A stretch of DNA of 64,000 bases from the NCBI RefSeq assembly GCF_963455295.1, contig NZ_OY734020.1:3224001-3288000 (forward strand), written 5' to 3'. Positions 1-64,000 of the stretch are shown piece by piece (positions within the stretch are counted from its first letter, which is position 1; the number at the start of each line of letters is the position of its first letter). The notes beneath the pieces were generated by a model. The model saw nothing but the letters and a program-made list of their open reading frames with translations, was not told where the DNA came from and ran no database searches. Source of the stretch: Candidatus Thiodiazotropha sp. CDECU1 (GTDB lineage Bacteria > Pseudomonadota > Gammaproteobacteria > Chromatiales > Chromatiaceae). A program made the translations under genes and the position numbers.

Positions 1-2
1 TA

Positions 3-1151
3 TCAAAAATAGAGGAGCGCCGGGAGACGAACGGCGTAGTGACCATCGTTTTCATTCACGGCTGGAAACACAATGCCGACGAAAGTGATGAGAATCTCAG
101 GGACTTCAAAAAAACCCTGGAAGTGTTATCAGCCTCCGCACAGCTGATAAACAGGCGCCTGGTCGGTGTCTACATAGGATGGCGGGGGCTCAGCATCGAA
201 ATGCCCCTGCTCAAGGAAGTGACGTTCTGGGATCGTAAGGCAGTGGCACAGGAGGTCGGCAAGGGTGGGGTAACTCAGCTACTCCTGGAGCTGGCTAAGA
301 TCGACCATAAAGATCCAACTAATGTATTGGCGATTGTGGGACACAGTTTCGGCGGTGCGATTGCGGTTAGCGCAGCAACAGAAATCATCTCGGAAATCAT
401 AATCAATGACAGACAGGGACAGGAACCTGGCGGAACGATTGGGGATGCGGTAATCGTGCTCAATCCGGCGATAGAAGCGAACCAGACATTGAACATGGTC
501 GAGGCGGCGGTAAAAAATAAAATCACCGGCCCGAGCAATCCCCTCTTTTATTCAATCAGCACTGACGCGGATTGGGCAACCCACTACGTCTTTCCTGTCG
601 GCCAGACCATCGGCCTGCTGTTTACCTGGCGTCAGATGGATCTGCAACGATCCTACTACCACGACCGTCTGACTCAGGAATCGTTGATACTGCGGGAAGA
701 ACATCTCGACGCCACAACCACCGGTAACTTTGCACCCTATTTGACTCACCGATTGAAAATGGATACCTCCAGCGAGATACCGGAACCGACTCTGCACAGC
801 TGCGAAGAGCTACCGGACGCGTGTGTGCCAAAAGGATTGACAACGCTCGATGGGCACCCGGCTATCGGCCCTCTCCCTGAGAAATATCCACTCCAGTTTA
901 TTAAGACGGATAAAACGGTAATGGCAGGTCATAACGACATATTCAATCCAGAGATCCTGACCTTCATATACACCCTCATAGACGATGTGGTCCGCTATGC
1001 GATTAGTGACCACCCCGACTATGAGGACGATGGTATAGCGACCGGAAATATCCTTTCCAGACCTGACGATCTCAAAAACCGTTTCAGGCAGTTCTATCCG
1101 ACAATAGAGTTGAAGATAAGCGAGGTACCATCAAACAGCGCTAAACCATGA
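3..1151 (+). CDS. Alpha/beta hydrolase-like protein, 5' end outside window
   Basis: The protein has an alpha/beta hydrolase-fold start (VFIHGW, the usual oxyanion-hole strand) and a nucleophile elbow GHSFGG about 100 residues later, so a serine hydrolase or lipase-like role is likely; the substrate is unknown. A GTG at 39 could start a 370-residue protein, but the frame is open without a stop back to base 3 and no ribosome binding site precedes the GTG, so I think the true start lies upstream of the window. No signal peptide or membrane segment is visible in the part shown. It ends in TGA at 1149-1151, and the next gene is convergent. The C-terminal 150 residues match nothing I recognise. Confidence 0.7.
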   Translation, partial: SKIEERRETNGVVTIVFIHGWKHNADESDENLRDFKKTLEVLSASAQLINRRLVGVYIGWRGLSIEMPLLKEVTFWDRKAVAQEVGKGGVTQLLLELAKIDHKDPTNVLAIVGHSFGGAIAVSAATEIISEIIINDRQGQEPGGTIGDAVIVLNPAIEANQTLNMVEAAVKNKITGPSNPLFYSISTDADWATHYVFPVGQTIGLLFTWRQMDLQRSYYHDRLTQESLILREEHLDATTTGNFAPYLTHRLKMDTSSEIPEPTLHSCEELPDACVPKGLTTLDGHPAIGPLPEKYPLQFIKTDKTVMAGHNDIFNPEILTFIYTLIDDVVRYAISDHPDYEDDGIATGNILSRPDDLKNRFRQFYPTIELKISEVPSNSAKP

Positions 1152-1212
1152 GTATCTCGACAAGAGGAGCGAGACGGATTGTTGGCCGCGAATCCATGGC
1201 ATTGAGCGCCGT

Positions 1213-1728
1213 CTACTCTTCTTGTATCTGTCCTTGTTCCTGTTCGGCTCTATACAGTGGCACCTCATCACAAGCAGATCCCAGATAGAGGAAGAATGCC
1301 GCTGTATCAGAGATCTCAGTTTCTGGGTATGTATCCAACCAGTCTGTAATCTCCTGCTGTCGCGGCATGACACGACTCTCTAATTCAGAAAGCTCCTCGA
1401 GTGAAGCGGCTTTCATGATATCCCCCCTATCCGCGTCACAGCCGATTCCGAACTTCCTGGCCAAGGGTATCAGGTCCCGCAGAGATTCAGGTACTTCAGC
1501 TTCGATCAAGACGGGCGGCTCGACAACCGTCGCCGGTACAAAAACTCCGATATCCTTACCAATCAACAATACAAGCAACAGTTCGACAATGAGCACGGGG
1601 AACAGAATTAGTAGCAGGAGACCAAATCCAAGCTGATACCAGACCCCTGCATCCCTGAGCCCATATACCTCAACCTTATAGTTGTCGATTTTTCCCGCTA
1701 CGCATTCAAGCCTCTGTCTAAAATCCAT
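1213..1728 (-). CDS. Hypothetical protein with one hydrophobic segment
   Basis: A 171-residue protein of unrecognised family. Residues about 33-56 form a strongly hydrophobic stretch rich in Leu, Ile and Val that can span the membrane once or as a hairpin. The remainder is acidic and probably soluble, ending in a Gln/Glu-rich tail. The ATG at 1728 is preceded by AAGGATT, a usable but tightly spaced ribosome binding site. It is convergent with the hydrolase to the left and divergent from the NADAR gene to the right, so it is probably transcribed alone. No function is proposed. Confidence 0.6.
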   Translation of the reverse strand: MDFRQRLECVAGKIDNYKVEVYGLRDAGVWYQLGFGLLLLILFPVLIVELLLVLLIGKDIGVFVPATVVEPPVLIEAEVPESLRDLIPLARKFGIGCDADRGDIMKAASLEELSELESRVMPRQQEITDWLDTYPETEISDTAAFFLYLGSACDEVPLYRAEQEQGQIQEE

Positions 1729-1840
1729 AATCCTTAGATCCGAAAAACATCATGCCGATCAACCCTTCTTTTCACGACTTGGATACTGAGTCAGGTTGAG
1801 AGACAATGATAACTCATTCTAAGGTTACTGGTGTTAACTG

Positions 1841-2320
1841 ATGATTTTCTCAAGGTCTGAATCCTCACCGCTTTATGTATCCCGCACTGACCCACTCGAT
1901 ATACTCTCCAGCTACTCAAAATATGGATTTGACCTTGACGGTGACACCTGGCCCTCCGTGGAACACTACTACCAGGGCATGAAATTTGAGCCGGGCGAGT
2001 TGCGCGATGCGATTCGGGAATCAGACCATCCGGCGAAGGCAAAAAAACTCGCTGAGCAAAACAAAAAACTCATACGCAATGATTGGCAAAAGATGAAGGA
2101 AGTGATCATGACCCGCGGCATCTATATAAAATGCCGCACCCACGCGGAAGCGGCCAATAGATTGATAGCCACCGACGAGCAGAAGATCATCGAGAACAGC
2201 CAATTCGACTACTTCTGGGGCTGTGGCCGTGACGGACGCGGCCACAACACCTTTGGCAAGGTACTGATGGCGGTCAGGGACAAACTCCGGCAAGAGCTGT
2301 CAGGTAGTGAAGGGCCATAG
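1841..2320 (+). CDS. NADAR-family protein (YbiA-like N-glycosidase)
   Basis: This 159-residue protein matches the NADAR/YbiA family throughout: an early acidic/aromatic region, WPSVEHYYQGMKF at about 38-50, conserved Lys and Arg around 65-95, and the terminal signature FDYFWGCGRDGRGHNTFGK near 127-145. Family members cleave N-glycosidic bonds of ADP-ribose-type or riboflavin-pathway intermediates; E. coli YbiA acts on reactive riboflavin precursors, and others are linked to NAD/ADP-ribose defence or ADP-ribosylation reversal. Length is normal and no domain is missing. It stands alone, overlapping the 3' end of the small membrane protein on the other strand by about 20 bases. No clear ribosome binding site is seen close to the ATG. 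Confidence 0.85.
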   Translation: MIFSRSESSPLYVSRTDPLDILSSYSKYGFDLDGDTWPSVEHYYQGMKFEPGELRDAIRESDHPAKAKKLAEQNKKLIRNDWQKMKEVIMTRGIYIKCRTHAEAANRLIATDEQKIIENSQFDYFWGCGRDGRGHNTFGKVLMAVRDKLRQELSGSEGP

Positions 2321-2593
2321 CTCTATTCCATGCCACAAAAAGCCGACGGACAGGAGCATGCATAGCAGTGTGACAACTGCATACAGCGGTTTCAATCCAA
2401 CCGCCAGAATCTGTTTGATCCCTATATAGGCCCCGATGGCGGTGACAAAAAAAGCAAACTCACTCACCACGAGAAGCGTCAACAGGGGGATGGCCGTAGC
2501 CCCATCAACCCGGGTTTCACCCCCTTTCATCACAACCAGCAGTAAAATCAGGCCGATACCCAAGGCGACAAAGGGGAAGTTGTTTTTATTCAT
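2300..2593 (-). CDS. Small hypothetical membrane protein
   Basis: About 97 residues with three likely membrane-spanning segments (roughly residues 8-24, 38-60 and 70-92), so a small inner-membrane protein of unknown role. I chose the ATG at 2593 over an in-frame TTG nine bases upstream; neither has a convincing ribosome binding site. The 3' end overlaps the convergent NADAR gene by 21 bases. Its start lies 40 bases from the MITE that begins at 2633, so the element may have affected its promoter region. Confidence 0.5.
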   Translation of the reverse strand: MNKNNFPFVALGIGLILLLVVMKGGETRVDGATAIPLLTLLVVSEFAFFVTAIGAYIGIKQILAVGLKPLYAVVTLLCMLLSVGFLWHGIELWPFTT

Positions 2594-2632
2594 CGGTATC
2601 AATCAGGCTTCATGAAACTATGGTTACAGGCC

Positions 2633-2903
2633 CTAGGGCCTGTTAACACTAATCCAATACGTCCTGCTGGGGCTGTTTTTGTGTCCAGCAAGGCAGAATG
2701 AGCGTCGTGTAGCACGGCTACATGAGCGAATGATAACGCTGCTGGGCGCAAAAACAGCCCCAGCCCTTCGGGTTGCACCTGAAAAAGCGCCACTCAGCGT
2801 TGCTCGTCGTTCATTTGGAGTGACCAAACTTCTCTCCTCGCGCCTTGATTGGCGCTTTTTCAGGTTCAACAGGGCGCATTGGATTAGTGTTAACAGGCCC
2901 TAG
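2633..2903. mobile_element. 271-bp MITE with 26-bp perfect terminal inverted repeats
   Basis: Bases 2633-2658 and 2878-2903 are exact reverse complements (26/26), beginning CTAGGGCCTGTTAACAC. Inside are two further hairpin pairs: 2666-2690 pairs with 2740-2764 (23 of 25), and 2777-2792 pairs with 2850-2865 (16 of 16). There is no coding capacity for a transposase, so it would be a non-autonomous element moved in trans. Just left of it, 2624-2636 reads TTACAGGCCCTAG, which resembles the right end of a second copy, so two ends abut. The CTAG at each terminus may be target duplication or part of the repeat. Confidence 0.85.
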
Positions 2904-3219
2904 TATACACATCCAAAGCCTGACCAGGGTGGCAAAAATCGTAGCACAAGCGATCTTCTCCGGTGCGGAAGAAAAGATGTAACCGATACCAACGACGGCC
3001 TCGGCGATAGGGTTAATGCCTGGTTTCTCTCACATCCGGACGGGTATGAGGAATTGTTTTTTCTTCTAGACTTCAAAGTAGGAGTGAAGTCGGGGTAAAG
3101 CATCTGCATCCTGAGAAAAATGACTGGCAACACCGGATGATCACATACCATTCGTGTGCGCCTAAAATACTTTTATGTTGTCACAGCTTATGTGAAGCAC
3201 GGTTATAGGATACAAACCT
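2904..3219. other. Intergenic region before the ligase fusion gene
   Basis: About 316 bases with no supported gene; a minus-strand frame here has no family resemblance. It should hold the promoter of the fusion gene that starts at 3220, but I see no clear consensus promoter or operator. Confidence 0.4.
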
Positions 3220-6063
3220 ATGGGTAATCGACTCCCTGAAGAGATGGATACCCGAAAAACCGAGATCACGGCGGATGATCTATTGGGTGTGATTCAAGGA
3301 TTGATCGATGAGATGCCCACGAACAGCCACTACCGGCAAGGGTTGAATCTGGACTGCCGTCTGGAGTACGACCTGGGCCTGGACAGCCTTGCACGGACTG
3401 AGTTGGTGGCCCGTATCAACAAGCGATTCACAATCCTCATGCCGGACGAGGCACTACTCGCTGAAACACCCCGTGCGCTGTTGGCGCTACTGGCGCAGAC
3501 AACCGGCATAGCGGAAGCTGAAGAAACCACCACTAGGCAGGTACTCCCTGGTGGCGTCGCCGCCCTTCCGTCTGCGGCCTCGACCCTGATGGAGGTATTG
3601 GCCTGGCATCTGGATCACCAGCCGCAACGGGCACATATACTGCACTATGGCAGCCATGAAGATCCCGATGAGCTGAGCTACCAGGATCTTTGGCTGGGCG
3701 CAGCCCGGGTGGCGACGAGCTTATGGGAGCGATCGGTAAGACCGGGCGACCGGGTGGCGCTGATGCTACCCACCGGCGAGAGCTATTTCTTCAGCTTCTT
3801 CGGCATCCTGTTGGCAGGGGCCGTACCGGTGCCCATCTACCCCCCCACCCGTCCCTCCCAGCTGGAGGAACATCTACGCCGCCACGGACGTATCCTGCAG
3901 AACGCAGGAGTACGCATACTGATCACCTTCCAGAAGGCGCACAGGGTCGCCCAGTTGCTCAGGACCCAAGTGCCCTCCCTGCAACATATCCTCGACTGGG
4001 CCGAGCTCGACAGCGGACCGAGCACACCCCCATCCGTCGCCAGGAATGGGGAGGATATCGCCTTTCTGCAATACACCTCGGGCAGTACCGGAGATCCCAA
4101 GGGTGTTGTGCTCAGCCACGCCGATCTGTTGGCCAATATCCGCGCCATGGGTGAAGCGGTTAAGGTCACCCCCGAGGATGTCTTCATAAGCTGGCTGCCT
4201 CTCTACCACGACATGGGCCTGATCGGTGCCTGGCTCGGCAGTCTCTACTACGGGATGCCGCTGGTGGTGATGTCCCCATTGCGCTTCCTGGCGCGTCCCT
4301 CCCGCTGGTTATGGGCCATCCACCGTCACCGGGGAACCCTCTCCGCCTCCCCCAACTTCGGCTACGAGCTTTGTCTCAGCAAAGTGCCCGAGGAGGAGAT
4401 AGCCGGGCTCGATCTCAGCTCCTGGCGCTTCGCCTTCAACGGCGCCGAGCCTGTCACCGCCGCCACCCTGCAAGGATTTGCCCAGCGCTTTGCACCATAC
4501 GGACTGAACGCAGGCGCCCTGGCCCCGGTGTATGGCCTGGCGGAGGTGGCCGTGGGCCTGGCCTTCCCACCACCAATGCGAGGACCCGTCATCGACCGGG
4601 TTAACAGAGAACGCTTCATGCTCAACGGCGAGGCCCTACCGGCGGCAGAGGGCGATCCTGATCCACTCAATATCGTAGCCTGCGGGCAACCCTTGCCCGA
4701 TTACAGGGTTCAGGTAGTGGATAGCAGCGCCAATCCTCTGCCCGAGCGCAGAGAGGGGCGGTTGGAGTTCCAGGGACCCTCCGCCACCAGCGGTTATTTC
4801 GACAATCCGCAAGCCACGGCACGCTTGTACCGCGACGGCTGGCTGGATACGGGTGATCGGGCCTACATCGCCGATGGGGAGATCTATATCACGGGACGCA
4901 TCAAGGAGATGATCATCCGTGGCGGACGCAATATCTACCCCTACGAACTGGAGCAGCAGCTAGGCGAGCTGCAGGGTATACGCAAGGGCTGCGTGGCAGT
5001 GTTTCCCAGCAACGACCCCACCACCGGCAGTGAACGCCTGATCGTTGTGGCAGAGAGTCGAGAGACGGACCAGGAACGCAAACTGGCACTCCTGCAGATA
5101 ATCCGGGAACGGACCACCGATCTGTTGGGGATACCGCCGGATGATCTGCTATTGGTGCCCCCGCACACAGTGCTTAAAACCTCCAGCGGTAAACTGCGGC
5201 GGGGCACCGTGCGCACCCTCTATGAACAGGGACGCCTGGGACGCGGCCAGCGCCCACTGCCACTGCAGGTGTTGAGCCTGCTGCTATCGGGCGCGGCAAA
5301 ACGGCTCCGCGGCATCCATCAGGGTGCGGCACGCTACCTCTTTGCAGCCTATGCCTGGATCACCTTCTATACCCTGGTCCCACTGGTATGGCTTTCCGTG
5401 GTGCTGTTACCGCGCCTCACCTGGCGCTGGCGTCTGATCCGTTGGGCGATTCGTATCCTGCGCGGCCTTACCGCCACGCCACTGGAGGTAGAGGGTCTTG
5501 AGCATCTGCCATCCACCGACCGACCCATCATCCTGGTGGCCAACCATGCCAGCTATCTCGATACCCTGGCGCTGATCGATGGCATACCCCGGGATTTTAT
5601 CTATGTGGCCAAACAGGAGTTGGCGGAGAGGTTCCACTCAAGGCTGTTTCTGCAACGGCTCGACACCCTCTTCGTGGAGCGGTTCGATACGCGTCGCAGC
5701 ATCGACGCAATCAAGGAGGTCACAGACAAAATCGGTGCCGGCCGCTCCCTGGCCTTCTACCCCGAAGGCACCTTCCGTACCGAACCCGGTCTGTTGCCGT
5801 TTCACATGGGCGCCTTTGTGGCAGCGGTGCAAAGCGGGGTACCTGTTGTACCGGTCACCATCAGGGGCACCCGCGCCATCCTGCAGTCCGATTCCAATTT
5901 TCCCCAGCATGGCGCAGTGCGGATCATTGTAGCGCCGCCACTGGTACCAAAAGGAAACGATTGGGCAGAGGCTGTGCGCCTGAAAATCGCCGCGAAAGCG
6001 ATAATTGCAAGTCATTGCAATGAGAAAAATCTGCAGCCGGAGGATCAGGCCAACCCAAAATAA
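3220..6063 (+). CDS. ACP - fatty acyl-AMP ligase - acyltransferase fusion protein
   Basis: A 947-residue three-domain protein. Residues about 15-95 are an acyl carrier protein with the phosphopantetheine site LGLDSL (Ser56). Residues about 115-690 are an adenylate-forming ligase with the P-loop-like YTSGSTGDPKG near 285-295 and the later motif TGDRAYI; the order and spacing fit fatty acyl-AMP ligases. After hydrophobic segments at about 705-745, residues about 770-930 form a PlsC-type acyltransferase with NHASYLD (HX4D) and FYPEGTFR. The inferred reaction is activation of a fatty acid, loading onto the built-in ACP, and transfer to a lysophospholipid or similar acceptor at the inner membrane. 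It appears monocistronic; the acceptor is unknown. Confidence 0.85.
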   Translation: MGNRLPEEMDTRKTEITADDLLGVIQGLIDEMPTNSHYRQGLNLDCRLEYDLGLDSLARTELVARINKRFTILMPDEALLAETPRALLALLAQTTGIAEAEETTTRQVLPGGVAALPSAASTLMEVLAWHLDHQPQRAHILHYGSHEDPDELSYQDLWLGAARVATSLWERSVRPGDRVALMLPTGESYFFSFFGILLAGAVPVPIYPPTRPSQLEEHLRRHGRILQNAGVRILITFQKAHRVAQLLRTQVPSLQHILDWAELDSGPSTPPSVARNGEDIAFLQYTSGSTGDPKGVVLSHADLLANIRAMGEAVKVTPEDVFISWLPLYHDMGLIGAWLGSLYYGMPLVVMSPLRFLARPSRWLWAIHRHRGTLSASPNFGYELCLSKVPEEEIAGLDLSSWRFAFNGAEPVTAATLQGFAQRFAPYGLNAGALAPVYGLAEVAVGLAFPPPMRGPVIDRVNRERFMLNGEALPAAEGDPDPLNIVACGQPLPDYRVQVVDSSANPLPERREGRLEFQGPSATSGYFDNPQATARLYRDGWLDTGDRAYIADGEIYITGRIKEMIIRGGRNIYPYELEQQLGELQGIRKGCVAVFPSNDPTTGSERLIVVAESRETDQERKLALLQIIRERTTDLLGIPPDDLLLVPPHTVLKTSSGKLRRGTVRTLYEQGRLGRGQRPLPLQVLSLLLSGAAKRLRGIHQGAARYLFAAYAWITFYTLVPLVWLSVVLLPRLTWRWRLIRWAIRILRGLTATPLEVEGLEHLPSTDRPIILVANHASYLDTLALIDGIPRDFIYVAKQELAERFHSRLFLQRLDTLFVERFDTRRSIDAIKEVTDKIGAGRSLAFYPEGTFRTEPGLLPFHMGAFVAAVQSGVPVVPVTIRGTRAILQSDSNFPQHGAVRIIVAPPLVPKGNDWAEAVRLKIAAKAIIASHCNEKNLQPEDQANPK

Positions 6064-6125
6064 CAGCTTCTCCAATTGTAACTATTCAGCCCAAGTACGA
6101 AGAATAACCAAAGTAAGCATTGGTT

Positions 6126-6217
6126 GCCCCACAGCTATCAGAAACTGTTGTCCGCAGGGACGCGGACATCAAGCGCCCAGGGATGGGTTTACAGCGAGTT
6201 TCTGATAGCTGTGGGGC
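6126..6217. repeat. Palindromic repeat with 21-bp perfect arms
   Basis: Bases 6126-6146 and 6197-6217 are exact reverse complements (core ACAGCTATCAGAAACT). Between them lies a smaller hairpin, TGTCCGC/GCGGACA, at 6149-6168. The 92-bp unit sits between the 3' ends of two convergent genes and may act as a bidirectional terminator or be a REP/MITE-type element. It has no T-tract at either edge, so simple intrinsic termination is not obvious. Confidence 0.7.
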
Positions 6218-6264
6218 GACCAACGCGGGATGATTCCACCCGGGGGGGAGTCGTTACCAGTCTC

Positions 6265-7032
6265 CTACTTAAACCCACACCCAGAGGCAATCCCCGACAC
6301 TGTTCTATTGTTACGCTTTACATTGTGCTCACTAAGGTAGGTCATGATACTTTCAGCCGTGAACTTGGTGGCGGGAAAAATATCCATTCCAATACTTTTT
6401 ATGCCTTTTGCCGTCCATTCATTACATGTGTTCAACAGATGGTAGTTGCCAGCTCCCTTGTAGAACTGACTATCCCCGTAAATACCTTTGCTAAGCTGTT
6501 CCACCTCACCCGATCTGTTTTTTCTGAAGCTGTTAGAAACGAAGTCTACCAATGATGTAAGCTCTTTATCACTCAAACACAGCAGTTCCATTTGGCTATT
6601 AGCGAAATAATCCCTCACATTTCCCGGCACTGCCACTGCATGAACCACTGTTTCAGTTGGCCATAATATTGCTCTTATTTTCAAGCCAGCGGTTATTTCC
6701 TTGGCCTGATAGAATTTCTTGTCACCCCAGCCGAACTCGATATTGGCACTACCTCCAAATCTATCTTCCAATGAGGGAACAGCCTCATAAACCTTGGTTG
6801 AGGGAATCACAAAGCCGGTATGCCATGCGTGACTGACCACATAGACTTCGTTTTCACCATGTCCGGTGTAAGAGTCCGGGTACTGGACGATTTTTGGGGT
6901 ATCGGAACAAGCGGAAATAGATAGTAATAAAATGAGCGAGACATATGCCTTTATGCCCTGGGTTATCGTAACTCTCTGAGCCGTGGCGGCCACGGCCACC
7001 ATCCATGTTGCGACGGATAGCTTCACAATCAC
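6265..7032 (-). CDS. DUF2459 family lipoprotein
   Basis: The conserved core of DUF2459 (TIGR02117-type) proteins is visible: HAWHTGFVIP near residue 70, FGWGDKKFY near 98-106, and a C-terminal region with YHLLNTCNEWTAKGI near 205-219. The Cys in NTCN and the HxxH motif are typical of the family and suggest a papain- or NlpC-like fold, but no activity is established. A hydrophobic stretch ends in LSISAC at about residue 42, which is a good lipobox, so the mature protein would be anchored in an outer or inner membrane leaflet. The long N-terminus suggests that the real start is internal, perhaps the Met at residue 11. It is transcribed alone. Confidence 0.8.
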   Translation of the reverse strand: MIVKLSVATWMVAVAATAQRVTITQGIKAYVSLILLLSISACSDTPKIVQYPDSYTGHGENEVYVVSHAWHTGFVIPSTKVYEAVPSLEDRFGGSANIEFGWGDKKFYQAKEITAGLKIRAILWPTETVVHAVAVPGNVRDYFANSQMELLCLSDKELTSLVDFVSNSFRKNRSGEVEQLSKGIYGDSQFYKGAGNYHLLNTCNEWTAKGIKSIGMDIFPATKFTAESIMTYLSEHNVKRNNRTVSGIASGCGFK

Positions 7033-7348
7033 TAGCCTATGGGTCCTGTCCAGGCCAAAAGCAGAGCGTGCACAGCAGCGACAATATTGGCATATGGAAA
7101 AATTGGGCTCATTTTAATCTGCCCCTATTTGAATCTACTTACTATCAAGTTCATGGTATGCAATCTGCATATTACGAATCTTAGACCAAAGCCATAACGA
7201 AAATGCACAGGGCATCCAGATAATCAGTGTAAAACACCAATGACCAAGTAGTGACGTGATATCAATTATTGCTCACATCCGAGTACTTTAGATTCCGCCA
7301 GCAAACGACTTTGGATTATGGTCACACTTTGATCTGAATTTTTCGGGA
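7033..7348. other. Intergenic region, no gene seen
   Basis: Three hundred bases between the DUF2459 gene and the remnant at 7349. I see no coding signal, RNA gene or clear repeat. Part of it may once have been coding sequence of the decayed upstream gene. Confidence 0.4.
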
Positions 7349-7681
7349 TCAATTGCGGTTGACACTACGGTAGAGCTCAACCACCTCACCCAATTGGGAT
7401 GGCCCCAGATCCGCCGCCATGGCGGAGAAGCCGATGACCGGGACACCTGTCCAAACACCATACTCGGCACCGATACGCGATTCATGGAACCTGACCTTGA
7501 CCGCCTTATAAAGCTCCGTGGTATTGGTGATGGTGAGGTTGGTGATGAAGTTGTTGTTGACGGTGTAGTACGGCAGCAGCGCGATTTGACCGCTGCCGTC
7601 TGTATTGAGGTGGACGGCTTTGACGCTGGTTGAAAGGATGGTTAGCACTAAGACGGCGAGCAGCCAGGATTGTCTTGACAC
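7349..7681 (-). pseudogene. Remnant of a larger secreted protein, internally deleted
   Basis: The frame starts at a GTG (7681) preceded by GGAGA at good spacing and encodes a clear signal peptide (cleavage near VKA) followed by LNTDGSGQIALLPYYTV and a stretch ending VKVRFHES. As I recall the family, this is the N-terminus of secreted gammaproteobacterial proteins of several hundred residues. The sequence then jumps to GVWTGVPVIGFSAM, which resembles their C-terminal end, and stops at 110 residues. I read this as an in-frame or near-frame internal deletion that removed most of the protein. It is still possible that the short product is made and secreted. It lies downstream of arsJ on the same strand. 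Confidence 0.55.
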
Positions 7682-7783
7682 TGTTGTGTCTCCTTTAGCT
7701 TTGCGTATAGAGCAAAGCAATTTCCCTTGGCTGATTATCCGATGAGAGATAACCAAACGTTCAACCGAGCTTCCAGTCTACCA

Positions 7784-9001
7784 CTACTCCTGGGTCACCG
7801 CTTCCCGCTTGACCTCCGGCAAGCCGAACGAAAGCAGAGCCGCCACCAGTACGAACCCGGCCGACCACCAGAGACAACCGGTAAGGCCGTCGAGCTGATA
7901 GATCAGCCCTGAGAGCACTGTACCCAGCAAGCGCCCGCCGGCATTGGCCATGTAGTAGAAGCCCACATTCATGGCCACCTTATCATGATCGGAGTAGGCC
8001 AGGATGAGGTAGGAGTGGACTGCGGAGTTAACGGCGAAGACCACACCGAACAGGATCAGGCCGATCACCAGCACAGTGTCGGCGGGCCATCCCATGTGCA
8101 ATCCCAACGCGATGGCAATCGGAAACAGGGCCAGCAGGAATGCCCAAAATCTTGCCGTACCTCCGCCCGGACCCTGCCCGTGATGGCTGCGCCGGACCAG
8201 CCTGGGAACACTGGCCTGAACCAGGCCGTAGCCGATGATCCAGAGCGCCAGGTACCCCCCCACCTGGGTGAATGACCAGCCGAGCACTTGGTAGAGAAAC
8301 ACCGGCAGACCTACCACGAACCAGACATCCCGGGAACCGAAGAGAAAGAAGCGGGCCGCTGCCAGCCAGTTGATGGCCGGGATGTTGGAAAAGACCTGGG
8401 TGAATTTGGGTTTCGACTTCATCTTACCCAGGCCGGTGGGCAGGAGTATGGCGGTAACAATCAGGACCAGCAGCAACATCACCGCCAGAACGGCCAAGGC
8501 ACCACGGAAACCGATCAGTTCCAACAACGCCGCACCGATGAAGTAACCACCGCCCTTGAGGGCATTCTTGGAGCCGGTCAACACCGCCACCCACTTGAAC
8601 AGGGTGGTCTCGCTGCCGTCTTTGACCATGGTCTTGACGGATGCCTTTGCCGACATCTTGTTCAGGTCCTTGGCGATCCCCGACAGGGCCTGGGCAAACA
8701 TCACATAGGCCACGGAGAGCCAGGGATCGGGGACGGTGAGTAATGCCAGTGCCACAACCTGCAGCCCCATACCGATATGCATGGTCAGGTTGAGGCCGAT
8801 ACGCGCACCCAGCCAGCCGCCCACCAGATTGGTGACGATGCCGAAGAACTCATAGAAGAGAAACAGCATCGCCACTTCGAAGGGCGAATAACCCAGCAGG
8901 TGGAAATAGAGCACCACCAGCATGCGGATGGCGCCGTCGGTGATGGTGAAGGCCCAGTAGCCCCCGGTAACCACCAGGTAGTTGCGCAGACCCTGATCCA
9001 T
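7784..9001 (-). CDS. arsJ: ArsJ, organoarsenical efflux MFS transporter
   Basis: A 405-residue major facilitator protein with about twelve hydrophobic segments. It begins [20 protein letters not shown], which is characteristic of ArsJ. ArsJ exports 1-arseno-3-phosphoglycerate, the unstable product formed when glyceraldehyde-3-phosphate dehydrogenase uses arsenate instead of phosphate, and so confers arsenate resistance. The ATG at 9001 overlaps the stop of the upstream dehydrogenase gene by one base (TAATG), so the pair is translationally coupled. A longer frame extends 19 codons upstream, but that part lies inside the dehydrogenase gene and lacks resemblance to the family. It would reside in the inner membrane. 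Confidence 0.93.
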   Translation of the reverse strand: MDQGLRNYLVVTGGYWAFTITDGAIRMLVVLYFHLLGYSPFEVAMLFLFYEFFGIVTNLVGGWLGARIGLNLTMHIGMGLQVVALALLTVPDPWLSVAYVMFAQALSGIAKDLNKMSAKASVKTMVKDGSETTLFKWVAVLTGSKNALKGGGYFIGAALLELIGFRGALAVLAVMLLLVLIVTAILLPTGLGKMKSKPKFTQVFSNIPAINWLAAARFFLFGSRDVWFVVGLPVFLYQVLGWSFTQVGGYLALWIIGYGLVQASVPRLVRRSHHGQGPGGGTARFWAFLLALFPIAIALGLHMGWPADTVLVIGLILFGVVFAVNSAVHSYLILAYSDHDKVAMNVGFYYMANAGGRLLGTVLSGLIYQLDGLTGCLWWSAGFVLVAALLSFGLPEVKREAVTQE

Positions 9002-10002
9002 TACAGGTGTTCCACCACCTTGCGGGTCAGATCGACCAGGCGATTGACATAGCCCCACTCGTTGTCATACCAGGCGTAGATTTTGACCAAAGAGCCATCC
9101 ACCACCATGGTGGACGGGGCGTCGATCACGGAGGAGCGGGCTTCGTTGACATAGTCGACGGAGACCAGGGGACGCTCCTCGTAGCCCAGGATACTCTTCA
9201 GCTCACCTTCCGCCGCCGCCTTGAAGTAGCCGTTGATCTCCTCCGCCGTCACCTCCCTGGCGGCCTGAAAAACAAAGTCGGTCAAGGAACCGTTGAGCAA
9301 CGGCACCCGCACCGCATGGCCGTTGAGCTTGCCCTCCAGCTCGGGGAAGATCTTGGTGATCGCCTTCGCCGAGCCGGTGGTTGTGGGGATCAGGGACTGG
9401 CCGCAGGCGCGGGCCCGGCGCAGGTCCTTGTGTCCCTTGTCGACGATGATCTGGGTATTGGTGATGTCATGGATGGTGGTCATGCAGCCTTGCAGGATGC
9501 CGACCTGTTCGTGCATCACCTTCACCACAGGCGCCAGGCAGTTGGTGGTGCAGGATGCTGCTGTGATCAGGTGGTGCCTGTCCGGCTCATAGCGGTCGTC
9601 GTTGATGCCGTAGACGATGTTCAATGCTCCCTCGGTTGGAGCGGCAACGATGACCTTCTTCACCCCTTGATCGAAATAGGCCTGCAGGGAGTCCGGTTTC
9701 TTATGGTGTTTGCCGGTGGCCTCGATGACGATATCGCAGTCGGACCAGTCTGTGGCGGCAATATCCTGATTCGCGTTGTAGGCCAAGCGACTATCCCCGA
9801 CAACGATCTCACTGCCATGGGCAGCGCAATTCACATCCCAGGTGCCATGCACCGAGTCGAACTGCAGCAGATGGGCCGCGCAGCTGGCATCGCCGGCAAT
9901 CTCGTTGATACGGCAGAATTCCAATGATCCTGCATCCCATCCGGCTCGCAACGCGAGACGCCCCATGCGGCCAAAGCCGTTTATGCCAATCTTCGCTTTC
10001 AA
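9001..10002 (-). CDS. gap: ArsJ-associated glyceraldehyde-3-phosphate dehydrogenase
   Basis: A 333-residue GAPDH with the NAD-binding start [14 protein letters not shown] and the catalytic motif SCTTNCLAP near residue 150, followed by the usual phosphate-site and C-terminal segments ([15 protein letters not shown]). Paired with ArsJ it is the arsenic-dedicated paralogue: it converts glyceraldehyde-3-phosphate and arsenate into 1-arseno-3-phosphoglycerate, which ArsJ then exports. It may also have normal glycolytic or Calvin-cycle activity. The gene precedes arsJ with a one-base overlap. No arsR-type repressor or arsenate reductase is nearby, so regulation is not evident. Confidence 0.93.
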
Positions 10003-10393
10003 AAGGAAACCCTCGGTAAGAAATTATGTTCAGGTTTTTGTTTATCAATATATGCCGCAGCATACAGGTACCGCAATCGGAAGCCCATCGACACAATGGC
10101 CGGACTGCTGCTGCATTGGCTAAGTACCATATCTTTATGACAGAAATATGAAATTCAGATCAGGGAGGAAGAACAGAGAAGAGATAATCCGCAAATGGAC
10201 GCAAATCACCGCGAATCTACGTAATATATATAATTCCTTTGAAAAATTCGTTGGCGGCAGTACATGATAAAAGACATTAACTTATTGAAATAAAATAACA
10301 AAATACGATTCATTAGTGAATGTCTTATTGATTGTCAGTTATGAATAACTGAAGCTACTAAGTAACAAACAGGCTGATATCTTATGACTACGT
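10003..10393. other. Repeat-rich intergenic region upstream of gap
   Basis: No gene is supported. Bases 10188-10221 carry the pattern CCGCAAATnnACGCAAAT, which recurs after several stop codons in this window (see 59731 and 14760-14788). The rest is AT-rich and probably includes the arsenate-operon promoter, but I cannot identify it. Confidence 0.4.
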
Positions 10394-10478
10394 CATTTTT
10401 TTGATCATGTCATTTTTAGAACCACGTCATTTTTAGAACCACGCCATTTTTAGAACCACATCATTTTTAGAACCGCGT
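10394..10478. repeat. Five tandem 17-bp repeats at a MITE-like terminus
   Basis: Four clear units of CATTTTTAGAACCACGT lie at 10411-10427, 10428-10444, 10445-10461 and 10462-10478, each with no more than two changes. A more diverged fifth unit is at 10394-10410. The array runs straight into the inverted repeat at 10479, and each unit begins with CATT like the repeat itself. Confidence 0.8.
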
Positions 10479-10782
10479 CATTCCGGCGCATGCCGGAATC
10501 CAGGGATTAGGCAAGGGAGGTGGAATGGAACCCTATACACGAGTGTTACATCTAACCTGCAAATGAGGATTTGGGAACATAAGAATAATCTAGTTGAAGG
10601 CTTTACCAGTAAATATATCGTGCATACTTTAGTCTGGTATGAGATGCATGAGACGATTGAAGAACTTAATCCTCGCTGGCGTGATTTGTATCCAGACCTG
10701 GTCTATTAAGATATTTTCTTTTTTGAAAAACAGACGCTCGACAATCGTGTGGTGCATCTGGATTCCGGCATGCGCCGGAATG
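10479..10782. mobile_element. 304-bp element bounded by 25-bp perfect inverted repeats
   Basis: Bases 10479-10503 and 10758-10782 are exact reverse complements, with core ATTCCGGCGCATGCCGGAAT, itself a palindrome. This resembles the widespread GTCATTCCGGC...GGAATCC intergenic repeat of proteobacteria. The interior has no transposase and no convincing gene. Both ends are extended by tandem repeats (17-bp units on the left, 18-bp units on the right). Confidence 0.65.
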
Positions 10783-10833
10783 ACGAGGTCAGTCGGTGCG
10801 ACGAGGTCAGTCGGTGCGACGAGGTCAGTCAAG
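10782..10833. repeat. 18-bp tandem repeat, about 2.9 copies
   Basis: Units GACGAGGTCAGTCGGTGC occupy 10782-10799 and 10800-10817, with a third, shortened unit (GACGAGGTCAGTCAAG) at 10818-10833. The array directly follows the right inverted repeat of the element at 10479-10782. Confidence 0.8.
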
Positions 10834-10984
10834 TCTACCCACATATTCTCTGGGCAATCTAAAAGATTAGCTACATGACTTCATTCCAACTTGGACTGTC
10901 ACTATTAATAAGCGGATTTTTTAATCGTCCAGCTAATATTTGCGCGTATTCGCGTTGTTTCACGTCTATTTACAGTTAAGTAAG

Positions 10985-11010
10985 CAAAAAAGGCGGCCCG
11001 AAGGCCACCT
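10985..11010 (-). terminator. Intrinsic terminator of the DUF839 gene
   Basis: On the minus strand AGGTGGCC-TTCG-GGCCGCCT forms an 8-bp stem with a UUCG tetraloop and one G-U pair, and runs directly into a T-tract ending at 10986. It lies about 50 bases after the stop codon of the gene ending at 11063. Confidence 0.85.
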
Positions 11011-11062
11011 CGATAAGGGAGTTTCTTAATCCATTAAGAATTCACATCCCTGTCAATTGCTC

Positions 11063-12433
11063 TTATCTATCTCTTTTACGGCCATCGTTCTCGCGGTCGT
11101 CGTCCTCGGCGTAGTTCTCCTTACGGTCTTCACGGCTGATGGCCCAGGTGCCGTCGCCGTCGTCGTTAGCCGAATGCTGGATGTTGACATACAGGATGTT
11201 GCGGTCCGCCGGGCTGAAATAGATACCGGTACCCTCTGCGCCAGGGTCGGAAAGGGAAGCGAACAGGGAGACATAGCGGGATGCACCGAACTCGTTGCTC
11301 ACCTGACTGGCGAACCAGATATCGGACGGCTTGTTGTCCTCGATCATCACCAGGTCACCATTCGGCGCTTCAGCAAGGTTGTCCACACTGTCGAAACCTG
11401 TCTGATGACCCGCTTCACCCGGCTTACCGATCTCCTTCGGCACATTCACACCCGGCTTGACGAAGTCGGTTACCATCATGCTGTTGAGGTTGATGGCGAT
11501 GACACGACCTTCGTAGAGCTCCGAAGTGAAAACAAGCGCACCGCTCTCATCGGTCTTGGTATCTCTCGGGCCTTCGGTGATGGCCACATAGAGGGTATTT
11601 CCGATCACTTCCAGATCCTCAGGACGCTGGTAGCTCTGGCCACCGGCGGCGCTACCGGACTCACGAGCGGTCATAGGATCGATGGGACCGACCCACTCGC
11701 CCTGGCCAACACCATCTGCACCATTCACCTTCAACGCATACAGAGATCCAGCCGAAAGATCACCGGCAGCATCGGGTACGAACTTATAGACGCCACCGCC
11801 ACAAGGGACTACACCGCTGCAGCCCGAGGTACGGCCGCGATGCTCATCCACCACATAGACATTACCATCACTGTCGAGATCTATACCTTCATGGGCAAGA
11901 CGACCCACAGCCGGTCTGTCGACAACCTCTTTGGCGGTCATCAGATCGTCTTCCAGGTAGATCTCAAGCAGGCGACCGCCAGTGATCTCTTCTGCGAACA
12001 GGAGAGTGCCCCAAGGTGTCCAGCGGATACCGTCCAGGGCGTCGTAGCCGGGATCCTGGGCCAACAGACGGGTTTCACCGGTCTGCAGATCAACCACACT
12101 CACAGAGCCGCCTTCCGGCTGGTTGGCAGGGCTGCGCAGTTCGTGGGTCCGGTACATGAAACGGCCCTTCATGGGTCCGGTCTCATTGACCGTATTCATG
12201 TCATGCCAGTCATCACGTCCGTTATCGTAGATATTCAGATTGGTCTCGTCAGAAACAACCCACTGCTTAAAGCCCTTTGGCACTTTCCAGGGAGCGGTTG
12301 CGTCCCAGTCAGCAGCATTGGCGGACTCTTCAAGGGGTTTGAAATTATAGCTTTTAATACCACCCGCAATTGCCGAACCGGTAAGCATCACGGTTGCCGC
12401 AAGCGCGATAGTCAATAGTTTGCGTTGAAACAT
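11063..12433 (-). CDS. DUF839 / PhoX-like secreted protein
   Basis: A 456-residue protein with a Sec-type signal peptide (hydrophobic core residues about 6-20, cleavage after AIA). The body shows the PhoX/DUF839 pattern: LDGIRWTPWGTLLFAEE near 130-146, HEGIDLDSDGNVYVVDEH near 180-197, RPEDLEV near 270 and TGIYFSPADRNILYVNIQH near 400-418. PhoX is a calcium- and iron-dependent periplasmic alkaline phosphatase with a beta-propeller. Here I can only say that the acidic metal-binding positions appear present; phosphatase activity is not shown, and classical PhoX carries a TAT signal that this protein lacks. The C-terminus is an Asp/Glu/Arg-rich tail. It is monocistronic with its own terminator. 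Confidence 0.8.
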   Translation of the reverse strand: MFQRKLLTIALAATVMLTGSAIAGGIKSYNFKPLEESANAADWDATAPWKVPKGFKQWVVSDETNLNIYDNGRDDWHDMNTVNETGPMKGRFMYRTHELRSPANQPEGGSVSVVDLQTGETRLLAQDPGYDALDGIRWTPWGTLLFAEEITGGRLLEIYLEDDLMTAKEVVDRPAVGRLAHEGIDLDSDGNVYVVDEHRGRTSGCSGVVPCGGGVYKFVPDAAGDLSAGSLYALKVNGADGVGQGEWVGPIDPMTARESGSAAGGQSYQRPEDLEVIGNTLYVAITEGPRDTKTDESGALVFTSELYEGRVIAINLNSMMVTDFVKPGVNVPKEIGKPGEAGHQTGFDSVDNLAEAPNGDLVMIEDNKPSDIWFASQVSNEFGASRYVSLFASLSDPGAEGTGIYFSPADRNILYVNIQHSANDDGDGTWAISREDRKENYAEDDDRENDGRKRDR

Positions 12434-12661
12434 TTACGATCATCCTCATCTAGTATTTGAGGGAAGCTTTGAACTGGCCTTAGACGGACATTTTGCAGCC
12501 AACAGCTTCCGGTGTTTATGCGGCGCTTATTCAGTCCATTTCGTTGCGCCCCACTCTTCCTGAGTCGGCGCCATTCTGATGAGGCTATGTTTCAGTCACA
12601 CAACTGCTACGATTACATTTTTGTGATGCAATGATAATAATATGTTTACGATAAGAAGACC

Positions 12662-13786
12662 TTGAATAAATATACAACAAAACAGATAGTTGGAGAATTC
12701 TCCGGCGCCTTTGCCGACCTCGGCACCTTCCTGCCCATCGTAATTGCGGTGCTCACTCTGCAACTGATCGATCCATCCGGATTGTTTATCGGCTTCGGGC
12801 TGTTCGCCCTTGCGGTAGCGGCGATCTATCGCCGCCCGATCCCGGTACAGCCGATGAAAGCGGTGGCTGCGGTTGTCATCGCAGAAAATCTCAGTGCCGG
12901 CACCATTGCCGCCAGCGGCCTGCTGTTGGGTATTACGGTTCTCTTGCTTACCGTCACCGGCGTTGCCTCCTATTTGGGCAAAAAATTACCTCAGGCTGTA
13001 CTCAGCGGGATACAACTAGGTATCGGCCTGATCCTCGCATGGGCCGGTGCAAAACTGATGCTGCAGGATCCCCTTACCGGCCTGGCGGCGATGGTGCTTT
13101 TACTCCTGCTGCTGCCAACGCGTTTCAAATCCTTCAGTGCCATCCTGGTCATTCTCGGCACATCCGTATGGAGTGCCGTTGGCCAACCCGTGCAAATTCC
13201 AGAGATAGCAATTGGATTCTATCTGCCCCAGTGGGTCAGCTTCGACTGGTCGGATGGCTGGAAATCGGCTGAAACGATTCTGCTGCCACAGCTCGCCCTG
13301 ACCCTGACCAATGCAATGATCGTAACCGCCGCCATCGCAAGGCACCTGTTCGTCGATCAGGACAGATCGATCACGCCGAATCAACTTGGCATGAGCACCG
13401 GCGTGCTCAATCTGCTACTGGCCCCACTCGGCGCCTTTCCCATGTGCCATGGCGCAGGCGGCCTGGTGGTGCAGCACCGCTTCGGTGCCCGCACTGGATT
13501 GGCACCTGCCATTTTCGGTATCACCTGTCTGTCGATCGGACTCCTGTTGGGACCGAATGCGTTACAACTCCTGCTACTTATACCCCTCGCGGCGGTTGGC
13601 GCACTATTGGTCTTTGCCGGTATCGATCTGGCTATGAGCAAAGAGCTGATGCATGGATCACGGGAGAATTTGCCAGTCATTATCATCACCGGCCTTGTCT
13701 GCCTGCTGTTCAATGTTGCGCTGGGATTATTGGTGGGCATTGCGATTGAATATCTGCGCAAGCGGGGACCGATTCAACATCATTGA
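12662..13786 (+). CDS. MOT1-type molybdate/sulfate permease
   Basis: A 374-residue inner-membrane protein with about ten hydrophobic segments. The start GEFSGAFADLGTFLPIVIAV and the internal motif PMKAVAAVVIAE match the MOT1 (MFS_MOT1, sulfate-transporter-like) family, whose characterised eukaryotic members import molybdate. An in-frame TAA shortly upstream leaves the TTG at 12662 as the only plausible start. The gene lies 1 kb from the end of a molybdo/tungsto-enzyme operon, so oxyanion import for cofactor synthesis is a sensible inference; sulfate as substrate cannot be excluded. It is convergent with the DUF4399 gene across a palindromic repeat. Confidence 0.85.
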   Translation: MNKYTTKQIVGEFSGAFADLGTFLPIVIAVLTLQLIDPSGLFIGFGLFALAVAAIYRRPIPVQPMKAVAAVVIAENLSAGTIAASGLLLGITVLLLTVTGVASYLGKKLPQAVLSGIQLGIGLILAWAGAKLMLQDPLTGLAAMVLLLLLLPTRFKSFSAILVILGTSVWSAVGQPVQIPEIAIGFYLPQWVSFDWSDGWKSAETILLPQLALTLTNAMIVTAAIARHLFVDQDRSITPNQLGMSTGVLNLLLAPLGAFPMCHGAGGLVVQHRFGARTGLAPAIFGITCLSIGLLLGPNALQLLLLIPLAAVGALLVFAGIDLAMSKELMHGSRENLPVIIITGLVCLLFNVALGLLVGIAIEYLRKRGPIQHH

Positions 13787-13810
13787 TGGTGGGGCAGGGC
13801 CCCACCCTAC
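13787..13810. repeat. REP-like palindrome, family A
   Basis: TGGTGGGGCAGGGCCCCACC followed by CTAC: a GGTGGGGC/GCCCCACC stem starting at the stop codon of the permease gene. Family A has two further copies at 33928-33990. Between two convergent genes it may also limit transcription from both sides. Confidence 0.75.
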
Positions 13811-13819
13811 CTATTACAT

Positions 13820-14248
13820 TCATTTCACCATGATGGTGATCTTGTCAGAGACGATGGGCGGATCGAAGGGGATATGATCCTTATCACCCAGCACCAGCTG
13901 CAGAGTGTGGGTGCCCTTTTCCAGATCGAGCGTCACCTCTGTCTGGCCACCACCGAAATGGCGATGATTATCATCTGAAGGCAAGGGTTTATCCATTGCC
14001 GGCATCTCGTTTACATCGATGAGCAGATGGTGATGTCCGGTCTTTTCACGCTCGACCCCGGCGGGCGCGACACCCATCCCCCGTAAACCGAAACGGACAG
14101 TAACAGGACCACTTCCCTGTTCACCATTCATGGGTGAAATGATATACAGTTTGACGCCGTCAGGCGCAGGGGTGCCGGCATTGATCTGTGGCGCATAAAA
14201 GCCAAGCAGCAGCATGGCGAAAATCAGTCTTCTTATAAAAGAGGGCAT
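13820..14248 (-). CDS. DUF4399 periplasmic protein
   Basis: The ATG at 14248 is preceded by GGAGG at five bases, which fixes the start; a longer frame upstream has no support. The 142-residue protein has a signal peptide (RRLIFAMLLLGFYAPQINA) and the conserved DUF4399 core, with FGLRGMGVAPAGVE, HHHLLIDV and HTLQLVLGDKDHIPFDPP. The His-rich segments suggest metal binding, but the function is unknown. It is probably periplasmic and monocistronic. Confidence 0.85.
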   Translation of the reverse strand: MPSFIRRLIFAMLLLGFYAPQINAGTPAPDGVKLYIISPMNGEQGSGPVTVRFGLRGMGVAPAGVEREKTGHHHLLIDVNEMPAMDKPLPSDDNHRHFGGGQTEVTLDLEKGTHTLQLVLGDKDHIPFDPPIVSDKITIMVK

Positions 14249-14714
14249 AAGGACCTCCAGGATGTTGTTAGATTTGGGATTTTGAGTGTAGGGCATCCGG
14301 AGCATCAAGCAGCACAATACCCGGGCAGTCCCATATTGTGTAAGACACATTAATTACAGCACATATTGAATATCTATAACCCTTTAAAAAAGGGCATTTC
14401 GCATGCACAGACGATCTCTATCCAACTGACTCCCTATTGCTGAATTTCAAGGATACCGATCTTGGGAAAGGTCAGCTTATGACTGATTCAGTACCAATTC
14501 CTCATCGACAGCGACCGACAACTGTGCCGCATTCGCCGTCGCCAACCAGACAGCCTATATCGAGCTAACCGATGTTGAGGTCAACAACAGCTGCCCCACC
14601 AAACATTGCCTCATATAGTAAACAGATTTGAGAGATTATGGCCTGCCTGGCAGAACAATACAGCGCCTGTAATTTTTCCTCTCAAGCAATTGTGCGTTTC
14701 TTGCGCAAAAGAGC
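14249..14714. other. Intergenic region between DUF4399 and the FDH operon end
   Basis: Nearly 470 bases without a supported gene or RNA. It should contain the DUF4399 promoter; no clear consensus is visible. Confidence 0.4.
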
Positions 14715-14788
14715 TGGTGCGGCAAGCCGCACCCTACAGACTTTTTAAATTAATGCATTTTATTAGCGTTCATTTGCGTTCATTTGCG
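14715..14788. repeat. REP-like palindrome, family B, with ATTTGCGG tail
   Basis: The stem GGTGCGGC-AA-GCCGCACC followed by CTAC is at 14715-14737. About 30 bases later comes GCGTTCATTTGCGTTCATTTGCGG, which ends seven bases before the stop codon of the minus-strand gene at 14795. The same arrangement recurs at 59824-59880. Confidence 0.75.
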
Positions 14789-14794
14789 GACTTT

Positions 14795-16066
14795 TTAATT
14801 TTTCTTAGGCTTGGCAACCAGATGCTCGGCCACCAGTTCGGTCAGGCTGATCACCTGGGTATCCATTTCGTTATGCTCTATCCCCTCTTCCAGGATGATA
14901 CGGCAATTGGCGCATGCCGTGACCATGGTATTGACTCCTGTCTCCTGTAACTGCTGTTTCTTACGCTCGAAGACTCGCAGGCGCAACGGCTCGGCGCGCT
15001 CGTTGGCACTCACGCCACCACCGCCGCCACAGCACCAGTTCATCACCCCATGGTCCTTCATCTCGACAAAGTTTTCCGCCACACTGTTGAGCAATTCCCG
15101 TGGCTGGTTGACGACACCACCGCGACGCACGATCTGACAGGGATCATGCAGGGTCATGGGGGTTGTATCCTTACCCTCCAACTGCAGGCGTCCCTCCGCC
15201 TTTAACTGTTCCAGCAACTCCAGGATATGCACCACCTCGAAGGAGTATGGACGACCGATCAGGTTCGGTCCTTCCCAACGAATAGCGGTATAGGCGTGGC
15301 CACATTCGGGACTGATGACAGTCTTGACACCCAACTCTTCCGCGGCGATCACAACCCGATTCACAAGTTCCGCTGCTGCCTCCTTGTTGCCGATCTGGAT
15401 GCCGCTGTTGGTGGCCTCGAAGGCATTGCTGTTGATTGTCCAGGAGACTCCCGCTGCATCGAAGATACGCGCGATACTCTCGATAAATTCCGGAAAATTG
15501 ACCACCTCCATGGAGGAGAAGAGAACCATGTAGTCGGCGCCCTTTTTGTCCACCGGTATTTTCAACCCGCTATCCTTCTCCACATGGGCCAGGGCAGCCT
15601 GGAGTGTCCTGAAGGTAACTCCCATGGGACTGCCGATCTTCAGCGCCCGCTTGGTCGCCTCTTTCATGCCGTCCGGCGCATAGCCCGCGACGGAGAAGCC
15701 TTCCCGCTGTTTACGAATCATGTAGGTGATGTCGTTACCCACCGGGCAGATCATGGAACAGCGACCACACATGGTGCAGCTGTCGTAGACCAGGGTCTCC
15801 CAATCGGCGAAATCTTTTTCGGTTACAGGCTCACTCAGACCGAACACTGAACCCAACTTACCCCAGAAGGTATGCTCGCGCCGCCAAAGCTTCTTCATCG
15901 GCTCGAGTTTGTAGATCGGCGTATAGCGGGGATCATGTGTCTCCGTATAGAAGAGACAGGCCTCGGCGCAAAGCCCGCAGTGGACACAACTGGAGAAGTA
16001 GGATGAGATGCGGGAATCGATCTGTTGACGTAACGCCTCTACACCCTGCTCAAACTGTTCACTCAT
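14795..16066 (-). CDS. HdrD/DsrK/GlpC-like iron-sulfur protein of the FDH operon
   Basis: A 423-residue cytoplasmic protein. Near residues 22-32 and 97-107 are two [4Fe-4S] motifs, CVHCGLCAEAC and CTMCGRCSMIC. The C-terminal half holds a cysteine-rich CCG domain (DPCQI near 310, NWCCGGGGG near 343, ACANC near 382); an earlier CCG-like region around 185-270 has lost its CCG. This architecture occurs in HdrD, DsrK, TmcB and GlpC, which move electrons between menaquinol-type membrane subunits and a thiol/disulfide or other acceptor. It follows the NarI-like gene by eight bases, so together they form a DsrMK-like pair at the end of the FDH operon. Confidence 0.85.
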   Translation of the reverse strand: MSEQFEQGVEALRQQIDSRISSYFSSCVHCGLCAEACLFYTETHDPRYTPIYKLEPMKKLWRREHTFWGKLGSVFGLSEPVTEKDFADWETLVYDSCTMCGRCSMICPVGNDITYMIRKQREGFSVAGYAPDGMKEATKRALKIGSPMGVTFRTLQAALAHVEKDSGLKIPVDKKGADYMVLFSSMEVVNFPEFIESIARIFDAAGVSWTINSNAFEATNSGIQIGNKEAAAELVNRVVIAAEELGVKTVISPECGHAYTAIRWEGPNLIGRPYSFEVVHILELLEQLKAEGRLQLEGKDTTPMTLHDPCQIVRRGGVVNQPRELLNSVAENFVEMKDHGVMNWCCGGGGGVSANERAEPLRLRVFERKKQQLQETGVNTMVTACANCRIILEEGIEHNEMDTQVISLTELVAEHLVAKPKKN

Positions 16067-16074
16067 GCCGCCCC

Positions 16075-16716
16075 CTATGCGTTGATACCTTTGCGTCCCA
16101 TGGTTGCGCCGGTATAGCCGCGACTCATAACGAAGGTAAAGGTATGCATCAGCTTGCTGAATGGAAAATAGATCAGCAGCAACTCGGCCAGTAGCAGATG
16201 GATCAGGCGCAGCGCCTCGAAGGATTGCGCCAATGCCAGGCAGCCTGTCAGCATCACCAGAAATACCAGGACACTCCCCACATGATCATCCAGGTCCGAG
16301 AGCAGTCTCGTCACCGGACTGAGCAGACGATGGATCCATAACAGCAGCAGGCCCAGAAACGCCAGTTCGGCGGAGAGGATAAAGGCCCAATGGGGCATGG
16401 CCGGCCAACTGAATCCGGTGATCCTCTCGGCGTAGAAATCGATATGGGGTTGGGCGAAGAAGAGCAGCGCAAACAGCCCAAGGTGGAACAGATAGCCGGC
16501 GATCTGCAGCAGTCTGCCACGGGTGGCGGCAGTGCGCTCATACAGGGAACGGCTGACGATAGTCCGCATGGCGCCGGATGCTGCACTGCCTTTTGGCGTC
16601 GCAAGGTCCGTCCTATTGCCCGCCATGAGAATCATCAAGATACGCCATACAACACCGATCACAAACACGCCCAGGGAAAAGATCCACAAGGGCCCGTCGA
16701 TGAACTGGGCGATCAT
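16075..16716 (-). CDS. NarI/DsrM-like membrane cytochrome subunit
   Basis: A 213-residue protein with about five membrane segments. The ATG at 16716 overlaps the stop of the cytochrome b gene (ATGA), whereas the longer open frame upstream lies inside that gene. Histidines within or next to helices (YLFHLGLF near 80, LIHLLLAELLL and KLMHTFTF near 180-195) are candidate haem ligands as in NarI and DsrM. The predicted role is quinol oxidation or quinone reduction coupled to the iron-sulfur protein encoded next. It is part of the ten-gene FDH operon. Confidence 0.8.
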   Translation of the reverse strand: MIAQFIDGPLWIFSLGVFVIGVVWRILMILMAGNRTDLATPKGSAASGAMRTIVSRSLYERTAATRGRLLQIAGYLFHLGLFALLFFAQPHIDFYAERITGFSWPAMPHWAFILSAELAFLGLLLLWIHRLLSPVTRLLSDLDDHVGSVLVFLVMLTGCLALAQSFEALRLIHLLLAELLLIYFPFSKLMHTFTFVMSRGYTGATMGRKGINA

Positions 16717-17801
16717 TTGCCTGCCTCCCCAAGCTCTCGACCGAGGGATCTGTTGGTATCGGTGTCGCTGAACCGGTTCACTTCTTCGTTGGCTATCGCC
16801 TCTCCCCGCTTTTCCATCTGTGTCGCCCACAGATCGTGATGCTCCTTGGCCCAATTCAGGTCGCAGTATCCTGACTTCATACCTTCGATGGCGCCCTGCA
16901 TACCGATGCTGCCGATATAGATATGACCAAGTATCACACCGATCATGAGAATCGCACCGATGGCGTGACCCACATGGGCCAGCTCCATCCACTCCCGACT
17001 CTGACCGAATATGGGAAATACCAATACCAGACCGGACACCACAATCACTGAACCCACGATTATCAGCATCCAGAACATGCTCTTCTCGCCCATATTGAAA
17101 AAGTTGGACGGAACATGTTTTTTACCGATGATGCCACCCCCCCGCAACAGCCAACTCATATCCCCCTTCTGATAGATGTTGCGGCGAACGAATTTTATAA
17201 ACACCAGGATCAGGGCAATCATAAACAGGGGCCCCATCAGATTGTGCCCCTCTTTGCTGGCCGATGCGATAACCGAGAAGATCTCCTTGCCGAAGAGGGG
17301 AATCAACACTGGTCGACCGAACAAAATGATCAGACCGGTAATGGCGAGAAACAGGAAAATCGATGCCATAAACCAGTGGATCAAGCGTTCATAACTGGTA
17401 TAGCGGGGCAGCTTCCTGTCCGACTCTCCACCGACAATCTTCACTTTGCCGCGGATCAGGTAGAAAAGGATTAAACCTATACCTATGCCCAGCAACAGGT
17501 ATCCACCTATGGGTATCAACTGCTGCATACGGAATTTTCGCCACTTGTCCCCATTGGCATTGATCAGCACACCCGTGTCCACACCCCTTACCTGGGTGGT
17601 ACCGGATGCGGGCATATCCCGCTGGCGCACATCCCGCCACAACTCCGCAGCGGGATTGAGTACCGCTACTGAAGGCAGGCCTCTCGACTCCTTGGACTCG
17701 GCAAAGCTATGCAGTGGCAGGACAATCAACCACAACAGCAACAACCATGCTGCGGTGTTACTGCCCTGACCAGCTGCAGATAGGTTGCAGAACCTGTTCA
17801 T
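16713..17801 (-). CDS. Formate dehydrogenase cytochrome b556 (gamma) subunit
   Basis: The ATG at 17801 begins a 362-residue protein with an N-terminal hydrophobic signal-like segment (LLLLWLIVLPLHSFA), a soluble stretch of about 60 residues, and then the FdnI/FdoI-type four-helix cytochrome b: RYTSYERLIHWFMASIF near 130-147, EGHNLMGPLF near 188 and LAHVGHAIGAILMIGVILGHIY near 275-297. The histidines in these helices would bind two haems b and pass electrons from the beta subunit to quinone. The long N-terminal extension before the first cytochrome helix is typical of this FDH class and not of E. coli FdnI. It overlaps the next gene by four bases. Confidence 0.9.
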   Translation of the reverse strand: MNRFCNLSAAGQGSNTAAWLLLLWLIVLPLHSFAESKESRGLPSVAVLNPAAELWRDVRQRDMPASGTTQVRGVDTGVLINANGDKWRKFRMQQLIPIGGYLLLGIGIGLILFYLIRGKVKIVGGESDRKLPRYTSYERLIHWFMASIFLFLAITGLIILFGRPVLIPLFGKEIFSVIASASKEGHNLMGPLFMIALILVFIKFVRRNIYQKGDMSWLLRGGGIIGKKHVPSNFFNMGEKSMFWMLIIVGSVIVVSGLVLVFPIFGQSREWMELAHVGHAIGAILMIGVILGHIYIGSIGMQGAIEGMKSGYCDLNWAKEHHDLWATQMEKRGEAIANEEVNRFSDTDTNRSLGRELGEAGK

Positions 17802-17830
17802 AGCGAACCAACTCTCCCTATTGCGCTGCT

Positions 17831-18460
17831 TCACTCTTTGGCGCTGCTCTTGCCGGCACCACTGGAGGGTGCGCGGAAAGAGGCATCGCGATAGGAGACA
17901 CCCCGCGCCATCACACTCGCACTGCGATTGATGACGCGTTTGCGATAGATGTCTGAAATCGTATCCGAGTCTCCGGCCAACAGAGCCTTGGTGGAGCACA
18001 TCTCCGCACATAACGGCAGCTTGCCTTCGGCGAGACGGTTTGAGCCATACTTTCTGTGCTCGTCGGAGCTGTTGTCGGCCTCCGGTCCACCGGCGCAGAA
18101 GGTGCATTTGTCCATCTTGCCCCGGGTGGCGAACGCCCCATCCTCGGGAAACTGAGGTGCGCCGAAGGGACAGGCGTAGAAGCAGTAGCCGCAGCCGATG
18201 CAGATATCCTTGTCGTGGAGAACGACCCCGTCCTGGGTGGTATAGAAGCAGTCCACCGGACAGACCGTGGCGCAGGGAGCATCCGAGCAGTGCATACAGG
18301 CCACCGACAACGAGCGTTCACCTTCGTCACCATCGTTGATGGTCACCACCCGGCGGCGGTTGACGCCCCATGGAACCTCGTTCTCGTTCTTACAGGCGGT
18401 AACGCAGGCATTGCACTCGATACAACGCTCAGGATCGCAATAGAATTTCATTCGTGCCAT
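17831..18460 (-). CDS. Formate dehydrogenase iron-sulfur (beta) subunit
   Basis: A 209-residue ferredoxin-type electron-transfer subunit with four cysteine clusters: CIECNACVTAC near 14-24, CMHCSDAPCATVC near 56-68, CIGCGYCFYAC near 88-98 and later Cys in CTFC and CAEMCSTKAL. This is the FDH3 beta type, relaying electrons from the catalytic subunit to cytochrome b. No membrane anchor is present. It lies between the alpha and gamma genes with 26- and 29-base gaps, in the usual order. Confidence 0.92.
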   Translation of the reverse strand: MARMKFYCDPERCIECNACVTACKNENEVPWGVNRRRVVTINDGDEGERSLSVACMHCSDAPCATVCPVDCFYTTQDGVVLHDKDICIGCGYCFYACPFGAPQFPEDGAFATRGKMDKCTFCAGGPEADNSSDEHRKYGSNRLAEGKLPLCAEMCSTKALLAGDSDTISDIYRKRVINRSASVMARGVSYRDASFRAPSSGAGKSSAKE

Positions 18461-18486
18461 GTTGATATCCTCTGTTTAAAACTCGT

Positions 18487-21381
18487 TTACGCTTTACTGA
18501 TGCGACAGAGACTGCATTTGGTCTCCTGCATCTGCGTCACCGAGTCATAGCCATAGGTCATGGCCGTGTTACAGGCTTCGCCCAGAACATAGGGATCCGC
18601 ACCCTCGGGATACTTACTGCGCAGATCCTTACCCAGGAAGTGGCCGCCGAAATGGAACGGCATGAAGGCCACACCGGCAGCAACCCGCCGGGTCACCATC
18701 GCCTTGACTTTGATGCGGGCGCCCTCGGCGCCCTCCACCCAGACATCCTCCCCGTCACTGACACCGGCATTGTTGGCATCCCGCGGATGCATCTCGATAA
18801 ACATATCCTGCTGCAGCTCCGCCAACCAGGGATTGGAGCGGGACTCATCACCGCCACCCTCATACTCCACCAGACGCCCCGAGGTGAGGATGATGGGAAA
18901 ATCCTTGGAGTAGTCCTTGGCCTGAATCGAAGCGTAACGGGTCGGCAGGCGATAGAAGGACTTGCGATCCTCATAGGTGGGATACTTCTCCACCAGATCA
19001 CGCCGGTTGGTGTACAGGGGTTCCCGATGTACCGGCACCGGATCGGGGAAGGTCCAGACCATGGCCCGGGCCTTGGCGTTACCAAAGGGCGCGCAGCCAT
19101 GCTTGATGGCGACTCGCTGGATACCGCCGGAACGGTCGGTCTTCCAGTTCTTGCCCTCCGCCAGTTGCTTCTCTTCCGGGGTCAGGTCATCCCACCAGCC
19201 CAGTTTCTTCAACAGGTCGGCGGTGAATTCCGGATGACCGTTCTTGATCTCGTTGCCCACCGGGTAGGATCCCTCGGCCAGGAGGTTTTCACCATTGCGC
19301 TCGACACCGAATCGGGCGCGGAAGTTGAGACCGCCCTTGGCCACGGGCTTGCTGGTATCGTAGAGATTGGGTGTCCCCGGATGAGCCATCTCCGCGGTGC
19401 CCCAACAGGGCCAGGGCAGACCGTAGTACTCACCGTCGCAGGCACCGCCCTCCGCCAACAGGCTGGTGTAGTCGAAGGTACCCCAGTTCTGCTGCTGTTT
19501 CTTCATCCGCTCGGGGCTCTGGCCGGTATAACCGATGGTCCACATACCGTTGTTGAACTCGCGGGTGATATCCTCGATCAGGGGTTCGTCGTTCTCCACC
19601 TTGATATTCTTGAACAGCTCATCGGCGAAACCGAGCTTGTTCGCCAGGCGATACATGATGGTGTGATCCGGCAGGGACTCGAATATGGGCTCGATGACCT
19701 TGTCCCGCCACTGCAGTGAGCGGTTGGATGCGGTGACCGATCCATAGGTCTCGAACTGAGTGGCGGCGGGCAACAGATAGACCCCGTCGGTCCGGTCGTG
19801 CATCACCGCGGAGACCGTGGGATAGGGATCGATGATCACCATCATATCCAGCTTCTCCATGGCCTTCTTCATCTCCGGGCCGCGGGTCTGGCTGTTGGGC
19901 GCATGCCCCCATAAGACCATCACCCGAACGTTATCCTTCTGGGCAATGTTTCCCTTCTCTTCCAATACACCATCTATCCAGCGGGAGACAGGGATACCCT
20001 TGGTATTCATGGGCGACACATCCTTGCCCTTGGATTGTTCATAACTGCCCGGATCGAAGCGGCCGGCCACCCAGTCGTAATCCACACCCCAGACCTTGGA
20101 CCAATGCCCCCAGGCACCCTTCGACAGACCGTAGTAGCCCGGCAGGGTATGGGATAGCACGCCGAAGTCGGTGGCCCCCTGTACATTGTCGTGGCCGCGG
20201 AAGATATTGGTGCCGCCGCCGGAGGTACCCATGTTGCCCAGGGCCAGCTGGAAGACGCAGTAGGCGCGGGTGTTGTTGTTGCCGATCGTATGCTGGGTAC
20301 CGCCCATGCACCAGATGAAGGTGCCGGGGCGGTTGTCCGCCATGGTCTTGGCGGCGGCATAGACCTGGTTCTCGGGGACACCGGAGACACGCTCCACCTC
20401 TTCGGGTGTCCACTTGGCGATCTCCTTCTTCACCTCCTCCAGACCGTAGACCCGTTGCCGGATGAACTCCTTGTCCTCCCAGCCGTTCTTGAATATGTGC
20501 CAGAGCATGCCCCAGATGACGGGCACGTCGGTACCTGGGCGCAGCCTCAGGAACTGATTGGCATGGGCGGCGGTGCGGGTGAAACGCGGATCGATAACGA
20601 TCAATTGGGCATTGTTCTGTTCCTTCGCCTTGAACACATGCTGCAGGGAGACCGGATGGGCCTCCGCCGGATTACCACCGATGATCAGAATCGACTTGGA
20701 GTTATGGATGTCGTTGTAGGAGTTGGTCATGGCGCCGTAGCCCCAGGTATTGGCAACCCCGGCAACGGTGGTGGAGTGACAGATGCGGGCCTGGTGGTCC
20801 ACATTGTTGGTGCCCCAGAAGGCCGCGAACTTGCGGAACAGGTAGGCCTGTTCGTTATTGTGCTTGGCCGATCCCAGCCAGTAGACCGAATCGGGGCTCG
20901 ACTGCTCGCGCACCTCGAGCATCTTGTCGCCGATCTCGTTGATCGCCTGCTCCCAGGAGATGCGTTTCCATTTGCCGTCCACCAGCTTGGTGGGATACTT
21001 CAGGCGTCGCTCACCATGTCCGTGCTCCCGCACCGAGGCGCCCTTGGCGCAGTGGGCACCCAGGTTGAAGGGATGATCGAAGGCCGGCTCCTGGCCGGTC
21101 CAGACACCGTTCTCGACCTCGGCGATGATGCCGCAACCCACCGAACAGTGGGTGCAGATGGTCTTGATCTGTTCCGCCTGGCCCTTTTCGGTTGTCGCCG
21201 CCTCGGCTTTTTTCATCATGCCCGGGGTAAATCCGCTGGCCAATGCGGCGCCACCTGCCACCAGGCTGGAGTTGCGTAGAAAGTCGCGACGGCTCATGCT
21301 CTGACCGGCGGACGCTCTCTCGGGTGAAACCGAATCACTACTGCTGTGGTTCACCAGATCGGAGGTTTTATGCAGTTTCAT
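18487..21381 (-). CDS. Formate dehydrogenase catalytic (alpha) subunit, Cys form
   Basis: A 964-residue molybdopterin oxidoreductase of the DMSO-reductase superfamily. A twin-arginine signal (SRRDFLRNS at about 30-38) sends the folded enzyme to the periplasm. A [4Fe-4S] site is formed by Cys76, Cys79, Cys83 and Cys111. The metal ligand is Cys201 in HQARICHSTTVAG, where E. coli FdnG has selenocysteine. GGNPAEAHP and the C-terminal MopB-binding region complete the fold. It oxidises formate to CO2, or the reverse, passing electrons to the beta and gamma subunits. The metal may be Mo or W; the nearby Tup transporter hints at W. The operon also encodes its accessory factors. Confidence 0.95.
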   Translation of the reverse strand: MKLHKTSDLVNHSSSDSVSPERASAGQSMSRRDFLRNSSLVAGGAALASGFTPGMMKKAEAATTEKGQAEQIKTICTHCSVGCGIIAEVENGVWTGQEPAFDHPFNLGAHCAKGASVREHGHGERRLKYPTKLVDGKWKRISWEQAINEIGDKMLEVREQSSPDSVYWLGSAKHNNEQAYLFRKFAAFWGTNNVDHQARICHSTTVAGVANTWGYGAMTNSYNDIHNSKSILIIGGNPAEAHPVSLQHVFKAKEQNNAQLIVIDPRFTRTAAHANQFLRLRPGTDVPVIWGMLWHIFKNGWEDKEFIRQRVYGLEEVKKEIAKWTPEEVERVSGVPENQVYAAAKTMADNRPGTFIWCMGGTQHTIGNNNTRAYCVFQLALGNMGTSGGGTNIFRGHDNVQGATDFGVLSHTLPGYYGLSKGAWGHWSKVWGVDYDWVAGRFDPGSYEQSKGKDVSPMNTKGIPVSRWIDGVLEEKGNIAQKDNVRVMVLWGHAPNSQTRGPEMKKAMEKLDMMVIIDPYPTVSAVMHDRTDGVYLLPAATQFETYGSVTASNRSLQWRDKVIEPIFESLPDHTIMYRLANKLGFADELFKNIKVENDEPLIEDITREFNNGMWTIGYTGQSPERMKKQQQNWGTFDYTSLLAEGGACDGEYYGLPWPCWGTAEMAHPGTPNLYDTSKPVAKGGLNFRARFGVERNGENLLAEGSYPVGNEIKNGHPEFTADLLKKLGWWDDLTPEEKQLAEGKNWKTDRSGGIQRVAIKHGCAPFGNAKARAMVWTFPDPVPVHREPLYTNRRDLVEKYPTYEDRKSFYRLPTRYASIQAKDYSKDFPIILTSGRLVEYEGGGDESRSNPWLAELQQDMFIEMHPRDANNAGVSDGEDVWVEGAEGARIKVKAMVTRRVAAGVAFMPFHFGGHFLGKDLRSKYPEGADPYVLGEACNTAMTYGYDSVTQMQETKCSLCRISKA

Positions 21382-21400
21382 TCAGATATCCTCTAAAAAC

Positions 21401-21613
21401 TCAGCTCAGGGTGGACTTGTAGTAGGCCGCAATGTGAGGTGTCAGACGGTAGCCCTTCTTCGCCTTTGGCGTTTCGCTATCGGTTTCATCCACGGAAGCT
21501 GTCGTCAGACCGGGCAGGCTGGCTGCGACGGCGACACCAACACCGGCACTCGCAGTGCTACGCAGAAACGCCCTGCGTTTCGGATCTGGTTTCTGCTTAT
21601 GCTGTTTTTTCAT
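21401..21613 (-). CDS. Formate dehydrogenase-region TAT-signal protein
   Basis: A 70-residue protein with a twin-arginine-like motif (KRRAFLRS) followed by a hydrophobic Ala/Val-rich stretch and a polar tail ending in HIAAYYKSTLS. It fits the small 'formate dehydrogenase region TAT target' family (TIGR02811-like) always found just upstream of this class of alpha subunit. The function is unknown; a structural or maturation role is commonly supposed. It lies 19 bases before the catalytic gene. Confidence 0.85.
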   Translation of the reverse strand: MKKQHKQKPDPKRRAFLRSTASAGVGVAVAASLPGLTTASVDETDSETPKAKKGYRLTPHIAAYYKSTLS

Positions 21614-21669
21614 GAAATCATCCTCCGGTCGGATTCACAGTTCAGTCATGGCATCATCGATAAAATAGG

Positions 21670-22338
21670 TTACACAGGCATACTCAGATAACGTTTCTCC
21701 ATCGCTGCGAATGCGGCGCCGAAACGCCCCACCGCACGATAGAAGACAGCGGTTTTCGCCTCACTCAAATCAGCGAAAAAACGCTCCAGCCAACCAGCCA
21801 TGTGTGATTCGTAGAAGTGTGATTGCTGCTGGAAACTGACCCCCTCAGTGATCAACATCGCCATCACTTCGCACAGCGCGGCAACATGATCCTCCGGTTC
21901 GGTAACACCCTCCTGGCGCTGGAATCCCAACATGGCCAGGTCGTCCCGCAGCTTTCCCAGGGGCTTCTCCATCAGGAAGCCGGTGAGATACCAGGAGCCA
22001 TAGGGCACCAGCTCGCCGCGACCCATGCCGATGAACAGATCGTGAAACTCCACATCCACCGCTTGCGGTTTAGAGTCCGAAGCGGAGAGTCCCAACATCG
22101 ACATCGCCAATGCCAACTCATCCTTGGTTGGCTCTATGCCTGCGAAACCGGCGACCTGGTCGAGCATCGATTGATCCGGGGCCTGTCGCAACAGTTGCGC
22201 CAGCATGCCGTAGGCACCGATCCGATAGTGCTGTTCCTGGTCCAGGTCGACGCCTTGAGCCGCCTCAGCCGTTGCATCAGGCTGCTGGCTCTTTGGATAC
22301 TCATTGTCGGGTTGAACAGCTTGGTTCAAATCGGTCAT
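21670..22338 (-). CDS. TorD/DmsD-type molybdoenzyme chaperone
   Basis: The ATG at 22338 has GAGGAGAG at good spacing, so the 22 further codons upstream are not used. The 222-residue, mostly helical protein has the TorD-family pattern: an N-terminal helical region, EFHDLFIGMGRGELVPYGSWYLTGFLMEKPLGKLR around 105-140, and EDHVAALCEVM. Such chaperones bind the TAT signal of the alpha subunit and hold it for cofactor insertion before export. The first 40 residues are acidic, Gln-rich and probably disordered. It lies in the FDH operon, 56 bases before the TAT-signal gene. Confidence 0.88.
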   Translation of the reverse strand: MTDLNQAVQPDNEYPKSQQPDATAEAAQGVDLDQEQHYRIGAYGMLAQLLRQAPDQSMLDQVAGFAGIEPTKDELALAMSMLGLSASDSKPQAVDVEFHDLFIGMGRGELVPYGSWYLTGFLMEKPLGKLRDDLAMLGFQRQEGVTEPEDHVAALCEVMAMLITEGVSFQQQSHFYESHMAGWLERFFADLSEAKTAVFYRAVGRFGAAFAAMEKRYLSMPV

Positions 22339-22489
22339 CACACTCTCCTCAGCTGAATAGTGTTTGCAAGCAATGGACCAGCTCTGGTGGGAAATAAATG
22401 ACAAATTGGACTGATATCGACCAAGTCTCCGCCCTCCCCACCTGTCAAACGGTGCCGGCCTGTATCTGACAAGGGGTCAAAATGCGGCG

Positions 22490-24118
22490 CTACTGTCGAA
22501 ACCGGCCATCCAGGTCACCCCCCATGGCTTCCGAGTCCTGCACGATATCCACCACCCGGCAGGCGTCACACAGGGTCAGGCGCTTGAGTGCCCTTTCACT
22601 CTGGAACATATAGTGATCCTTGAGCTTGCTGCGCATCTTGTCGATCACGGAACGGGTTGCGAAGGGTTTACCGCAGGATGTACAGCGAAAGGGTTCCTCT
22701 TCCCGCAGGGTGCGCGTCTGGGTGCGACTCTCTGACTCGAACAACAGGCGCGGGGTAATCCAGATGGCATCCTCGGGACAGGTGCGGGTACAGAGTCCGC
22801 ACTGCAGACAGTTGGCCTCGATGAATTGCAGCTGTGGCAGACCCTCGCTGCCGCTCTGCAGCGCCTTGCCGGGACAGGCCCCGACACAGGACATACACAG
22901 GGTACAGGCCTTCTCTTCCACGTAGACCGTACCGAAGGGGGCACCCGTAGGGAGGTTGGCCATGGGTTTTGACCGCTCTGCCTGGGCATACAGATGATCG
23001 AGAGCGAGATAGATCGATTGACGTTTGCTGCCGATCCCCGAGTAGGCCGCTGCCTCGATCTCGGGCATCCCATCCCCCGCCTCCTCCACGAGTTCCGTAT
23101 GCTCTATGAGTCGAATCGATGCCTGGGGATAACCCATGGCAGTGAGGATTTCACCACTGATGCTCAACTGTTCCTGCAGAGCACCCATCACGGATGGCGG
23201 TATCCCACCGCCGTCCGCCAACAATACCTGCCTGGCGCCATAGGCCAGGGAAGTCAGCCAGACATCCATGCCGATGCTGGCCAGCTCCTCCACCATCACC
23301 GGTAAATAATGGGCGGGGATATCATCCGGCAACACTTGATCCGATGCAGCGTGAAACACCACCACCGGGGAGCTGCCCCCCTGCTCCCGATAGATGGACA
23401 GTAGCTTGCGCAGTCGCTGCAGGTTGTCTTTGACCGAGGGATAGACATAGCGAATCGCGCCGCTGGGGCAGACACTGGCGCATGCCCCCCCTCCCTGGCA
23501 GAGGTAGCTGTTCACTTCGATGGTTTCCGCCAGGCCGGTGATCGCATCTGCGGGGCAGGCATCGATACAGCGGGTGCAGGCGGTGTTACCCGAACGACCA
23601 TGGGCACAGATCGCCGGATCGTAGTCGAAATAGCGGGGCTTCTCGAAATTACCGGTCATCTGAGCCACTTCTTCGAGCACCGCTGCGAGCTGATCCTCCT
23701 CGATACTGGAGTGGTAGTAACCGGGCGGGTTCATACCCCGGCTCATCAACGGCTGCCGGGAGAGATCGAGAATCAGATCCACCGCCAGGGTCTCCCCATT
23801 GGCGCGGCCCGCTTCGCCCAGGTGTATCTTGAAGTCACCCAGATAACCCTCTAACCGCAGGGTGCGGCCACCCACCGGCACCACCGGGGCTCCCGGCTCC
23901 TCCGCACCTTCGGTCAGGACCACGATCGGACTCAGTCTGTCATTGAGCCGCGGCGCAATCTCCAGCGCCGTTTGATCACCGATTACCGCCACCCGACCCC
24001 GGGACTGATAGTTCACCAGACTGGTCGGCTCCACAGGGATTCCCTGCATGGCATGCAGTGCCTGGTCCCGGGCCCGGCGGTTGGCCATCGTATCAGGGGA
24101 TATCTTCGATTCACTCAT
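22490..24118 (-). CDS. FDH-operon multi-cluster 4Fe-4S protein
   Basis: A 542-residue cytoplasmic iron-sulfur protein. A first pair of motifs lies around residues 172-220 (ACTRCIDACPADAI, then CQGGGACASVCPSGAI), and a second pair around 405-450 (CTLCMSCVGACPGKAL, then CLQCGLCTRTCPEDAI). C-terminal CxxC pairs (CTSCGKPF, CDACR) could hold zinc or another cluster. The middle third resembles an HdrA/MvhD-type domain only loosely. Genes of this type occur next to DUF3305/DUF3306 in FDH operons, and the usual guess is electron supply or cluster delivery during maturation. It overlaps the DUF3306 gene by four bases. Confidence 0.82.
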   Translation of the reverse strand: MSESKISPDTMANRRARDQALHAMQGIPVEPTSLVNYQSRGRVAVIGDQTALEIAPRLNDRLSPIVVLTEGAEEPGAPVVPVGGRTLRLEGYLGDFKIHLGEAGRANGETLAVDLILDLSRQPLMSRGMNPPGYYHSSIEEDQLAAVLEEVAQMTGNFEKPRYFDYDPAICAHGRSGNTACTRCIDACPADAITGLAETIEVNSYLCQGGGACASVCPSGAIRYVYPSVKDNLQRLRKLLSIYREQGGSSPVVVFHAASDQVLPDDIPAHYLPVMVEELASIGMDVWLTSLAYGARQVLLADGGGIPPSVMGALQEQLSISGEILTAMGYPQASIRLIEHTELVEEAGDGMPEIEAAAYSGIGSKRQSIYLALDHLYAQAERSKPMANLPTGAPFGTVYVEEKACTLCMSCVGACPGKALQSGSEGLPQLQFIEANCLQCGLCTRTCPEDAIWITPRLLFESESRTQTRTLREEEPFRCTSCGKPFATRSVIDKMRSKLKDHYMFQSERALKRLTLCDACRVVDIVQDSEAMGGDLDGRFRQ

Positions 24119-24660
24119 GTTTCAACCTCATCACTTGGATCCTCTTGCTGCCCGGTCAGGGGAGGTGCCGGCTCATCACCGGCCTCATCGTCCGCAGCTA
24201 CCGCCCGGCTGGGCATAGGGTCGTCGCCATCCCTATCCAATGCCTGGGCCTGGGCCAGCTCATCCTCTTCGGCCTGTTTTTTCAGTGCTTCCTGCTCAAG
24301 CCTGTGGCGCAGATCCGCGGTCATCACATTGCCCAACTTCTCAAAACTGGTGAAATCCTCCGCGTAGTCATCCAGACCGTCGCAGACATTGAAGGCGGCA
24401 CTGTGGAAAAGCTTGTCCAAGGCCAGTTGGCGCAGCTGCTCGGATACCTTGGGGGAGAGAAAACCGCTGTAGTCGGAGTCTTCATTCAGACTCTCCAGTG
24501 GCGGCATATCCGCGTCGCTGGGCTGCTGTTCCTCGTCGACCGGTTCTTCCTGTTCCACCACAGGTTGCTGGGCGGCCTGTTTTTTCTCGGACCAGCGACG
24601 GTAGAAACCCTCATCGCTCTGAACGGTTGTCTCCGGCGAATCCTCAGGCTTCATGATCAT
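24115..24660 (-). CDS. DUF3306 protein of the FDH operon
   Basis: A 181-residue, acidic, low-complexity protein. The DUF3306 signature is visible: RRWSEKKQAA near residue 21, PPLESLNEDSDYSGFLSPKV near 53-72, and LRQLALDKLFHS followed by DGLDDYAEDF. The remainder is Glu/Gln/Asp-rich and likely disordered. The function is unknown; it is restricted to FDH operons of this type. The start could be the ATG at 24660 or 24654; both overlap the end of the DUF3305 gene. Confidence 0.82.
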   Translation of the reverse strand: MIMKPEDSPETTVQSDEGFYRRWSEKKQAAQQPVVEQEEPVDEEQQPSDADMPPLESLNEDSDYSGFLSPKVSEQLRQLALDKLFHSAAFNVCDGLDDYAEDFTSFEKLGNVMTADLRHRLEQEALKKQAEEDELAQAQALDRDGDDPMPSRAVAADDEAGDEPAPPLTGQQEDPSDEVET

Positions 24661-25174
24661 CCGGTCCCGGAGTCGACGATTTCCAGTCGGTGCGCTTGCG
24701 CTTGGTGCGCTTCTGCGGCACGTAGTGATTCAGCACGAAGGCCTCTGTCCACCGATAGAGCTCGGCCGGCAGGGGCACGGTATAGACCGCGTCATCCCCT
24801 TCCAGGTAGGCATGGGCCTCGTCGTAACTGAGACTGACCAGGAAGGGCTCCGGCTTGCCCTGGTCATCCAGATTCGCCACCACATAACAGTGGGGCTGAA
24901 TCGAGAGCAGATTGTAGTAGTAGCTTTCACACTCATCTTCATGCAGGCGCAGGGTGAAACCGGAATAGAGATAGCGATTCACCGAACCCTCCTGGTGAAT
25001 CAGGCTCGGTGCGGCCCTGTCGCCCCGCTCCTCGACCAGGTCGCTGATGATGCCAACCGCCTCCCAGTTGTTCTCAAGCCATTGAGAATCGCTGGGTGAT
25101 TGCTGCATGATCACAGAAACATTGAATTTCGAAGGGTTATCAGCCTTCGCCTGGTCGTTATTGGTCGCTGTCAT
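24644..25174 (-). CDS. DUF3305 protein of the FDH operon
   Basis: A 176-residue protein with the DUF3305 core: FNVSVIMQQ near residue 18, WLENNWEAVGI near 32, and LHEDECESYYYNLLSIQPHCYVV near 77-99. It is the first gene of the operon, 35 bases after a candidate sigma-54 promoter. The biochemical role is unknown. Its constant co-occurrence with DUF3306 and the iron-sulfur protein suggests a maturation or regulatory function for FDH. Confidence 0.82.
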   Translation of the reverse strand: MTATNNDQAKADNPSKFNVSVIMQQSPSDSQWLENNWEAVGIISDLVEERGDRAAPSLIHQEGSVNRYLYSGFTLRLHEDECESYYYNLLSIQPHCYVVANLDDQGKPEPFLVSLSYDEAHAYLEGDDAVYTVPLPAELYRWTEAFVLNHYVPQKRTKRKRTDWKSSTPGPDDHEA

Positions 25175-25208
25175 GGTTCAATACCCTGAGCTTATCCAAT
25201 TGTGCTAC

Positions 25209-25224
25209 CGCAAGTTGCATACCA
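25209..25224 (-). promoter_or_regulatory. Candidate sigma-54 promoter of the FDH operon
   Basis: Read on the minus strand, TGGTAT-N5-TTGCG keeps the essential GG-N10-GC spacing of the -24/-12 elements, with TGG and TTGC intact. It ends 35 bases before the first ATG. The -24 part matches the consensus TGGCAC in four of six bases. Confidence 0.6.
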
Positions 25225-25306
25225 AACCCCTGCCGGGGCAGAAAAATCAGACAAGAGTCGCAATGGGAAAATAGTCTTAAAAACGGAAGAGGAGAAAAAC
25301 AGGGCA

Positions 25307-25355
25307 AAATGTCCCGTTTAGTCTCACTGAAGTGGGACATTTCACACCATTTGTC
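25307..25355. promoter_or_regulatory. Inverted repeat and shared 10-mer, candidate enhancer site
   Basis: AAATGTCCC (25307-25315) and GGGACATTT (25334-25342) are perfect 9-bp inverted arms. Just beyond is ACCATTTGTC (25346-25355), a 10-mer also found within the palindrome before tupA (37768-37777). The position, about 85-150 bases from the candidate sigma-54 promoter of the FDH operon, suits upstream activator sites of NtrC-type proteins. Confidence 0.55.
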
Positions 25356-25591
25356 ACCCCCACGGGGCATCAGGCTTAGATAATCGTCCCCACTGATGCC
25401 TATCCCTTTCCATCCTCGGGATCGGAGATGGACTGTTCTGTTTCCCCGGCCAATCCCCTCCATTTCCAACGCTAATGGCTCCAGACCCTGGTAACCAAGG
25501 GGTTTGCCATGGACCCGCTGATGAACAGGTATCAAACCTTGATCGAAACCCGAGTATTTACCCGTCCATCAACAATCCTGTTCAAATCAGT

Positions 25592-25607
25592 GGGTACGGT
25601 ATTTGCG
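25592..25607 (+). promoter_or_regulatory. Candidate sigma-54 promoter of moaA-fdhD
   Basis: GGGTAC-N5-TTGCG has the GG-N10-GC spacing and an intact TTGC. Transcription would begin near 25618, which places the ribosome binding site GAGG (25632) and the GTG at 25642 in the leader. This argues against the in-frame TTG at 25603, which would lie inside the promoter. Confidence 0.5.
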
Positions 25608-25641
25608 TATCGAACTGGATAACCAGCCTGTGAGGTCGCGT

Positions 25642-26661
25642 GTGAATAGAGAGAGCCCGGAAAATCAGACCCAATCCCCCCTCGTGGATCGCTTCGATCG
25701 ACAGGTCAACTATCTGCGCATCTCGGTCACCGACCGCTGCGACCTGCGTTGTGTCTACTGCATGTCGGAAGATATGCAGTTCGTACCCCGATCCCAGTTA
25801 TTGACCCTGGAAGAGCTCTACCGGGTCGGCAAATCCTTCGTCGATATGGGGGTGAGAAAAATACGCATCACCGGGGGTGAGCCTTTGACCCGGCGCGGCA
25901 TCATGCAGCTGTTCGAGGCCCTCGGTGGGTTGGACGGATTGGAAGACTTCACCCTGACCACCAACGGCACCCTGCTGGGACGCTATGCCAAGGCGTTGCA
26001 AAAGGCCGGGGTGACCCGGGTCAATATCAGCCTCGATTCCCTGCAGCAGGAGCGCTTCAAGAGGATCACCAGGATCGGCGATGTGAAGCGTACCCTGGCC
26101 GGTATCGATGCCGCCCTCGAGGCCGGCTTCAAACGGGTCAAGATCAACTCGGTGATCATGAAACACCGCAACCATGACGAAATCCCCGCGCTGGTCGCAT
26201 TTGCCGAACAACGGGGCATGGATATCAGCTTTATCGAGGAGATGCCCCTGGGGGAGACCGGGGATCACGATCGGGGGGAGCTCTACTACTCCAGTCAAGA
26301 GGTACTACATGATCTGCAGCCCCATTACGACCTGATCGCCACCACCGAATCAACCGGCGGGCCTGCCCGCTATTACCGTATCAACGACAGTGACACCCGG
26401 GTCGGTTTCATCTCACCCCACAGCCACAACTTCTGTGATCACTGCAACCGTGTACGCCTCACCGCCGAAGGGCGTCTGTTGCTCTGCCTCGGCCAGGAGC
26501 ACTCGGTGGATCTGCGCCGCGTGGTGCGGGCCAACCCGCTGGATGATGAACCGTTACGCCAGGCGATCATCGACTCCATGGCGATCAAACCCAAGGGACA
26601 CGAGTTTGATCTAAACGCCAAACCGGTGCTGTTCCGCCATATGAACGTAACCGGCGGATAG
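25642..26661 (+). CDS. moaA: GTP 3',8-cyclase MoaA
   Basis: A radical SAM enzyme for the first step of molybdenum-cofactor synthesis, converting GTP to 3',8-cyclo-GTP. The SAM cluster motif CDLRCVYC lies about 36 residues from my start, ITGGEPL follows, the C-terminal cluster Cys are in CDHCNRVRLTAEGRLLLC, and the required C-terminal Gly-Gly is present. I prefer the GTG at 25642 because GAGG precedes it by six bases and the longer TTG start would fall in the candidate promoter; the product is then 339 residues. It leads an operon with fdhD and a regulator, divergent from FDH. Confidence 0.93.
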   Translation: MNRESPENQTQSPLVDRFDRQVNYLRISVTDRCDLRCVYCMSEDMQFVPRSQLLTLEELYRVGKSFVDMGVRKIRITGGEPLTRRGIMQLFEALGGLDGLEDFTLTTNGTLLGRYAKALQKAGVTRVNISLDSLQQERFKRITRIGDVKRTLAGIDAALEAGFKRVKINSVIMKHRNHDEIPALVAFAEQRGMDISFIEEMPLGETGDHDRGELYYSSQEVLHDLQPHYDLIATTESTGGPARYYRINDSDTRVGFISPHSHNFCDHCNRVRLTAEGRLLLCLGQEHSVDLRRVVRANPLDDEPLRQAIIDSMAIKPKGHEFDLNAKPVLFRHMNVTGG

Positions 26662-26670
26662 GCCATACCC

Positions 26671-27555
26671 ATGGATACCCTCTACCATCAAAAACGACCC
26701 CTCATGAGCGATGAGGGACTGGCTGCCGCGGTAGAGGCTGTTGCGGTTGATGAGTATGGCGATATCAGAAACGGCCATGTGGCCGCGGAACGCGCGCTCA
26801 CCCTCTATCTGGACAAGCAGGAGCTGGTGACCCTGATGACCCTGGGCACCCGCCCGGAGATGTTGGTACTGGGATGGCTGCGCAATCAACGACTGGTGGA
26901 GGATATCGAGCAGATCAAGGCGATACAGGTCGATTGGGAGACCGATTCCGTCGCCATCACCACCTATCAGGGGGTGCAGGGATTGAAGGAGAAGATGGCA
27001 CGCAAGACGGTCACTACCGGTTGCGGTCAGGGGACGGTGTTCGGCGACCTGATGGATGATCTGGATAAGATCGAGCTGCCACGGAGAAGCATACGCCAAT
27101 CCGAGATATACCGACTCCTGCACACCCTGAACGAACACAATCAAGTCTACCAACGGGCGGGGGCGGTGCACGGATGTGCCCTCTGCAGTGAGGAGCAGAT
27201 CCATCTCTTCATCGAGGATGTGGGCCGGCATAACGCGGTCGATGCCATCGCCGGTCACATGTGGCTCGAGGGGACCGACGGCAGCGACAAGCTCTTCTAT
27301 ACCACCGGTCGGCTCACCTCGGAGATGGTGATCAAGGTCGCCCAGATGGGGATCCCGATCCTGCTCTCCCGCTCAGGCATAACACAGATGGGATTGGAAC
27401 TGGCGAAAAAGGTCGGCGTCACCCTGATCGCCCGAGCCAAGGGCAGACACTTCCTGGTCTACAACGGGGCGGAACAGATAAGTTTCGATGCAGTGCCGGA
27501 GGTTCGCCCCCGCAGCACCGGGTCACGACATGCCAGTCAGAGCAAAAGCCGATAA
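26671..27555 (+). CDS. fdhD: Formate dehydrogenase sulfurtransferase FdhD
   Basis: A 294-residue FdhD-family protein. It contains TTGCGQG near 111, GAVHGCALC (the CxxC thought to carry the transferred sulfur) near 165-172, FIEDVGRHNAVDAIAG near 182-197 and TTGRLTSEMVIK near 211-222. FdhD moves sulfur from the cysteine desulfurase IscS to the molybdenum/tungsten cofactor of formate dehydrogenase before insertion, a step needed for activity. It starts ten bases after moaA, with the regulator gene 12 bases downstream, so cofactor synthesis and FDH maturation are co-expressed. Confidence 0.94.
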   Translation: MDTLYHQKRPLMSDEGLAAAVEAVAVDEYGDIRNGHVAAERALTLYLDKQELVTLMTLGTRPEMLVLGWLRNQRLVEDIEQIKAIQVDWETDSVAITTYQGVQGLKEKMARKTVTTGCGQGTVFGDLMDDLDKIELPRRSIRQSEIYRLLHTLNEHNQVYQRAGAVHGCALCSEEQIHLFIEDVGRHNAVDAIAGHMWLEGTDGSDKLFYTTGRLTSEMVIKVAQMGIPILLSRSGITQMGLELAKKVGVTLIARAKGRHFLVYNGAEQISFDAVPEVRPRSTGSRHASQSKSR

Positions 27556-27567
27556 GGGGGATAGGTT

Positions 27568-28482
27568 ATGGTAGCAGTGATGACCCAGGATCAACATGTC
27601 TTCATGAACGTCAAACAGGTGGCGGAGTATCTTCATCTGAATGAGAAGAAGATCTATTCCCTGGTCAACGAAGAGCGTATCCCCGCCACCAAGATCACCG
27701 GCAAATGGTTGTTCCCGAGAGAGCTGGTGGATCGCTGGATGCTCGACTCCGCCCACGGCGGCCTGATGACCAACAGGCTGGTGATAGCCGGCAGTGACGA
27801 TCCCCTGCTCTATCGCCTGATCATGACCTTTGCCGAGGAGACCGGCTCCCATGCCCTGATCAGTTACTCCCCCACGGGCACCCGCCTTGGTCTGGAACTG
27901 CTGCAGGCCAACCGCATCGACGCCTGCGGGATCCACTGGGGACCGAATCAGGAGAGCCATACACGCCATCCGGCGCTGCTGCGTCAATATCCTCAGTTTC
28001 GCCATTGGGTGCTGATACGTTTGTTTCGCCGTGAACAGGGATTGATGGTGAAGCGCAAGATCGAACAACAGGGGCTGCAGCCGGAACACCTCTTCGACCA
28101 GGGATATCGTTGGACCATGCGCCAGAGCGGTGCCGGTGCACAACGTTTTCTGATGGAGGTGCTCAGCGATTACGGCACCAGCACGGAGAGGTTGAATTGC
28201 GTCACCACCGCCCTGTCGGAACGGGAGGCGGCCGCCAGCATCGCCATGGATCATGCGGATGTGGCCCCGGGAGCACGGGCCGCCGCCAATGAGTATGGAC
28301 TGGGTTTTATTCCCTTCGGCTGGGAGTCCTTCGACCTGACCCTGCCCCGCAGCATCTGGTTTCGGCGCCTGTTCCAGGATCTCATCGGACGCCTGCGTTC
28401 AGCCGAATGCACGGTGATGGCCAAACAACTGACCGGTTACGACCTGCGAGAAGCGGGAGAGCTGGTATGGGGGGACGAGTAA
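27568..28482 (+). CDS. Excisionase-type HTH / PBP-like domain regulator
   Basis: A 304-residue protein. Residues about 10-58 are an excisionase-like winged HTH (MNVKQVAEYLHLNEKKIYSLVN... GKWLFPRELVDRWM), predicted to bind DNA. Residues about 70-295 resemble the periplasmic-binding-protein-like domain (PF12727 type), including SYSPTGTRLGLELLQANRIDACGIH and TTALSEREAAASIAMDHADVAPG. Such domains bind small anions or molybdopterin-related ligands and occur in regulators near molybdenum genes. Located after moaA and fdhD, a role in sensing molybdate, tungstate or cofactor is a reasonable inference, but no ligand is known. A weak GGGGGAT-type ribosome site precedes the ATG. Confidence 0.8.
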   Translation: MVAVMTQDQHVFMNVKQVAEYLHLNEKKIYSLVNEERIPATKITGKWLFPRELVDRWMLDSAHGGLMTNRLVIAGSDDPLLYRLIMTFAEETGSHALISYSPTGTRLGLELLQANRIDACGIHWGPNQESHTRHPALLRQYPQFRHWVLIRLFRREQGLMVKRKIEQQGLQPEHLFDQGYRWTMRQSGAGAQRFLMEVLSDYGTSTERLNCVTTALSEREAAASIAMDHADVAPGARAAANEYGLGFIPFGWESFDLTLPRSIWFRRLFQDLIGRLRSAECTVMAKQLTGYDLREAGELVWGDE

Positions 28483-28666
28483 TCTACCCAAACCCACCTG
28501 AATACCCAGAATAACCAATCTTGGAAAAGTGCGCGCAAATCGCAAGCTGCCGGGAAGTTTTGAATTCTTAGTTTTGAGTTTTTAGTTATTCGGCCACGAT
28601 TATTTTTCTTTGCCGCTTATCAATTCCACTGCGATAAGAGTACAAAATCACACGAAGAAATATCTA

Positions 28667-28764
28667 CTCAAAACTCAAAACTCAAAACTCAAAACTCAAA
28701 ACTCAAAACTCAAAACTCAAAACTCAAAACTCAAAACTCAAAACTCAAAACTCAAAACTCAAAA
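28667..28764. repeat. Heptanucleotide microsatellite, (CTCAAAA)x14
   Basis: Fourteen uninterrupted copies of CTCAAAA span 98 bases. A short inverted relative (AGTTTTGAGTTTTTAG) lies about 90 bases upstream, near 28570-28585. The array ends 17 bases before a perfect TATAAT and 54 bases before the start codon of the gene at 28819, so copy-number changes would alter the promoter's -35 and upstream region. Confidence 0.9.
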
Positions 28765-28787
28765 CTGCAGAGCATAACTTGTATAAT
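28759..28787 (+). promoter_or_regulatory. Sigma-70-like promoter overlapping the CTCAAAA array
   Basis: TATAAT at 28782-28787 is a perfect -10 element. At 17-bp spacing the -35 position (28759-28764) falls on the last repeat unit and reads TCAAAA, a poor -35. The A-rich, 7-bp periodic array would replace or modulate -35 and UP-element contacts. Confidence 0.5.
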
Positions 28788-28818
28788 GGTTGGGTTAACT
28801 GAGTAAACTGATTAACCA

Positions 28819-29250
28819 ATGAAGACCGGCTATCTAACCCTCGAGACCCACCCGGAACACCAGGATTTTGTGCGCGTCCTGGTCAAGGATGAGCTGCCAA
28901 ACACCCAAGCGGCCACTCACGGATCGCAAATACGCTATATCGCCCGCTTCAACGATATCGATGCGGGCCAGATGCATCTGCATAATATGCTGCATAACAA
29001 CCTGGTTGATCTGGACAACCATATCTATCGTATCGAACTGAATAAGGCCATCGCCGCCGTCGAGGCGGATGACCTGAACCATACCCGGGTGTGGATCGAT
29101 CCAGAATTGGATGAAACTGACAGATCCCTCATCGACGATCAGACCACCAAGTTCAAACTGCGCCATAAAAGGTGGAACAGGATTTGGCTTATCGTTGGCG
29201 GTCTCTTCGTCGTCTACTTCTTCTTCATGACCATGTTCAGTCAGATATAG
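28819..29250 (+). CDS. Hypothetical protein with C-terminal membrane anchor
   Basis: A 143-residue protein of unrecognised family. Residues 1-118 are soluble, charged and rich in His and Asp (IARFNDIDAGQMHLHNMLHN around 40-60). Residues about 122-140 form one hydrophobic segment (IWLIVGGLFVVYFFFMTMF), so it is likely tail-anchored with the bulk in the cytoplasm. It is downstream of the CTCAAAA array and a TATAAT box, and so may be expressed variably. The next gene is convergent. Confidence 0.65.
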   Translation: MKTGYLTLETHPEHQDFVRVLVKDELPNTQAATHGSQIRYIARFNDIDAGQMHLHNMLHNNLVDLDNHIYRIELNKAIAAVEADDLNHTRVWIDPELDETDRSLIDDQTTKFKLRHKRWNRIWLIVGGLFVVYFFFMTMFSQI

Positions 29251-29277
29251 GATGTGAGGTACGAATGTGCTCCACGA

Positions 29278-30273
29278 CTATTTTTCAATTTCATCACTAA
29301 GTTTAAGCACGTAATCGAAAACCCCGTATACGACTTGTGCCATCTTCCCATAGTCAAGACGCGCGGCTGTATCAGCTTCCGAATGGTAAGCTCGATTTCT
29401 ATAAAATGCGGTATCGGTAACCATCACAGCCGGATACCCATAGCGCCAGAAGTTCAAGTGATCTGAAAAATCCACACCCGGAATGAATGTGGGGGCGTTA
29501 ATCGAATACACAGGAAGGTCGATGACCTGAGCCATAGCCGTTTTCATTCGCTGGGCCTGGGTAGACAACATTTTATCGACCACGGCAATATAGTTTCCGA
29601 TCCTGGGATAGTAGAGGTTCAACAACAGCATGGGGTAGTCTTGACTTCCCTTTGCCTCCGAATAATAGCCAATCATCTCCAGCGCAATCATCAATTTGAC
29701 CGCAGCACCAGTCTCAGCGAGAGACCTCGCATATACCGCACTACCCATATTGTCCGATCGGAAAAAAGGCGGCTCTTCCAGAGTGAACGCTACCAGTGCG
29801 ATCCTTGTTTTAAGCTCTTTTTCTGCGAGCAATCTGCCGATTTCGAGCAACCCCGCCACACCGCTGGCGTTATCATCCGCGCCCGGAAATTCCCCCTTGG
29901 CATCGTAGTGAGCACCGATGACGATGATTTCCTGGTCCGGTGGCCCATATTCCCCAATGATATTTTTGTACTCAACCCCATCAACCTCGAATAGTTGTTC
30001 ACTGACGCGCGCACCTGAGGATCTTAGTGAATCCGCAATGTAATTCGCTACCTTGTTCAGGTTGTCTGGATGTGTGTAATCTCTTGGTGCCAGCTCCTCG
30101 GACAACATCAATATGTGTTTTTTCAGTGCAGGTTGGTCAACCAGCTGAGGGGAGGCCTTTGATGCATCTTTGAAGGAAATACTGGGTCTAGCGAGAAGCA
30201 GCCATAGCAAGCCGAGAATGACTATGAGGGCGGCTGCGATTCGACTGATCGATGTCAATAGGTTTAAAAGCAT
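29278..30273 (-). CDS. M28-family zinc peptidase, membrane-anchored
   Basis: A 331-residue protein with an N-terminal membrane segment (residues 4-27) and an M28 aminopeptidase core. Candidate metal ligands are His in GAHYDAKG, Asp in GADDNASGVAGLLE, Glu in LEEPPFF and His in AYHSEADTAA, in the order and spacing of dizinc M28 enzymes. It should hydrolyse peptides or act as a glutaminyl-peptide cyclotransferase-like enzyme in the periplasm. The segment VDFSDHLNFWRYGYPAVMVTDTAFYRN is also typical. It follows the small periplasmic protein gene by 20 bases on the same strand. Confidence 0.88.
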   Translation of the reverse strand: MLLNLLTSISRIAAALIVILGLLWLLLARPSISFKDASKASPQLVDQPALKKHILMLSEELAPRDYTHPDNLNKVANYIADSLRSSGARVSEQLFEVDGVEYKNIIGEYGPPDQEIIVIGAHYDAKGEFPGADDNASGVAGLLEIGRLLAEKELKTRIALVAFTLEEPPFFRSDNMGSAVYARSLAETGAAVKLMIALEMIGYYSEAKGSQDYPMLLLNLYYPRIGNYIAVVDKMLSTQAQRMKTAMAQVIDLPVYSINAPTFIPGVDFSDHLNFWRYGYPAVMVTDTAFYRNRAYHSEADTAARLDYGKMAQVVYGVFDYVLKLSDEIEK

Positions 30274-30292
30274 ATTTAATTACTATTATATT

Positions 30293-30727
30293 TCACTCTC
30301 CGAAAACAATGGATTTTGGCAAAACCATTACTGCCTCAGTATGAAATTTGAACTCAGTTGCCACCCATTTACCAGAATTGGACCGGTACGACTGAAAGCG
30401 CCCAAACAATGGTCCTTTAGTGTAATTCATCACGAATACTATCATGTGCACTCGCTTGGATAGCTGATGATCTTTTACAATATCGTACCCTACGTATTCT
30501 CCATAATAATCCTCTACCTGCCTAAGCACATTTGCTTGAGCCAACGCCTCTTTACTGCCTTCAAGCCCGCTATCCTTTATCCAGCTCTCGATGGCTGCCT
30601 TTGCACCACCCTTGGTATACGCTTCGAGTCCTCGTGTAACTATCGAGATGGCGTCATTGTTTTCAGCAAAAGAAGTCAATGGAGTTAGTAGTGATAACGT
30701 GAGAACTAGTATTATCTTATTCATCAT
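30293..30727 (-). CDS. Small periplasmic protein of unknown function
   Basis: A 144-residue protein with a Sec signal peptide (IILVLTLSLLTPLTSFA, cleaved near residue 21). GGGAGAAG precedes the first ATG by a few bases. The mature part is helical at first (VTRGLEAYTKGGAKAAIESWIKDS) and then becomes beta-rich, which suggests a small alpha+beta fold such as an NTF2-like or DUF4440-like protein, but I do not recognise a family. It may be co-transcribed with the M28 peptidase, 20 bases downstream. Confidence 0.65.
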   Translation of the reverse strand: MMNKIILVLTLSLLTPLTSFAENNDAISIVTRGLEAYTKGGAKAAIESWIKDSGLEGSKEALAQANVLRQVEDYYGEYVGYDIVKDHQLSKRVHMIVFVMNYTKGPLFGRFQSYRSNSGKWVATEFKFHTEAVMVLPKSIVFGE

Positions 30728-30750
30728 TGTCTTCTCCCTTGAAGTCTAAA

Positions 30751-31506
30751 TTAGCCAGTTGTTGTAATATATGGTTCATGATCCTTAGTTAGCTCATCAA
30801 AAGAAACGGATAGCGCTATTATCTCTATTGCCAACAGCATCAAGCTGGCAATAAGCAGTACAATATCCAAAACAATATTTATCCCAGATAGAAACATTGG
30901 CACAAGAGAAAGTATTGCCGGAAAAAAGCCAACGATAATAACAAGGCGCCATCCATTGCCTTCTGTTACATCCCACGCCCAGTTCCAAGTTGTTACATGT
31001 TCAATTGCAGTAGCTGGAAAGAGAATACTCAATCTTGCAAACACATAAATACCGGGCAACACAGTGATACCCAATAATGCCATGAAATAATAAGAGTTAT
31101 TACAGCCTGGTACAAGTGCTGTAAGTGAACCAGCTAAAAACATTCCCAACACTGCGAAAACATATAAATAAAAGTATGCAATGAATGCCCAGCCTGCATA
31201 GCGCCACTCTCTATAATTCCATTTCAAAACTCCGTATTTCGTTGTTGATCCTGTACCTAAAAGAATATTTCTATGGCAGGTAATTGCAAAGATGACAAGT
31301 AAAATACCGGATATAAGGAAATAGATGATACCGGTGACAGTGTTATGGGGCACAAACCCATACTCATAAATAAGATCGAGTGCAAGCATTGCTATGCCTG
31401 ATGGCAGCAGGGCCATAGATAAGGTCTTCCACCTTAGAATAGGAATACTTATGGCATGTTTAATGACCGACAATATATTGAGTTTGTTCTTGATAGGATC
31501 ATCCAT
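30751..31506 (-). CDS. Hypothetical multi-pass membrane protein
   Basis: About 251 residues from the ATG at 31506, with six or so hydrophobic segments, so an integral inner-membrane protein. No family motif is recognised; the layout (a short polar N-terminus, then six helices without charged pores) is common in DUF-type membrane proteins. No ribosome binding site supports a particular start; an upstream extension of 24 codons is open. It precedes the periplasmic protein gene by 23 bases and may be in its operon. Base composition is more AT-rich than in the FDH region. Confidence 0.6.
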   Translation of the reverse strand: MDDPIKNKLNILSVIKHAISIPILRWKTLSMALLPSGIAMLALDLIYEYGFVPHNTVTGIIYFLISGILLVIFAITCHRNILLGTGSTTKYGVLKWNYREWRYAGWAFIAYFYLYVFAVLGMFLAGSLTALVPGCNNSYYFMALLGITVLPGIYVFARLSILFPATAIEHVTTWNWAWDVTEGNGWRLVIIVGFFPAILSLVPMFLSGINIVLDIVLLIASLMLLAIEIIALSVSFDELTKDHEPYITTTG

Positions 31507-31661
31507 GTTTTGTAATGCAATCGTCCAGTCACAAGCACGTCGTGTAAACGTGAATATATGGAGACTATTGTTATACAACAGTTAGTTTCAGTTTTTTCAC
31601 CTGCTTGAGATTTGTATTCTTTCTAGCATGCTAAGAATTATATTGGTCCTGCATCTCCAGC

Positions 31662-32252
31662 CTACTTTCGGTACTTCGGCCCAGAGCCTTGGACATCTGT
31701 TACTATTCCTGAGCGTCCCCCGTCATTTTTTATCTGATCAGGGCTGAATTTCGCGGGTTGCAAGCCACCCATTTTAACCACAGCCTTGTCTTCTAAAACC
31801 TCCTTGACCTTGTACCCGGCAACGTTAAATTCAAGAAAGTAATCCCGATCAGGTTCTGCTGTAAATTCAAAGAGAGGCTGTTTTCCCGCTAATTTACTGA
31901 GCAAGCTACGCAGAACCATTATCTCCGGTATTTTTTCGAGGGCCTTGATTTCAATGGAGCCCGGATCGGTAACAAAGGTGCAATAACTACCATTGATGAG
32001 TTGGCCGGCATACTGATTGTTGATGAAAATTTCCGCCTTGTTTACAGCTCCCACAAAACGGGATTCGCGATAAACGTAGATAACAGTCTTTGAGGGCTCG
32101 ACAATCGTCGGAGTAAATGCGACAGCCGTCTCTTTAGTCGAAGCACACCCACCTAAATGTAATGTAGTGACAATAGTTAAAACCAAGAGCAGTGCAGGAG
32201 AGAGAGATATGCGATCCAAGAGGAATGTTAATGACTGTCTACGGTACTTCAT
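31662..32252 (-). CDS. DUF2846 lipoprotein
   Basis: A 196-residue protein. The hydrophobic N-terminus ends in LHLGGCAS, a strong lipobox with Cys36. The following domain matches DUF2846: VIYVYRESRFVGAVNKAEIFINNQYAGQLINGSYCTF, then a region ending FEFTAEPDRDYFLEF. GGGGACATCAAC precedes the ATG. Such proteins are small outer-membrane or periplasm-facing lipoproteins of unknown role. It is likely monocistronic. Confidence 0.8.
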   Translation of the reverse strand: MKYRRQSLTFLLDRISLSPALLLVLTIVTTLHLGGCASTKETAVAFTPTIVEPSKTVIYVYRESRFVGAVNKAEIFINNQYAGQLINGSYCTFVTDPGSIEIKALEKIPEIMVLRSLLSKLAGKQPLFEFTAEPDRDYFLEFNVAGYKVKEVLEDKAVVKMGGLQPAKFSPDQIKNDGGRSGIVTDVQGSGPKYRK

Positions 32253-32550
32253 GTTGATGTCCCCTATTTTTTAACTATTTTTAATATTGGTTATTCATCC
32301 ATCTAATTTGTTGTATGAATCAGTTATAGTGGTTCGGTATGCCTCATAAATAAGAGGATTTTCCGCAGACCCATGATTTGAGATATCCTCGTGCGAATAC
32401 AGTATCGTTAGATCAACCCTGTTCTTGTGTTCCATTCGAAATAGCATCCCTGTGACCGAGGAGAAATTGAACCGGCTTTCTTTTTAGAACATCCAGCAAT
32501 AAACCGCAAGGAAATTAGGTGAAATAGCAGTTTTATACCTTTAGATACCC
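32253..32550. other. Intergenic region upstream of the DUF2846 gene
   Basis: About 300 bases with no gene. It carries the presumed DUF2846 promoter; I see no recognisable box or RNA. Confidence 0.35.
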
Positions 32551-32572
32551 GGTGCGGCAAGCCGCACCCTAC
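32551..32572. repeat. REP-like palindrome, family B
   Basis: GGTGCGGC-AA-GCCGCACC followed by CTAC, five bases from the moaB stop codon on the minus strand. It is identical to the family B copy at 59824 and, over its length, to that at 14716. Confidence 0.8.
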
Positions 32573-32576
32573 GCTT

Positions 32577-33098
32577 CTATTTCTCATGCAGCCTCGGCAT
32601 CAACTCCACCAGATTGCAGGGGCGCGTTCTGTAGTCGAGCTGGGCCGAGATCAGCTTGCCCCAGCCATCCATACAGGCGCCGGTCGATCCTGGCAGGCAG
32701 AAGATAAAGGTGCCATTGGCAACACCTGCAATCGTCCTCGATTGCAGGGTCGAGGTGCCGATGGTCTCATAGGAGAGCACCCGGAACATCTCGCCAAAGC
32801 CATCGATGACCTTGTCCAGTAACGGGGTTACCGCCTCCGGTGTGCCATCCCGTCCCGTGAGACCGGTGCCGCCGGTGGTGATCACCACCTGCACATCGCC
32901 ATCCGCGATCCATTTTGAAACCACTTCGCGGATGCGATAGATATCATCAGGAACGATCACCTTGTCCGCCAACCTGTGCCCGGCATCCTCCAGCAGGCCC
33001 TTGAGTTTGAGACCAGATTTGTCATCCGCTTCCGTTCTTGTGTCAGAGACGGTCAGCAGCGCGATGTTCAATGGTATAAATTTTCGTTCTTCACTCAT
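32577..33098 (-). CDS. moaB: Molybdenum cofactor biosynthesis protein MoaB
   Basis: A 173-residue MoaB/MogA-like protein. It has NIALLTVSDTRTEADDKSG near 9-27, VVITTGGTGLTGRDGTPEAV near 70-89 and CLPGSTGACMDGW near 134-146, the adenylyltransferase signature. It acts on molybdopterin before metal insertion by MoeA. AAAGGAG precedes the start. It is not in the moaA or moeA operon, but lies midway between the two, flanked on both sides by family B palindromes. It completes most of the pathway present here (MoaA, MoaB, MobA, MobB, MoeA). Confidence 0.93.
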   Translation of the reverse strand: MSEERKFIPLNIALLTVSDTRTEADDKSGLKLKGLLEDAGHRLADKVIVPDDIYRIREVVSKWIADGDVQVVITTGGTGLTGRDGTPEAVTPLLDKVIDGFGEMFRVLSYETIGTSTLQSRTIAGVANGTFIFCLPGSTGACMDGWGKLISAQLDYRTRPCNLVELMPRLHEK

Positions 33099-33175
33099 TT
33101 TCTGTTATCTCCTTTGGTGGCGTGAGTAAGCACACTACTTTAGCTGGATTGTCGCGGATGAAAAACCAATAGAAT

Positions 33176-33323
33176 GTAGGGTGCGGTGTGCCGCACCATA
33201 TATACATTCGATTGTTTACACTCGTTCCCACGCTACTGCGTTGGAACTAGAAAATATATAGGGGGGTGATTGGTGGGGCTGGGCTACACGCTAGAGGAAA
33301 TGGTGCGGCTAGCCGCACCCTAC
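33176..33323. repeat. Inverted pair of family B REP-like palindromes
   Basis: Copies in opposite orientation lie at 33176-33198 (GTAGGGTGCGG..., loop TGTG-type variant) and 33301-33323 (GGTGCGGC-TA-GCCGCACC). About 100 bases without coding signal separate them. After the second copy comes GCGTGTATTTGC, a degenerate version of the ATTTGCGG tail, near the stop codon at 33355. Confidence 0.7.
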
Positions 33324-33354
33324 ATAAAAACAGTTGCGTGTATTTGCAAACTTA

Positions 33355-33891
33355 TCACTTTGGCCTCTTTTTGTAGACCTCATCGAAGAGGGTCTCGAGG
33401 ATTTCATGGCTGCCTCGTATGCCGTCTATCACCTGCTTGGCCCAGTCGAAATAGGTCTGGCTTCTCTGCAATGACCAACCGGCAGGGGGACTTCTGTCGA
33501 TGTCACGCAGATTGGCGATCTTGTCCGCGAGTTTGATCAGTTTTGCCTTGTATGTGAGGTCCGGTGCATGTTTGATCTGCAACGCCTTTCGCTCAAGCTG
33601 CGGCAAGGTTCCGTCATCGGTCACCTCCATCACCAGGCTGGCGATGGTGGGCCCGAATTCGGCCTGGATCTCCTCCACGGTGGCATCGGTATCCTCGATG
33701 GTGTCGTGTAGCAAGGCGGCAAGCAGGGTATCGAGATCAGTTATTTCACCCTCGTTGACAAGGATGTCCACCAGAGTAATTGGATGATTGATATAGGGCG
33801 ATGCCTCGATATCCTTACGGCGCTGATGACGATGCTTTTGAGTAGCAAATGCCAGGGTTTTTATCAGTTGTTTTAGTTCCGGGCTGTTCAT
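33355..33891 (-). CDS. HD-domain phosphohydrolase, MESH1/SpoT-hydrolase-like
   Basis: A 178-residue stand-alone HD protein. It contains HRHQRRKDIEASPYINHPITLVDILV near 20-45, LLAALLHDTIEDTDAT near 56-71 (the HD metal site) and KLIKLADKIANLRDI near 118-132. These match the (p)ppGpp hydrolase half of RelA/SpoT and small SAH/MESH1-like enzymes, so cleavage of an alarmone or a related 3'-phosphate nucleotide (such as NADPH) is likely. No synthetase or TGS domain is present. The C-terminal helix-rich segment is family-like. It lies between REP pairs and is probably monocistronic. Confidence 0.82.
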   Translation of the reverse strand: MNSPELKQLIKTLAFATQKHRHQRRKDIEASPYINHPITLVDILVNEGEITDLDTLLAALLHDTIEDTDATVEEIQAEFGPTIASLVMEVTDDGTLPQLERKALQIKHAPDLTYKAKLIKLADKIANLRDIDRSPPAGWSLQRSQTYFDWAKQVIDGIRGSHEILETLFDEVYKKRPK

Positions 33892-33927
33892 TCTTCTCTA
33901 TTGATCATAATTCAATTTAGCCTTATT

Positions 33928-33990
33928 TGGTGGGGCAGGGCCCCACCCTACGTTCTACCCCAATGTGTAGGGTGGGGCCCTGCCCCACCA
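33928..33990. repeat. Inverted pair of family A REP-like palindromes
   Basis: Bases 33928-33951 and 33967-33990 are exact reverse complements (24 of 24) separated by 15 bases. Each half is itself a GTGGGGC/GCCCCAC palindrome, so the unit can form one long or two short stems. It lies upstream of the HD gene and downstream of the histidine kinase gene. Confidence 0.85.
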
Positions 33991-34058
33991 TAACACGCTG
34001 GACATCGACTAAAACCCACATGGACATCGTAATCTAAAACTCTTTATCAACACTTACA

Positions 34059-34098
34059 GTAGCTGGCTTATGGGAGAACCATGATGGTTCTCAGCTAC
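34059..34098. other. Nested stem-loop after the histidine kinase gene
   Basis: Outer arms GTAGCTG/CAGCTAC (34059-34065, 34092-34098) enclose inner arms GAGAACC/GGTTCTC (34074-34080, 34086-34092). It starts five bases after the kinase stop codon on the minus strand. No T-tract follows, so Rho-independent termination is uncertain; it may stabilise the 3' end. Confidence 0.45.
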
Positions 34099-34102
34099 CC
34101 AA

Positions 34103-36223
34103 TCAGGCTCTCCTCTTACTTTGACTGAATGACGACTCCGCTGCCTGCGTCGATTGTAACTGTTCCATCAGTGCCGACTCCTCTTCCACCAAATCCGGTT
34201 CCTGAAGCAGCCAGACGCTGAACAGAGATCCCTCACCCTGACCCGAACTGACGGTGATATCCCCGCCATACTTCTTTATCAATCCGTAGCTGACCGACAG
34301 CCCCAGACCGGTACCCTCACCCACACGTTTGCTGGTGTGGAAAGGATTGAATATCAGATCTATCTGCTCCTCTTCGATGCCGACACCATTGTCCTCAATC
34401 TTGATCACCACACCCTTCTCATCCCAGTCTTCTGTGCCAAGGGATATGATTCCCGCGCGCTTATCCAATGCATGCGCGGCATTCACGAACAGATTGACCA
34501 GGACCTGCTGTAACTCATGGGGGTTGACCTTGATCGGCCGTGTCGCCTTCAGGTCCAGGCGTATCTCAAACTGTTTCTGTTTCCGCAGATAACGTACCAG
34601 CGCCAAGGTGTGTTGTATCACCTCGTTGACATCGATCACCGACAGGGCTTCGGTAATCTGATCGGGACGGGCATATTGCAATAGATTGTTGATGATATCC
34701 TTGATGCGAAAGATCTGCTCGATGATCAGGTCGATCTCACCCTTTACCGGTGCCGCGCTATCCCCCAGCTCTTCCACCAGCAGGTCCAGATTCCCCAGCA
34801 TGACCGCCGTGGGGTTGTTGATTTCATGGGCAACCCCCGCGGTCAGTTCACCCAATGCCGCAAGCTTTTCCGCAGCGATCAATTGGGCCCGTGTTTCACG
34901 CAGGATTTGGATGGTGGTCAACAGTTTCTCATTCTTCAGCTTCAGTTCCGCAGTGCGTTCATCCACCTTCTCTTCCAACTGGTCGGCCCACTGCTGCACC
35001 TGCAGATTGCGCTCCTGCAGCAGGTCGAGCAGGAGGTCGAACTCGTTGGCCAGGACACCGATCTCATCCATGGATGAGATCTTGCCGATGCGTTTGGTAT
35101 AACCCTCACGGGTAGCGCGAACCACCGCCATCATCATCTCCAGGGGTTTGAAGATCGACTTGGCGCCACTGATGGATAGAATCGATGAAAACAGCATCAG
35201 TGCCAGAAACAGCAGGATCAGAACACCCAGTGCCTGCCACAGGGCGTTGCGCGAGGGGGACTCCAGGAAACCGGCGTAGAGCATGCCCACCCGTTCACCA
35301 TTCACATCGATGATCGGTTGATAGGCGGATATATACCAATCGTTGACCACAAAGGCCCGGTCTATCCATTTCTCACCATGATCCAACACCTGAGTACGCA
35401 CCTCATCGGAGACCCGGGTACCCAGGGCCCGCTGGTTGGGGCTTCGGGGCACGTTGGTTGTGATCCTCACATCGTTGAGGAACACGGTCACCGTGCCGAT
35501 GCTCCCCTTGGGCAGACTGCCCGGACCGTACACCAGGTCGCGTATGGTATCGACGAACTTGAAATTGGCATTCAACAACACCCCGCCATCCAGCACGGCG
35601 ACCACCTGTCCGCGGGAGTTTTTAACCGGATAGAGGGCACGAATCATCATGCCGCGATCCTCCACACGCTGCTGGGTGGGTCTTGCCCTGGGCGTATCCA
35701 GGAGCGAGAGCTCGATCTGCTTGGCCAGACCGGGAGACTGTTCATCCAGTGCCTCGGCGCTGAAGATCTCTATCTCCACCCGGGGGTTGCCCTGCAACGC
35801 CGCCAATAGGGAGGCTGATGGATGAGTGCGTTTTTCAGCTGCACCATAGGGCAGGAACATATGCCTACCCTGGACCCCAAGCAGATGCAGATAACTGAAA
35901 CCGGCTGCCCTCTGCAACTCTTCCAACTGCTGATTCACTACCTGGCCGCTCCTCGACTCGAGAGCAGTGTAGAAGGCATGGGATTCCGCCAGACGGCCCA
36001 GGGTATTCAGATAGTCCTCCTGCAGGCGGTAAAAATTGTCTTCCGCCACAGAAAGATCGGTGTTGACCTTGATGAACAGCTGCTCGTAACTGAACTGGGA
36101 TCCCCAGTAGATGGCCAGCCCCAGGGCGATAGGCATGATCAGGAGAATAGGAAACAGTACCAGGACCAGCAGCTTGTAACGCAAGCTGCTGCGTATTGCA
36201 TCGATGATCCTGAATAGCGACAT
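34103..36223 (-). CDS. Cache-domain sensor histidine kinase
   Basis: A 706-residue membrane kinase. A first membrane segment (residues about 17-40) and a second (about 330-352) flank a roughly 290-residue periplasmic domain of Cache type with GQVVAVLDGGVLLNANFKFVD and GERVGMLYAGFLE. A HAMP domain (about 353-405), a coiled coil, a HisKA domain with phosphoacceptor His in GVAHEINNPTAV (about residue 466) and a HATPase domain (NPHELQQVLVNLFVNAAHAL, DNGVGI, GTGLGLSVSYGL) follow. It is encoded after an NtrC-type regulator, its likely partner. The ligand is unknown; Cache domains often bind carboxylates or other small molecules. The ATG at 36223 is preferred over a TTG three bases upstream. Confidence 0.9.
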   Translation of the reverse strand: MSLFRIIDAIRSSLRYKLLVLVLFPILLIMPIALGLAIYWGSQFSYEQLFIKVNTDLSVAEDNFYRLQEDYLNTLGRLAESHAFYTALESRSGQVVNQQLEELQRAAGFSYLHLLGVQGRHMFLPYGAAEKRTHPSASLLAALQGNPRVEIEIFSAEALDEQSPGLAKQIELSLLDTPRARPTQQRVEDRGMMIRALYPVKNSRGQVVAVLDGGVLLNANFKFVDTIRDLVYGPGSLPKGSIGTVTVFLNDVRITTNVPRSPNQRALGTRVSDEVRTQVLDHGEKWIDRAFVVNDWYISAYQPIIDVNGERVGMLYAGFLESPSRNALWQALGVLILLFLALMLFSSILSISGAKSIFKPLEMMMAVVRATREGYTKRIGKISSMDEIGVLANEFDLLLDLLQERNLQVQQWADQLEEKVDERTAELKLKNEKLLTTIQILRETRAQLIAAEKLAALGELTAGVAHEINNPTAVMLGNLDLLVEELGDSAAPVKGEIDLIIEQIFRIKDIINNLLQYARPDQITEALSVIDVNEVIQHTLALVRYLRKQKQFEIRLDLKATRPIKVNPHELQQVLVNLFVNAAHALDKRAGIISLGTEDWDEKGVVIKIEDNGVGIEEEQIDLIFNPFHTSKRVGEGTGLGLSVSYGLIKKYGGDITVSSGQGEGSLFSVWLLQEPDLVEEESALMEQLQSTQAAESSFSQSKRRA

Positions 36224-36234
36224 CAACGTATTTC

Positions 36235-36254
36235 AGGGCCTGTTTACAGGCCCT
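36235..36254. repeat. Solo MITE-end palindrome between regulator and kinase genes
   Basis: AGGGCCTGT-TT-ACAGGCCCT has perfect 9-bp arms. It equals the two ends of the 2633-2903 element joined with the interior removed. The regulator's stop codon TAG (36255-36253) lies at its edge. Confidence 0.7.
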
Positions 36255-37665
36255 AGTTGACGCCCCAGGCCTGGGTCTTTCGCTCCAAAGTCTTGCGCGA
36301 TATACCAAGCACCCGGGCCGCCGCGGATTTGTTGCCGCCTTCAAGATCCAGAACCTTTAGGATATGTTGTTTCTCGATCGCCTCGAGCAGCATGGTCTTG
36401 CTCGGATCAAAGGCTGTTGCCTGACTCCCCACCGCCTCGGAACCCAGCAAGCAGAGACTGGGAGACTTGTTGAGCAACAGGCATCGTTCGATCACATTCT
36501 TCAGTTCACGTACATTGCCCGGCCAGTCATAGTCGAGCAATCTGACCAGTTCGCTCTCCCCCAGGTGTGGCGGCGCTATACCCAGTTCCGCCGACAGGAT
36601 CTCGACGAAGTGTTCCACCAACAGGGGAATATCCTCTTTACGTTCACGCAATGCCGGTATGCGTAGAGAGAGGACGTTCAGACGATAGTAGAGATCTTCA
36701 CGGAATTTACCCTGGCGCACTTCCTGTTCAAGGTCACGATTACTGGCGGCGATGATCCGCACATCCACCGGCACCTCACGGTTGGAACCCACCGGACGGA
36801 TGGTACGCTCCTCCAGGGCACGCAGCAGATGTGCCTGCATGCTCAGCGGCATCTCTCCGATCTCATCCAGAAACAGGGTACCGCCGCTGGCGTAGGTGAA
36901 GAGGCCGTCCCTGGAAAGATGGGCACCCGTAAAGGCACCTTTGACATGACCGAAGAGTTCGCTCTCCAGCAGTTCCGCGGTCATGGCGCCGCAATTGACC
37001 GGCACAAAGCTCCCCGATCTACCACTCATCTCATGTATCGCCCGGGCCGCCAGCTCCTTACCGGTACCCGATTCACCTTCGACAAGCACCGTGGAGGGCA
37101 TGGGCGCGACCCTTTTGATGACACCGCACAGGGACTGCATCTGCTGACACTTTCCCACCATCCCGGCGCTGTCGTAGATCTGCTCCACCTGGCGTTTCAG
37201 GACGAAGTTTTCGCGCTGCATCTTTTGCCGCACAAGATAGCGTTCCACAGCCGCTATCATCTGCTCCATACGAAAGGGCTTGAGGATAAAGTCCTCGGCA
37301 CCGGCACGCAGGGCGGCTATCGCCGTCTCCATATCCGCATGGGCAGTCATGAAGATCACCCCGGTGGCGCCCCCCTGGGCCCGCAACTCCTTCACCCATT
37401 CGACGCCGCCGGTCTGTCCAGGGAGCCGTATATCGGTAATGATGAGATCAAAATGGCAGTGTCGTCTGAGCTCTTCGGCGGTTGCCACATCTTCCGCCGT
37501 TTCCACCAGTCCAAAGTATTTGCGCAATCCCTTCTGTAGAAAACTGCGTATTCCCGGCTCATCATCCACGATGAGCACGGATGCCATACGCACGGCGGAT
37601 CCCTCCTTGCCGGTGGTCTGTTTACGCTCGATACTCTCCGCTAGTTCTTCTGCGTTTGTATTCAT
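36253..37665 (-). CDS. NtrC-family sigma-54 response regulator
   Basis: A 470-residue protein with an N-terminal extension of about 27 residues, then a receiver domain with phosphoacceptor Asp78 (TDIRLPG), Thr near 107 and Lys near 129, an AAA+ domain with GESGTGKE (197-204) and the sigma-54-contact motif GAFTGA (243-248), and a C-terminal Fis-type HTH (KSAAARVLGISRKTLERK). It should activate sigma-54 promoters on phosphorylation by the adjacent kinase. It is transcribed away from the tup operon, which has a near-perfect sigma-54 promoter, so that operon is the most likely target. The last codons abut a MITE-end palindrome. Confidence 0.92.
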   Translation of the reverse strand: MNTNAEELAESIERKQTTGKEGSAVRMASVLIVDDEPGIRSFLQKGLRKYFGLVETAEDVATAEELRRHCHFDLIITDIRLPGQTGGVEWVKELRAQGGATGVIFMTAHADMETAIAALRAGAEDFILKPFRMEQMIAAVERYLVRQKMQRENFVLKRQVEQIYDSAGMVGKCQQMQSLCGVIKRVAPMPSTVLVEGESGTGKELAARAIHEMSGRSGSFVPVNCGAMTAELLESELFGHVKGAFTGAHLSRDGLFTYASGGTLFLDEIGEMPLSMQAHLLRALEERTIRPVGSNREVPVDVRIIAASNRDLEQEVRQGKFREDLYYRLNVLSLRIPALRERKEDIPLLVEHFVEILSAELGIAPPHLGESELVRLLDYDWPGNVRELKNVIERCLLLNKSPSLCLLGSEAVGSQATAFDPSKTMLLEAIEKQHILKVLDLEGGNKSAAARVLGISRKTLERKTQAWGVN

Positions 37666-37763
37666 TGTATTGTTCCAGTCTTCATGCTGCTCAATACCTG
37701 AAATATGTACTGCGAGATCAGGTCAATTATGGGTCAAAATGACTAAACCTAGTGCCGCCGTTT

Positions 37764-37780
37764 TGCGACCATTTGTCGCA
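37764..37780. promoter_or_regulatory. Palindromic candidate activator site upstream of tupA
   Basis: TGCGAC-N5-GTCGCA is a perfect inverted repeat 149 bases before the -24 element of the tup promoter, the usual range for NtrC-type enhancers. It contains ACCATTTGTC (37768-37777), which recurs upstream of the FDH operon at 25346-25355. Confidence 0.6.
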
Positions 37781-37928
37781 CAATAGACGGCTCTCCTCCT
37801 TCTTTAGGAATTCCCACTGGCTTTTGAACGCCAATTACGTCTCTTTATTCCCGATAACATTCACATAGTAGACAAAAGAAATCCACATACTACTGCATTT
37901 GGCCATTGTGACGGGCCATGACTTATTA

Positions 37929-37944
37929 TGGCACCTCTTTTGCA
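37929..37944 (+). promoter_or_regulatory. Sigma-54 promoter of the tup-mob-moeA operon
   Basis: TGGCAC-N5-TTGCA matches the -24/-12 consensus completely, with correct GG-N10-GC spacing. It ends 42 bases before the tupA start codon. A sigma-54 activator gene is divergent on the other side of the same intergenic region. Confidence 0.88.
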
Positions 37945-37986
37945 GACGATAGATACGATAAAACAACAAACTGAGGCAATTACCCT

Positions 37987-38847
37987 ATGTTTAAGCGTCT
38001 TTTTACCCATCTGGTTCGCATAGTTTGCATTAGTATTTTGCTAACTACTGGGTACAGTTATGCGGAGAGTGTTCAAAAACAGACCATTCGCTTGGCAACA
38101 ACAACCAGTACCGACAACTCGGGTCTGCTCGCCGAAATTCTACCCGCATTCACCGCAGCGACCGGCTATCCGATCCACGTGATCGCAGTCGGCACGGGCA
38201 AGGCATTGCGTATGGGAAGAGATGGCGATGTGGATGTGGTGCTGGTCCATGCCCGCGCGGCAGAGGATACATTTGTCCATGAGGGCCATGGTGTAAAGCG
38301 CTATGGAGTGATGTATAACGACTTTATCCTGGTAGGACCTGCGAATGATCCGGCCGGTATTGCCAAAACAGAGAATGTCATCAGCGCACTGCAGAGCATC
38401 GCCGCACATGAGGCCAGTTTCATCTCCCGTGGAGACGATTCGGGTACGCATAAAAAAGAGCTTGGACTTTGGAAAAAAAGCGCTATCCAACCGGCCGGCA
38501 AATGGTATCTCGAAGTGGGCCAGGGGATGGGTAAGGTATTGCAGATCGCCTCGGAAATGGATGCCTACACCCTGACCGACAGGGGCACGTGGCTGGCCTA
38601 TCAGGCCAAGTCGCCGCTGAAAATCGGTTTTCAGGGCGACCCGCTGCTGTTCAATCCCTATGGCATCATCGCGGTCAATCCCCAGCGCTACCCCGATATC
38701 AATCTGGCTGGGGCCAATGCCTTGATCAAATGGCTGATATCACCCGACGGTCAGGAGCGAATCGGCAACTTTCGCATCGGTGAGAATCAACTCTTCACCC
38801 CATCCGCCGATGCCGGAGCGTTTGCCTCATTCGATCGACCCTATTGA
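37987..38847 (+). CDS. tupA: Tungstate ABC transporter substrate-binding protein TupA
   Basis: A 286-residue periplasmic binding protein with a signal peptide (cleavage near SYA, about residue 26). The TupA-type ligand motif RLATTTSTDNSGLL follows, then VGTGKAL, VDVVLVHARAAED and SRGDDSGTHKKE. These are the Tup anion-binding loops; TTTST is characteristic of TupA as opposed to ModA. It should capture tungstate (possibly also molybdate) with high affinity. It is the first gene after the sigma-54 promoter, and its stop overlaps the start of tupB (TGATG). Confidence 0.93.
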   Translation: MFKRLFTHLVRIVCISILLTTGYSYAESVQKQTIRLATTTSTDNSGLLAEILPAFTAATGYPIHVIAVGTGKALRMGRDGDVDVVLVHARAAEDTFVHEGHGVKRYGVMYNDFILVGPANDPAGIAKTENVISALQSIAAHEASFISRGDDSGTHKKELGLWKKSAIQPAGKWYLEVGQGMGKVLQIASEMDAYTLTDRGTWLAYQAKSPLKIGFQGDPLLFNPYGIIAVNPQRYPDINLAGANALIKWLISPDGQERIGNFRIGENQLFTPSADAGAFASFDRPY

Positions 38848-39548
38848 TGGAATCACTCGGCGACACCACCTTAGCGGCGTTAAACCTCCTGGTCAGTGGT
38901 AACCGGGAGTTGTGGGAGATCATCGCGATTTCGTTTCGCGTCTCCGGCGTCGCCATACTGGTTGCCACACCACCGGCTCTGCTGGTGGCGTTCCTCCTGA
39001 CCTATAAGCGCTTTCCCGGGCGTCGCCTGCTGATATCGGTCAACTCCACATTCCTCTCTGTCCCAGCCGTGGTGGTGGGCCTGACCTTCTTCATTCTGCT
39101 CTCCAGGCAGGGGCCATTGGGTGAGTGGAAACTGCTGTTCACCCAAACCGCCATGGTATTGGGGCAGATAGCACTCGCCTTCCCGATACTGGTGGCGATG
39201 GGGCATTCGGCGCTGCAGGCCTCAGACGTGCGCGCCTGGGAGACCGCCCGTACCCTCGGCGCCAATCCGGCACGGGCCCTGTTGACCATCATGCGAGAGG
39301 CACGCTTCGGACTCATGGCGGCACTGCTGGCAGCTTTCGGCCGCATCATTGCCGAAGTCGGCGCATCGATGATGCTCGGAGGCAACATCCTGCACTACAC
39401 CCGCAACATACCCACTGCCATCGCCCTGGAATCGAGCAAGGGTGAGTTTGCCCAAGGCATCGCCCTGGGCCTGGTGCTATTGACCCTCGCCTTCTCACTC
39501 AATACCTTGCTGCAACATATCCAGGGTAAGGGGCATCCTGCCACATGA
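38847..39548 (+). CDS. tupB: Tungstate ABC transporter permease TupB
   Basis: A 233-residue inner-membrane permease with about five to six hydrophobic segments. The cytoplasmic coupling region ETARTLGANPARALLTIMREARFGL is the EAA-like loop that contacts the ATPase. I chose the ATG at 38847, which overlaps the tupA stop by one base; a TTG one codon earlier is less likely. Length and order match the TupABC systems. It overlaps tupC by four bases. Confidence 0.92.
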   Translation: MESLGDTTLAALNLLVSGNRELWEIIAISFRVSGVAILVATPPALLVAFLLTYKRFPGRRLLISVNSTFLSVPAVVVGLTFFILLSRQGPLGEWKLLFTQTAMVLGQIALAFPILVAMGHSALQASDVRAWETARTLGANPARALLTIMREARFGLMAALLAAFGRIIAEVGASMMLGGNILHYTRNIPTAIALESSKGEFAQGIALGLVLLTLAFSLNTLLQHIQGKGHPAT

Positions 39549-40267
39549 GCGATTCGGTCATTCTCAATGTTTCCACGATGCACAAACGCTTTGGCAGGAG
39601 AGAGGTGCTCGACGGTATCGAACTGACCCTGCAAGCGGGAGAGTGCACCCTGTTGAGCGGTGCTAACGGTGCCGGCAAGACAACCCTGCTGCGCATCCTT
39701 GCCGGGCTGGAAAGGCCGGACACCAGCCAGATTACCATTGCATCTGACTCACCCAGATCCTGGCGCCGATGCAAGGGTGATCTGCATAAACAGATTCTCT
39801 ATCTGCATCAGCAACCCTATATGTTCGACGGCTCGGTCAGATACAATCTTGGTTATGCCCTTACCACCGGTTTGGATAAACCTTTACGCAATCGTATGAT
39901 CGATGCAGCCATGGACTGGGCGGAACTGCACCACCTGCACGACACACCCGCCAAGTCACTCTCCGGGGGCGAACGACAACGGGTCTCCCTGGCAAGGGCA
40001 TGGTTGAGAAATCCCCGAATCCTATTGCTGGACGAACCGACTGCGAACCTGGATCAGGAGGCGAGAGAGCGTACCCTGGATCTGCTTGAATCCTTCAAAA
40101 AACAGGGTATTGCCCTGTTACTCGCGAGCCATGATCCACTCCACTTCTCTGCAATGATTGACCGCCACCTGCATCTATATGAGGGTCGTTTGGTGAAGAT
40201 TGAGGAGAGTAAGCTGATGTCGATTCCAACAAACCAGACAGATAGCAACCTGAGGAGCACGGCATGA
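39545..40267 (+). CDS. tupC: Tungstate ABC transporter ATP-binding protein TupC
   Basis: A 240-residue ABC ATPase. It has Walker A GANGAGKTT near 40, a Q-loop in HQQPYMFDG, the signature LSGGERQRVSLARA near 140, Walker B ILLLDEPTANLD and a switch His in LASHDPLHF. It energises tungstate import through TupB. No extra C-terminal regulatory (TOBE) domain is present. It is translationally coupled to tupB upstream and mobA downstream by ATGA overlaps. Confidence 0.92.
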   Translation: MSDSVILNVSTMHKRFGRREVLDGIELTLQAGECTLLSGANGAGKTTLLRILAGLERPDTSQITIASDSPRSWRRCKGDLHKQILYLHQQPYMFDGSVRYNLGYALTTGLDKPLRNRMIDAAMDWAELHHLHDTPAKSLSGGERQRVSLARAWLRNPRILLLDEPTANLDQEARERTLDLLESFKKQGIALLLASHDPLHFSAMIDRHLHLYEGRLVKIEESKLMSIPTNQTDSNLRSTA

Positions 40268-40857
40268 GCGGTTATCCAGCGGTCACCGCGGTCATTCTCG
40301 CCGGTGGGCGTGGTCGACGCATGGGGGGTGAGGACAAAGGCCTGATAGAGCTGAACGGCAAACCGCTGGTGCAACATGTCGCTACAGCCATCGCACCTCA
40401 GGTCGATGCGATTCTGATCAATGCCAATCGCAACCAGGATCGATATAAGCTGCTCGGTTATCCGGTATTTACCGATTCACTGCTCAATTATCAGGGGCCT
40501 CTGGCCGGTTTTATCGCCGCCATGCAGCTGATCGAGACCGAGGATATGCTCACCCTCCCCTGTGACGGCCCCCTGGTCCCACCCGACCTGGTCGAGCGCC
40601 TGCGCAAGGCACGTCAAGCAGCAGATGCGGAGATCGCGGTGGCCCATGACGGTAAACGTCTGCAACCGGTCTACGCATTGATCCCCAAGCGATTGGCCGA
40701 CAGTCTGCAGCGCTATCTGGACGGGGGCGACCGTAAGATCGACCTCTGGTACGAGCAGCATCGGGTCGCCCATGCCGACCTTTCCGATATCCCCCGCACC
40801 TTCATCAATATCAATACCCTGCAGGAGCGGGACAACCTCCAGGGGAGCGTAGCATGA
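40264..40857 (+). CDS. mobA: Molybdenum cofactor guanylyltransferase MobA
   Basis: A 197-residue nucleotidyltransferase with the MobA signature LAGGRGRRMGGEDKGL near 12-27, a conserved PLAGFIAAMQ and LPCDGPLVPPDL (metal-binding Asp). It joins GMP to the Mo- or W-molybdopterin, giving the bis-MGD form used by DMSO-reductase-family enzymes such as the FDH encoded upstream. It overlaps tupC and mobB by four bases each, so it is part of one operon. Confidence 0.93.
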   Translation: MSGYPAVTAVILAGGRGRRMGGEDKGLIELNGKPLVQHVATAIAPQVDAILINANRNQDRYKLLGYPVFTDSLLNYQGPLAGFIAAMQLIETEDMLTLPCDGPLVPPDLVERLRKARQAADAEIAVAHDGKRLQPVYALIPKRLADSLQRYLDGGDRKIDLWYEQHRVAHADLSDIPRTFININTLQERDNLQGSVA

Positions 40858-41435
40858 TCGACTATCCTGTCCCGTTATTGGGTTTCAGTGCCTTCAGCGG
40901 CACCGGTAAGACCACCCTGTTGACCGGGCTGATACCGATCCTGAAACAGCAGGACCTGCGTATCGCGGTGGTGAAACACGCCAGCCACCTGTTTGAGATT
41001 GATCATCCCAGCAAGGACAGTTACGAGCTGCGTACGGCGGGGGCCAGCCAGATGTTGGTAAGCGCCCGCGGGCGCATGGCCTTGATCACTGAATCCGATA
41101 CCAGACTCCCGGAGCCCGGCCTGGCACAGATGCTCGACTATCTCGACACAAACAACCTGGATCTGGTGCTGGTGGAAGGGTTCAAGAACGAGGCGATCTA
41201 TAAAATAGAGCTCTACCGCCCTATCCTGGGCAAACCCCTTTTGTGTCATACTGACCCCTACATCATCGCGCTCGCCACCGATGAGGCAATCCCCGGTGTC
41301 CCTCATCACCTGCCGATACTGAATCTAAACGATCCGCAGGAAATAGCCGGGTTCATACGTGAATACATGCATCGATATGGAGAGAACGGATTAAATGACC
41401 GACCAAGCCAGCGGCTCCAGCGTCAGTTGTGCTGA
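40854..41435 (+). CDS. mobB: Molybdopterin-guanine dinucleotide adapter MobB
   Basis: A 193-residue P-loop protein with GFSAFSGTGKTTLLTGLIP near 9-27 and HASHLFEIDHPSKDSYELRTAGA, both typical of MobB. It binds GTP and assists MobA or delivery of the cofactor. The gene overlaps mobA by four bases and runs 41 bases into moeA in another frame, which is unusually long. The C-terminal residues beyond about 180 (GLNDRPSQRLQRQLC) are therefore encoded within the moeA 5' end. Confidence 0.9.
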   Translation: MIDYPVPLLGFSAFSGTGKTTLLTGLIPILKQQDLRIAVVKHASHLFEIDHPSKDSYELRTAGASQMLVSARGRMALITESDTRLPEPGLAQMLDYLDTNNLDLVLVEGFKNEAIYKIELYRPILGKPLLCHTDPYIIALATDEAIPGVPHHLPILNLNDPQEIAGFIREYMHRYGENGLNDRPSQRLQRQLC

Positions 41436-42666
41436 CCCGGAGGCACCGTCAACCCTCACCGTCGCCGCGGCCCGGGAGGCGATCCTCGCAAACATCACCC
41501 CCATTGAGACGAATTTAAGGCTGCCACTGCGGGATGCCCTGAACGCTGTCCTGGCGCAGGATATCGTCTCGCCCATTGATGTTCCCGGTCATACCAACTC
41601 GGCCATGGATGGTTATGCCATGGCAGGCAGCGATCTTCCGCAACAGGCCTATCGGGACTTCAACCTGATAGGTACCGCAGTCGCAGGCGCCCCGTTTGAC
41701 CAATCCTGTGGTGAAGGTGAGTGCATTCGCATCATGACTGGCGCCCCCATGCCTGCGGGTACCGATACCGTTGTGATGCAGGAACAGACCACCCTCGTCA
41801 ATGAGTCACTGGTGCGTATCTCTCAGGGCCAGCACCCGGGACAGAATGTCCGTCTGGCGGGCGAGGACATCGCACAAGGAAGCGTGGTGCTCAAACCCGG
41901 CAGGCGTTTGACCCCCGCGGATCTGGGTATCCTCGCCTCCCTCGGTTTTGCAGAAGTCACAATACGCAGACGCCCCCGTGTGGCCTTCTTTTCCACCGGC
42001 GATGAACTGCGTTCCATCGGTGAGCCCCTCGCGGCAGGAGAGGTCTACGACAGCAACCGCTACTCCCTGCATGGCATGTTGCAGAAGGCTGATGTGGAGC
42101 TACTCGACCTGGGGGTGGTAGGTGACGACCCCGACGCCCTGCGACAGGCTTTCGACAGAGCCGCCGAAGCAGCGGACATGGTGGTCACATCCGGGGGCGT
42201 ATCGGTGGGTGAAGCCGACTACACCAAGACGATCCTGCAACAACTTGGGGATATGCAGTTCTGGAAGATCGCCATGAAGCCGGGAAGACCCCTGGCGTTC
42301 GGCAAACTGGGTGACAGCAACTTCTTCGGTCTGCCTGGCAATCCTGTGGCGGTGATGGTCACCTTCTACCAGTTTGTGCTGCCCGCACTCCACTATCTCG
42401 CCACCGGAACACCCTATACTCCATTTACCCTACAAGCCTTGAGTGGGCAAAACATCCGTAAGAAAGCAGGCAGATACGAATTCGTTCGCGGACTCATGCA
42501 GCGTCTTGAGGACGGCTCATACCAAGTCGATACAGTCGGCCGTCAGGGCTCGGGCATCCTCACCTCCATGAGTCGAGGCAACTGTTTTATTCTACTGCCG
42601 GAGGATTGTGACGGGATTGAATGCGGCGATACGGTGATCGTCCAGCCTTTCGAAACCCTGGCATAA
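41395..42666 (+). CDS. moeA: Molybdopterin molybdenumtransferase MoeA
   Basis: A 423-residue MoeA. It has DVPGHTNSAMDGYAM near 61-75, RIMTGAPMPAGTDTVVMQEQT near 109-129, the active-site DSNRYSL near 220, and TSGGVSVGEADYTK and FFGLPGNPVAVMVTF, all conserved. It inserts molybdate or tungstate into adenylylated molybdopterin, the step following MoaB. With TupABC in the same operon the metal delivered may be tungsten. The ATG at 41395 lies inside mobB; no later start with a ribosome binding site is evident. Confidence 0.94.
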   Translation: MTDQASGSSVSCADPEAPSTLTVAAAREAILANITPIETNLRLPLRDALNAVLAQDIVSPIDVPGHTNSAMDGYAMAGSDLPQQAYRDFNLIGTAVAGAPFDQSCGEGECIRIMTGAPMPAGTDTVVMQEQTTLVNESLVRISQGQHPGQNVRLAGEDIAQGSVVLKPGRRLTPADLGILASLGFAEVTIRRRPRVAFFSTGDELRSIGEPLAAGEVYDSNRYSLHGMLQKADVELLDLGVVGDDPDALRQAFDRAAEAADMVVTSGGVSVGEADYTKTILQQLGDMQFWKIAMKPGRPLAFGKLGDSNFFGLPGNPVAVMVTFYQFVLPALHYLATGTPYTPFTLQALSGQNIRKKAGRYEFVRGLMQRLEDGSYQVDTVGRQGSGILTSMSRGNCFILLPEDCDGIECGDTVIVQPFETLA

Positions 42667-42673
42667 AAAATAC

Positions 42674-43117
42674 TCAAAGTTCTTTTTCAAACCTGTCTAC
42701 CAGTCGCTCCAATATCTCCCAGTCCGCATCTGAGAGCCGGCCCTCCATGGCGGCACGTTCGATCCTGAGAATGACCTTTCTCGTCTTGGCTGTCAGCCGC
42801 TGTTGCATCTGATCGACCTTCAGCAACAAGGCTTGGAGCGCCTCGCTATCATTCTCGGCAATGCGGTTATGGCCGCTGGCGGGCAGGTGAAGCGGATAGC
42901 TACGTTGCTGGTGTTGTAAGTCCATATAGCCATCCGTCAGGTTCAGATTTTTTTCGATCCGCCGCGCCACTTCATCGCCCATATTTCTCCGATCGGTGAC
43001 CAACTGACTGACGTGGGCAGGCGCCAACCCCGCCTTATCCGCAAACGCCCGCTGGGAACCAAAACGGGCTATCTGTGCCAGTAAATTCTCCTTGCGAATA
43101 GTCCTGATATTTACCAT
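42674..43117 (-). CDS. XRE/Cro-type HTH regulator
   Basis: A 147-residue protein whose residues about 12-60 form a lambda-repressor-type HTH (GSQRAFADKAGLAPAHVSQLVTDRRNMGDEVARRIEKNL). The C-terminal 70 residues are helical and charged, perhaps for dimerisation. An open frame reaches 43159, but that start lies inside one of the two operators at 43128-43165, so the ATG at 43117 is preferred. It is convergent with moeA, only seven bases away, and divergent from a second HTH gene, like a phage- or toxin-antitoxin-type switch. Confidence 0.75.
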   Translation of the reverse strand: MVNIRTIRKENLLAQIARFGSQRAFADKAGLAPAHVSQLVTDRRNMGDEVARRIEKNLNLTDGYMDLQHQQRSYPLHLPASGHNRIAENDSEALQALLLKVDQMQQRLTAKTRKVILRIERAAMEGRLSDADWEILERLVDRFEKEL

Positions 43118-43127
43118 CCCAGAATCA

Positions 43128-43165
43128 TAGCAATTTGCTATAACTTCAGCCATGAGCAACTTGCT
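43128..43165. promoter_or_regulatory. Two palindromic operators between divergent HTH genes
   Basis: TAGCAA-T-TTGCTA at 43128-43140 and AGCAA-C-TTGCT at 43155-43165 share the same half-sites, with centres 26 bases apart. A weaker half-site TTAGCATGA follows near 43171. They should bind one or both of the flanking HTH proteins. Confidence 0.7.
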
Positions 43166-43198
43166 ATTTTATTAGCATGACGCTACCATAATCCTGTC

Positions 43199-43405
43199 AT
43201 GGATATGAAGACGTATATCGAAACGGAAGGTCGCGACGCAGCCAGGCGATTGGCATTTCTGGCGGGAACCAACTATGTCTATCTGACCCAGATCGCCTCC
43301 GGTTTCCGTAAACCCAGCGGACGTCTGGTACTCCTGCTGGAACACCACTCCAACGGCAAGCTTACCCGACACGAATTACGACCGGACCTCTACCCGGAGA
43401 CCTAA
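43199..43405 (+). CDS. Small Cro/YdaS-like HTH protein
   Basis: A 68-residue protein. It has MKTYIETEGRDAARRLAFLAGTNYVYLTQIASGFRKPS as its HTH, followed by LVLLLEHHSNGKLTRHELRPDLYP, which resembles YdaS/Cro-superfamily DNA-binding proteins. It is divergent from the larger HTH gene across two palindromic operators. Such pairs regulate each other in prophages and toxin-antitoxin units, but no phage gene or clear toxin is nearby. Confidence 0.7.
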   Translation: MDMKTYIETEGRDAARRLAFLAGTNYVYLTQIASGFRKPSGRLVLLLEHHSNGKLTRHELRPDLYPET

Positions 43406-43481
43406 CCGAAGCAGTCTCACATCCAAACCGTAGCGGCGGGCAGATCGCGCCCGGCCATGTCGAATTAATGGAAATAGCCTC

Positions 43482-43739
43482 ATGTTTAAGGGATTACAAA
43501 AGAAACCGCATTCACTCACCGATGATCTGCACCACTACTGCGATGAGTTCACCGAGTTCAACCGGCGCTGCGAACGCCTTTGCGAGGCCCTCACCGAAAT
43601 CGCCACCCATCACGAATCGATCAGCAGCTACTCTGTGCGCGGCATGCGGTATAACGCCAACTGGTTGAAATACAGGATCAACGATTTCAACCGGCGATTG
43701 CGCACCCTCTACGAAAGGGCACTCGATGAACAACTATAG
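43482..43739 (+). CDS. Small hypothetical protein
   Basis: An 85-residue, predicted helical, charged protein with no recognised family (MFKGLQKKPHSL, then regular acidic and basic heptads). It lies 76 bases after the small HTH gene on the same strand and could be in its transcript. The 5' end lacks a strong ribosome binding site. A coiled-coil or bundle fold is likely; a function is not evident. Confidence 0.5.
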   Translation: MFKGLQKKPHSLTDDLHHYCDEFTEFNRRCERLCEALTEIATHHESISSYSVRGMRYNANWLKYRINDFNRRLRTLYERALDEQL

Positions 43740-43882
43740 CCAGGTCTGATGCGTCACTGATAGACATCTGGTGCCGACAGGTTGAAATGGCATTTGATAC
43801 GCGCGCTTTACTTGATTTTCGCATTAATTAGGTATATTTTTTAATTATTGTAGAGCGTTTTCACTTTAAAGGCTTATTAACC

Positions 43883-44620
43883 ATGAAAGTCAGCAAACAA
43901 GAGAAGGCCTTGACCCGCAAACGCATTTTAAAGGCGGCCGCGGATGTGGTCAGTGAAAAAGGCTTTAAATCCGCCTCTATGCGAGAAATCGCACGTCGCG
44001 CAGAGGTGGGTGACGCCACCATCTATAACTACTTTCCCACCAAGGAGAGTCTCCTCTACGGCTACTGTGAGGAGAAACAGCATGCGGTGGCGGAAGCGCT
44101 GAAACAGATCGATGACTTTCATGAATACACCCTAAGGGAACAGCTGCAGCAACTGACAGAGACCGAGCTTGCCCTCTGGCTACCGGACCGGGATTTCCTC
44201 TCCGAGGTCTTTACCCTGACCTTTTCCGCACCCGTCGCGGGTGCCGTCAACCTGGCCGAGACACGGCGCCGATTCAATCGCATGGTGGAGGATATGATCG
44301 ATGCCGCGATCGAGGTGGGTGAGATCCCCGACCAGCCCTACCGGGAGCTGCTGGCCCCCCTCTACTGGGACTATTTCACCGGCATCCTCGCCTTTTGGCT
44401 GCATGATGACTCGGAGGATTACGCCAATACCACTCAACTGGTTGATCGGAGCGTGGAGATTATTGCAATGGTGTTGCAGACAGCGATGATCGGCAAGGCC
44501 CTGGATCTCTTCTCTTTCATGTTTCGCAGCCAGATAAGCCGCCATCTGGAGAAACTGGGCGACTATACCGCCCCCTGGAAACAGGCCAAACGTCGCTTCA
44601 TGGAGGGTGATAATGGGTGA
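43883..44620 (+). CDS. TetR-family transcriptional regulator
   Basis: A 245-residue protein. Residues about 10-57 hold the TetR HTH (RKRILKAAADVVSEKGFKSASMREIARRAEVGDATIYNYFPTKESLLYGY in the usual spacing). The remaining 190 residues are a helical ligand domain of unknown specificity. It is first in an operon with a UbiB-type kinase, a small membrane protein and a hydrolase, and probably represses it in response to a ligand. The stop overlaps the next start. Confidence 0.88.
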   Translation: MKVSKQEKALTRKRILKAAADVVSEKGFKSASMREIARRAEVGDATIYNYFPTKESLLYGYCEEKQHAVAEALKQIDDFHEYTLREQLQQLTETELALWLPDRDFLSEVFTLTFSAPVAGAVNLAETRRRFNRMVEDMIDAAIEVGEIPDQPYRELLAPLYWDYFTGILAFWLHDDSEDYANTTQLVDRSVEIIAMVLQTAMIGKALDLFSFMFRSQISRHLEKLGDYTAPWKQAKRRFMEGDNG

Positions 44621-45908
44621 CTCTATCCCCAGTGGCAAATTTGCCCGAAGCAGCATTGCCGGCAGTGCCATACTCAAGGCGGGAAGCAGGCGCCTCACCC
44701 ATGCCGCCAAACGCCCCTTCCTGAGCGAGTCGGTGCGCCTTGACCGACAACAGCAGCTCGATGAGGAAACGGCGCGGATCCTGTTCGAGGCCTTCTCCCG
44801 CCTGCGCGGTAGCGCCCTGAAGATTGCCCAGATGTTGAGCATGGAGAGCAATCTCATGCCTGACTGGTTTCGTCAGGAGATGGGCAAGTCTTACCACCAG
44901 GTACCCCCGTTGGGTCGACCATTGATTCGTAAACTGATCCTGCAGGAGTTCAACAAGCCACCCGAGGATCTATTCACGCGCTTTGACCCAAACGCCTTTG
45001 CCGCTGCCAGCCTGGGGCAGGTCCATGCCGCGGTCGGCAGTCAGGACCAGGATCTGGCGGTTAAGCTGCAATATCCCGGCATCGATGTCACCATCGAAAG
45101 TGACCTGCAACTGCTGCGCAGCATCATCAGGCGCACCCGCTACGCCAAGCTGCTCCTCTCTTCCATCGACGAGATTGAACAGCGCCTGCATGAGGAAGTG
45201 GACTACCTGCATGAGGCAGAAAACACCGAATGGTTCAAAAGCCGACTGCAACTGCCTGGGGTGATTATTCCGGCGGTCTACAAGGATTACTCATCGAAGC
45301 GCATCCTGACCACCGAGCGGTTGCGGGGTCTTCATCTGGAGGCCTGGTTAGGCACCGATCCCAGTCAGCAGGCGCGCGATCACTTCGGGCAGCGGTTATA
45401 CGATATATTCGTCAACTCCTTCTACGGGCTGCACGCCCTGCATGCCGACCCCAATCCTGGCAACTACCTGTTTGCCAAGGACGGCACCCTGGGCCTGCTG
45501 GACTTTGGTTGTGTCCGCTACTACTCGTCGGATTTCGTAAACCTGATACCGGTATTGTTGCATGCCTACATGGAACGGAATGCGGAAAAAGTGATCTCGA
45601 CCTACCAACAACTCGGCATGGTTGCGGAAATGTCGGGGGATGAACAACAATCCTTTTACGACCAAGTCCTGCAGCCTTTCGGTGACTGGCTGACCAAGCC
45701 CTTCAAGGCGGGACGATTCGATTTCACCAATCAGCAGGCCTCATACACCGCCGAGGGTTGGGCTGCATTCAAACAGCTCAGCAAAGTTCACAAGATCAAC
45801 GATCTCGCCAACGAGTTCATCTATTTCGACCGGACCTTCTTCGGTCTCTACCAAATCTTCGAGCAGATGGGCGCATGTATAGAAATGGAACATCAGTGGC
45901 TGCACTGA
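44613..45908 (+). CDS. AarF/UbiB (ABC1) family atypical kinase
   Basis: A 431-residue protein kinase-like protein. GGAGGG lies just before the ATG at 44613, which is preferred over a GTG two codons earlier. It has RGSALKIAQMLSME (KxGQ-type region) near 66-80, AAASLGQVHAA near 130, AVKLQYPG near 150, HADPNPGNYLF near 277 and LLDFGC near 294, the ABC1 catalytic loop and DFG-like motif. Family members act in ubiquinone synthesis or lipid metabolism. The substrate here is unknown; the operon partner hydrolase suggests a lipid or stress role. Confidence 0.87.
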   Translation: MGDSIPSGKFARSSIAGSAILKAGSRRLTHAAKRPFLSESVRLDRQQQLDEETARILFEAFSRLRGSALKIAQMLSMESNLMPDWFRQEMGKSYHQVPPLGRPLIRKLILQEFNKPPEDLFTRFDPNAFAAASLGQVHAAVGSQDQDLAVKLQYPGIDVTIESDLQLLRSIIRRTRYAKLLLSSIDEIEQRLHEEVDYLHEAENTEWFKSRLQLPGVIIPAVYKDYSSKRILTTERLRGLHLEAWLGTDPSQQARDHFGQRLYDIFVNSFYGLHALHADPNPGNYLFAKDGTLGLLDFGCVRYYSSDFVNLIPVLLHAYMERNAEKVISTYQQLGMVAEMSGDEQQSFYDQVLQPFGDWLTKPFKAGRFDFTNQQASYTAEGWAAFKQLSKVHKINDLANEFIYFDRTFFGLYQIFEQMGACIEMEHQWLH

Positions 45909-46327
45909 ACAAGCCTTTAATATGGGGCGGTAGCATGAGCCTGCTAGCCGCTTTCCTGCACCTCGCAATCATTGTCGGCGGTCCGTCCTGGTACCGCTTT
46001 TTCGGCGCAGGAGAGGGGTTTGCCCAACTCGCGGAACAGGGCTCACCCATAGCGGGATCCATCACCGCCCTGATTGCCCTTGTGCTGATGCTATGGAGCC
46101 TGTATGCCTTCGCCGGCGCTGGCCTGGTACGTCGCCCACCTTGGCTCAGATCAGTCCTGGTCATAATCACCGCAATCTATCTTGTACGCGGTATGATGCT
46201 GTTGCCACTGGCTTTATTCATGCCCCAGGTGGTCGATATTTTTCTAATCTTGAGTTCGTTGATATGCATTGTAGTCGGCATACTGCACTTCAGTGGAACA
46301 AGACAAATGATCTGGGAACACTCATGA
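45896..46327 (+). CDS. Small four-helix membrane protein
   Basis: A 143-residue protein with four hydrophobic segments (about residues 12-30, 48-70, 80-98 and 108-130) and no recognised domain. I chose the GTG at 45896, whose product begins VAALNKPLIWGG; it overlaps the UbiB stop by 13 bases. Other starts (an ATG at about 45874 within the UbiB gene, and an ATG at 45935) are possible. It overlaps the hydrolase gene by four bases, so all three genes are translationally coupled. Confidence 0.65.
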   Translation: MAALNKPLIWGGSMSLLAAFLHLAIIVGGPSWYRFFGAGEGFAQLAEQGSPIAGSITALIALVLMLWSLYAFAGAGLVRRPPWLRSVLVIITAIYLVRGMMLLPLALFMPQVVDIFLILSSLICIVVGILHFSGTRQMIWEHS

Positions 46328-47238
46328 ACGAAAGCAGTGACGGCCTGGTCGTCAAAAACAACCCATTTACCAACCATCAACTTCCCTTGGGCGTACGCCT
46401 GTTCATGAATGCTGCAAAACTGACCTTCCACGTGACAGGAAGGGTTTCACCCAGACTGGCCGGTGTCTTGGCACTGCGCCTGTTCATGACACCACCCAGG
46501 TTTCCCATACCGCGCAGGGAGTTGAAGATTCGTGAAAGTGCCCGTTTGACCATGTATGAAATTCATGGCGAACAGATCGCGGTGCGCACCTGGGGAGAGG
46601 GTCCCAGCGTATTGCTCTGCCATGGCTGGGGGGGACGCGGCACCCAATTCTTCGCCCTTATCGAAGCTCTGGTGGCAGCCGGTTATCGCGCCATCGCCTT
46701 TGACGCCCCTGCCCATGGCGACTCATCGGGAATACGCACCAACATGTTGATGGCCAGCAAGACCATTGCCGGTATCGTGGAGAGAGAGGCGCCGATCAGT
46801 GCCGTGATCGGTCACTCCTTCGGCTGCGGCATCGCCCTGCTTGCCATCGACCGTCACCAGATACCCTCGGACAAGGTCATACTCTTCAGCTGCTTCACCG
46901 ACACCCTGTGGATTTCGCAACAGTTCGCAAAGGCATTCGCAATCAGCGATGGCGTCATCGAGGCCATGCGTCAAACAGCAAACCAGCGCTTTGCCCATCA
47001 TTTCGACAAACCCTGGGATTGGATGGATCTCTCACCGGTGAATACCATCAACAAAGTAACAGGCGACCTGCTGTTGATACATGACAAGCAAGACACCCAT
47101 GTCCCCTACCAACACGCCCTGAAACTCAAGCAAATAGCCCCGCAGATTCAGCTCCTGACCACCGAAGGGCTGGGGCACAAGAAGATCCTCATGAACAAGC
47201 AGTGTGTGGATGCCTGTATCGAGCATATCAGAGGCTAA
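46324..47238 (+). CDS. Alpha/beta hydrolase
   Basis: A 304-residue serine hydrolase. It has LLCHGWGGRGTQ near 100 (oxyanion hole), AIAFDAPAHGDSSG near 127, the nucleophile elbow GHSFGCG near 163, an Asp in LLIHDKQDTHVPY near 252 and the catalytic His in GLGHKKIL near 283. The ATG overlaps the previous stop (ATGA). It ends the TetR-UbiB operon. The substrate is unknown; carboxylesterase or lipase-like activity is expected. The long N-terminus (about 90 residues before the first core strand) is family-like for this subset. Confidence 0.85.
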   Translation: MNESSDGLVVKNNPFTNHQLPLGVRLFMNAAKLTFHVTGRVSPRLAGVLALRLFMTPPRFPIPRRELKIRESARLTMYEIHGEQIAVRTWGEGPSVLLCHGWGGRGTQFFALIEALVAAGYRAIAFDAPAHGDSSGIRTNMLMASKTIAGIVEREAPISAVIGHSFGCGIALLAIDRHQIPSDKVILFSCFTDTLWISQQFAKAFAISDGVIEAMRQTANQRFAHHFDKPWDWMDLSPVNTINKVTGDLLLIHDKQDTHVPYQHALKLKQIAPQIQLLTTEGLGHKKILMNKQCVDACIEHIRG

Positions 47239-47335
47239 TTACAACTCCCCCTCATCGCCGATTATTGCTGTCATTCCGCTTGCATGATGGGACTGGTTTG
47301 ATATCTTCTTACCAGAAGTTATGCGAGGAACGCCC

Positions 47336-47554
47336 ATGAGACTACCCACGTTATCCCTAAAAACCCTATTCATCGTCTCGATCATAGGTTTAACTGCCAG
47401 CTGCTCATCAGACGAGAACAACAATAAACCCATGAAAACCGACCCTGGCGTTTTTCAGGGATACAAGGATACTTTGGATAAAGCACAAGGTGTGGAACAA
47501 ACATTGTTGCAGGCAGACAAAGCGAGGCGAGAGGAATTACAGCGGCAACAATAG
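47336..47554 (+). CDS. Small lipoprotein
   Basis: A 72-residue protein with a hydrophobic N-terminus (TLFIVSIIGLTASC) ending in a lipobox-like LTASC, although the -3 position is Thr and not Leu. The remainder is a short polar, helical tail (DPGVFQGYKDTLDKAQGVEQTLLQADKARREELQRQQ, interrupted here). AGGA precedes the ATG at 47336. It resembles small periplasmic lipoproteins of unknown role. Confidence 0.65.
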   Translation: MRLPTLSLKTLFIVSIIGLTASCSSDENNNKPMKTDPGVFQGYKDTLDKAQGVEQTLLQADKARREELQRQQ

Positions 47555-47643
47555 TGAACCAAAAATAGAAATGTAGTCGAACGGGTTTGAAAGCTCAGCT
47601 ATATCTTAATAGGGATAGCGGCAATTTATTCAGCACTGATCTT

Positions 47644-48297
47644 CTAGTTTAACCTGTGTTCCGTCCACATCGGATCATCAGCGACGAAGCTTAGTAAACG
47701 ATCGGAGGTTCGAACAACCACTTTATTTGCTGTCACCTCGATATCTTCAACGATTTCACGAACTCCAATGCGGATTTCGGTAAAGGATGAAGAACCCTTT
47801 CTAATACCGAACAACTTACCCGTCGTTGCCACAACCGCCACATATCTCCCCGATTCCGCGGCTATCAGCTCCTCGCGAATCGGCAGCCTGGTTTCAAAAT
47901 AGCTGTTGGTTGAAATATTGTAGCCTATTGCACGATCACCAGTCGCCAGTAAAGCGATATAGGGGGATAAGGATAAAGTCGCAACTTCTGCCTCTTCCGG
48001 TTTTAGGCGGAACTCTTTCCATGACCCAGAAGTCGTTGACACCACATAGAAGCGGTCATTGGTCAGTACGGCGCCTAAGTGACCATTCGAGTCTGCCTTT
48101 AACACACTCTCTTTGGGCCTCAACCTTATGGATGTACTGTTCGCACCCTCAATTACAGCGTTTAATTTGCTCTCCGATTCTGAAATATAAATCTTGTCTT
48201 CTATAGTTTCGTCAGCATTGGAAGATAGAACCGCGGCAAGCAGGACAAGAGATACAATCAGTAGGGCAAATGGTTGTTTTTTGGGCGTGTGGTTCAT
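47644..48297 (-). CDS. Hypothetical secreted protein
   Basis: A 217-residue protein with a signal peptide (FALLIVSLVLLAAVLSSNA). The mature domain is mostly beta-strands in a repeating pattern of about 45-50 residues (VLKADSNGHLGAVLT, VATLSLSPYIALLATG, LIAAESGRYVAVVAT, IEVTANKVVVRTS), which suggests a small beta-propeller-like or repeated-blade fold. No family is recognised. It is probably periplasmic and monocistronic. Confidence 0.6.
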   Translation of the reverse strand: MNHTPKKQPFALLIVSLVLLAAVLSSNADETIEDKIYISESESKLNAVIEGANSTSIRLRPKESVLKADSNGHLGAVLTNDRFYVVSTTSGSWKEFRLKPEEAEVATLSLSPYIALLATGDRAIGYNISTNSYFETRLPIREELIAAESGRYVAVVATTGKLFGIRKGSSSFTEIRIGVREIVEDIEVTANKVVVRTSDRLLSFVADDPMWTEHRLN

Positions 48298-48447
48298 CCT
48301 TGAATATCCTATATCTACATTACGTTCAATAGTTCATTGCAGTATGAACTATCCCTGATCCCGGCTGTTAATAATTATCACAATCCATGTGCCTGTTGTC
48401 GAGCAAACTGCTATCGACCGAAAGATAAGTCATAAAATGAAGGTTTA

Positions 48448-48939
48448 TCAACCACGAGCCAGCATGGTGATGTTGTGAATCAGTGTATCCAGGGCCTTAT
48501 CCGCCCGCTTCCTCATTATCACGGGTGTCACGTAGAGATGGATCGGGAGCTGGATCAACGGAATGCCGACACCCAAGCCAAGCGCCAGCAGCAGGGGCCA
48601 TCTCTCCTCAAACAGGATCGCAAATGGGATTCCCATACCGAGTGCAAGAACAATGGCCAATCCAATAAGAAGCCTTGTAATAAATTGCTTTGCCTTGCCT
48701 ATTCCTTCATACCCGGCGCTGACATAGAGGCGATTCCCTGAAACGGAAACCTTAATAGGAGAGGCGCCGTAAATGGCGTTTCCTGACTGTGTTCTTATGA
48801 ATCCACCCTTGTGTTCGACTGAAATTGTTGAGTCAGAAATATCCACGATTTCATAGCCATTCTGGACAAACATGGTTTGGGCTATCTCGATTGCTTTCTG
48901 GGGTTTGACAGTAAATATTTCGTTTCTCTCATAGTCCAT
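48448..48939 (-). CDS. Hypothetical membrane protein
   Basis: A 163-residue protein. The N-terminal 80 residues are soluble and beta-rich (KPQKAIEIAQTMFVQNGYEIVDISDSTISVEHKGG, interrupted here). Two hydrophobic segments at about 90-110 and 115-138 follow, and then a short basic tail. The fold resembles small DUF-type proteins with a PH-like or bPH-like head, but I cannot assign one. Probably a cytoplasmic domain attached to a membrane hairpin. Confidence 0.6.
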   Translation of the reverse strand: MDYERNEIFTVKPQKAIEIAQTMFVQNGYEIVDISDSTISVEHKGGFIRTQSGNAIYGASPIKVSVSGNRLYVSAGYEGIGKAKQFITRLLIGLAIVLALGMGIPFAILFEERWPLLLALGLGVGIPLIQLPIHLYVTPVIMRKRADKALDTLIHNITMLARG

Positions 48940-49203
48940 AATGAATACTTAGTATCTCAGTTGTATCGATATCATAAAATCGGTTAATTTTACAATATTG
49001 GAAATATCATTATTAGTATGGATAGCCATAGACCTAAATAGGCGTCATCGATTCTTTTGTCGACTCTTAGACTTGTTTTAGAAGCCATAATACTACTGCT
49101 ATTTGTAGTGGATAGCCGCTGACAAAGCTATTGTATTGGCAACATCAATTACCCATTACCTGATTGTTTTGTGAGCTTTCCGTACTATCGTATTATTTCA
49201 TCG

Positions 49204-50187
49204 TTAGTTAATATTGCTATTCGGCAGGATGCTTTTTGCTTTAAAACTAAGACTTTTACTCTTAGATTTTTTGTTTAACCTATGTGTTTTCTTCAACAGT
49301 TCGTCAATATACTCATTATCAGCTGCACTAAGATTGACATATGGAAACGACAACGTGGTTTTATTGTCGAATACCAATCTTTGCAATCTTTTTGAGTGGA
49401 CAGGTCCTCGAATCGCTGATCGTCCATGTAACCACAACCCATCGATAATAAGATACCCCATCCCCACTTTTGTAGGAATTCGCATTAGCCTCTCATCAAT
49501 TTTTTGAATGAGCTCATATGACCAGGAATCCTGCCTATACATTAAATCAAATACCTCATTAAATTTATCTTTATGTGATCTATTGGTCAGGAGTTTGATA
49601 ATAATATTTTTAGCACGTGCTGGCATGTCCTCGCAATCCTTCATTGCTTTTTGTAACTGCTGATTGCTCAACAATAATATATCGCCACCATCATTATCAT
49701 CCATAAAACTAATGACATTGAATAACACACGAGAGCAGAATAAATCCGCATGAACAGGGAATCCTTGGTCTGCTGTTTCTGATTCTATTGGTGAATGAAA
49801 AGAAATTGTACAACTTCGATCTTTACATAGCTCAGCAGACAACAAAGAGAATAAGGCGTGTAATTCTGATGCTCCAAAATCGTCAAATAATAAGTCTTGT
49901 AATAAGACAATTTCCTCACTAGGTTTAAACATGTAGAGGCAATTTGCAATTTCTTTAATAGAAGAATTTAAATTTGGGGTCATTATAGTATTAGCTATAT
50001 AGCTTAACCCATACTGTTCGGAGGGCTCAATTTGCTCTACCTTCGTTACAATACCTGACAATTCGTTAGTCATATTCTTCAACATAGATTTTGCTTCATC
50101 GCTCCATGTATTCCATACATATTCAGAGCTTGAATCATTAATAGTGCAAAATAATTGTTTCACTAGATTGCCTCTGCTTATATTCAT
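49204..50187 (-). CDS. TauD/VioC-like Fe(II)/2-oxoglutarate oxygenase, probable
   Basis: A 327-residue protein with candidate iron ligands in VHADLF (HxD, near 143) and LHGRSAIRGPVHSKRLQRLVF near 256-276, in the order H-x-D...H...R. This is the pattern of VioC/clavaminate-synthase-type enzymes, with GGDILLLS between them. Residues 1-120 are helical and of unknown fold. The predicted activity is hydroxylation of a small molecule, perhaps an amino acid or nucleotide, with 2-oxoglutarate. The gene overlaps the upstream gene by four bases (ATGA), so the two are one operon. Base composition is AT-rich compared with most of the window. The Arg-rich tail is Lys/Ser-rich and possibly disordered. Confidence 0.6.
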   Translation of the reverse strand: MNISRGNLVKQLFCTINDSSSEYVWNTWSDEAKSMLKNMTNELSGIVTKVEQIEPSEQYGLSYIANTIMTPNLNSSIKEIANCLYMFKPSEEIVLLQDLLFDDFGASELHALFSLLSAELCKDRSCTISFHSPIESETADQGFPVHADLFCSRVLFNVISFMDDNDGGDILLLSNQQLQKAMKDCEDMPARAKNIIIKLLTNRSHKDKFNEVFDLMYRQDSWSYELIQKIDERLMRIPTKVGMGYLIIDGLWLHGRSAIRGPVHSKRLQRLVFDNKTTLSFPYVNLSAADNEYIDELLKKTHRLNKKSKSKSLSFKAKSILPNSNIN

Positions 50188-51401
50188 GTGCGAGATAAAA
50201 GACCATTTTCATCATAGAAATAGCAAGTCAGTGTATATTTTTGTAGCCCGTGGGTTGTTAGCACTCGTTCGACGGATTTATTTACATGATTTATGTGGTT
50301 CGACTGGGAACAGCTTGAAAAGGTCTCAATTACAATTTCTGACTCACCTTCACAAACGGATTCAATTATATCACCACCTAATTTTCCATTCATTGCCTTC
50401 GACAGTTCACGTATATAATTCTTGCGCTGTTCATCTTTTGGGTTTCCGAGTGCTTCTAAGAACAAAAAAGCTCTAGAAGCTCTATACCTATCATATTCTT
50501 CACTTGTGGGTAACAATGTATGATAAATAGTTTCATTTTCTCGTGGTTCTAGAAGGCCTGCTAGATCCATTGATTGTGAAACCACATTGATCATCCTTCG
50601 ATGACCAAATATCTCTTCTTCAGATTCTTGCATCATTTTAGACGCGATCAACTTCTCAAGAACCTTCTCTTTGAATTCATTTGGATCAATAGATGAGCGA
50701 AACTTTATGAGTAAATCCCAAGTACCCATTAAGTCGTACATTGCCTCTATAGCAATAGTTGAGAAATCTGCAGCTCGAACATCTTCAACGAGAATCCTAC
50801 TTCTCTCACAATCCTGAACTGATAACAGAAGAAAATATAGATCAGAAGAATCAGCGGAAAAAATATCAGAACCCTCTCTACGACTCTTTCTCTTATATAT
50901 TTTCCAATCAGCGGAACATTGATCTACTTCATTATTTTGATCCTTATTAGTCATCACGTAATCAGAATCGATGTCTATCTGAGGATTCCATGCAAGACCA
51001 TTTTTAGGATCGCTTCTTAGAGAGAGAATTGTTTTTGATATTTCATCACCTAGGGAAATATCCCACTTTACCTGTTTTGTGTCATATGAAATCACCCTAA
51101 GATGACGAAAATCGAAAGGAACATGGTCAACACTCTGCGTCAATATTATGGCTGGTTTTTTTAATGCGTGTGCCACTCCCAATTCATAGATAACGTTTGG
51201 ATTTATACCTGTTACATCGCATAACACCACTTCACTTTCAATAATAGAGTTAAAAATATCATCAATGATTGCTCTTGAACTATAGACTTCGTCACCTCGC
51301 TCAGCCTTAAGATCTGCTTTTTCTATAGCAGGCTTATAGATTTTTTTATAATAGTCGTTGAATGGCTCTTTGAAAGGGGAAATCACGAAGCACTTTTGCA
51401 T
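50184..51401 (-). CDS. 2-deoxyribosyltransferase/TIR-like protein with C-terminal sensor-like domain
   Basis: A 405-residue protein. Residues about 1-115 have the alpha/beta pattern of nucleoside 2-deoxyribosyltransferase-like and TIR-like domains: CFVISPFKEPFNDYYKKIY, then SEVVLCDVTGINPNVIYELGVAHAL, where the Glu in YELG would be the catalytic residue for cleaving or transferring a nucleotide base. Residues about 185-405 hold a segment AIEAMYDLMGTWDLLIKFR that looks like a ligand-binding RAM/AsnC-type fold, and a second related segment ending YTLTCYFYDENG. The predicted role is NAD+- or nucleotide-dependent signalling or effector activity. It is co-translated with an oxygenase-like gene. The neighbourhood has no known defence genes. 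Confidence 0.55.
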   Translation of the reverse strand: MQKCFVISPFKEPFNDYYKKIYKPAIEKADLKAERGDEVYSSRAIIDDIFNSIIESEVVLCDVTGINPNVIYELGVAHALKKPAIILTQSVDHVPFDFRHLRVISYDTKQVKWDISLGDEISKTILSLRSDPKNGLAWNPQIDIDSDYVMTNKDQNNEVDQCSADWKIYKRKSRREGSDIFSADSSDLYFLLLSVQDCERSRILVEDVRAADFSTIAIEAMYDLMGTWDLLIKFRSSIDPNEFKEKVLEKLIASKMMQESEEEIFGHRRMINVVSQSMDLAGLLEPRENETIYHTLLPTSEEYDRYRASRAFLFLEALGNPKDEQRKNYIRELSKAMNGKLGGDIIESVCEGESEIVIETFSSCSQSNHINHVNKSVERVLTTHGLQKYTLTCYFYDENGLLSRT

Positions 51402-51718
51402 ACAAATAGCTCTCTAAACTTATTGAAATATATCACTTTTATGTAAATAAGAGGCAGCTCATAGTCCTCACACATTACTATCTTGACGAATAAACTGACT
51501 ACAAATTCTCATCCTTCTGTATGCACGATGTACCTATGCGGAAAGATCGTACAAGTTAACTCTGAAATGTATGTGGGAGACTGGGATTGAGGTATGCAAC
51601 CTCCCTGTTTAATTATTTTTTATACTATTTATCACTATCTTACCAGTTTTTTCGAATAACTCACTTTTTTACTCGAGTATTTCAACCTGGTATCTATTAG
51701 TTGAAATTGTTTTCTTTA
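51402..51718. other. Intergenic region upstream of the AT-rich operon
   Basis: About 320 AT-rich bases without a gene. It should hold the operon promoter; no match to a consensus is clear. It also abuts the decayed hydrolase at 51719. Confidence 0.35.
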
Positions 51719-51943
51719 TCAAGATTTGGCAACTATGACAATCAGCCCAGCCAGATCATGACCTGGATTCGTCGACACAAACGCACTCGACATACGGCTT
51801 CCCATGCTGTGGCCCAACAGGTAAATACGGCTAACACCCCTTTCGTTCCCCTCTCCATTAAGATAGACAGAACCATCGGGCCTTTCGGCAGAGATACTGA
51901 AGGACGATAACAACAAAATCATTGTGATGAGGGCTTTGATCAT
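51719..51943 (-). pseudogene. Alpha/beta hydrolase remnant with internal deletion
   Basis: A 74-residue frame with a signal peptide (LITMILLLSSFSISA) and ERPDGSVYLNGEGNERGV, then an abrupt jump to SRIYLLGHSMGSRMSSAF, the nucleophile elbow of an alpha/beta hydrolase. As I recall the full-length family, more than 50 residues are missing before the elbow, and the enzyme ends shortly after it, so Asp and His of the triad are gone. I call it a pseudogene. It starts immediately before the EthD stop. Confidence 0.65.
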
Positions 51944-52309
51944 TTACAACGCAAAAATATCTGTACTTTGATAATTGTGCTTGTAGTTTAATAATCGCCA
52001 CTGCTTTGACATTTTCGTAAGCGCAGGCGCAAGTTTCTGCCCTTGCGGTGAACTCAACCCCTCCATAAGTGCCTGTTCCGAATCAAACCACACCTCCGCA
52101 GTGCCGTCATATTCAGGCAGCATTCCCCTGGACGTTCTCAGACCTTCGTTCAAAGGGGTCTCTAACGTGTGAGCCTGCACATACTTTCTGGCGCCCATCG
52201 CTTCAGCGTTGCTCATGAAGAACGGGCCATGTCTGTTCATCCAGTAATCCTTGAATTCCTCACGCGTCATATCAGGATGTCGAGTCAAGCACATAACGAA
52301 TTTGATCAT
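51944..52309 (-). CDS. EthD-domain protein
   Basis: A 121-residue protein with KFVMCLTRHPDMTREEFKDYWMNRHGPFF at its N-terminus (shown here in part), which is the EthD/dimeric alpha-beta barrel signature, and YDGTAEVWFDSEQALMEGLSSPQG later. Members form ferredoxin-like dimers and are found near oxidoreductases and dehalogenases; the role is unspecified. The stop TAA is adjacent to the start of the hydrolase remnant on the same strand, so the pair was once an operon. Confidence 0.85.
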   Translation of the reverse strand: MIKFVMCLTRHPDMTREEFKDYWMNRHGPFFMSNAEAMGARKYVQAHTLETPLNEGLRTSRGMLPEYDGTAEVWFDSEQALMEGLSSPQGQKLAPALTKMSKQWRLLNYKHNYQSTDIFAL

Positions 52310-52661
52310 TTTTATACCTCGTTTTTCTGAATGTTGTCTGTTGTTTCATTATAGTAATCAGTAACAGCAAATGAGCACCACAGGATTTATAAGGTAGTGA
52401 CCCGGTAGCAAGTTCGCTGCCGCGAAGTCAGTGATATCGAGCAAGTCTGAAAATCCATCGAGACCATTGAAAGAGCAGAATCAAAGGGGATCAGATTAAT
52501 TGACCTGGATCAATCTTTACGGACGTCACGTTAATCCAAAAGCCACTCCATACACTACACTCAACTAACTGACCAGGGGGAATCCTTTAGTGATCAGTCA
52601 TGATGGTATCTCATCGAGATCCTTATCCATATGAATAGTAGAAAAAAACGGGAGGATGGTT
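52310..52661. other. Intergenic region before the Gly-rich lipoprotein
   Basis: About 350 bases without a supported gene. It includes the GGAGG ribosome binding site of the lipoprotein at 52651-52655. Confidence 0.35.
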
Positions 52662-53870
52662 ATGGCTTTTAGAACAACCCTATTTACCACAAAGCTGATA
52701 TTACTTTTGTCAATCTTTTTGCTGGCTGCCTGTGGTGGCGGCGGCGGTGGTGGTGGCAGTTCCAATCCCACAACGGCAACCGGCGTGTTCAAGGACAACA
52801 ACGTTTCCGGTATCACCTATACCTCGGGTGCGCAGAGCGGCACAACGGGCAGTGACGGTAGTTTCATCTATGAGGTGGGCCAACAGGTCAGTTTCAATCT
52901 GGGCAACGTCACCCTGGGGAGCGCCACCGGCAGGTCAGTCCTTACACCGGTCGACCTGGTTGCAGGGGGCAGCAGTAGTTCCACCGAGGTGTTGAACCTG
53001 GTCCGCTTTCTGCTGATGCTCGATGACGATGGCGATTCCAGTAACGGCATCAACATATCGTCGGCAGTGCAGACTGTTGCCGAAAACTGGTCGGCGGTTG
53101 ACTTCACCACCGCGAATCTGCAGTCGGAACTCTCCTCCATCATCTCCGACACGGCATCCGCTGACGGCACCAGCCACACACTACCCAACGCCACCACGGC
53201 CCGGAGCCACCTGGAATCGACCCTGCGCTGCGTCAGGGCCGGCGCCTATAGCGGCACATTCGGGGGCGATGACAGTGGTCCCTTCGGGGTTTTGGTCGAT
53301 GCCTCCAACGGCCTGCTTTCCGGATTTGCCTACAGTGCCTTCGATGGCCTGCTTGTCCTGACGGGGTCCACCTCGGTGAGCTACGACCAGAGCGCCACCT
53401 TCATCAGCGGCGATGTCTCCTCCGGCGCCACATTCAGCGGTCAATTCAACAGCCCCAACACCCTCGCCGGGAACTGGAATCTCTCCGCTACAGCGGAATC
53501 CGGCACCTTCTCAGGCAGCCGTATCGGAGGTGCTGCAAACGCCACTTATCGCTTTACCGGCAGCTTCTCATCCAACGTGAGTTCGCCGGTTACCTCCAAC
53601 GGACTGTTCACCTTCGATGTCGACAGTAATGACAACGTAACGGGAATAGCGCATACAGTATATGCTTCGGATGGCACACAGAACGAGACCGTTTCTTTTA
53701 CCGGCTCACTCACCGGTACCTCGCTGCTTGCACAGATCATGGATGGCAACGTGGTCGACGCCACCATTACCGGCACCCTGAACAAAGCCAGCGGCATCGT
53801 CAGCGGCTCATGGAGTGATGTGGATGGTAATACCGGCACCTACTCCGGCCGTGGGTGCAAACTAAATTAA
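52662..53870 (+). CDS. Gly-rich repeat lipoprotein
   Basis: A 402-residue lipoprotein. GGAGG lies six bases before the ATG at 52662. The signal ends in LLAAC, and a run of eight glycines follows the Cys, a flexible linker. The mature protein is Ser/Thr/Gly-rich with repeating short beta motifs (for example LVDASNGLLSGFAYSAF, ATFISGDVSSGATFSG, SFSSNVSSPVTSNGLF, IMDGNVVDATITGTL), suggesting a beta-helix or beta-solenoid surface protein. It carries a conserved start (VFKDNNVSGITYTSGAQ SGTTGSDGSFIYEVGQ in two pieces) seen in secreted proteins. It is 18 bases before the next gene. Confidence 0.7.
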   Translation: MAFRTTLFTTKLILLLSIFLLAACGGGGGGGGSSNPTTATGVFKDNNVSGITYTSGAQSGTTGSDGSFIYEVGQQVSFNLGNVTLGSATGRSVLTPVDLVAGGSSSSTEVLNLVRFLLMLDDDGDSSNGINISSAVQTVAENWSAVDFTTANLQSELSSIISDTASADGTSHTLPNATTARSHLESTLRCVRAGAYSGTFGGDDSGPFGVLVDASNGLLSGFAYSAFDGLLVLTGSTSVSYDQSATFISGDVSSGATFSGQFNSPNTLAGNWNLSATAESGTFSGSRIGGAANATYRFTGSFSSNVSSPVTSNGLFTFDVDSNDNVTGIAHTVYASDGTQNETVSFTGSLTGTSLLAQIMDGNVVDATITGTLNKASGIVSGSWSDVDGNTGTYSGRGCKLN

Positions 53871-53888
53871 AGGAGAGGTATTTCAAAG

Positions 53889-54476
53889 ATGTTGATTTAT
53901 CGCACTGCCAACAGAAATCCAGGTGAATTTGAGGATGCAGGTGGCTTTCTGCCCAAGAATTATAGGTCTAAAGGCCAAATAAAGACAGAATTCATGGAAT
54001 GGTGCAGAACCGGGAAGGTGGTCAAGATGGTTGAACGTCATCAAAGCTCTGCTTTAGGCAGCGGATACATCATATCAATGGATATGACCAAACTCTGTGG
54101 AGGATACTCGAAAAAGTTCTTCTACGAACTGAATGTATCAGGCCTTAGACGTATACCTTTCACTGCCGATGTATTAGGAGTGAAACAGCTGTCATGGAAG
54201 GGGATACAGCAAAAACCTGAGAATGTTCATTTATACATGAGCGCCACTAAACTAAAGTATGCCGAAATATTCGCGATCTCCAATATCGGTGATCGAAAAA
54301 AAGAGCTGTCCGTGTTTTCATGGGTGCCATTTAAATATTTTTCAAACTACGCTAAAAATAAAGCAGGCCCTTATAAACCAATCAAAAATCGAAAGGAATA
54401 CCCAAAACCGGTGCGCGGGTCAATCAATGATCGCGCAAAGATATTTGGCAAGACAGTTAGTCGTACCCATAAATAG
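53889..54476 (+). CDS. ADP-ribosyltransferase-like protein, tentative
   Basis: A 195-residue protein without a signal peptide. Its start IYRTANRNPGEFEDAGGFLPK recalls the first motif of cholera-type ADP-ribosyltransferases (LYR...R.P....GG..P). Later GSGYIISMDM could be the S-x-S strand, and YAEIFAISNIGDR aligns with the E-containing segment, but only a single Glu is seen where toxins have E-x-E. The match is by pattern only. AAGGAGAGG precedes the ATG, and the gene follows the lipoprotein by 18 bases, so the two may be co-expressed. It is AT-rich. Confidence 0.4.
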   Translation: MLIYRTANRNPGEFEDAGGFLPKNYRSKGQIKTEFMEWCRTGKVVKMVERHQSSALGSGYIISMDMTKLCGGYSKKFFYELNVSGLRRIPFTADVLGVKQLSWKGIQQKPENVHLYMSATKLKYAEIFAISNIGDRKKELSVFSWVPFKYFSNYAKNKAGPYKPIKNRKEYPKPVRGSINDRAKIFGKTVSRTHK

Positions 54477-54684
54477 TAGACACTGATTAATACGTACTGC
54501 TCATAGTGTGCTCAGTGCGTGGGTAAGATGAACTGTATCCGCTGTTAACCGATATACAGATCCCGAAGACACCGAAATCACCTAACGACAACACTCATCG
54601 TTGCATAAGTCTTACCGAGCTAAGCGTTACCCAGTACCTCAGGTATTTTAGATTGAAGGGAGGGTATAAATCTTCCCAACCTTG

Positions 54685-55464
54685 CTAGCCAGTGGCGTTC
54701 ACGTACATACCGGTAATGGTGTTCATGTAGTCCATGATACGGTCAGTGGTCGCAAATATGGTGACGGGCAACCCCCCTTTCTCAACATCCAGGAAAAATG
54801 GACGGATAACCCGCCAAAGGCGGGTAACACTGATGAGCTCCGCAGTGATCTCAGAAGTATTGATATTTTCGGTCTTCAGGATAACCATTGCTGATTCAAA
54901 ATCATTAACTGCATTATTAAGTTGATTGATTGAATCCTGATCTTGGAAACCCAATTGATAGGCAATGTAGTATTTTGCAATGCGTTGAGAGAGCATACGC
55001 TGCCTGCCGGAAATGTTGACGACCTTCGGTTTTTCCAGTTTGGAAAGTGCCTCGATCTTCATCACGACATCCTGGCTGACTTCTAAAATAGTCTCGCTCA
55101 GGTCAAGTACCATGGTTGCATTATCCTGATTGTAAGGGAGACCTACCAATTTGGCATAGTCATCGATTACAATATCCAGCAAAGCCAGTACCTTCTGCAC
55201 ATCCTGGCTTTTTATTTCAGATTTTAACTCAGAGTGATTTTTTTTGAATTCGATAATACTGCTTTGCAGCTGTTGTTTTGCCTTGTCGCGTCTCACATGT
55301 CCGCCTAGAAAAAAGTAAGCCTTAGCGATTCTTTGCGAGAGCATTCGCTGCTTGCCTGCCTTGTTTACTGCTTCGGCCAGATCGACTTCAGCTGCATAGG
55401 TGGGAAATGAGAGGCTGAATATTATACTTAGGCTGAGGGTTAATAGATAACCTGTGATCTTCAT
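54685..55464 (-). CDS. Periplasmic protein with two PilJ N-terminal domains
   Basis: A 259-residue protein with a signal peptide (cleavage near TYA) and two copies of the PilJ_N helical sensor signature, KQRMLSQRIAKAYF near 34-47 and GRQRMLSQRIAKYYIAY near 157-173. PilJ is the methyl-accepting chemoreceptor of type IV pili, whose periplasmic domain carries this motif. Here there is no membrane segment or signalling domain after it, so it may be a soluble ligand-binding partner of a receptor encoded elsewhere. A paralogue lies 484 bases upstream on the same strand. Confidence 0.82.
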   Translation of the reverse strand: MKITGYLLTLSLSIIFSLSFPTYAAEVDLAEAVNKAGKQRMLSQRIAKAYFFLGGHVRRDKAKQQLQSSIIEFKKNHSELKSEIKSQDVQKVLALLDIVIDDYAKLVGLPYNQDNATMVLDLSETILEVSQDVVMKIEALSKLEKPKVVNISGRQRMLSQRIAKYYIAYQLGFQDQDSINQLNNAVNDFESAMVILKTENINTSEITAELISVTRLWRVIRPFFLDVEKGGLPVTIFATTDRIMDYMNTITGMYVNATG

Positions 55465-55948
55465 AATATTTTTCCTGATACATCGTGGAAAAGTGATCTC
55501 ACATCTTGCTCATCCGTCGTTTATCATGGCATTCATATCGAGTTGGATATGATCGGCGGTGCACACAGCAATTGAGGGGGCACACTTAACTCCTATGTTA
55601 AGAGGTCTGTCCTGGAAATCGTTACAGGACAGTTCGTTTTTCGCTCCTATAGGCCCGGACCCTTATAAAACGCATCTATTAATACCTATTTTTGTATGGA
55701 TATAGAGCGGCACCGTATGGCAAAGATTTAATCAGTTAATTCACAAGGATGGTCTGATAATAAAAATATTTCACCTTTTTCTGTACCCACGGCTTATCGG
55801 TTAAACAAGTCGAAAATCTCCGATACGGTTTCAATTTAGAACGCTTCTACCTGTCAGTTTCAACTTGCCTTTCAGATCGTATCACTCACATTCATCTCGA
55901 CACCCGAGTGTCGCACCTTTATCTCGTATACATCCAACTCATCTATTG
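55465..55948. other. Intergenic region between PilJ-domain paralogues
   Basis: About 480 bases without a supported gene, AT-rich, with no convincing repeat or RNA. It presumably holds the promoter of the downstream paralogue. Confidence 0.35.
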
Positions 55949-56734
55949 TTACATAACTGATACTTTCGCATACATCCCAGTAGCCTGATTCATATCTTGT
56001 AAAAGTTTCTCCGTGGTACGTGCAACCACTGATGGAAGATATTGACCCTTATCCATTATTTTCGTCAGTTGGAAAAAACGCCACTGTTTATTCACTTTGT
56101 CGAGAACCTCCTTGATCTCCACTGTATTCAGGGATGAGCCGTTTAATTCCGCTAATGCTTGGGAATATTCCAATTCTGCTTTCTTGAATTCACTATGAAA
56201 TTGTGGATCTTCCACTCCCCAAGAGAGGAATAGATAGTATTTCGCCATCCGTTGGGACAACATTCTTTGTCGTCCGGAAATGTCGACAATATGCGCCTTT
56301 TCCGTTCCAGCCTCCTGTACCAGCGCCTGCACGACTTGCTGACTCGCCTGAAGCAACTCTTCACTCAATCCGTTCAACTTTATTGCATTCTTTATATTGA
56401 CAGCCCCACCCGCAACACGCCTGTAACGTTCCCATACACTCTCCGCTTCCATTAAGGCTTGCTTTGTATTTACCGAACTCGCAAAGGACTTCAAGTTGTT
56501 CAACTGTTTTTGATAGAGTCGAATGGCTGAATTCAATTGCTCTCTTGGATTGGCGAATAAAATCTGCTGACCGATCTGGACGAATGCCTTAACCATCCTT
56601 TGACTTAGCATGCGCTGGCGTCCCGCCTGATTAATGGCCTCTGCATAATCCTCTATGGGTTCTGCGCTACCACCGATTGGAAAACAAAGAGATAGACATA
56701 ACAGGATGAGATAATATATTTTTTGACAACACAT
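55949..56734 (-). CDS. Periplasmic protein with two PilJ N-terminal domains, paralogue
   Basis: A 261-residue relative of the gene at 54685, with the same order: signal peptide, AGRQRMLSQRMVKAFVQIGQ near 33-52 and GRQRMLSQRMAKYYLF near 155-170, ending WRFFQLTKIMDKGQYLPSVVARTTEKLLQDMNQATGMY (interrupted here), as in the other protein. The ATG at 56734 has GGAAG upstream; a longer frame to 56776 is not supported. Duplication of the pair is inferred from similarity and neighbourhood. Confidence 0.82.
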   Translation of the reverse strand: MCCQKIYYLILLCLSLCFPIGGSAEPIEDYAEAINQAGRQRMLSQRMVKAFVQIGQQILFANPREQLNSAIRLYQKQLNNLKSFASSVNTKQALMEAESVWERYRRVAGGAVNIKNAIKLNGLSEELLQASQQVVQALVQEAGTEKAHIVDISGRQRMLSQRMAKYYLFLSWGVEDPQFHSEFKKAELEYSQALAELNGSSLNTVEIKEVLDKVNKQWRFFQLTKIMDKGQYLPSVVARTTEKLLQDMNQATGMYAKVSVM

Positions 56735-57159
56735 ATGCACTTCCTTTGAGACATAGTCGAACTGACCGGGTCGCATATCACCAATAGACTCTTTACACGA
56801 TCTGTCGGCATCATCCTTGATCTATGTTAAATAGCGCACTGAGTTACACATAAATAACAGTTTATTATTATTCATAAATCGGCTTTATAATTGTTGGTAG
56901 GTGAACTATTGGGAATCTACTTCTTGTAAGGATTGTAAGTTGAGTAGTTCGACTATCGAATTATCTTATATAGACAAATGTGGGGCAGCCGAAGTGACGA
57001 CGCAGACTGTCCCGCTCGAATGGCTTGTTAACCGTAGTCACATGGCGGCATACTTCCTGTTTTGATGAATCGATAATATCAGTTGCCCAATAAATACCCC
57101 GAACACGCCAAAAACAAACTGTGAACATCTGTAAATGACCCATAATTGCAGCAATGTGC
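56735..57159. other. Intergenic region upstream of the PilJ-domain gene
   Basis: About 425 bases. A 70-codon minus-strand frame (56961-57173) has a tail resembling junk frames in repeats (NKPFERDSLRRHF), so I do not call it a gene. Nothing else is clear. Confidence 0.4.
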
Positions 57160-57402
57160 TTATGAAGTCTCATCCATCAAAAGTGCCGTGGCGCTACAAC
57201 ATTCCCCTTGTGCGCTGTTGTTATCACTTGACGGTGCTGCGCTGCAACCACAGCCGTCGTCACCTGTCGCCTTTGCCTCAGCATCCGCCACGCAGCAGGC
57301 GTCTGCATCTTCCGGGGCCGGCCCTCCACAGCAACCCTCTGCTGTGTAGCCGTATTGACTACGTATCGCTTCGCAGACTTCGTCGTTGTTGAGTTGTTTC
57401 AT
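57160..57402 (-). CDS. Cys-rich 80-residue protein, possible ArsM N-terminal fragment
   Basis: The ATG at 57402 has AGGAG at six bases. The product has at least ten Cys in pairs (GCCGG, ACC, GCGC, ECC) after a start MKQLNNDEVCEAIRSQYG, which resembles the N-terminus of ArsM-type arsenite methyltransferases, but it ends by residue 80, with no methyltransferase domain. It could be a degenerate arsM fragment or a stand-alone metal-binding peptide. It is close to the broken sigZ, which supports the idea of a decayed operon. Loss of the methyltransferase by deletion is inferred. Confidence 0.5.
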   Translation of the reverse strand: MKQLNNDEVCEAIRSQYGYTAEGCCGGPAPEDADACCVADAEAKATGDDGCGCSAAPSSDNNSAQGECCSATALLMDETS

Positions 57403-57503
57403 CTGTGTCTCCTTTAATGATTGAAATTGAAACAAAGCAATTTCTGCTTCCTATACGGGTAGACGGAGACATCACGAGAAAGACGCAAAATCAGTGAAAC
57501 ATT

Positions 57504-57964
57504 TTAACACTGCCTGCAGTTGTTATCTTTCTTCTCATAATCAACTATTTGGTTCATAGCGTTAATTACCAATTTACAGCAGTCATGAAGCATGGTTTTC
57601 AACAGCACTCTGCCTCGTTGTACACGCGACTTTGCCCTGGAAAGTGAAATACTTTCTTTTTCCGCTATCTCTTTTTGGGTCCTCCCTTCGATCTTGGAGA
57701 GCTGAACTGCGGTTGTTCTAGCTACTCCGGCAGCTCTTCAAGAGGCTTCCGGGAACGATAGAAATCAATGATGGCATTTCTTGTTATTTGATAGAGCCAG
57801 CTTTCAAGCTTGCTCCGGTTTTCAAGGGTGTCGATCCGCGATTGAATCCGGACAAAGATATCCTGAAGAATATCTTCAGCCGCTGTCTTATCATTGACCC
57901 GCTTTTGTATAAAAGCGAGCAGATTTGAGTGGTAATGATTCCATATTTCTTCAATCGTATTCAT
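57504..57964 (-). pseudogene. sigZ: sigZ-type sigma factor, internal deletion and frameshift
   Basis: The first 80 codons from the ATG at 57964 encode region 2 of a SigZ-like ECF sigma factor (TAAEDILQDIFVRIQSRIDTLENRSKLESWLYQITRNAIIDFYRSRKP, shown here in parts only) and end in a stop. Another frame then resumes with TAVQLSKIEGRTQKEIAEKE, followed by SISLSRAKSRVQRGR, SigZ region 4, to a TAA at 57504. About 35 codons are missing between them and the frames differ (by 2), so the gene is dead or yields only region 2. It is upstream of the Cys-rich ArsM-like fragment. Confidence 0.8.
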
Positions 57965-58312
57965 GCTGTTTCATCCAATGGCATGGCATCATAAGTGACA
58001 GGCACTTTGCACGGCAAAAAACGTTCAAGTTGCCTGCTATCGTCACATTCAACCATAGCTATCTTGATATAGGAATCCATAGACTCCCTGCTTATCGACA
58101 TTCATTAGAACGATTCCTGGTGCAGTCGGTCACTATCCCCCTACGTTCCACAAGCTCAACCGCATGCGACTCCAGATATCAGCGCTTCTCTCAGTTCACC
58201 CTTTCAGCTTTCACCATCCATCACATTCATTCCCGTCACCTGCGCCATGCACCATCGATTTCTGCTAAACTGCGCCCTGTTAAACCAACCAGAACAGAGA
58301 TATGGGGAGTCA
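57965..58312. other. Intergenic region between broken sigZ and sthA
   Basis: About 350 bases; divergent promoters for both genes are expected. GGGGAG lies just before sthA. I see no other feature. Confidence 0.35.
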
Positions 58313-59710
58313 ATGAGCGCCAAGCGATATGATGTAGTAGTGATCGGCAGCGGTCCTGGTGGCGAAGGCGCCGCCATGAAACTGGTGAAAACAGGCAAGC
58401 GTGTGGCGATCATCGAGTCCTTCGACAAGGTCGGCGGCGGCTGTACCCACTGGGGTACAATTCCCTCCAAGGCGCTGCGGCACAATATCCAAATGTTACG
58501 GGACTTTCGACGCAATCCGCTGTTTCAGCACACCCATGACCAGGTTCAGGTTGAGTATTCTGATTTGATTCAGGCCGCCGGCAGGGTGATCAGCGAGCAG
58601 GTGCGCAGTCGTCTGCGCCACTATGCCCGCAACCGGGTGGATGTGATCCATGGACGCGCTCGTTTCAGCGGCCCCAATCTGGTTGAGGTGTTACAGGAAG
58701 GTGGCGGTATCGAAGAGATCGAGGCGGAACATTTTGTCATCGCCACCGGTTCGCGGCCCTATCACCCTGATGATGTTGACTTCAGCCATCCGAACGTACT
58801 CGACAGCGACTCGGTACTCCGTCTCGACCGCACTCCCGACTCGATCACCATCTACGGCGCCGGGGTAATCGGCTGTGAGTACGCCTCCATTTTCAGCAAT
58901 CTCGATGTGAAGATGAATCTGGTCAACACCCGCGACCGCCTGCTCTCGTTTCTGGATGATGAGATCACCGATGCCCTTAGCTACCACATGCGTAATCAAG
59001 GAACGGTGATCCGCCACGATGAGGAGTATGAGCGGGTGGAGGCCCAGGATGACGGGGTGGTGCTACATTGCAAATCGGGTAAAAAATTCAAGACCGATGT
59101 GTTGTTGTGGGCCAACGGTCGCAGCGGCAACACCGAGGCCATGGGACTGGACGAGATCGGTGTCTCTGTCAATCATCGAGGTCAGATCGAGATTGACAAG
59201 ACCTATGCCACCTCTCAGCCCCATATCTATGCCGTGGGTGATGTGGTCGGCCCCCCTGCCCTGGCCAGCGCCAGTTATGATCAGGGCCGCTTCGTCGGCG
59301 CCCAAATCGCCACCGGCAGTGCCGACTGGCAACTCATCGATGACTTTCCCGCGGGGATCTACACCCTGCCGGAAATCAGCTCAATCGGCCGCACCGAGCG
59401 GGAACTGACTGCGCAAAAGGTCCCCTATGAGGTGGGTCATGCCAGCTTCCGCACCATTGCCCGGGCACAGATCACCGGTCACGAAGTGGGTATGCTGAAA
59501 CTGCTGTTCCACCGCGAGACCCTGGAGATCCTTGGTATCCACTGCTTCGGTGAAGGGGCGTCCGAGATCGTCCACATCGGACAGGCCATCATGGCCCAGC
59601 CGGGAGAGGCCAACAGCCTGCTCTATTTCGCAGAACACACCTTCAACTATCCAACCATGGCAGAGGCCTACCGGGTCGCGGCCCTCAACGGCCTGAACCG
59701 GATCTTCTAG
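58313..59710 (+). CDS. sthA: Soluble pyridine nucleotide transhydrogenase SthA
   Basis: A 465-residue flavoprotein. It has the FAD fold [10 protein letters not shown] near 11-20, [15 protein letters not shown] near 43-57, where the usual redox disulfide CxxxxC has become C-T-H-x-G-T-I-P-S (the SthA form), and the NAD(P)-binding [11 protein letters not shown] near 183-193. It interconverts NADH and NADPH in the cytoplasm. The ATG at 58313 has a good GGGGAG site; upstream codons in the open frame are not used. It is convergent with the enoyl-CoA hydratase gene across a palindromic repeat. Confidence 0.93.
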
Positions 59711-59730
59711 GATTGTAAAAAGAATACTGT

Positions 59731-59880
59731 CCGCAAATAGATGCTAATGACTCTATATATGTAGGGTGCGGCTTGCCGCACCATCATACTTTCATCATCA
59801 CAGATCTATCCATTTGGTTTAACGGTGCGGCAAGCCGCACCCTACACAATATTTGTATTCATACACGTTGATTTGCGGAT
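59731..59880. repeat. Composite repeat: inverted pair of family B palindromes with ATTTGCGG tails
   Basis: GTAGGGTGCGG... at 59761-59783 and GGTGCGGC-AA-GCCGCACC at 59824-59845 are inverted copies. Outside each is a CCGCAAAT/ATTTGCGG element (59731-59738 and 59871-59878), also inverted. The whole occupies the space between the convergent sthA and hydratase stop codons, ending two bases from the stop at 59883. Confidence 0.75.
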
Positions 59881-59882
59881 TT

Positions 59883-60677
59883 TTACGCCCCTTTGAATTC
59901 GGGTTTGCGTTTTTCCAGAAAGGCCGCCATGCCCTCCTTCTGGTCGTCCGAGGAGAAGCAGAGACCGAAGGACTGGCTCTCGATCTGACAGGCACTGTCC
60001 AGGTCGAGGCCCTGGCCCCTGACGATGGCCTGTTTGCTCAAACGAACCGCCAAGGGACCTTTTTGGAGAATCTGCTCAGCCATGGCAAGGGCCTCCTGCA
60101 TCAGCCGATCCTGGGGATAGACATGGTTGACCAGCCCCCAGGCCAGGGCCTCGTCCGCCTTGACATGACGACCGCTGACAATCATCTCCATCGCCCTGGC
60201 GGGACCGATGAGCCTGGCGAGTCTCTGGGTGCCACCGAATCCCGGGGTAATCCCCAGGTTCACCTCCGGCTGGCCGAACACCGCATTTTCCGAGGCGATG
60301 ATCCAGTCGCAGGCAATGGCCAGTTCGCAACCGCCACCAAGACAGTAGCCGTTGACGACGGCGATCACCGGAATTGGCAACAGCTCCAGGCGGCGAAACA
60401 GATTCATGGCGGTCTGGGAAAACCCCATCCCCTCCACAGGGGACATTTCCTGCATCTCACTGATATCGGCTCCAGCGACAAATGCCTTCTCCCCCGCGCC
60501 GGTGATCAACAGCACCCGTGCCTCAACATCGTCCGCGACAACCTCCAGTGCAAGGGCAAACTCATTGAAGGTTTCTGAGTTTAGGGCATTCAGGCTGGCG
60601 GGCCTGTTCAGGGTCAGCAGATAGGTGCCCGGTTCGATCAACTCGAGATTAAGGGTTGTATAGGATTGAGGATTCAT
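59883..60677 (-). CDS. Enoyl-CoA hydratase/isomerase
   Basis: A 264-residue crotonase-family protein. It has GEKAFVAGADISEM near 61-74, the oxyanion-hole region NGYCLGGGCELAIACD near 109-124 (catalytic Glu in CELAI) and FGQPEVNLGITPGFGGTQRL near 134-153 (second catalytic Glu). Both acidic residues are present, so hydratase activity is likely, in fatty acid or branched-chain degradation. No partner dehydrogenase is adjacent. The gene is monocistronic here. Confidence 0.9.
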   Translation of the reverse strand: MNPQSYTTLNLELIEPGTYLLTLNRPASLNALNSETFNEFALALEVVADDVEARVLLITGAGEKAFVAGADISEMQEMSPVEGMGFSQTAMNLFRRLELLPIPVIAVVNGYCLGGGCELAIACDWIIASENAVFGQPEVNLGITPGFGGTQRLARLIGPARAMEMIVSGRHVKADEALAWGLVNHVYPQDRLMQEALAMAEQILQKGPLAVRLSKQAIVRGQGLDLDSACQIESQSFGLCFSSDDQKEGMAAFLEKRKPEFKGA

Positions 60678-61438
60678 TTTAGAGGCCTATGGTTGGTCGA
60701 TTTGTTGTGCTCGCCTGGATGGATAGGGTGATTTTCAGCCCATCCATGCTAGGGTAAGCGGGTGGTTAGTATGTACGGTTGAGGAAAAATTTGGCCCCGG
60801 CTTGACGTCTCCTGATATTCGCCTCGATCTCCTGGGTCGACTCCTGGGTGCACCCAGATTACCATCTGCTCGACGAAGAGCGCCACCAGCAGCATCAGCC
60901 GACCAGGATTTAGAGGCGAATTTCTATAGGGAGATTGTGAAGAAATGACATTTTGATCACCTGAAGTGGTGAATTGAAATCTACTGATTTGCTCTTGACA
61001 CAGACCGTCACTTTGCAGTGATCTAATCCCTCTACCTGGAGACCGACATTAGTATCTGACGGTGCAGAAGCAAAAAAATAAATGTTATATGTCTGTTGTC
61101 GATTCCCTGCTGCCGGAGAGTGGGTACTTGAGATGTTGTGAAGGTGATCACACTATTGAATCCTAACTGACACACTCTCTTCATGTACACCTGGTCACAT
61201 CTGTGGCTCTACTGAACGTCCTCTATATAACCGCAACTTTTGGGATTTACCTCAAAATATATCACTATGATTAGGGATCTAGCGCTTTGACTCGCTTGAT
61301 AATACTTTCTCATCTCAGCACCAGCAGCTTTATGTGCTGCATAAAACGCTGCATATATTTAACATTCCAATTATAATTTTCCTCAGGCATGGTCTTTTCA
61401 AGCATCTGCACTATGACGTAGACTCACAGGTTGGCAGA
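60678..61438. other. Intergenic region before the ExeA-OmpA gene
   Basis: About 760 bases with no supported gene. The palindrome TGGGTGCACCCA near 60850 and short decayed coding-like frames are seen, but none matches a family. The promoter of the next gene should lie near 61330-61430. Confidence 0.4.
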
Positions 61439-63820
61439 ATGATGGAACATTCGTGGAAATCCAGCGAAATGTATGAGTCTTTTTTTGGCTTCAAAGATAC
61501 ACCCTTCAGATTGAGTGCGGACGAGAAGTTCCGCTATGCCCATAATAATTATCTGCGTGCCTCCGCTCATCTAGCCTATGCCCTGCAACAGGGTGAAGGT
61601 TTTGTCATGATAACCGGACAGCCTGGTTCCGGTAAGACAACATTGATCAGAGATGTCATATCGGAACTCGATAAAGCCAAATACCACTGCCTCAACCTTG
61701 TAACCAGCCAACTGCATGCGGAAGAACTCCTGAGAAAGGTGGCGCTCGAATTTGGACTACCTGCCGAGACTTATAATAAGGCAACACTCCTCACCAATAT
61801 CAACAAATACCTCTCCGATTTGCACGAGCAGGGAAAACGCTCAGTGCTGTTTCTCGATGAGGCTCAAAACCTCTCTGTAAACGGGTTAGAGGAGTTACGA
61901 CTGCTTTCCAACCTGCAAAAGGGGAAGTACTCCCTATTGCAAATAGTACTGGTCGGCCATGATGAGTTGCGGCGACTCTTACTCGGCCCTGACATGGAAC
62001 ATATCCAACAGAGACTCATTGCGAATTGCCAGATCGAGCCGCTGACACCAGAACAGACCAGAGAGTATATTACCCATCGAATGAAACTCGTTGACTGGCA
62101 GGATGATCCCAAGATCGAGGATGAGATTTTCCGGCTCTTCCACCTAGCGGCGCAAGGTGTACCGAGAAACATCAACCACTTGATGAGTCATTTATTACTC
62201 TTTGCCTATCTTGAAGAAAAACATCAGCTGATCGACGAAGATGCATTGACGGTCATAGAGGAATTGATTGATCAAGAGCGCATTACTCTGGCCGGCGAGG
62301 AGAGCTTCCAAAACTTTGTTAGTAAATATCATGAACAAAAACAGCAGGTATTGAGCCATGCAGTTGGCCATCAAGCGACTGTTGCGATACCCACCCATGA
62401 AGGCAAGCATTGGGATCAGGGACAACTGGCAGATTACAATAACCATCCCCGTACAATCAGTGAAAAACCAACTCCAGCTAACGATCTAGCTCCACCCGAC
62501 AGCGATACCAAGCTTGAATCACCCGATTCCGAGTGGTTTCTATGGCGAGATGAAGACCCTGTTGACATTGACACCGACATCACTGCATTAGTAGAGGATG
62601 ACACATCAGACATCGACCAGCTTCCTTTTGATGAACCAACGATAGAATCTACCAAACAGGATAACGAACCTGCACTTACGCTTCCCAATGCCGACGAGAT
62701 CTGGCATGGCTCAATGGAGTCAGTAGATATGACATCCTTCTTTCCTGACAATCAGCGGGAAAGATCTTCCTTCTCTGCTGAAGAAACCATCTATCAATCA
62801 CCCACCCATTTGGATAATAGTCAAGTTACGGAAGATCGTGATCATCGATGGGGTGGAGTATGGTTTATGTCCAGCGGAAAGCGGTCGATGCCATCTGGCT
62901 GGAATCAAAATCGTAATGCTTCCACGACAACCACAAACAGACTCCCGCCTGCTTCAATACTGAATACAACACACAATATCAATGTCGACGAGAACCTTCG
63001 AATACCTTCAGTATTGGTTGATGACTGTCCTGAAATCATCTTAACCCGCAGTGAAGGCTCTGATCATCCTCAACAAACAACAATCAAGAAAAATTCCTTA
63101 CTCAAATCAATCATGCATGTGATCATTTGGGTCACCGTCGGTTTGATTGCAATGCTCATGATGAGACAAGTTCCCGATCAATTAAAAGCATTTTTACATG
63201 ACCAGGAGCCACAGTTAATCAGTCCACAAAATGGAACACAGGATAGCCCACCCGAATTGGCGCCCAAGAAAGACCCAGCCTCAGATCTATCCAAGGAGTC
63301 GTTGACGGTAGTTAATGAAAAGTCAAATATGGAGACTTCCCCATTACCCCCACAAGCAGAAACGGTTGAAGTTAAGAAGCAGAAAGATGAAATCGAGGCA
63401 AGTGATACATTAGTCGCTGAGGAATCATCATTGCAAGTGGGACAATCAGATGTCAGCTCGTACGAGAATATTGAACTGGCCACACGCTACATAGTCTATT
63501 TCGACTTCAATAAAGCCGCCATACCATCTGAATATCAACCTCTGCTGAAATCGATCCGTGACAAAATGTTGCTTGAGACGAGCAGCTTCCTGAAAATCAC
63601 CGGTTATGCTGACTCTCAAGGTAATGGAAACTACAACTATCGCCTCTCATTAAAGCGAGCGGAGGCCGTAAAAAAGTATTTCACACTGCGCGGCATTGCT
63701 GATGACCGATTTCAAGTGACGGCAGTCGGGTCAGTCCAAAGTGGCTCGTCATGGTTGGAGAGCATCGACGCAAGAAAGGTGGTGAGGCGAGTTGAAGTAA
63801 TACTTTTCCCAACACAATAA
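61439..63820 (+). CDS. ExeA/GspA-type AAA ATPase fused to an OmpA domain
   Basis: A protein of about 790 residues. MYESFFGFKDTPF is the typical start of the ExeA family, followed by Walker A GQPGSGKTTL near 60, Walker B VLFLDEAQN near 130 and VGHDELRRLL; the ATPase ends near residue 290. A long acidic, Pro/Ser-rich linker leads to one membrane segment (MHVIIWVTVGLIAMLMM) near 560, then about 110 polar residues and an OmpA-type peptidoglycan-binding domain (YIVYFDFNKAAIPS, then LKITGYADSQGNGNYNYRLSLKRAEAVKKYF in part). This arrangement suggests an inner-membrane protein linking cytoplasmic ATP use to the cell wall. In E. coli-type GspA/ExeA the periplasmic part is a different peptidoglycan domain. 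The start could be 61439, 61442 or 61469. Confidence 0.8.
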   Translation: MMEHSWKSSEMYESFFGFKDTPFRLSADEKFRYAHNNYLRASAHLAYALQQGEGFVMITGQPGSGKTTLIRDVISELDKAKYHCLNLVTSQLHAEELLRKVALEFGLPAETYNKATLLTNINKYLSDLHEQGKRSVLFLDEAQNLSVNGLEELRLLSNLQKGKYSLLQIVLVGHDELRRLLLGPDMEHIQQRLIANCQIEPLTPEQTREYITHRMKLVDWQDDPKIEDEIFRLFHLAAQGVPRNINHLMSHLLLFAYLEEKHQLIDEDALTVIEELIDQERITLAGEESFQNFVSKYHEQKQQVLSHAVGHQATVAIPTHEGKHWDQGQLADYNNHPRTISEKPTPANDLAPPDSDTKLESPDSEWFLWRDEDPVDIDTDITALVEDDTSDIDQLPFDEPTIESTKQDNEPALTLPNADEIWHGSMESVDMTSFFPDNQRERSSFSAEETIYQSPTHLDNSQVTEDRDHRWGGVWFMSSGKRSMPSGWNQNRNASTTTTNRLPPASILNTTHNINVDENLRIPSVLVDDCPEIILTRSEGSDHPQQTTIKKNSLLKSIMHVIIWVTVGLIAMLMMRQVPDQLKAFLHDQEPQLISPQNGTQDSPPELAPKKDPASDLSKESLTVVNEKSNMETSPLPPQAETVEVKKQKDEIEASDTLVAEESSLQVGQSDVSSYENIELATRYIVYFDFNKAAIPSEYQPLLKSIRDKMLLETSSFLKITGYADSQGNGNYNYRLSLKRAEAVKKYFTLRGIADDRFQVTAVGSVQSGSSWLESIDARKVVRRVEVILFPTQ

Positions 63821-64000
63821 GAGAAGACTGGCGATAGTCATATTGACACGTCAATTAAAGCAACAATCGTCAAAACGCAGGCTTGTCGCCGCATAAATCT
63901 ATTATTCGATATGCTCGGGCCTAGCGTTTGATTTTGCGCAGTGTTCTCTCTGTCCAGAAACTATTTTTGCGATTGCTGTTTATCTCTACCACTTTGCGTG
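63821..64000. other. Intergenic end of window
   Basis: 180 bases with no supported feature. Confidence 0.3.

Follow-up and report, generated by a model that had tools for sequence, protein, structure and literature searches.

A putative formate-responsive two-component sigma-54 regulon that may couple tungsten and molybdopterin supply to formate dehydrogenase

Tungsten uptake is usually regarded as being controlled by intracellular metal. In the genome of Candidatus Thiodiazotropha sp. CDECU1, we analysed a stretch of 64,000 nucleotides (hereafter, the window) in which a tupABC-mobA-mobB-moeA operon lies divergent from the genes for a sigma-54 activator and a membrane kinase (Table 1), raising the question of whether these proteins control the operon and which signal they would transmit.

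Organisation of the locus

The gene order tupA, tupB, tupC, mobA, mobB, moeA behind the promoter, proposed in an earlier sequence-only reading, was confirmed. By gene set and order, tupABC resembles the TupABC tungstate transporter, with scores under the curated NCBIfam tungstate cut-offs (TupA 242/400, TupB 189/320, TupC 111/400 bits); the TupB model is the second match of the tupB protein, and the best matches of tupC are other transporters. Because all three proteins score below these cut-offs and tupC is nearer to other transporters, we can only infer tungstate specificity.

The same reading had described a GAFTGA-type activator and a membrane kinase with a Cache domain divergent from the tup operon, and both were borne out by Pfam and by the residues. 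The regulator has a receiver domain (D34, D35, D78, T107 and K129), an AAA+ domain with an exact GAFTGA motif and a Fis-type HTH, and -24/-12 promoters and dyads are conserved with it, in line with an NtrC-type sigma-54 response regulator. Some orthologues carry the variants GSFTGA, GAFSGA or GAYTGA, and none was found in L109. The Cache domain of the kinase is periplasmic, flanked by hydrophobic segments (judged by eye), and has the sCache_3_3/Cache_3 fold (PF17202, E 1.5e-30; PF17201, E 3.4e-20). The periplasmic part spans roughly residues 40-334. The kinase presumably phosphorylates the regulator. Wherever covered, kinase-linked regulators retain D34, D35, D78 and K129; five of the six readable regulators from kinase-less genomes have altered receiver residues, two of them without the phosphorylated Asp; the receiver Asp is lost in G067 and G259, for example. 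Where the kinase was lost, the receiver may have decayed while the promoters were kept, the activator becoming phosphorylation-independent.

Upstream of tupA, the full-consensus sigma-54 promoter and the perfect palindrome of the sequence-only reading are both present. The promoter element TGGCACCTCTTTTGCA is the sole sequence in the window that keeps GG/GC and departs from TGGCAYN5TTGCW at no more than one position, and one of six exact occurrences of TGGCACN5TTGCA in the 4.46-Mb genome, against one for the reversed control; RpoN is encoded in the genome (one match). The palindrome TGCGACCATTTGTCGCA matches TGCGACN5GTCGCA exactly, as no other sequence in the genome does, and a second putative binding site, TGGGTCAAAATGACTAA, located 34 bp from it, has the same letters in the same-genus genome G362. 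A relaxed site pattern, searched across the whole genome, occurs at nine places (18 rows, both strands), whereas the reversed control gives 23, and no -24/-12 element at one mismatch or fewer is present in the flanks L228-L235. A larger regulon in this genome was therefore rejected, and no further target is claimed.

The window also contains an fdh3 operon encoding DUF3305 and DUF3306 proteins, an Fe-S protein, a TorD-like chaperone, FdhA, FDH3 beta and gamma subunits and a CCG/4Fe-4S protein. We assigned it to FDH3 formate dehydrogenases from the beta subunit (NF038355, 342 bits against a cut-off of 240) and the presence of alpha and gamma subunits, gamma being above the TIGR01583 cut-off and alpha, at 470 bits, under that of TIGR01591 (666). 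This fdh3 locus fails the motif-pair test defined below, as does that of G362; L016, L180 and L181 have stronger sites at the place equivalent to the fdh3-moaA gap of the window. The island further encodes a cytoplasmic-type HTH_17 + PBP_like regulator; therefore, intracellular sensing may exist as well.

Table 1. Features of the window relevant to the proposed regulon
Feature	Position	Strand	Remarks
fdh3 operon, likely second target	14795-25174	-	Pfam and NCBIfam
Weak -24/-12 element TGGTATGCAACTTGCG before fdh3 operon	25209-25224	-	GG-N10-GC intact; 2 mismatches to TGGCAYN5TTGCW
Two degenerate binding-site-like sequences, fdh3-moaA gap	25300-25349	.	33 bp apart; scores 5.5 and 5.0
moaA, fdhD and HTH_17 + PBP_like regulator	25603-28482	+	Divergent from fdh3
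HTH_17 + PBP_like regulator	27568-28482	+	Same island as fdh3/moaA
Sensor histidine kinase	34103-36226	-	Pfam sCache_3_3, HisKA, HATPase_c
NtrC-family response regulator	36253-37665	-	Pfam Response_reg, Sigma54_activat, HTH_8
Second upstream putative binding site TGGGTCAAAATGACTAA	37730-37746	.	Site-matrix score 18.0; training site
Palindromic upstream putative binding site TGCGACCATTTGTCGCA	37764-37780	.	Family consensus TGnGACATTTTGTCnCA
-24/-12 sigma-54 promoter element TGGCACCTCTTTTGCA	37929-37944	+	GG-N10-GC spacing
tupA, periplasmic oxyanion-binding protein, TupA-like	37987-38847	+	Sole NCBIfam match TupA, below cut-off; PBP_like_2
tupB, permease	38844-39548	+	Listed start TTG; ATG at 38847 overlaps tupA stop
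tupC, ATPase	39545-40267	+	ABC_tran; name from context, TupC model far below cut-off
mobA, guanylyltransferase	40264-40857	+	TIGR02665 above cut-off
mobB	40854-41435	+	TIGR00176 above cut-off
moeA, molybdopterin molybdotransferase	41395-42666	+	NF007960 above cut-off

Conservation of the regulator and the tupA motif pair

Among the 12 top-ranked relatives, nine have the regulator-kinase pair facing tupABC-mobA-mobB-moeA and three keep the pair without tup, the shared gene order spanning Thiothrix, Sedimenticola, Photobacterium, Shewanella, Enterovibrio, Vibrio and Aeromonas. An element matching TGGCAYN5TTGCW precedes tupA in all nine tup-bearing relatives (L011-L019), the relaxed element having been written after these loci and the window were viewed. 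The same ten loci served for the hand-made site matrix and are therefore training data.

The motif pair (binding site plus sigma-54 element) was called with a site score of 9, at most one mismatch and a distance of 40-260 bp, cut-offs that were set after looking at the data. It precedes tupA at 10 of 11 held-out regulator-adjacent loci, where adjacency was judged in G220 and G312 from incomplete regulator sequences close to the ends of contigs, and in G253 from identical sites at two contig ends. Where the regulator is not adjacent, the pair was found at 1 of 47 and 0 of 35 loci, or at one of 51 informative loci, given that 31 of these 82 are uninformative because tupB or tupC lies upstream of tupA, and others may also hold unrecognised operon genes before tupA. 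None of 2200 shuffles, which preserve base composition only, contained the pair. The tupA upstream sequences cover 93 of the 94 TupA genomes besides that of the window (95 loci), leaving out G026 and second copies in G131, G247 and G323; G311 and G045, with too little sequence, were dropped before the count. In G045, an exact -24/-12 element is found at the contig edge.

Several loci depart from the common pattern. G266 has the tupA motif pair and no regulator orthologue that reaches the threshold applied, and G073 has binding sites facing tupA but no good -24/-12 element. The regulator faces mobA in L239 and L240, with the motif pair present; before mobA in L242 and L249, the pair was not found. 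Overall, promoter and palindrome are conserved in relatives that carry the same genes, the comparison by which the sequence-only reading was to be judged, and its proposal that the NtrC-type regulator acts on tup-mob-moe through these two elements gains strong support from the cross-genome evidence. Control of tupABC-mobA-mobB-moeA by the regulator and sigma-54, with binding and sigma-54 dependence predicted from the motifs, is thus very probable.

Partners of the regulator and the candidate signal

Regulator orthologues (at least 519 bits) were identified in 26 of 369 gammaproteobacterial genomes, in 21 families, and also in one Shewanella relative; no more than 4-9 candidates were scored per genome, and orthologues can therefore be missed. 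FDH3 is encoded in 23 of the 26 regulator genomes compared to 24 of 343 others, and TupA in 26/26 compared to 69/343, as well as in all 21 kinase genomes. Fisher tests used these genome counts without kinship correction, with G220 and G312 entered as negative because they are not among the 26.

The motif pair precedes fdh3 genes at 20 of 27 regulator-positive loci (seven lack it) and at none of 12 negative ones; G220 was treated here as positive, the pair at L015 was discounted because it belongs to the tup promoter, and the window, which fails, is outside the 27. Loci that are too short were dropped (positive L193, L196, L197, L199 and L202; negative L211, L212, L220 and L222), DUF3305 was not recognised in L213-L217 (kept as negative) or in L189 and L192 (kept as positive), and the FDH3 genomes G223, G338, G339, G345, G366 and G377 are outside this count. 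Shewanella frigidimarina (L013) combines the divergent operons with a motif pair at fdh3 (L183).

The enzyme that recurs as a partner is FDH3 or a formate dehydrogenase of the NAD type, and the broader partners of the regulator are formate dehydrogenase and molybdopterin cofactor genes, with or without tup. No FDH3 was found in the regulator genomes G060 and G297 (both incomplete) or in the kinase genomes G157 and G307, where MFS or ABC transporter genes adjoin the kinase.

Formate chemoreceptors with a Cache_3 sensor, namely PacF, McpF and Atu0526, are described in the available passages of PMC12501870 and PMC8698456. R254, T257 and T270 of the window kinase, candidate residues for formate binding, align without gaps to PDB 8py1_A and have the spacing (+3, +16) of PacF R142, T145 and T158, which are reported, in the passages of PMC12501870, to affect formate binding. 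Of 33 kinase loci, 32 carry the triad, in some cases with extra residues inserted ahead of the second Thr. Since each of the three further sCache_3_3 proteins inspected (L250, L253 and L257) also has it, as do kinases without FDH3 (L102 and L109), Arg-Thr-Thr marks the sCache_3_3 family and does not single out formate. We consider formate a moderately probable signal of the kinase.

Alternatively, the kinase might sense another carboxylate or C1 compound (lactate, oxalate or bicarbonate), the link to formate being indirect. This somewhat unlikely reading would fit alphaproteobacterial relatives with the motif pair upstream of an MFS gene (whose best NCBIfam matches in L021 are lactate and oxalate/formate carriers, below cut-off) and a Thiocystis regulator paralogue located by dabB-dabA with two binding sites. 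However, the recurring enzyme is a formate dehydrogenase, and the Thiocystis kinase, in which Pfam shows no Cache domain, says nothing on the ligand of the window sensor. The alphaproteobacterial fds genes were considered as candidate targets and rejected, with no motif pair in the sequence upstream of fds in L236 or L237.

The sequence-only reading had suggested that the kinase senses an extracellular Mo/W anion; the regulator would then induce uptake and cofactor genes in response to molybdate or tungstate, or to their lack, in keeping with the uptake genes in the operon and with TupA in every regulator and kinase genome. This suggestion found no support: several genomes have the regulator next to mobA or fdh3 instead of tup, the sensor class has reported formate and other carboxylate ligands, and no Cache domain binding Mo/W turned up in the limited literature passages available. 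Tungstate as the signal ranks low, given the broader partners of the regulator (FDH3 and cofactor genes) and the formate-type class to which the sensor belongs, and we judge it improbable.

Binding of the palindrome by the HTH_17 + PBP_like regulator in place of the NtrC-type protein is very improbable: the gene for that regulator lies nearby in many genomes with the motif, but a search at E <= 1e-20 did not find it in motif-positive G073, G297, G119, G315 and G266, nor in G003, G007 and G008 (Shewanella, two Vibrio relatives) or the incomplete G220, and we therefore rejected this assignment; moreover, the dyads lie upstream of -24/-12 elements, often paired, in an enhancer-like manner. A sigma-70 promoter driving tupA, with an incidental -24/-12 match, is likewise very improbable, as the one sigma-70-like match (37900-37929, 9/12) is about what chance would give (mean 0.8) and the -24/-12 element is kept in the nine tup-bearing relatives.

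Proposed mechanism and relation to known systems

In the formate-responsive mechanism that we propose, the kinase would detect a small periplasmic carboxylate, most likely formate, and phosphorylate the divergently encoded NtrC-type regulator, which would bind one or two 17-bp dyads (TGnGACATTTTGTCnCA) and contact RpoN-polymerase at -24/-12 promoters by looping. Its targets would include tupABC-mobA-mobB-moeA, for import of an oxyanion (probably tungstate) and completion of the pterin cofactor, as well as fdh3 genes in many genomes of the family and moaA-fdhD in some. Demand, in the form of formate, would thus raise the enzyme and the supply of metal cofactor at the same time. The genomes directly show the parts, that these are conserved and that regulator and motif go together; that they make up a two-component sigma-54 regulon which responds to formate and links tungsten/molybdopterin supply with formate dehydrogenase is, in our view, probable.

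FhlA of Escherichia coli is a formate-responsive sigma-54 activator of formate enzymes with a cytoplasmic GAF-type sensor and no kinase. The system proposed here would share formate-responsive sigma-54 activation of formate enzymes with the FhlA regulon but differs in having a receiver and a membrane kinase and in the predicted control of metal uptake and pterin genes; no GAF domain was found in the regulator by Pfam. The receiver-AAA+-Fis HTH build and the dyads upstream of -24/-12 elements are those of NtrC/ZraR/AtoC-type systems, whereas the regulator scores below the AtoC, NtrC and ZraR curated cut-offs, and the operon set and sensor are different. ModE, a cytoplasmic oxyanion-binding repressor, also regulates Mo/W uptake, but the one ModE model used (TIGR00637) has no match in a profile search of the genome. 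Rajeev et al. (2019), a study cited in PMC10102598, reportedly described the TaoR/TupR regulators, one-component cytoplasmic proteins that control tupABC and tungstoenzyme genes; the HTH_17 + PBP_like protein of the window presumably has their general build. Unlike TaoR/TupR, the NtrC-type regulator is a sigma-54 activator with a receiver, and its Pfam domains are receiver, AAA+ and HTH_8 only, with no oxyanion-binding effector domain of the TaoR/ModE type.

The kinase sensor resembles PacF, McpF and Atu0526, as far as the available passages describe them, in its related Cache_3 domain with a conserved Arg and, for PacF, two Thr at matching spacing; unlike these chemotaxis proteins, it is fused to a histidine kinase. 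Formate dehydrogenases make up 32% of 176 predicted sigma-54-regulated members of one COG in a study based on promoter matrices (PMC12316311). That prediction shares sigma-54 control of formate dehydrogenases with our proposal, but the passages available name no activator, sensor or tungsten/cofactor partner, and the terms tungst, tupA and fdh are absent from the main text. A limited literature search, covering few subscription journals, returned no description of a sigma-54 two-component system connected with tungstate or tup genes.

To conclude, we put at about even the chance that this is an uncharacterised, widespread regulon in which a periplasmic formate-sensing kinase, acting via an NtrC-type activator and sigma-54, co-induces formate dehydrogenase, molybdopterin genes and a tungstate importer, and whose activator became phosphorylation-independent in kinase-loss lineages. 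If true, metal import and cofactor building would be tied to the extracellular substrate of the enzyme, as read by a kinase. The analysis offers a concrete candidate sensor, a putative binding site and a target list for formate dehydrogenase control, and the kinase-loss lineages would form a natural series on how a response regulator may escape its dependence on phosphorylation.

The tupA promoter and its predicted sites

As the sequence-only reading had noticed, the tupA-tupB-tupC-mobA-mobB-moeA operon diverges from the genes for a GAFTGA-type regulator and a Cache-domain kinase, and the -24/-12 element and perfect palindrome that it placed before tupA are exact (see table). Besides its GAFTGA sigma-54 domain, the regulator has a receiver and a Fis-type helix-turn-helix; the kinase carries an sCache_3_3 domain. 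Pfam assigns the kinase sensor region to both sCache_3_3 and Cache_3-Cache_2, and the Tup proteins score below the NCBIfam curated cut-offs, so that we infer the metal specificity of the transporter. Nowhere else in the 4.46 Mb genome does the palindrome's pattern recur exactly; an additional, less perfect site lies 34 bp farther upstream. In a same-genus genome, one site is unchanged and the other carries one change, a comparison that alone adds little because the alignment is 86% identical overall. The window's genome encodes RpoN, and a search of it with one ModE model found nothing.

Features of the window and of fetched loci (L-numbers)
Feature	Positions	Strand	Remark
MOT1-type molybdate transporter	12662-13786		MFS_MOT1; close to fdh3 operon
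fdh3 (formate dehydrogenase) operon	14795-25174		FDH3_beta over cut-off; divergent from moaA, fdhD and HTH_17 + PBP_like regulator
HTH_17 + PBP_like regulator	27568-28482		in moaA-fdhD operon, adjoining the two-component system
Kinase	34103-36226	-	sensor histidine kinase
Regulator	36253-37665	-	NtrC family
Less perfect site	37730-37746		TGGGTCAAAATGACTAA
Palindrome	37764-37780		TGCGACCATTTGTCGCA
Terminator-like hairpin	37915-37932		overlaps -24 region of tupA promoter; 1 observed, 0.2 expected (shuffles)
-24/-12 element	37929-37944		TGGCACCTCTTTTGCA
tup operon	37987-42666	+
ATPase-like protein	61334-63820		XrtA/PEP-CTERM system-associated; under curated cut-off
L240, kinase-less orthologue	5750-7084		receiver residues altered or lost
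L249, kinase-less orthologue	1486-2808		receiver residues altered or lost
L175, kinase-less orthologue	7957-9282		receiver residues altered or lost
L176, kinase-less orthologue	1146-2153		receiver residues altered or lost
L020, Thiocystis	9630-9678		two binding sites 32 bp apart
L021, Agrobacterium	9416-9520		motif pair before MFS transporter gene
L022, Rhizobium	9412-9518		motif pair before MFS transporter gene

Searching genome contigs with the regulator yielded 80 loci. In nine of the first-ranked 12 (L011-L019, from Thiothrix, Photobacterium, Shewanella, Enterovibrio, Sedimenticola, Vibrio and Aeromonas), the regulator-kinase pair diverges from tupABC-mobA-mobB-moeA, and all nine have a -24/-12 element before tupA and upstream sites of the form TGnGACATTTTGTCnCA. 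The other three carry the pair without tup (L020, L021 and L022, with 52%, 49% and 48% regulator identity), and the stretches fetched around the 71 loci outside L011-L019 gave no TupA match. The Thiocystis locus holds a regulator paralogue beside dabB-dabA (inorganic carbon uptake) and a kinase without a Cache domain; L021 and L022 are alphaproteobacterial two-component versions, the former with NAD-type formate dehydrogenase genes on the opposite side. VC1522-VC1523 of Vibrio cholerae may be the same locus as the one described here. PMC6855506 gives the VC1522-VC1523 intergenic region as a place of AphA binding.

The site matrix was built from the window and L011-L019, which are thus training data. 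TupA is present in 95 of the 369 gammaproteobacterial genomes surveyed (G-numbers), and upstream sequence was fetched for 93 of the 94 besides the window's, two being too short to judge. We scored a motif pair where a binding site preceded a -24/-12 element by 40-260 bp; the thresholds were picked with part of the data already in view. Among loci in which tupA and the regulator are not neighbours, the pair occurred in 1/47 and 0/35; 31 of these 82 say little because tupB or tupC lies upstream of tupA, which leaves 1/51. Against this, 10 of the 11 held-out regulator-adjacent loci carry the pair, so the proposal that the regulator and sigma-54 drive the tup operon is well supported. The sole miss (G073) has the sites and lacks a good -24/-12 element, and base shuffles of regulator-adjacent regions gave the pair in 0/2200. 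The lone non-adjacent positive is G266 (locus L136), a small genome of the window's family in which no protein reached the score threshold for a regulator orthologue.

The HTH_17 + PBP_like protein, which may resemble the TaoR family, is a candidate cytoplasmic Mo/W sensor. Searches of several motif-positive genomes did not find it, so it is unlikely to read the palindrome. In four genomes with tup apart from the regulator (G026, G067, G208 and G373), a paralogue of this protein within about 2 kb of tupA suggests that alternative controls of tup may operate there.

The probable partner kinase and its proposed signal

By the sensor model, the kinase is missing from six regulator genomes (G026, G067, G074, G208, G259 and G317) and from G312. 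The receiver is readable in six of these seven, that of G208 lying outside the fetched stretch. The phosphorylated aspartate is lost in G259 and G067; G074 and G312 show changes at the conserved threonine as well as at one residue of the acidic pocket; one acidic residue is conservatively changed in G317; and the G026 receiver is intact. Wherever the alignment covers these positions, regulators linked to a kinase retain the two pocket aspartates, the phosphorylated aspartate and the lysine, and motif pairs persist at one or more promoters in all seven kinase-less genomes. Such joint decay of kinase and receiver, with motif pairs kept, would be expected if kinase and regulator were partners and the regulator acted through the DNA sites.

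The kinase had been proposed to sense extracellular Mo/W anion. This signal is better replaced, probably by formate, which both the sensor class and the regulon targets fit; comparable support for tungstate is absent. PMC12415202 describes an sCache_3_3 receptor domain that takes formate as its ligand and whose formate-binding residues are known, and PMC12501870 reports that R142, T145 and T158 of PacF affect formate binding. R254, T257 and T270 of the window kinase repeat this spacing (+3 and +16) and align gap-free to chemoreceptor chain 8py1_A. All kinase loci but one (L111 of G323) keep the Arg/Thr/Thr set: 32 of 33 with the window's included, or 31 of 32 genes, L110 and L112 being fragments of a single gene. 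Identical residues in all three other sCache_3_3 proteins read, and in kinases of genomes without the formate dehydrogenase FDH3, indicate that they mark the family rather than specifically prove formate.

The wider predicted regulon

Regulator orthologues, separated from paralogues at a score gap of 519-493 bits, occur in 26/369 genomes from 21 families. TupA is present in all 26, versus 69/343 others, and FDH3 in 23/26 versus 24/343. Among regulator-positive loci (window excluded), 20 of 27 have the motif pair before fdh3 genes, as against 0/12 in regulator-negative genomes; the position of the pair varies, before DUF3305, an Fe-S protein gene or TorD-like/FdhA genes. Sigma-54-like elements with at most two mismatches lie on both strands of the fdh3-moaA/fdhD gap in L181 (Thiothrix), L016, L175 and L180. 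Away from tup, the regulator faces mobA, with the motif pair in L239 and L240 and without it in L242 and L249, or sits inside the fdh3-moaA-fdhD island (L241, L248). The sites before the window's own fdh3 operon are weak, scoring 5.5 and 5.0, the element there has two mismatches, and the motif-pair test at fdh3 failed in G362, of the same genus, so that the suggested control of fdh3 by the regulator in the window's species rests on relatives.

A promoter-matrix survey, PMC12316311, names formate dehydrogenases among predicted sigma-54 targets, so such control is not new in itself. With ligand, DNA binding and promoter use all predicted, the system appears to be a two-component sigma-54 regulon of the formate type, which would link formate dehydrogenase with the supply of metal and cofactor.
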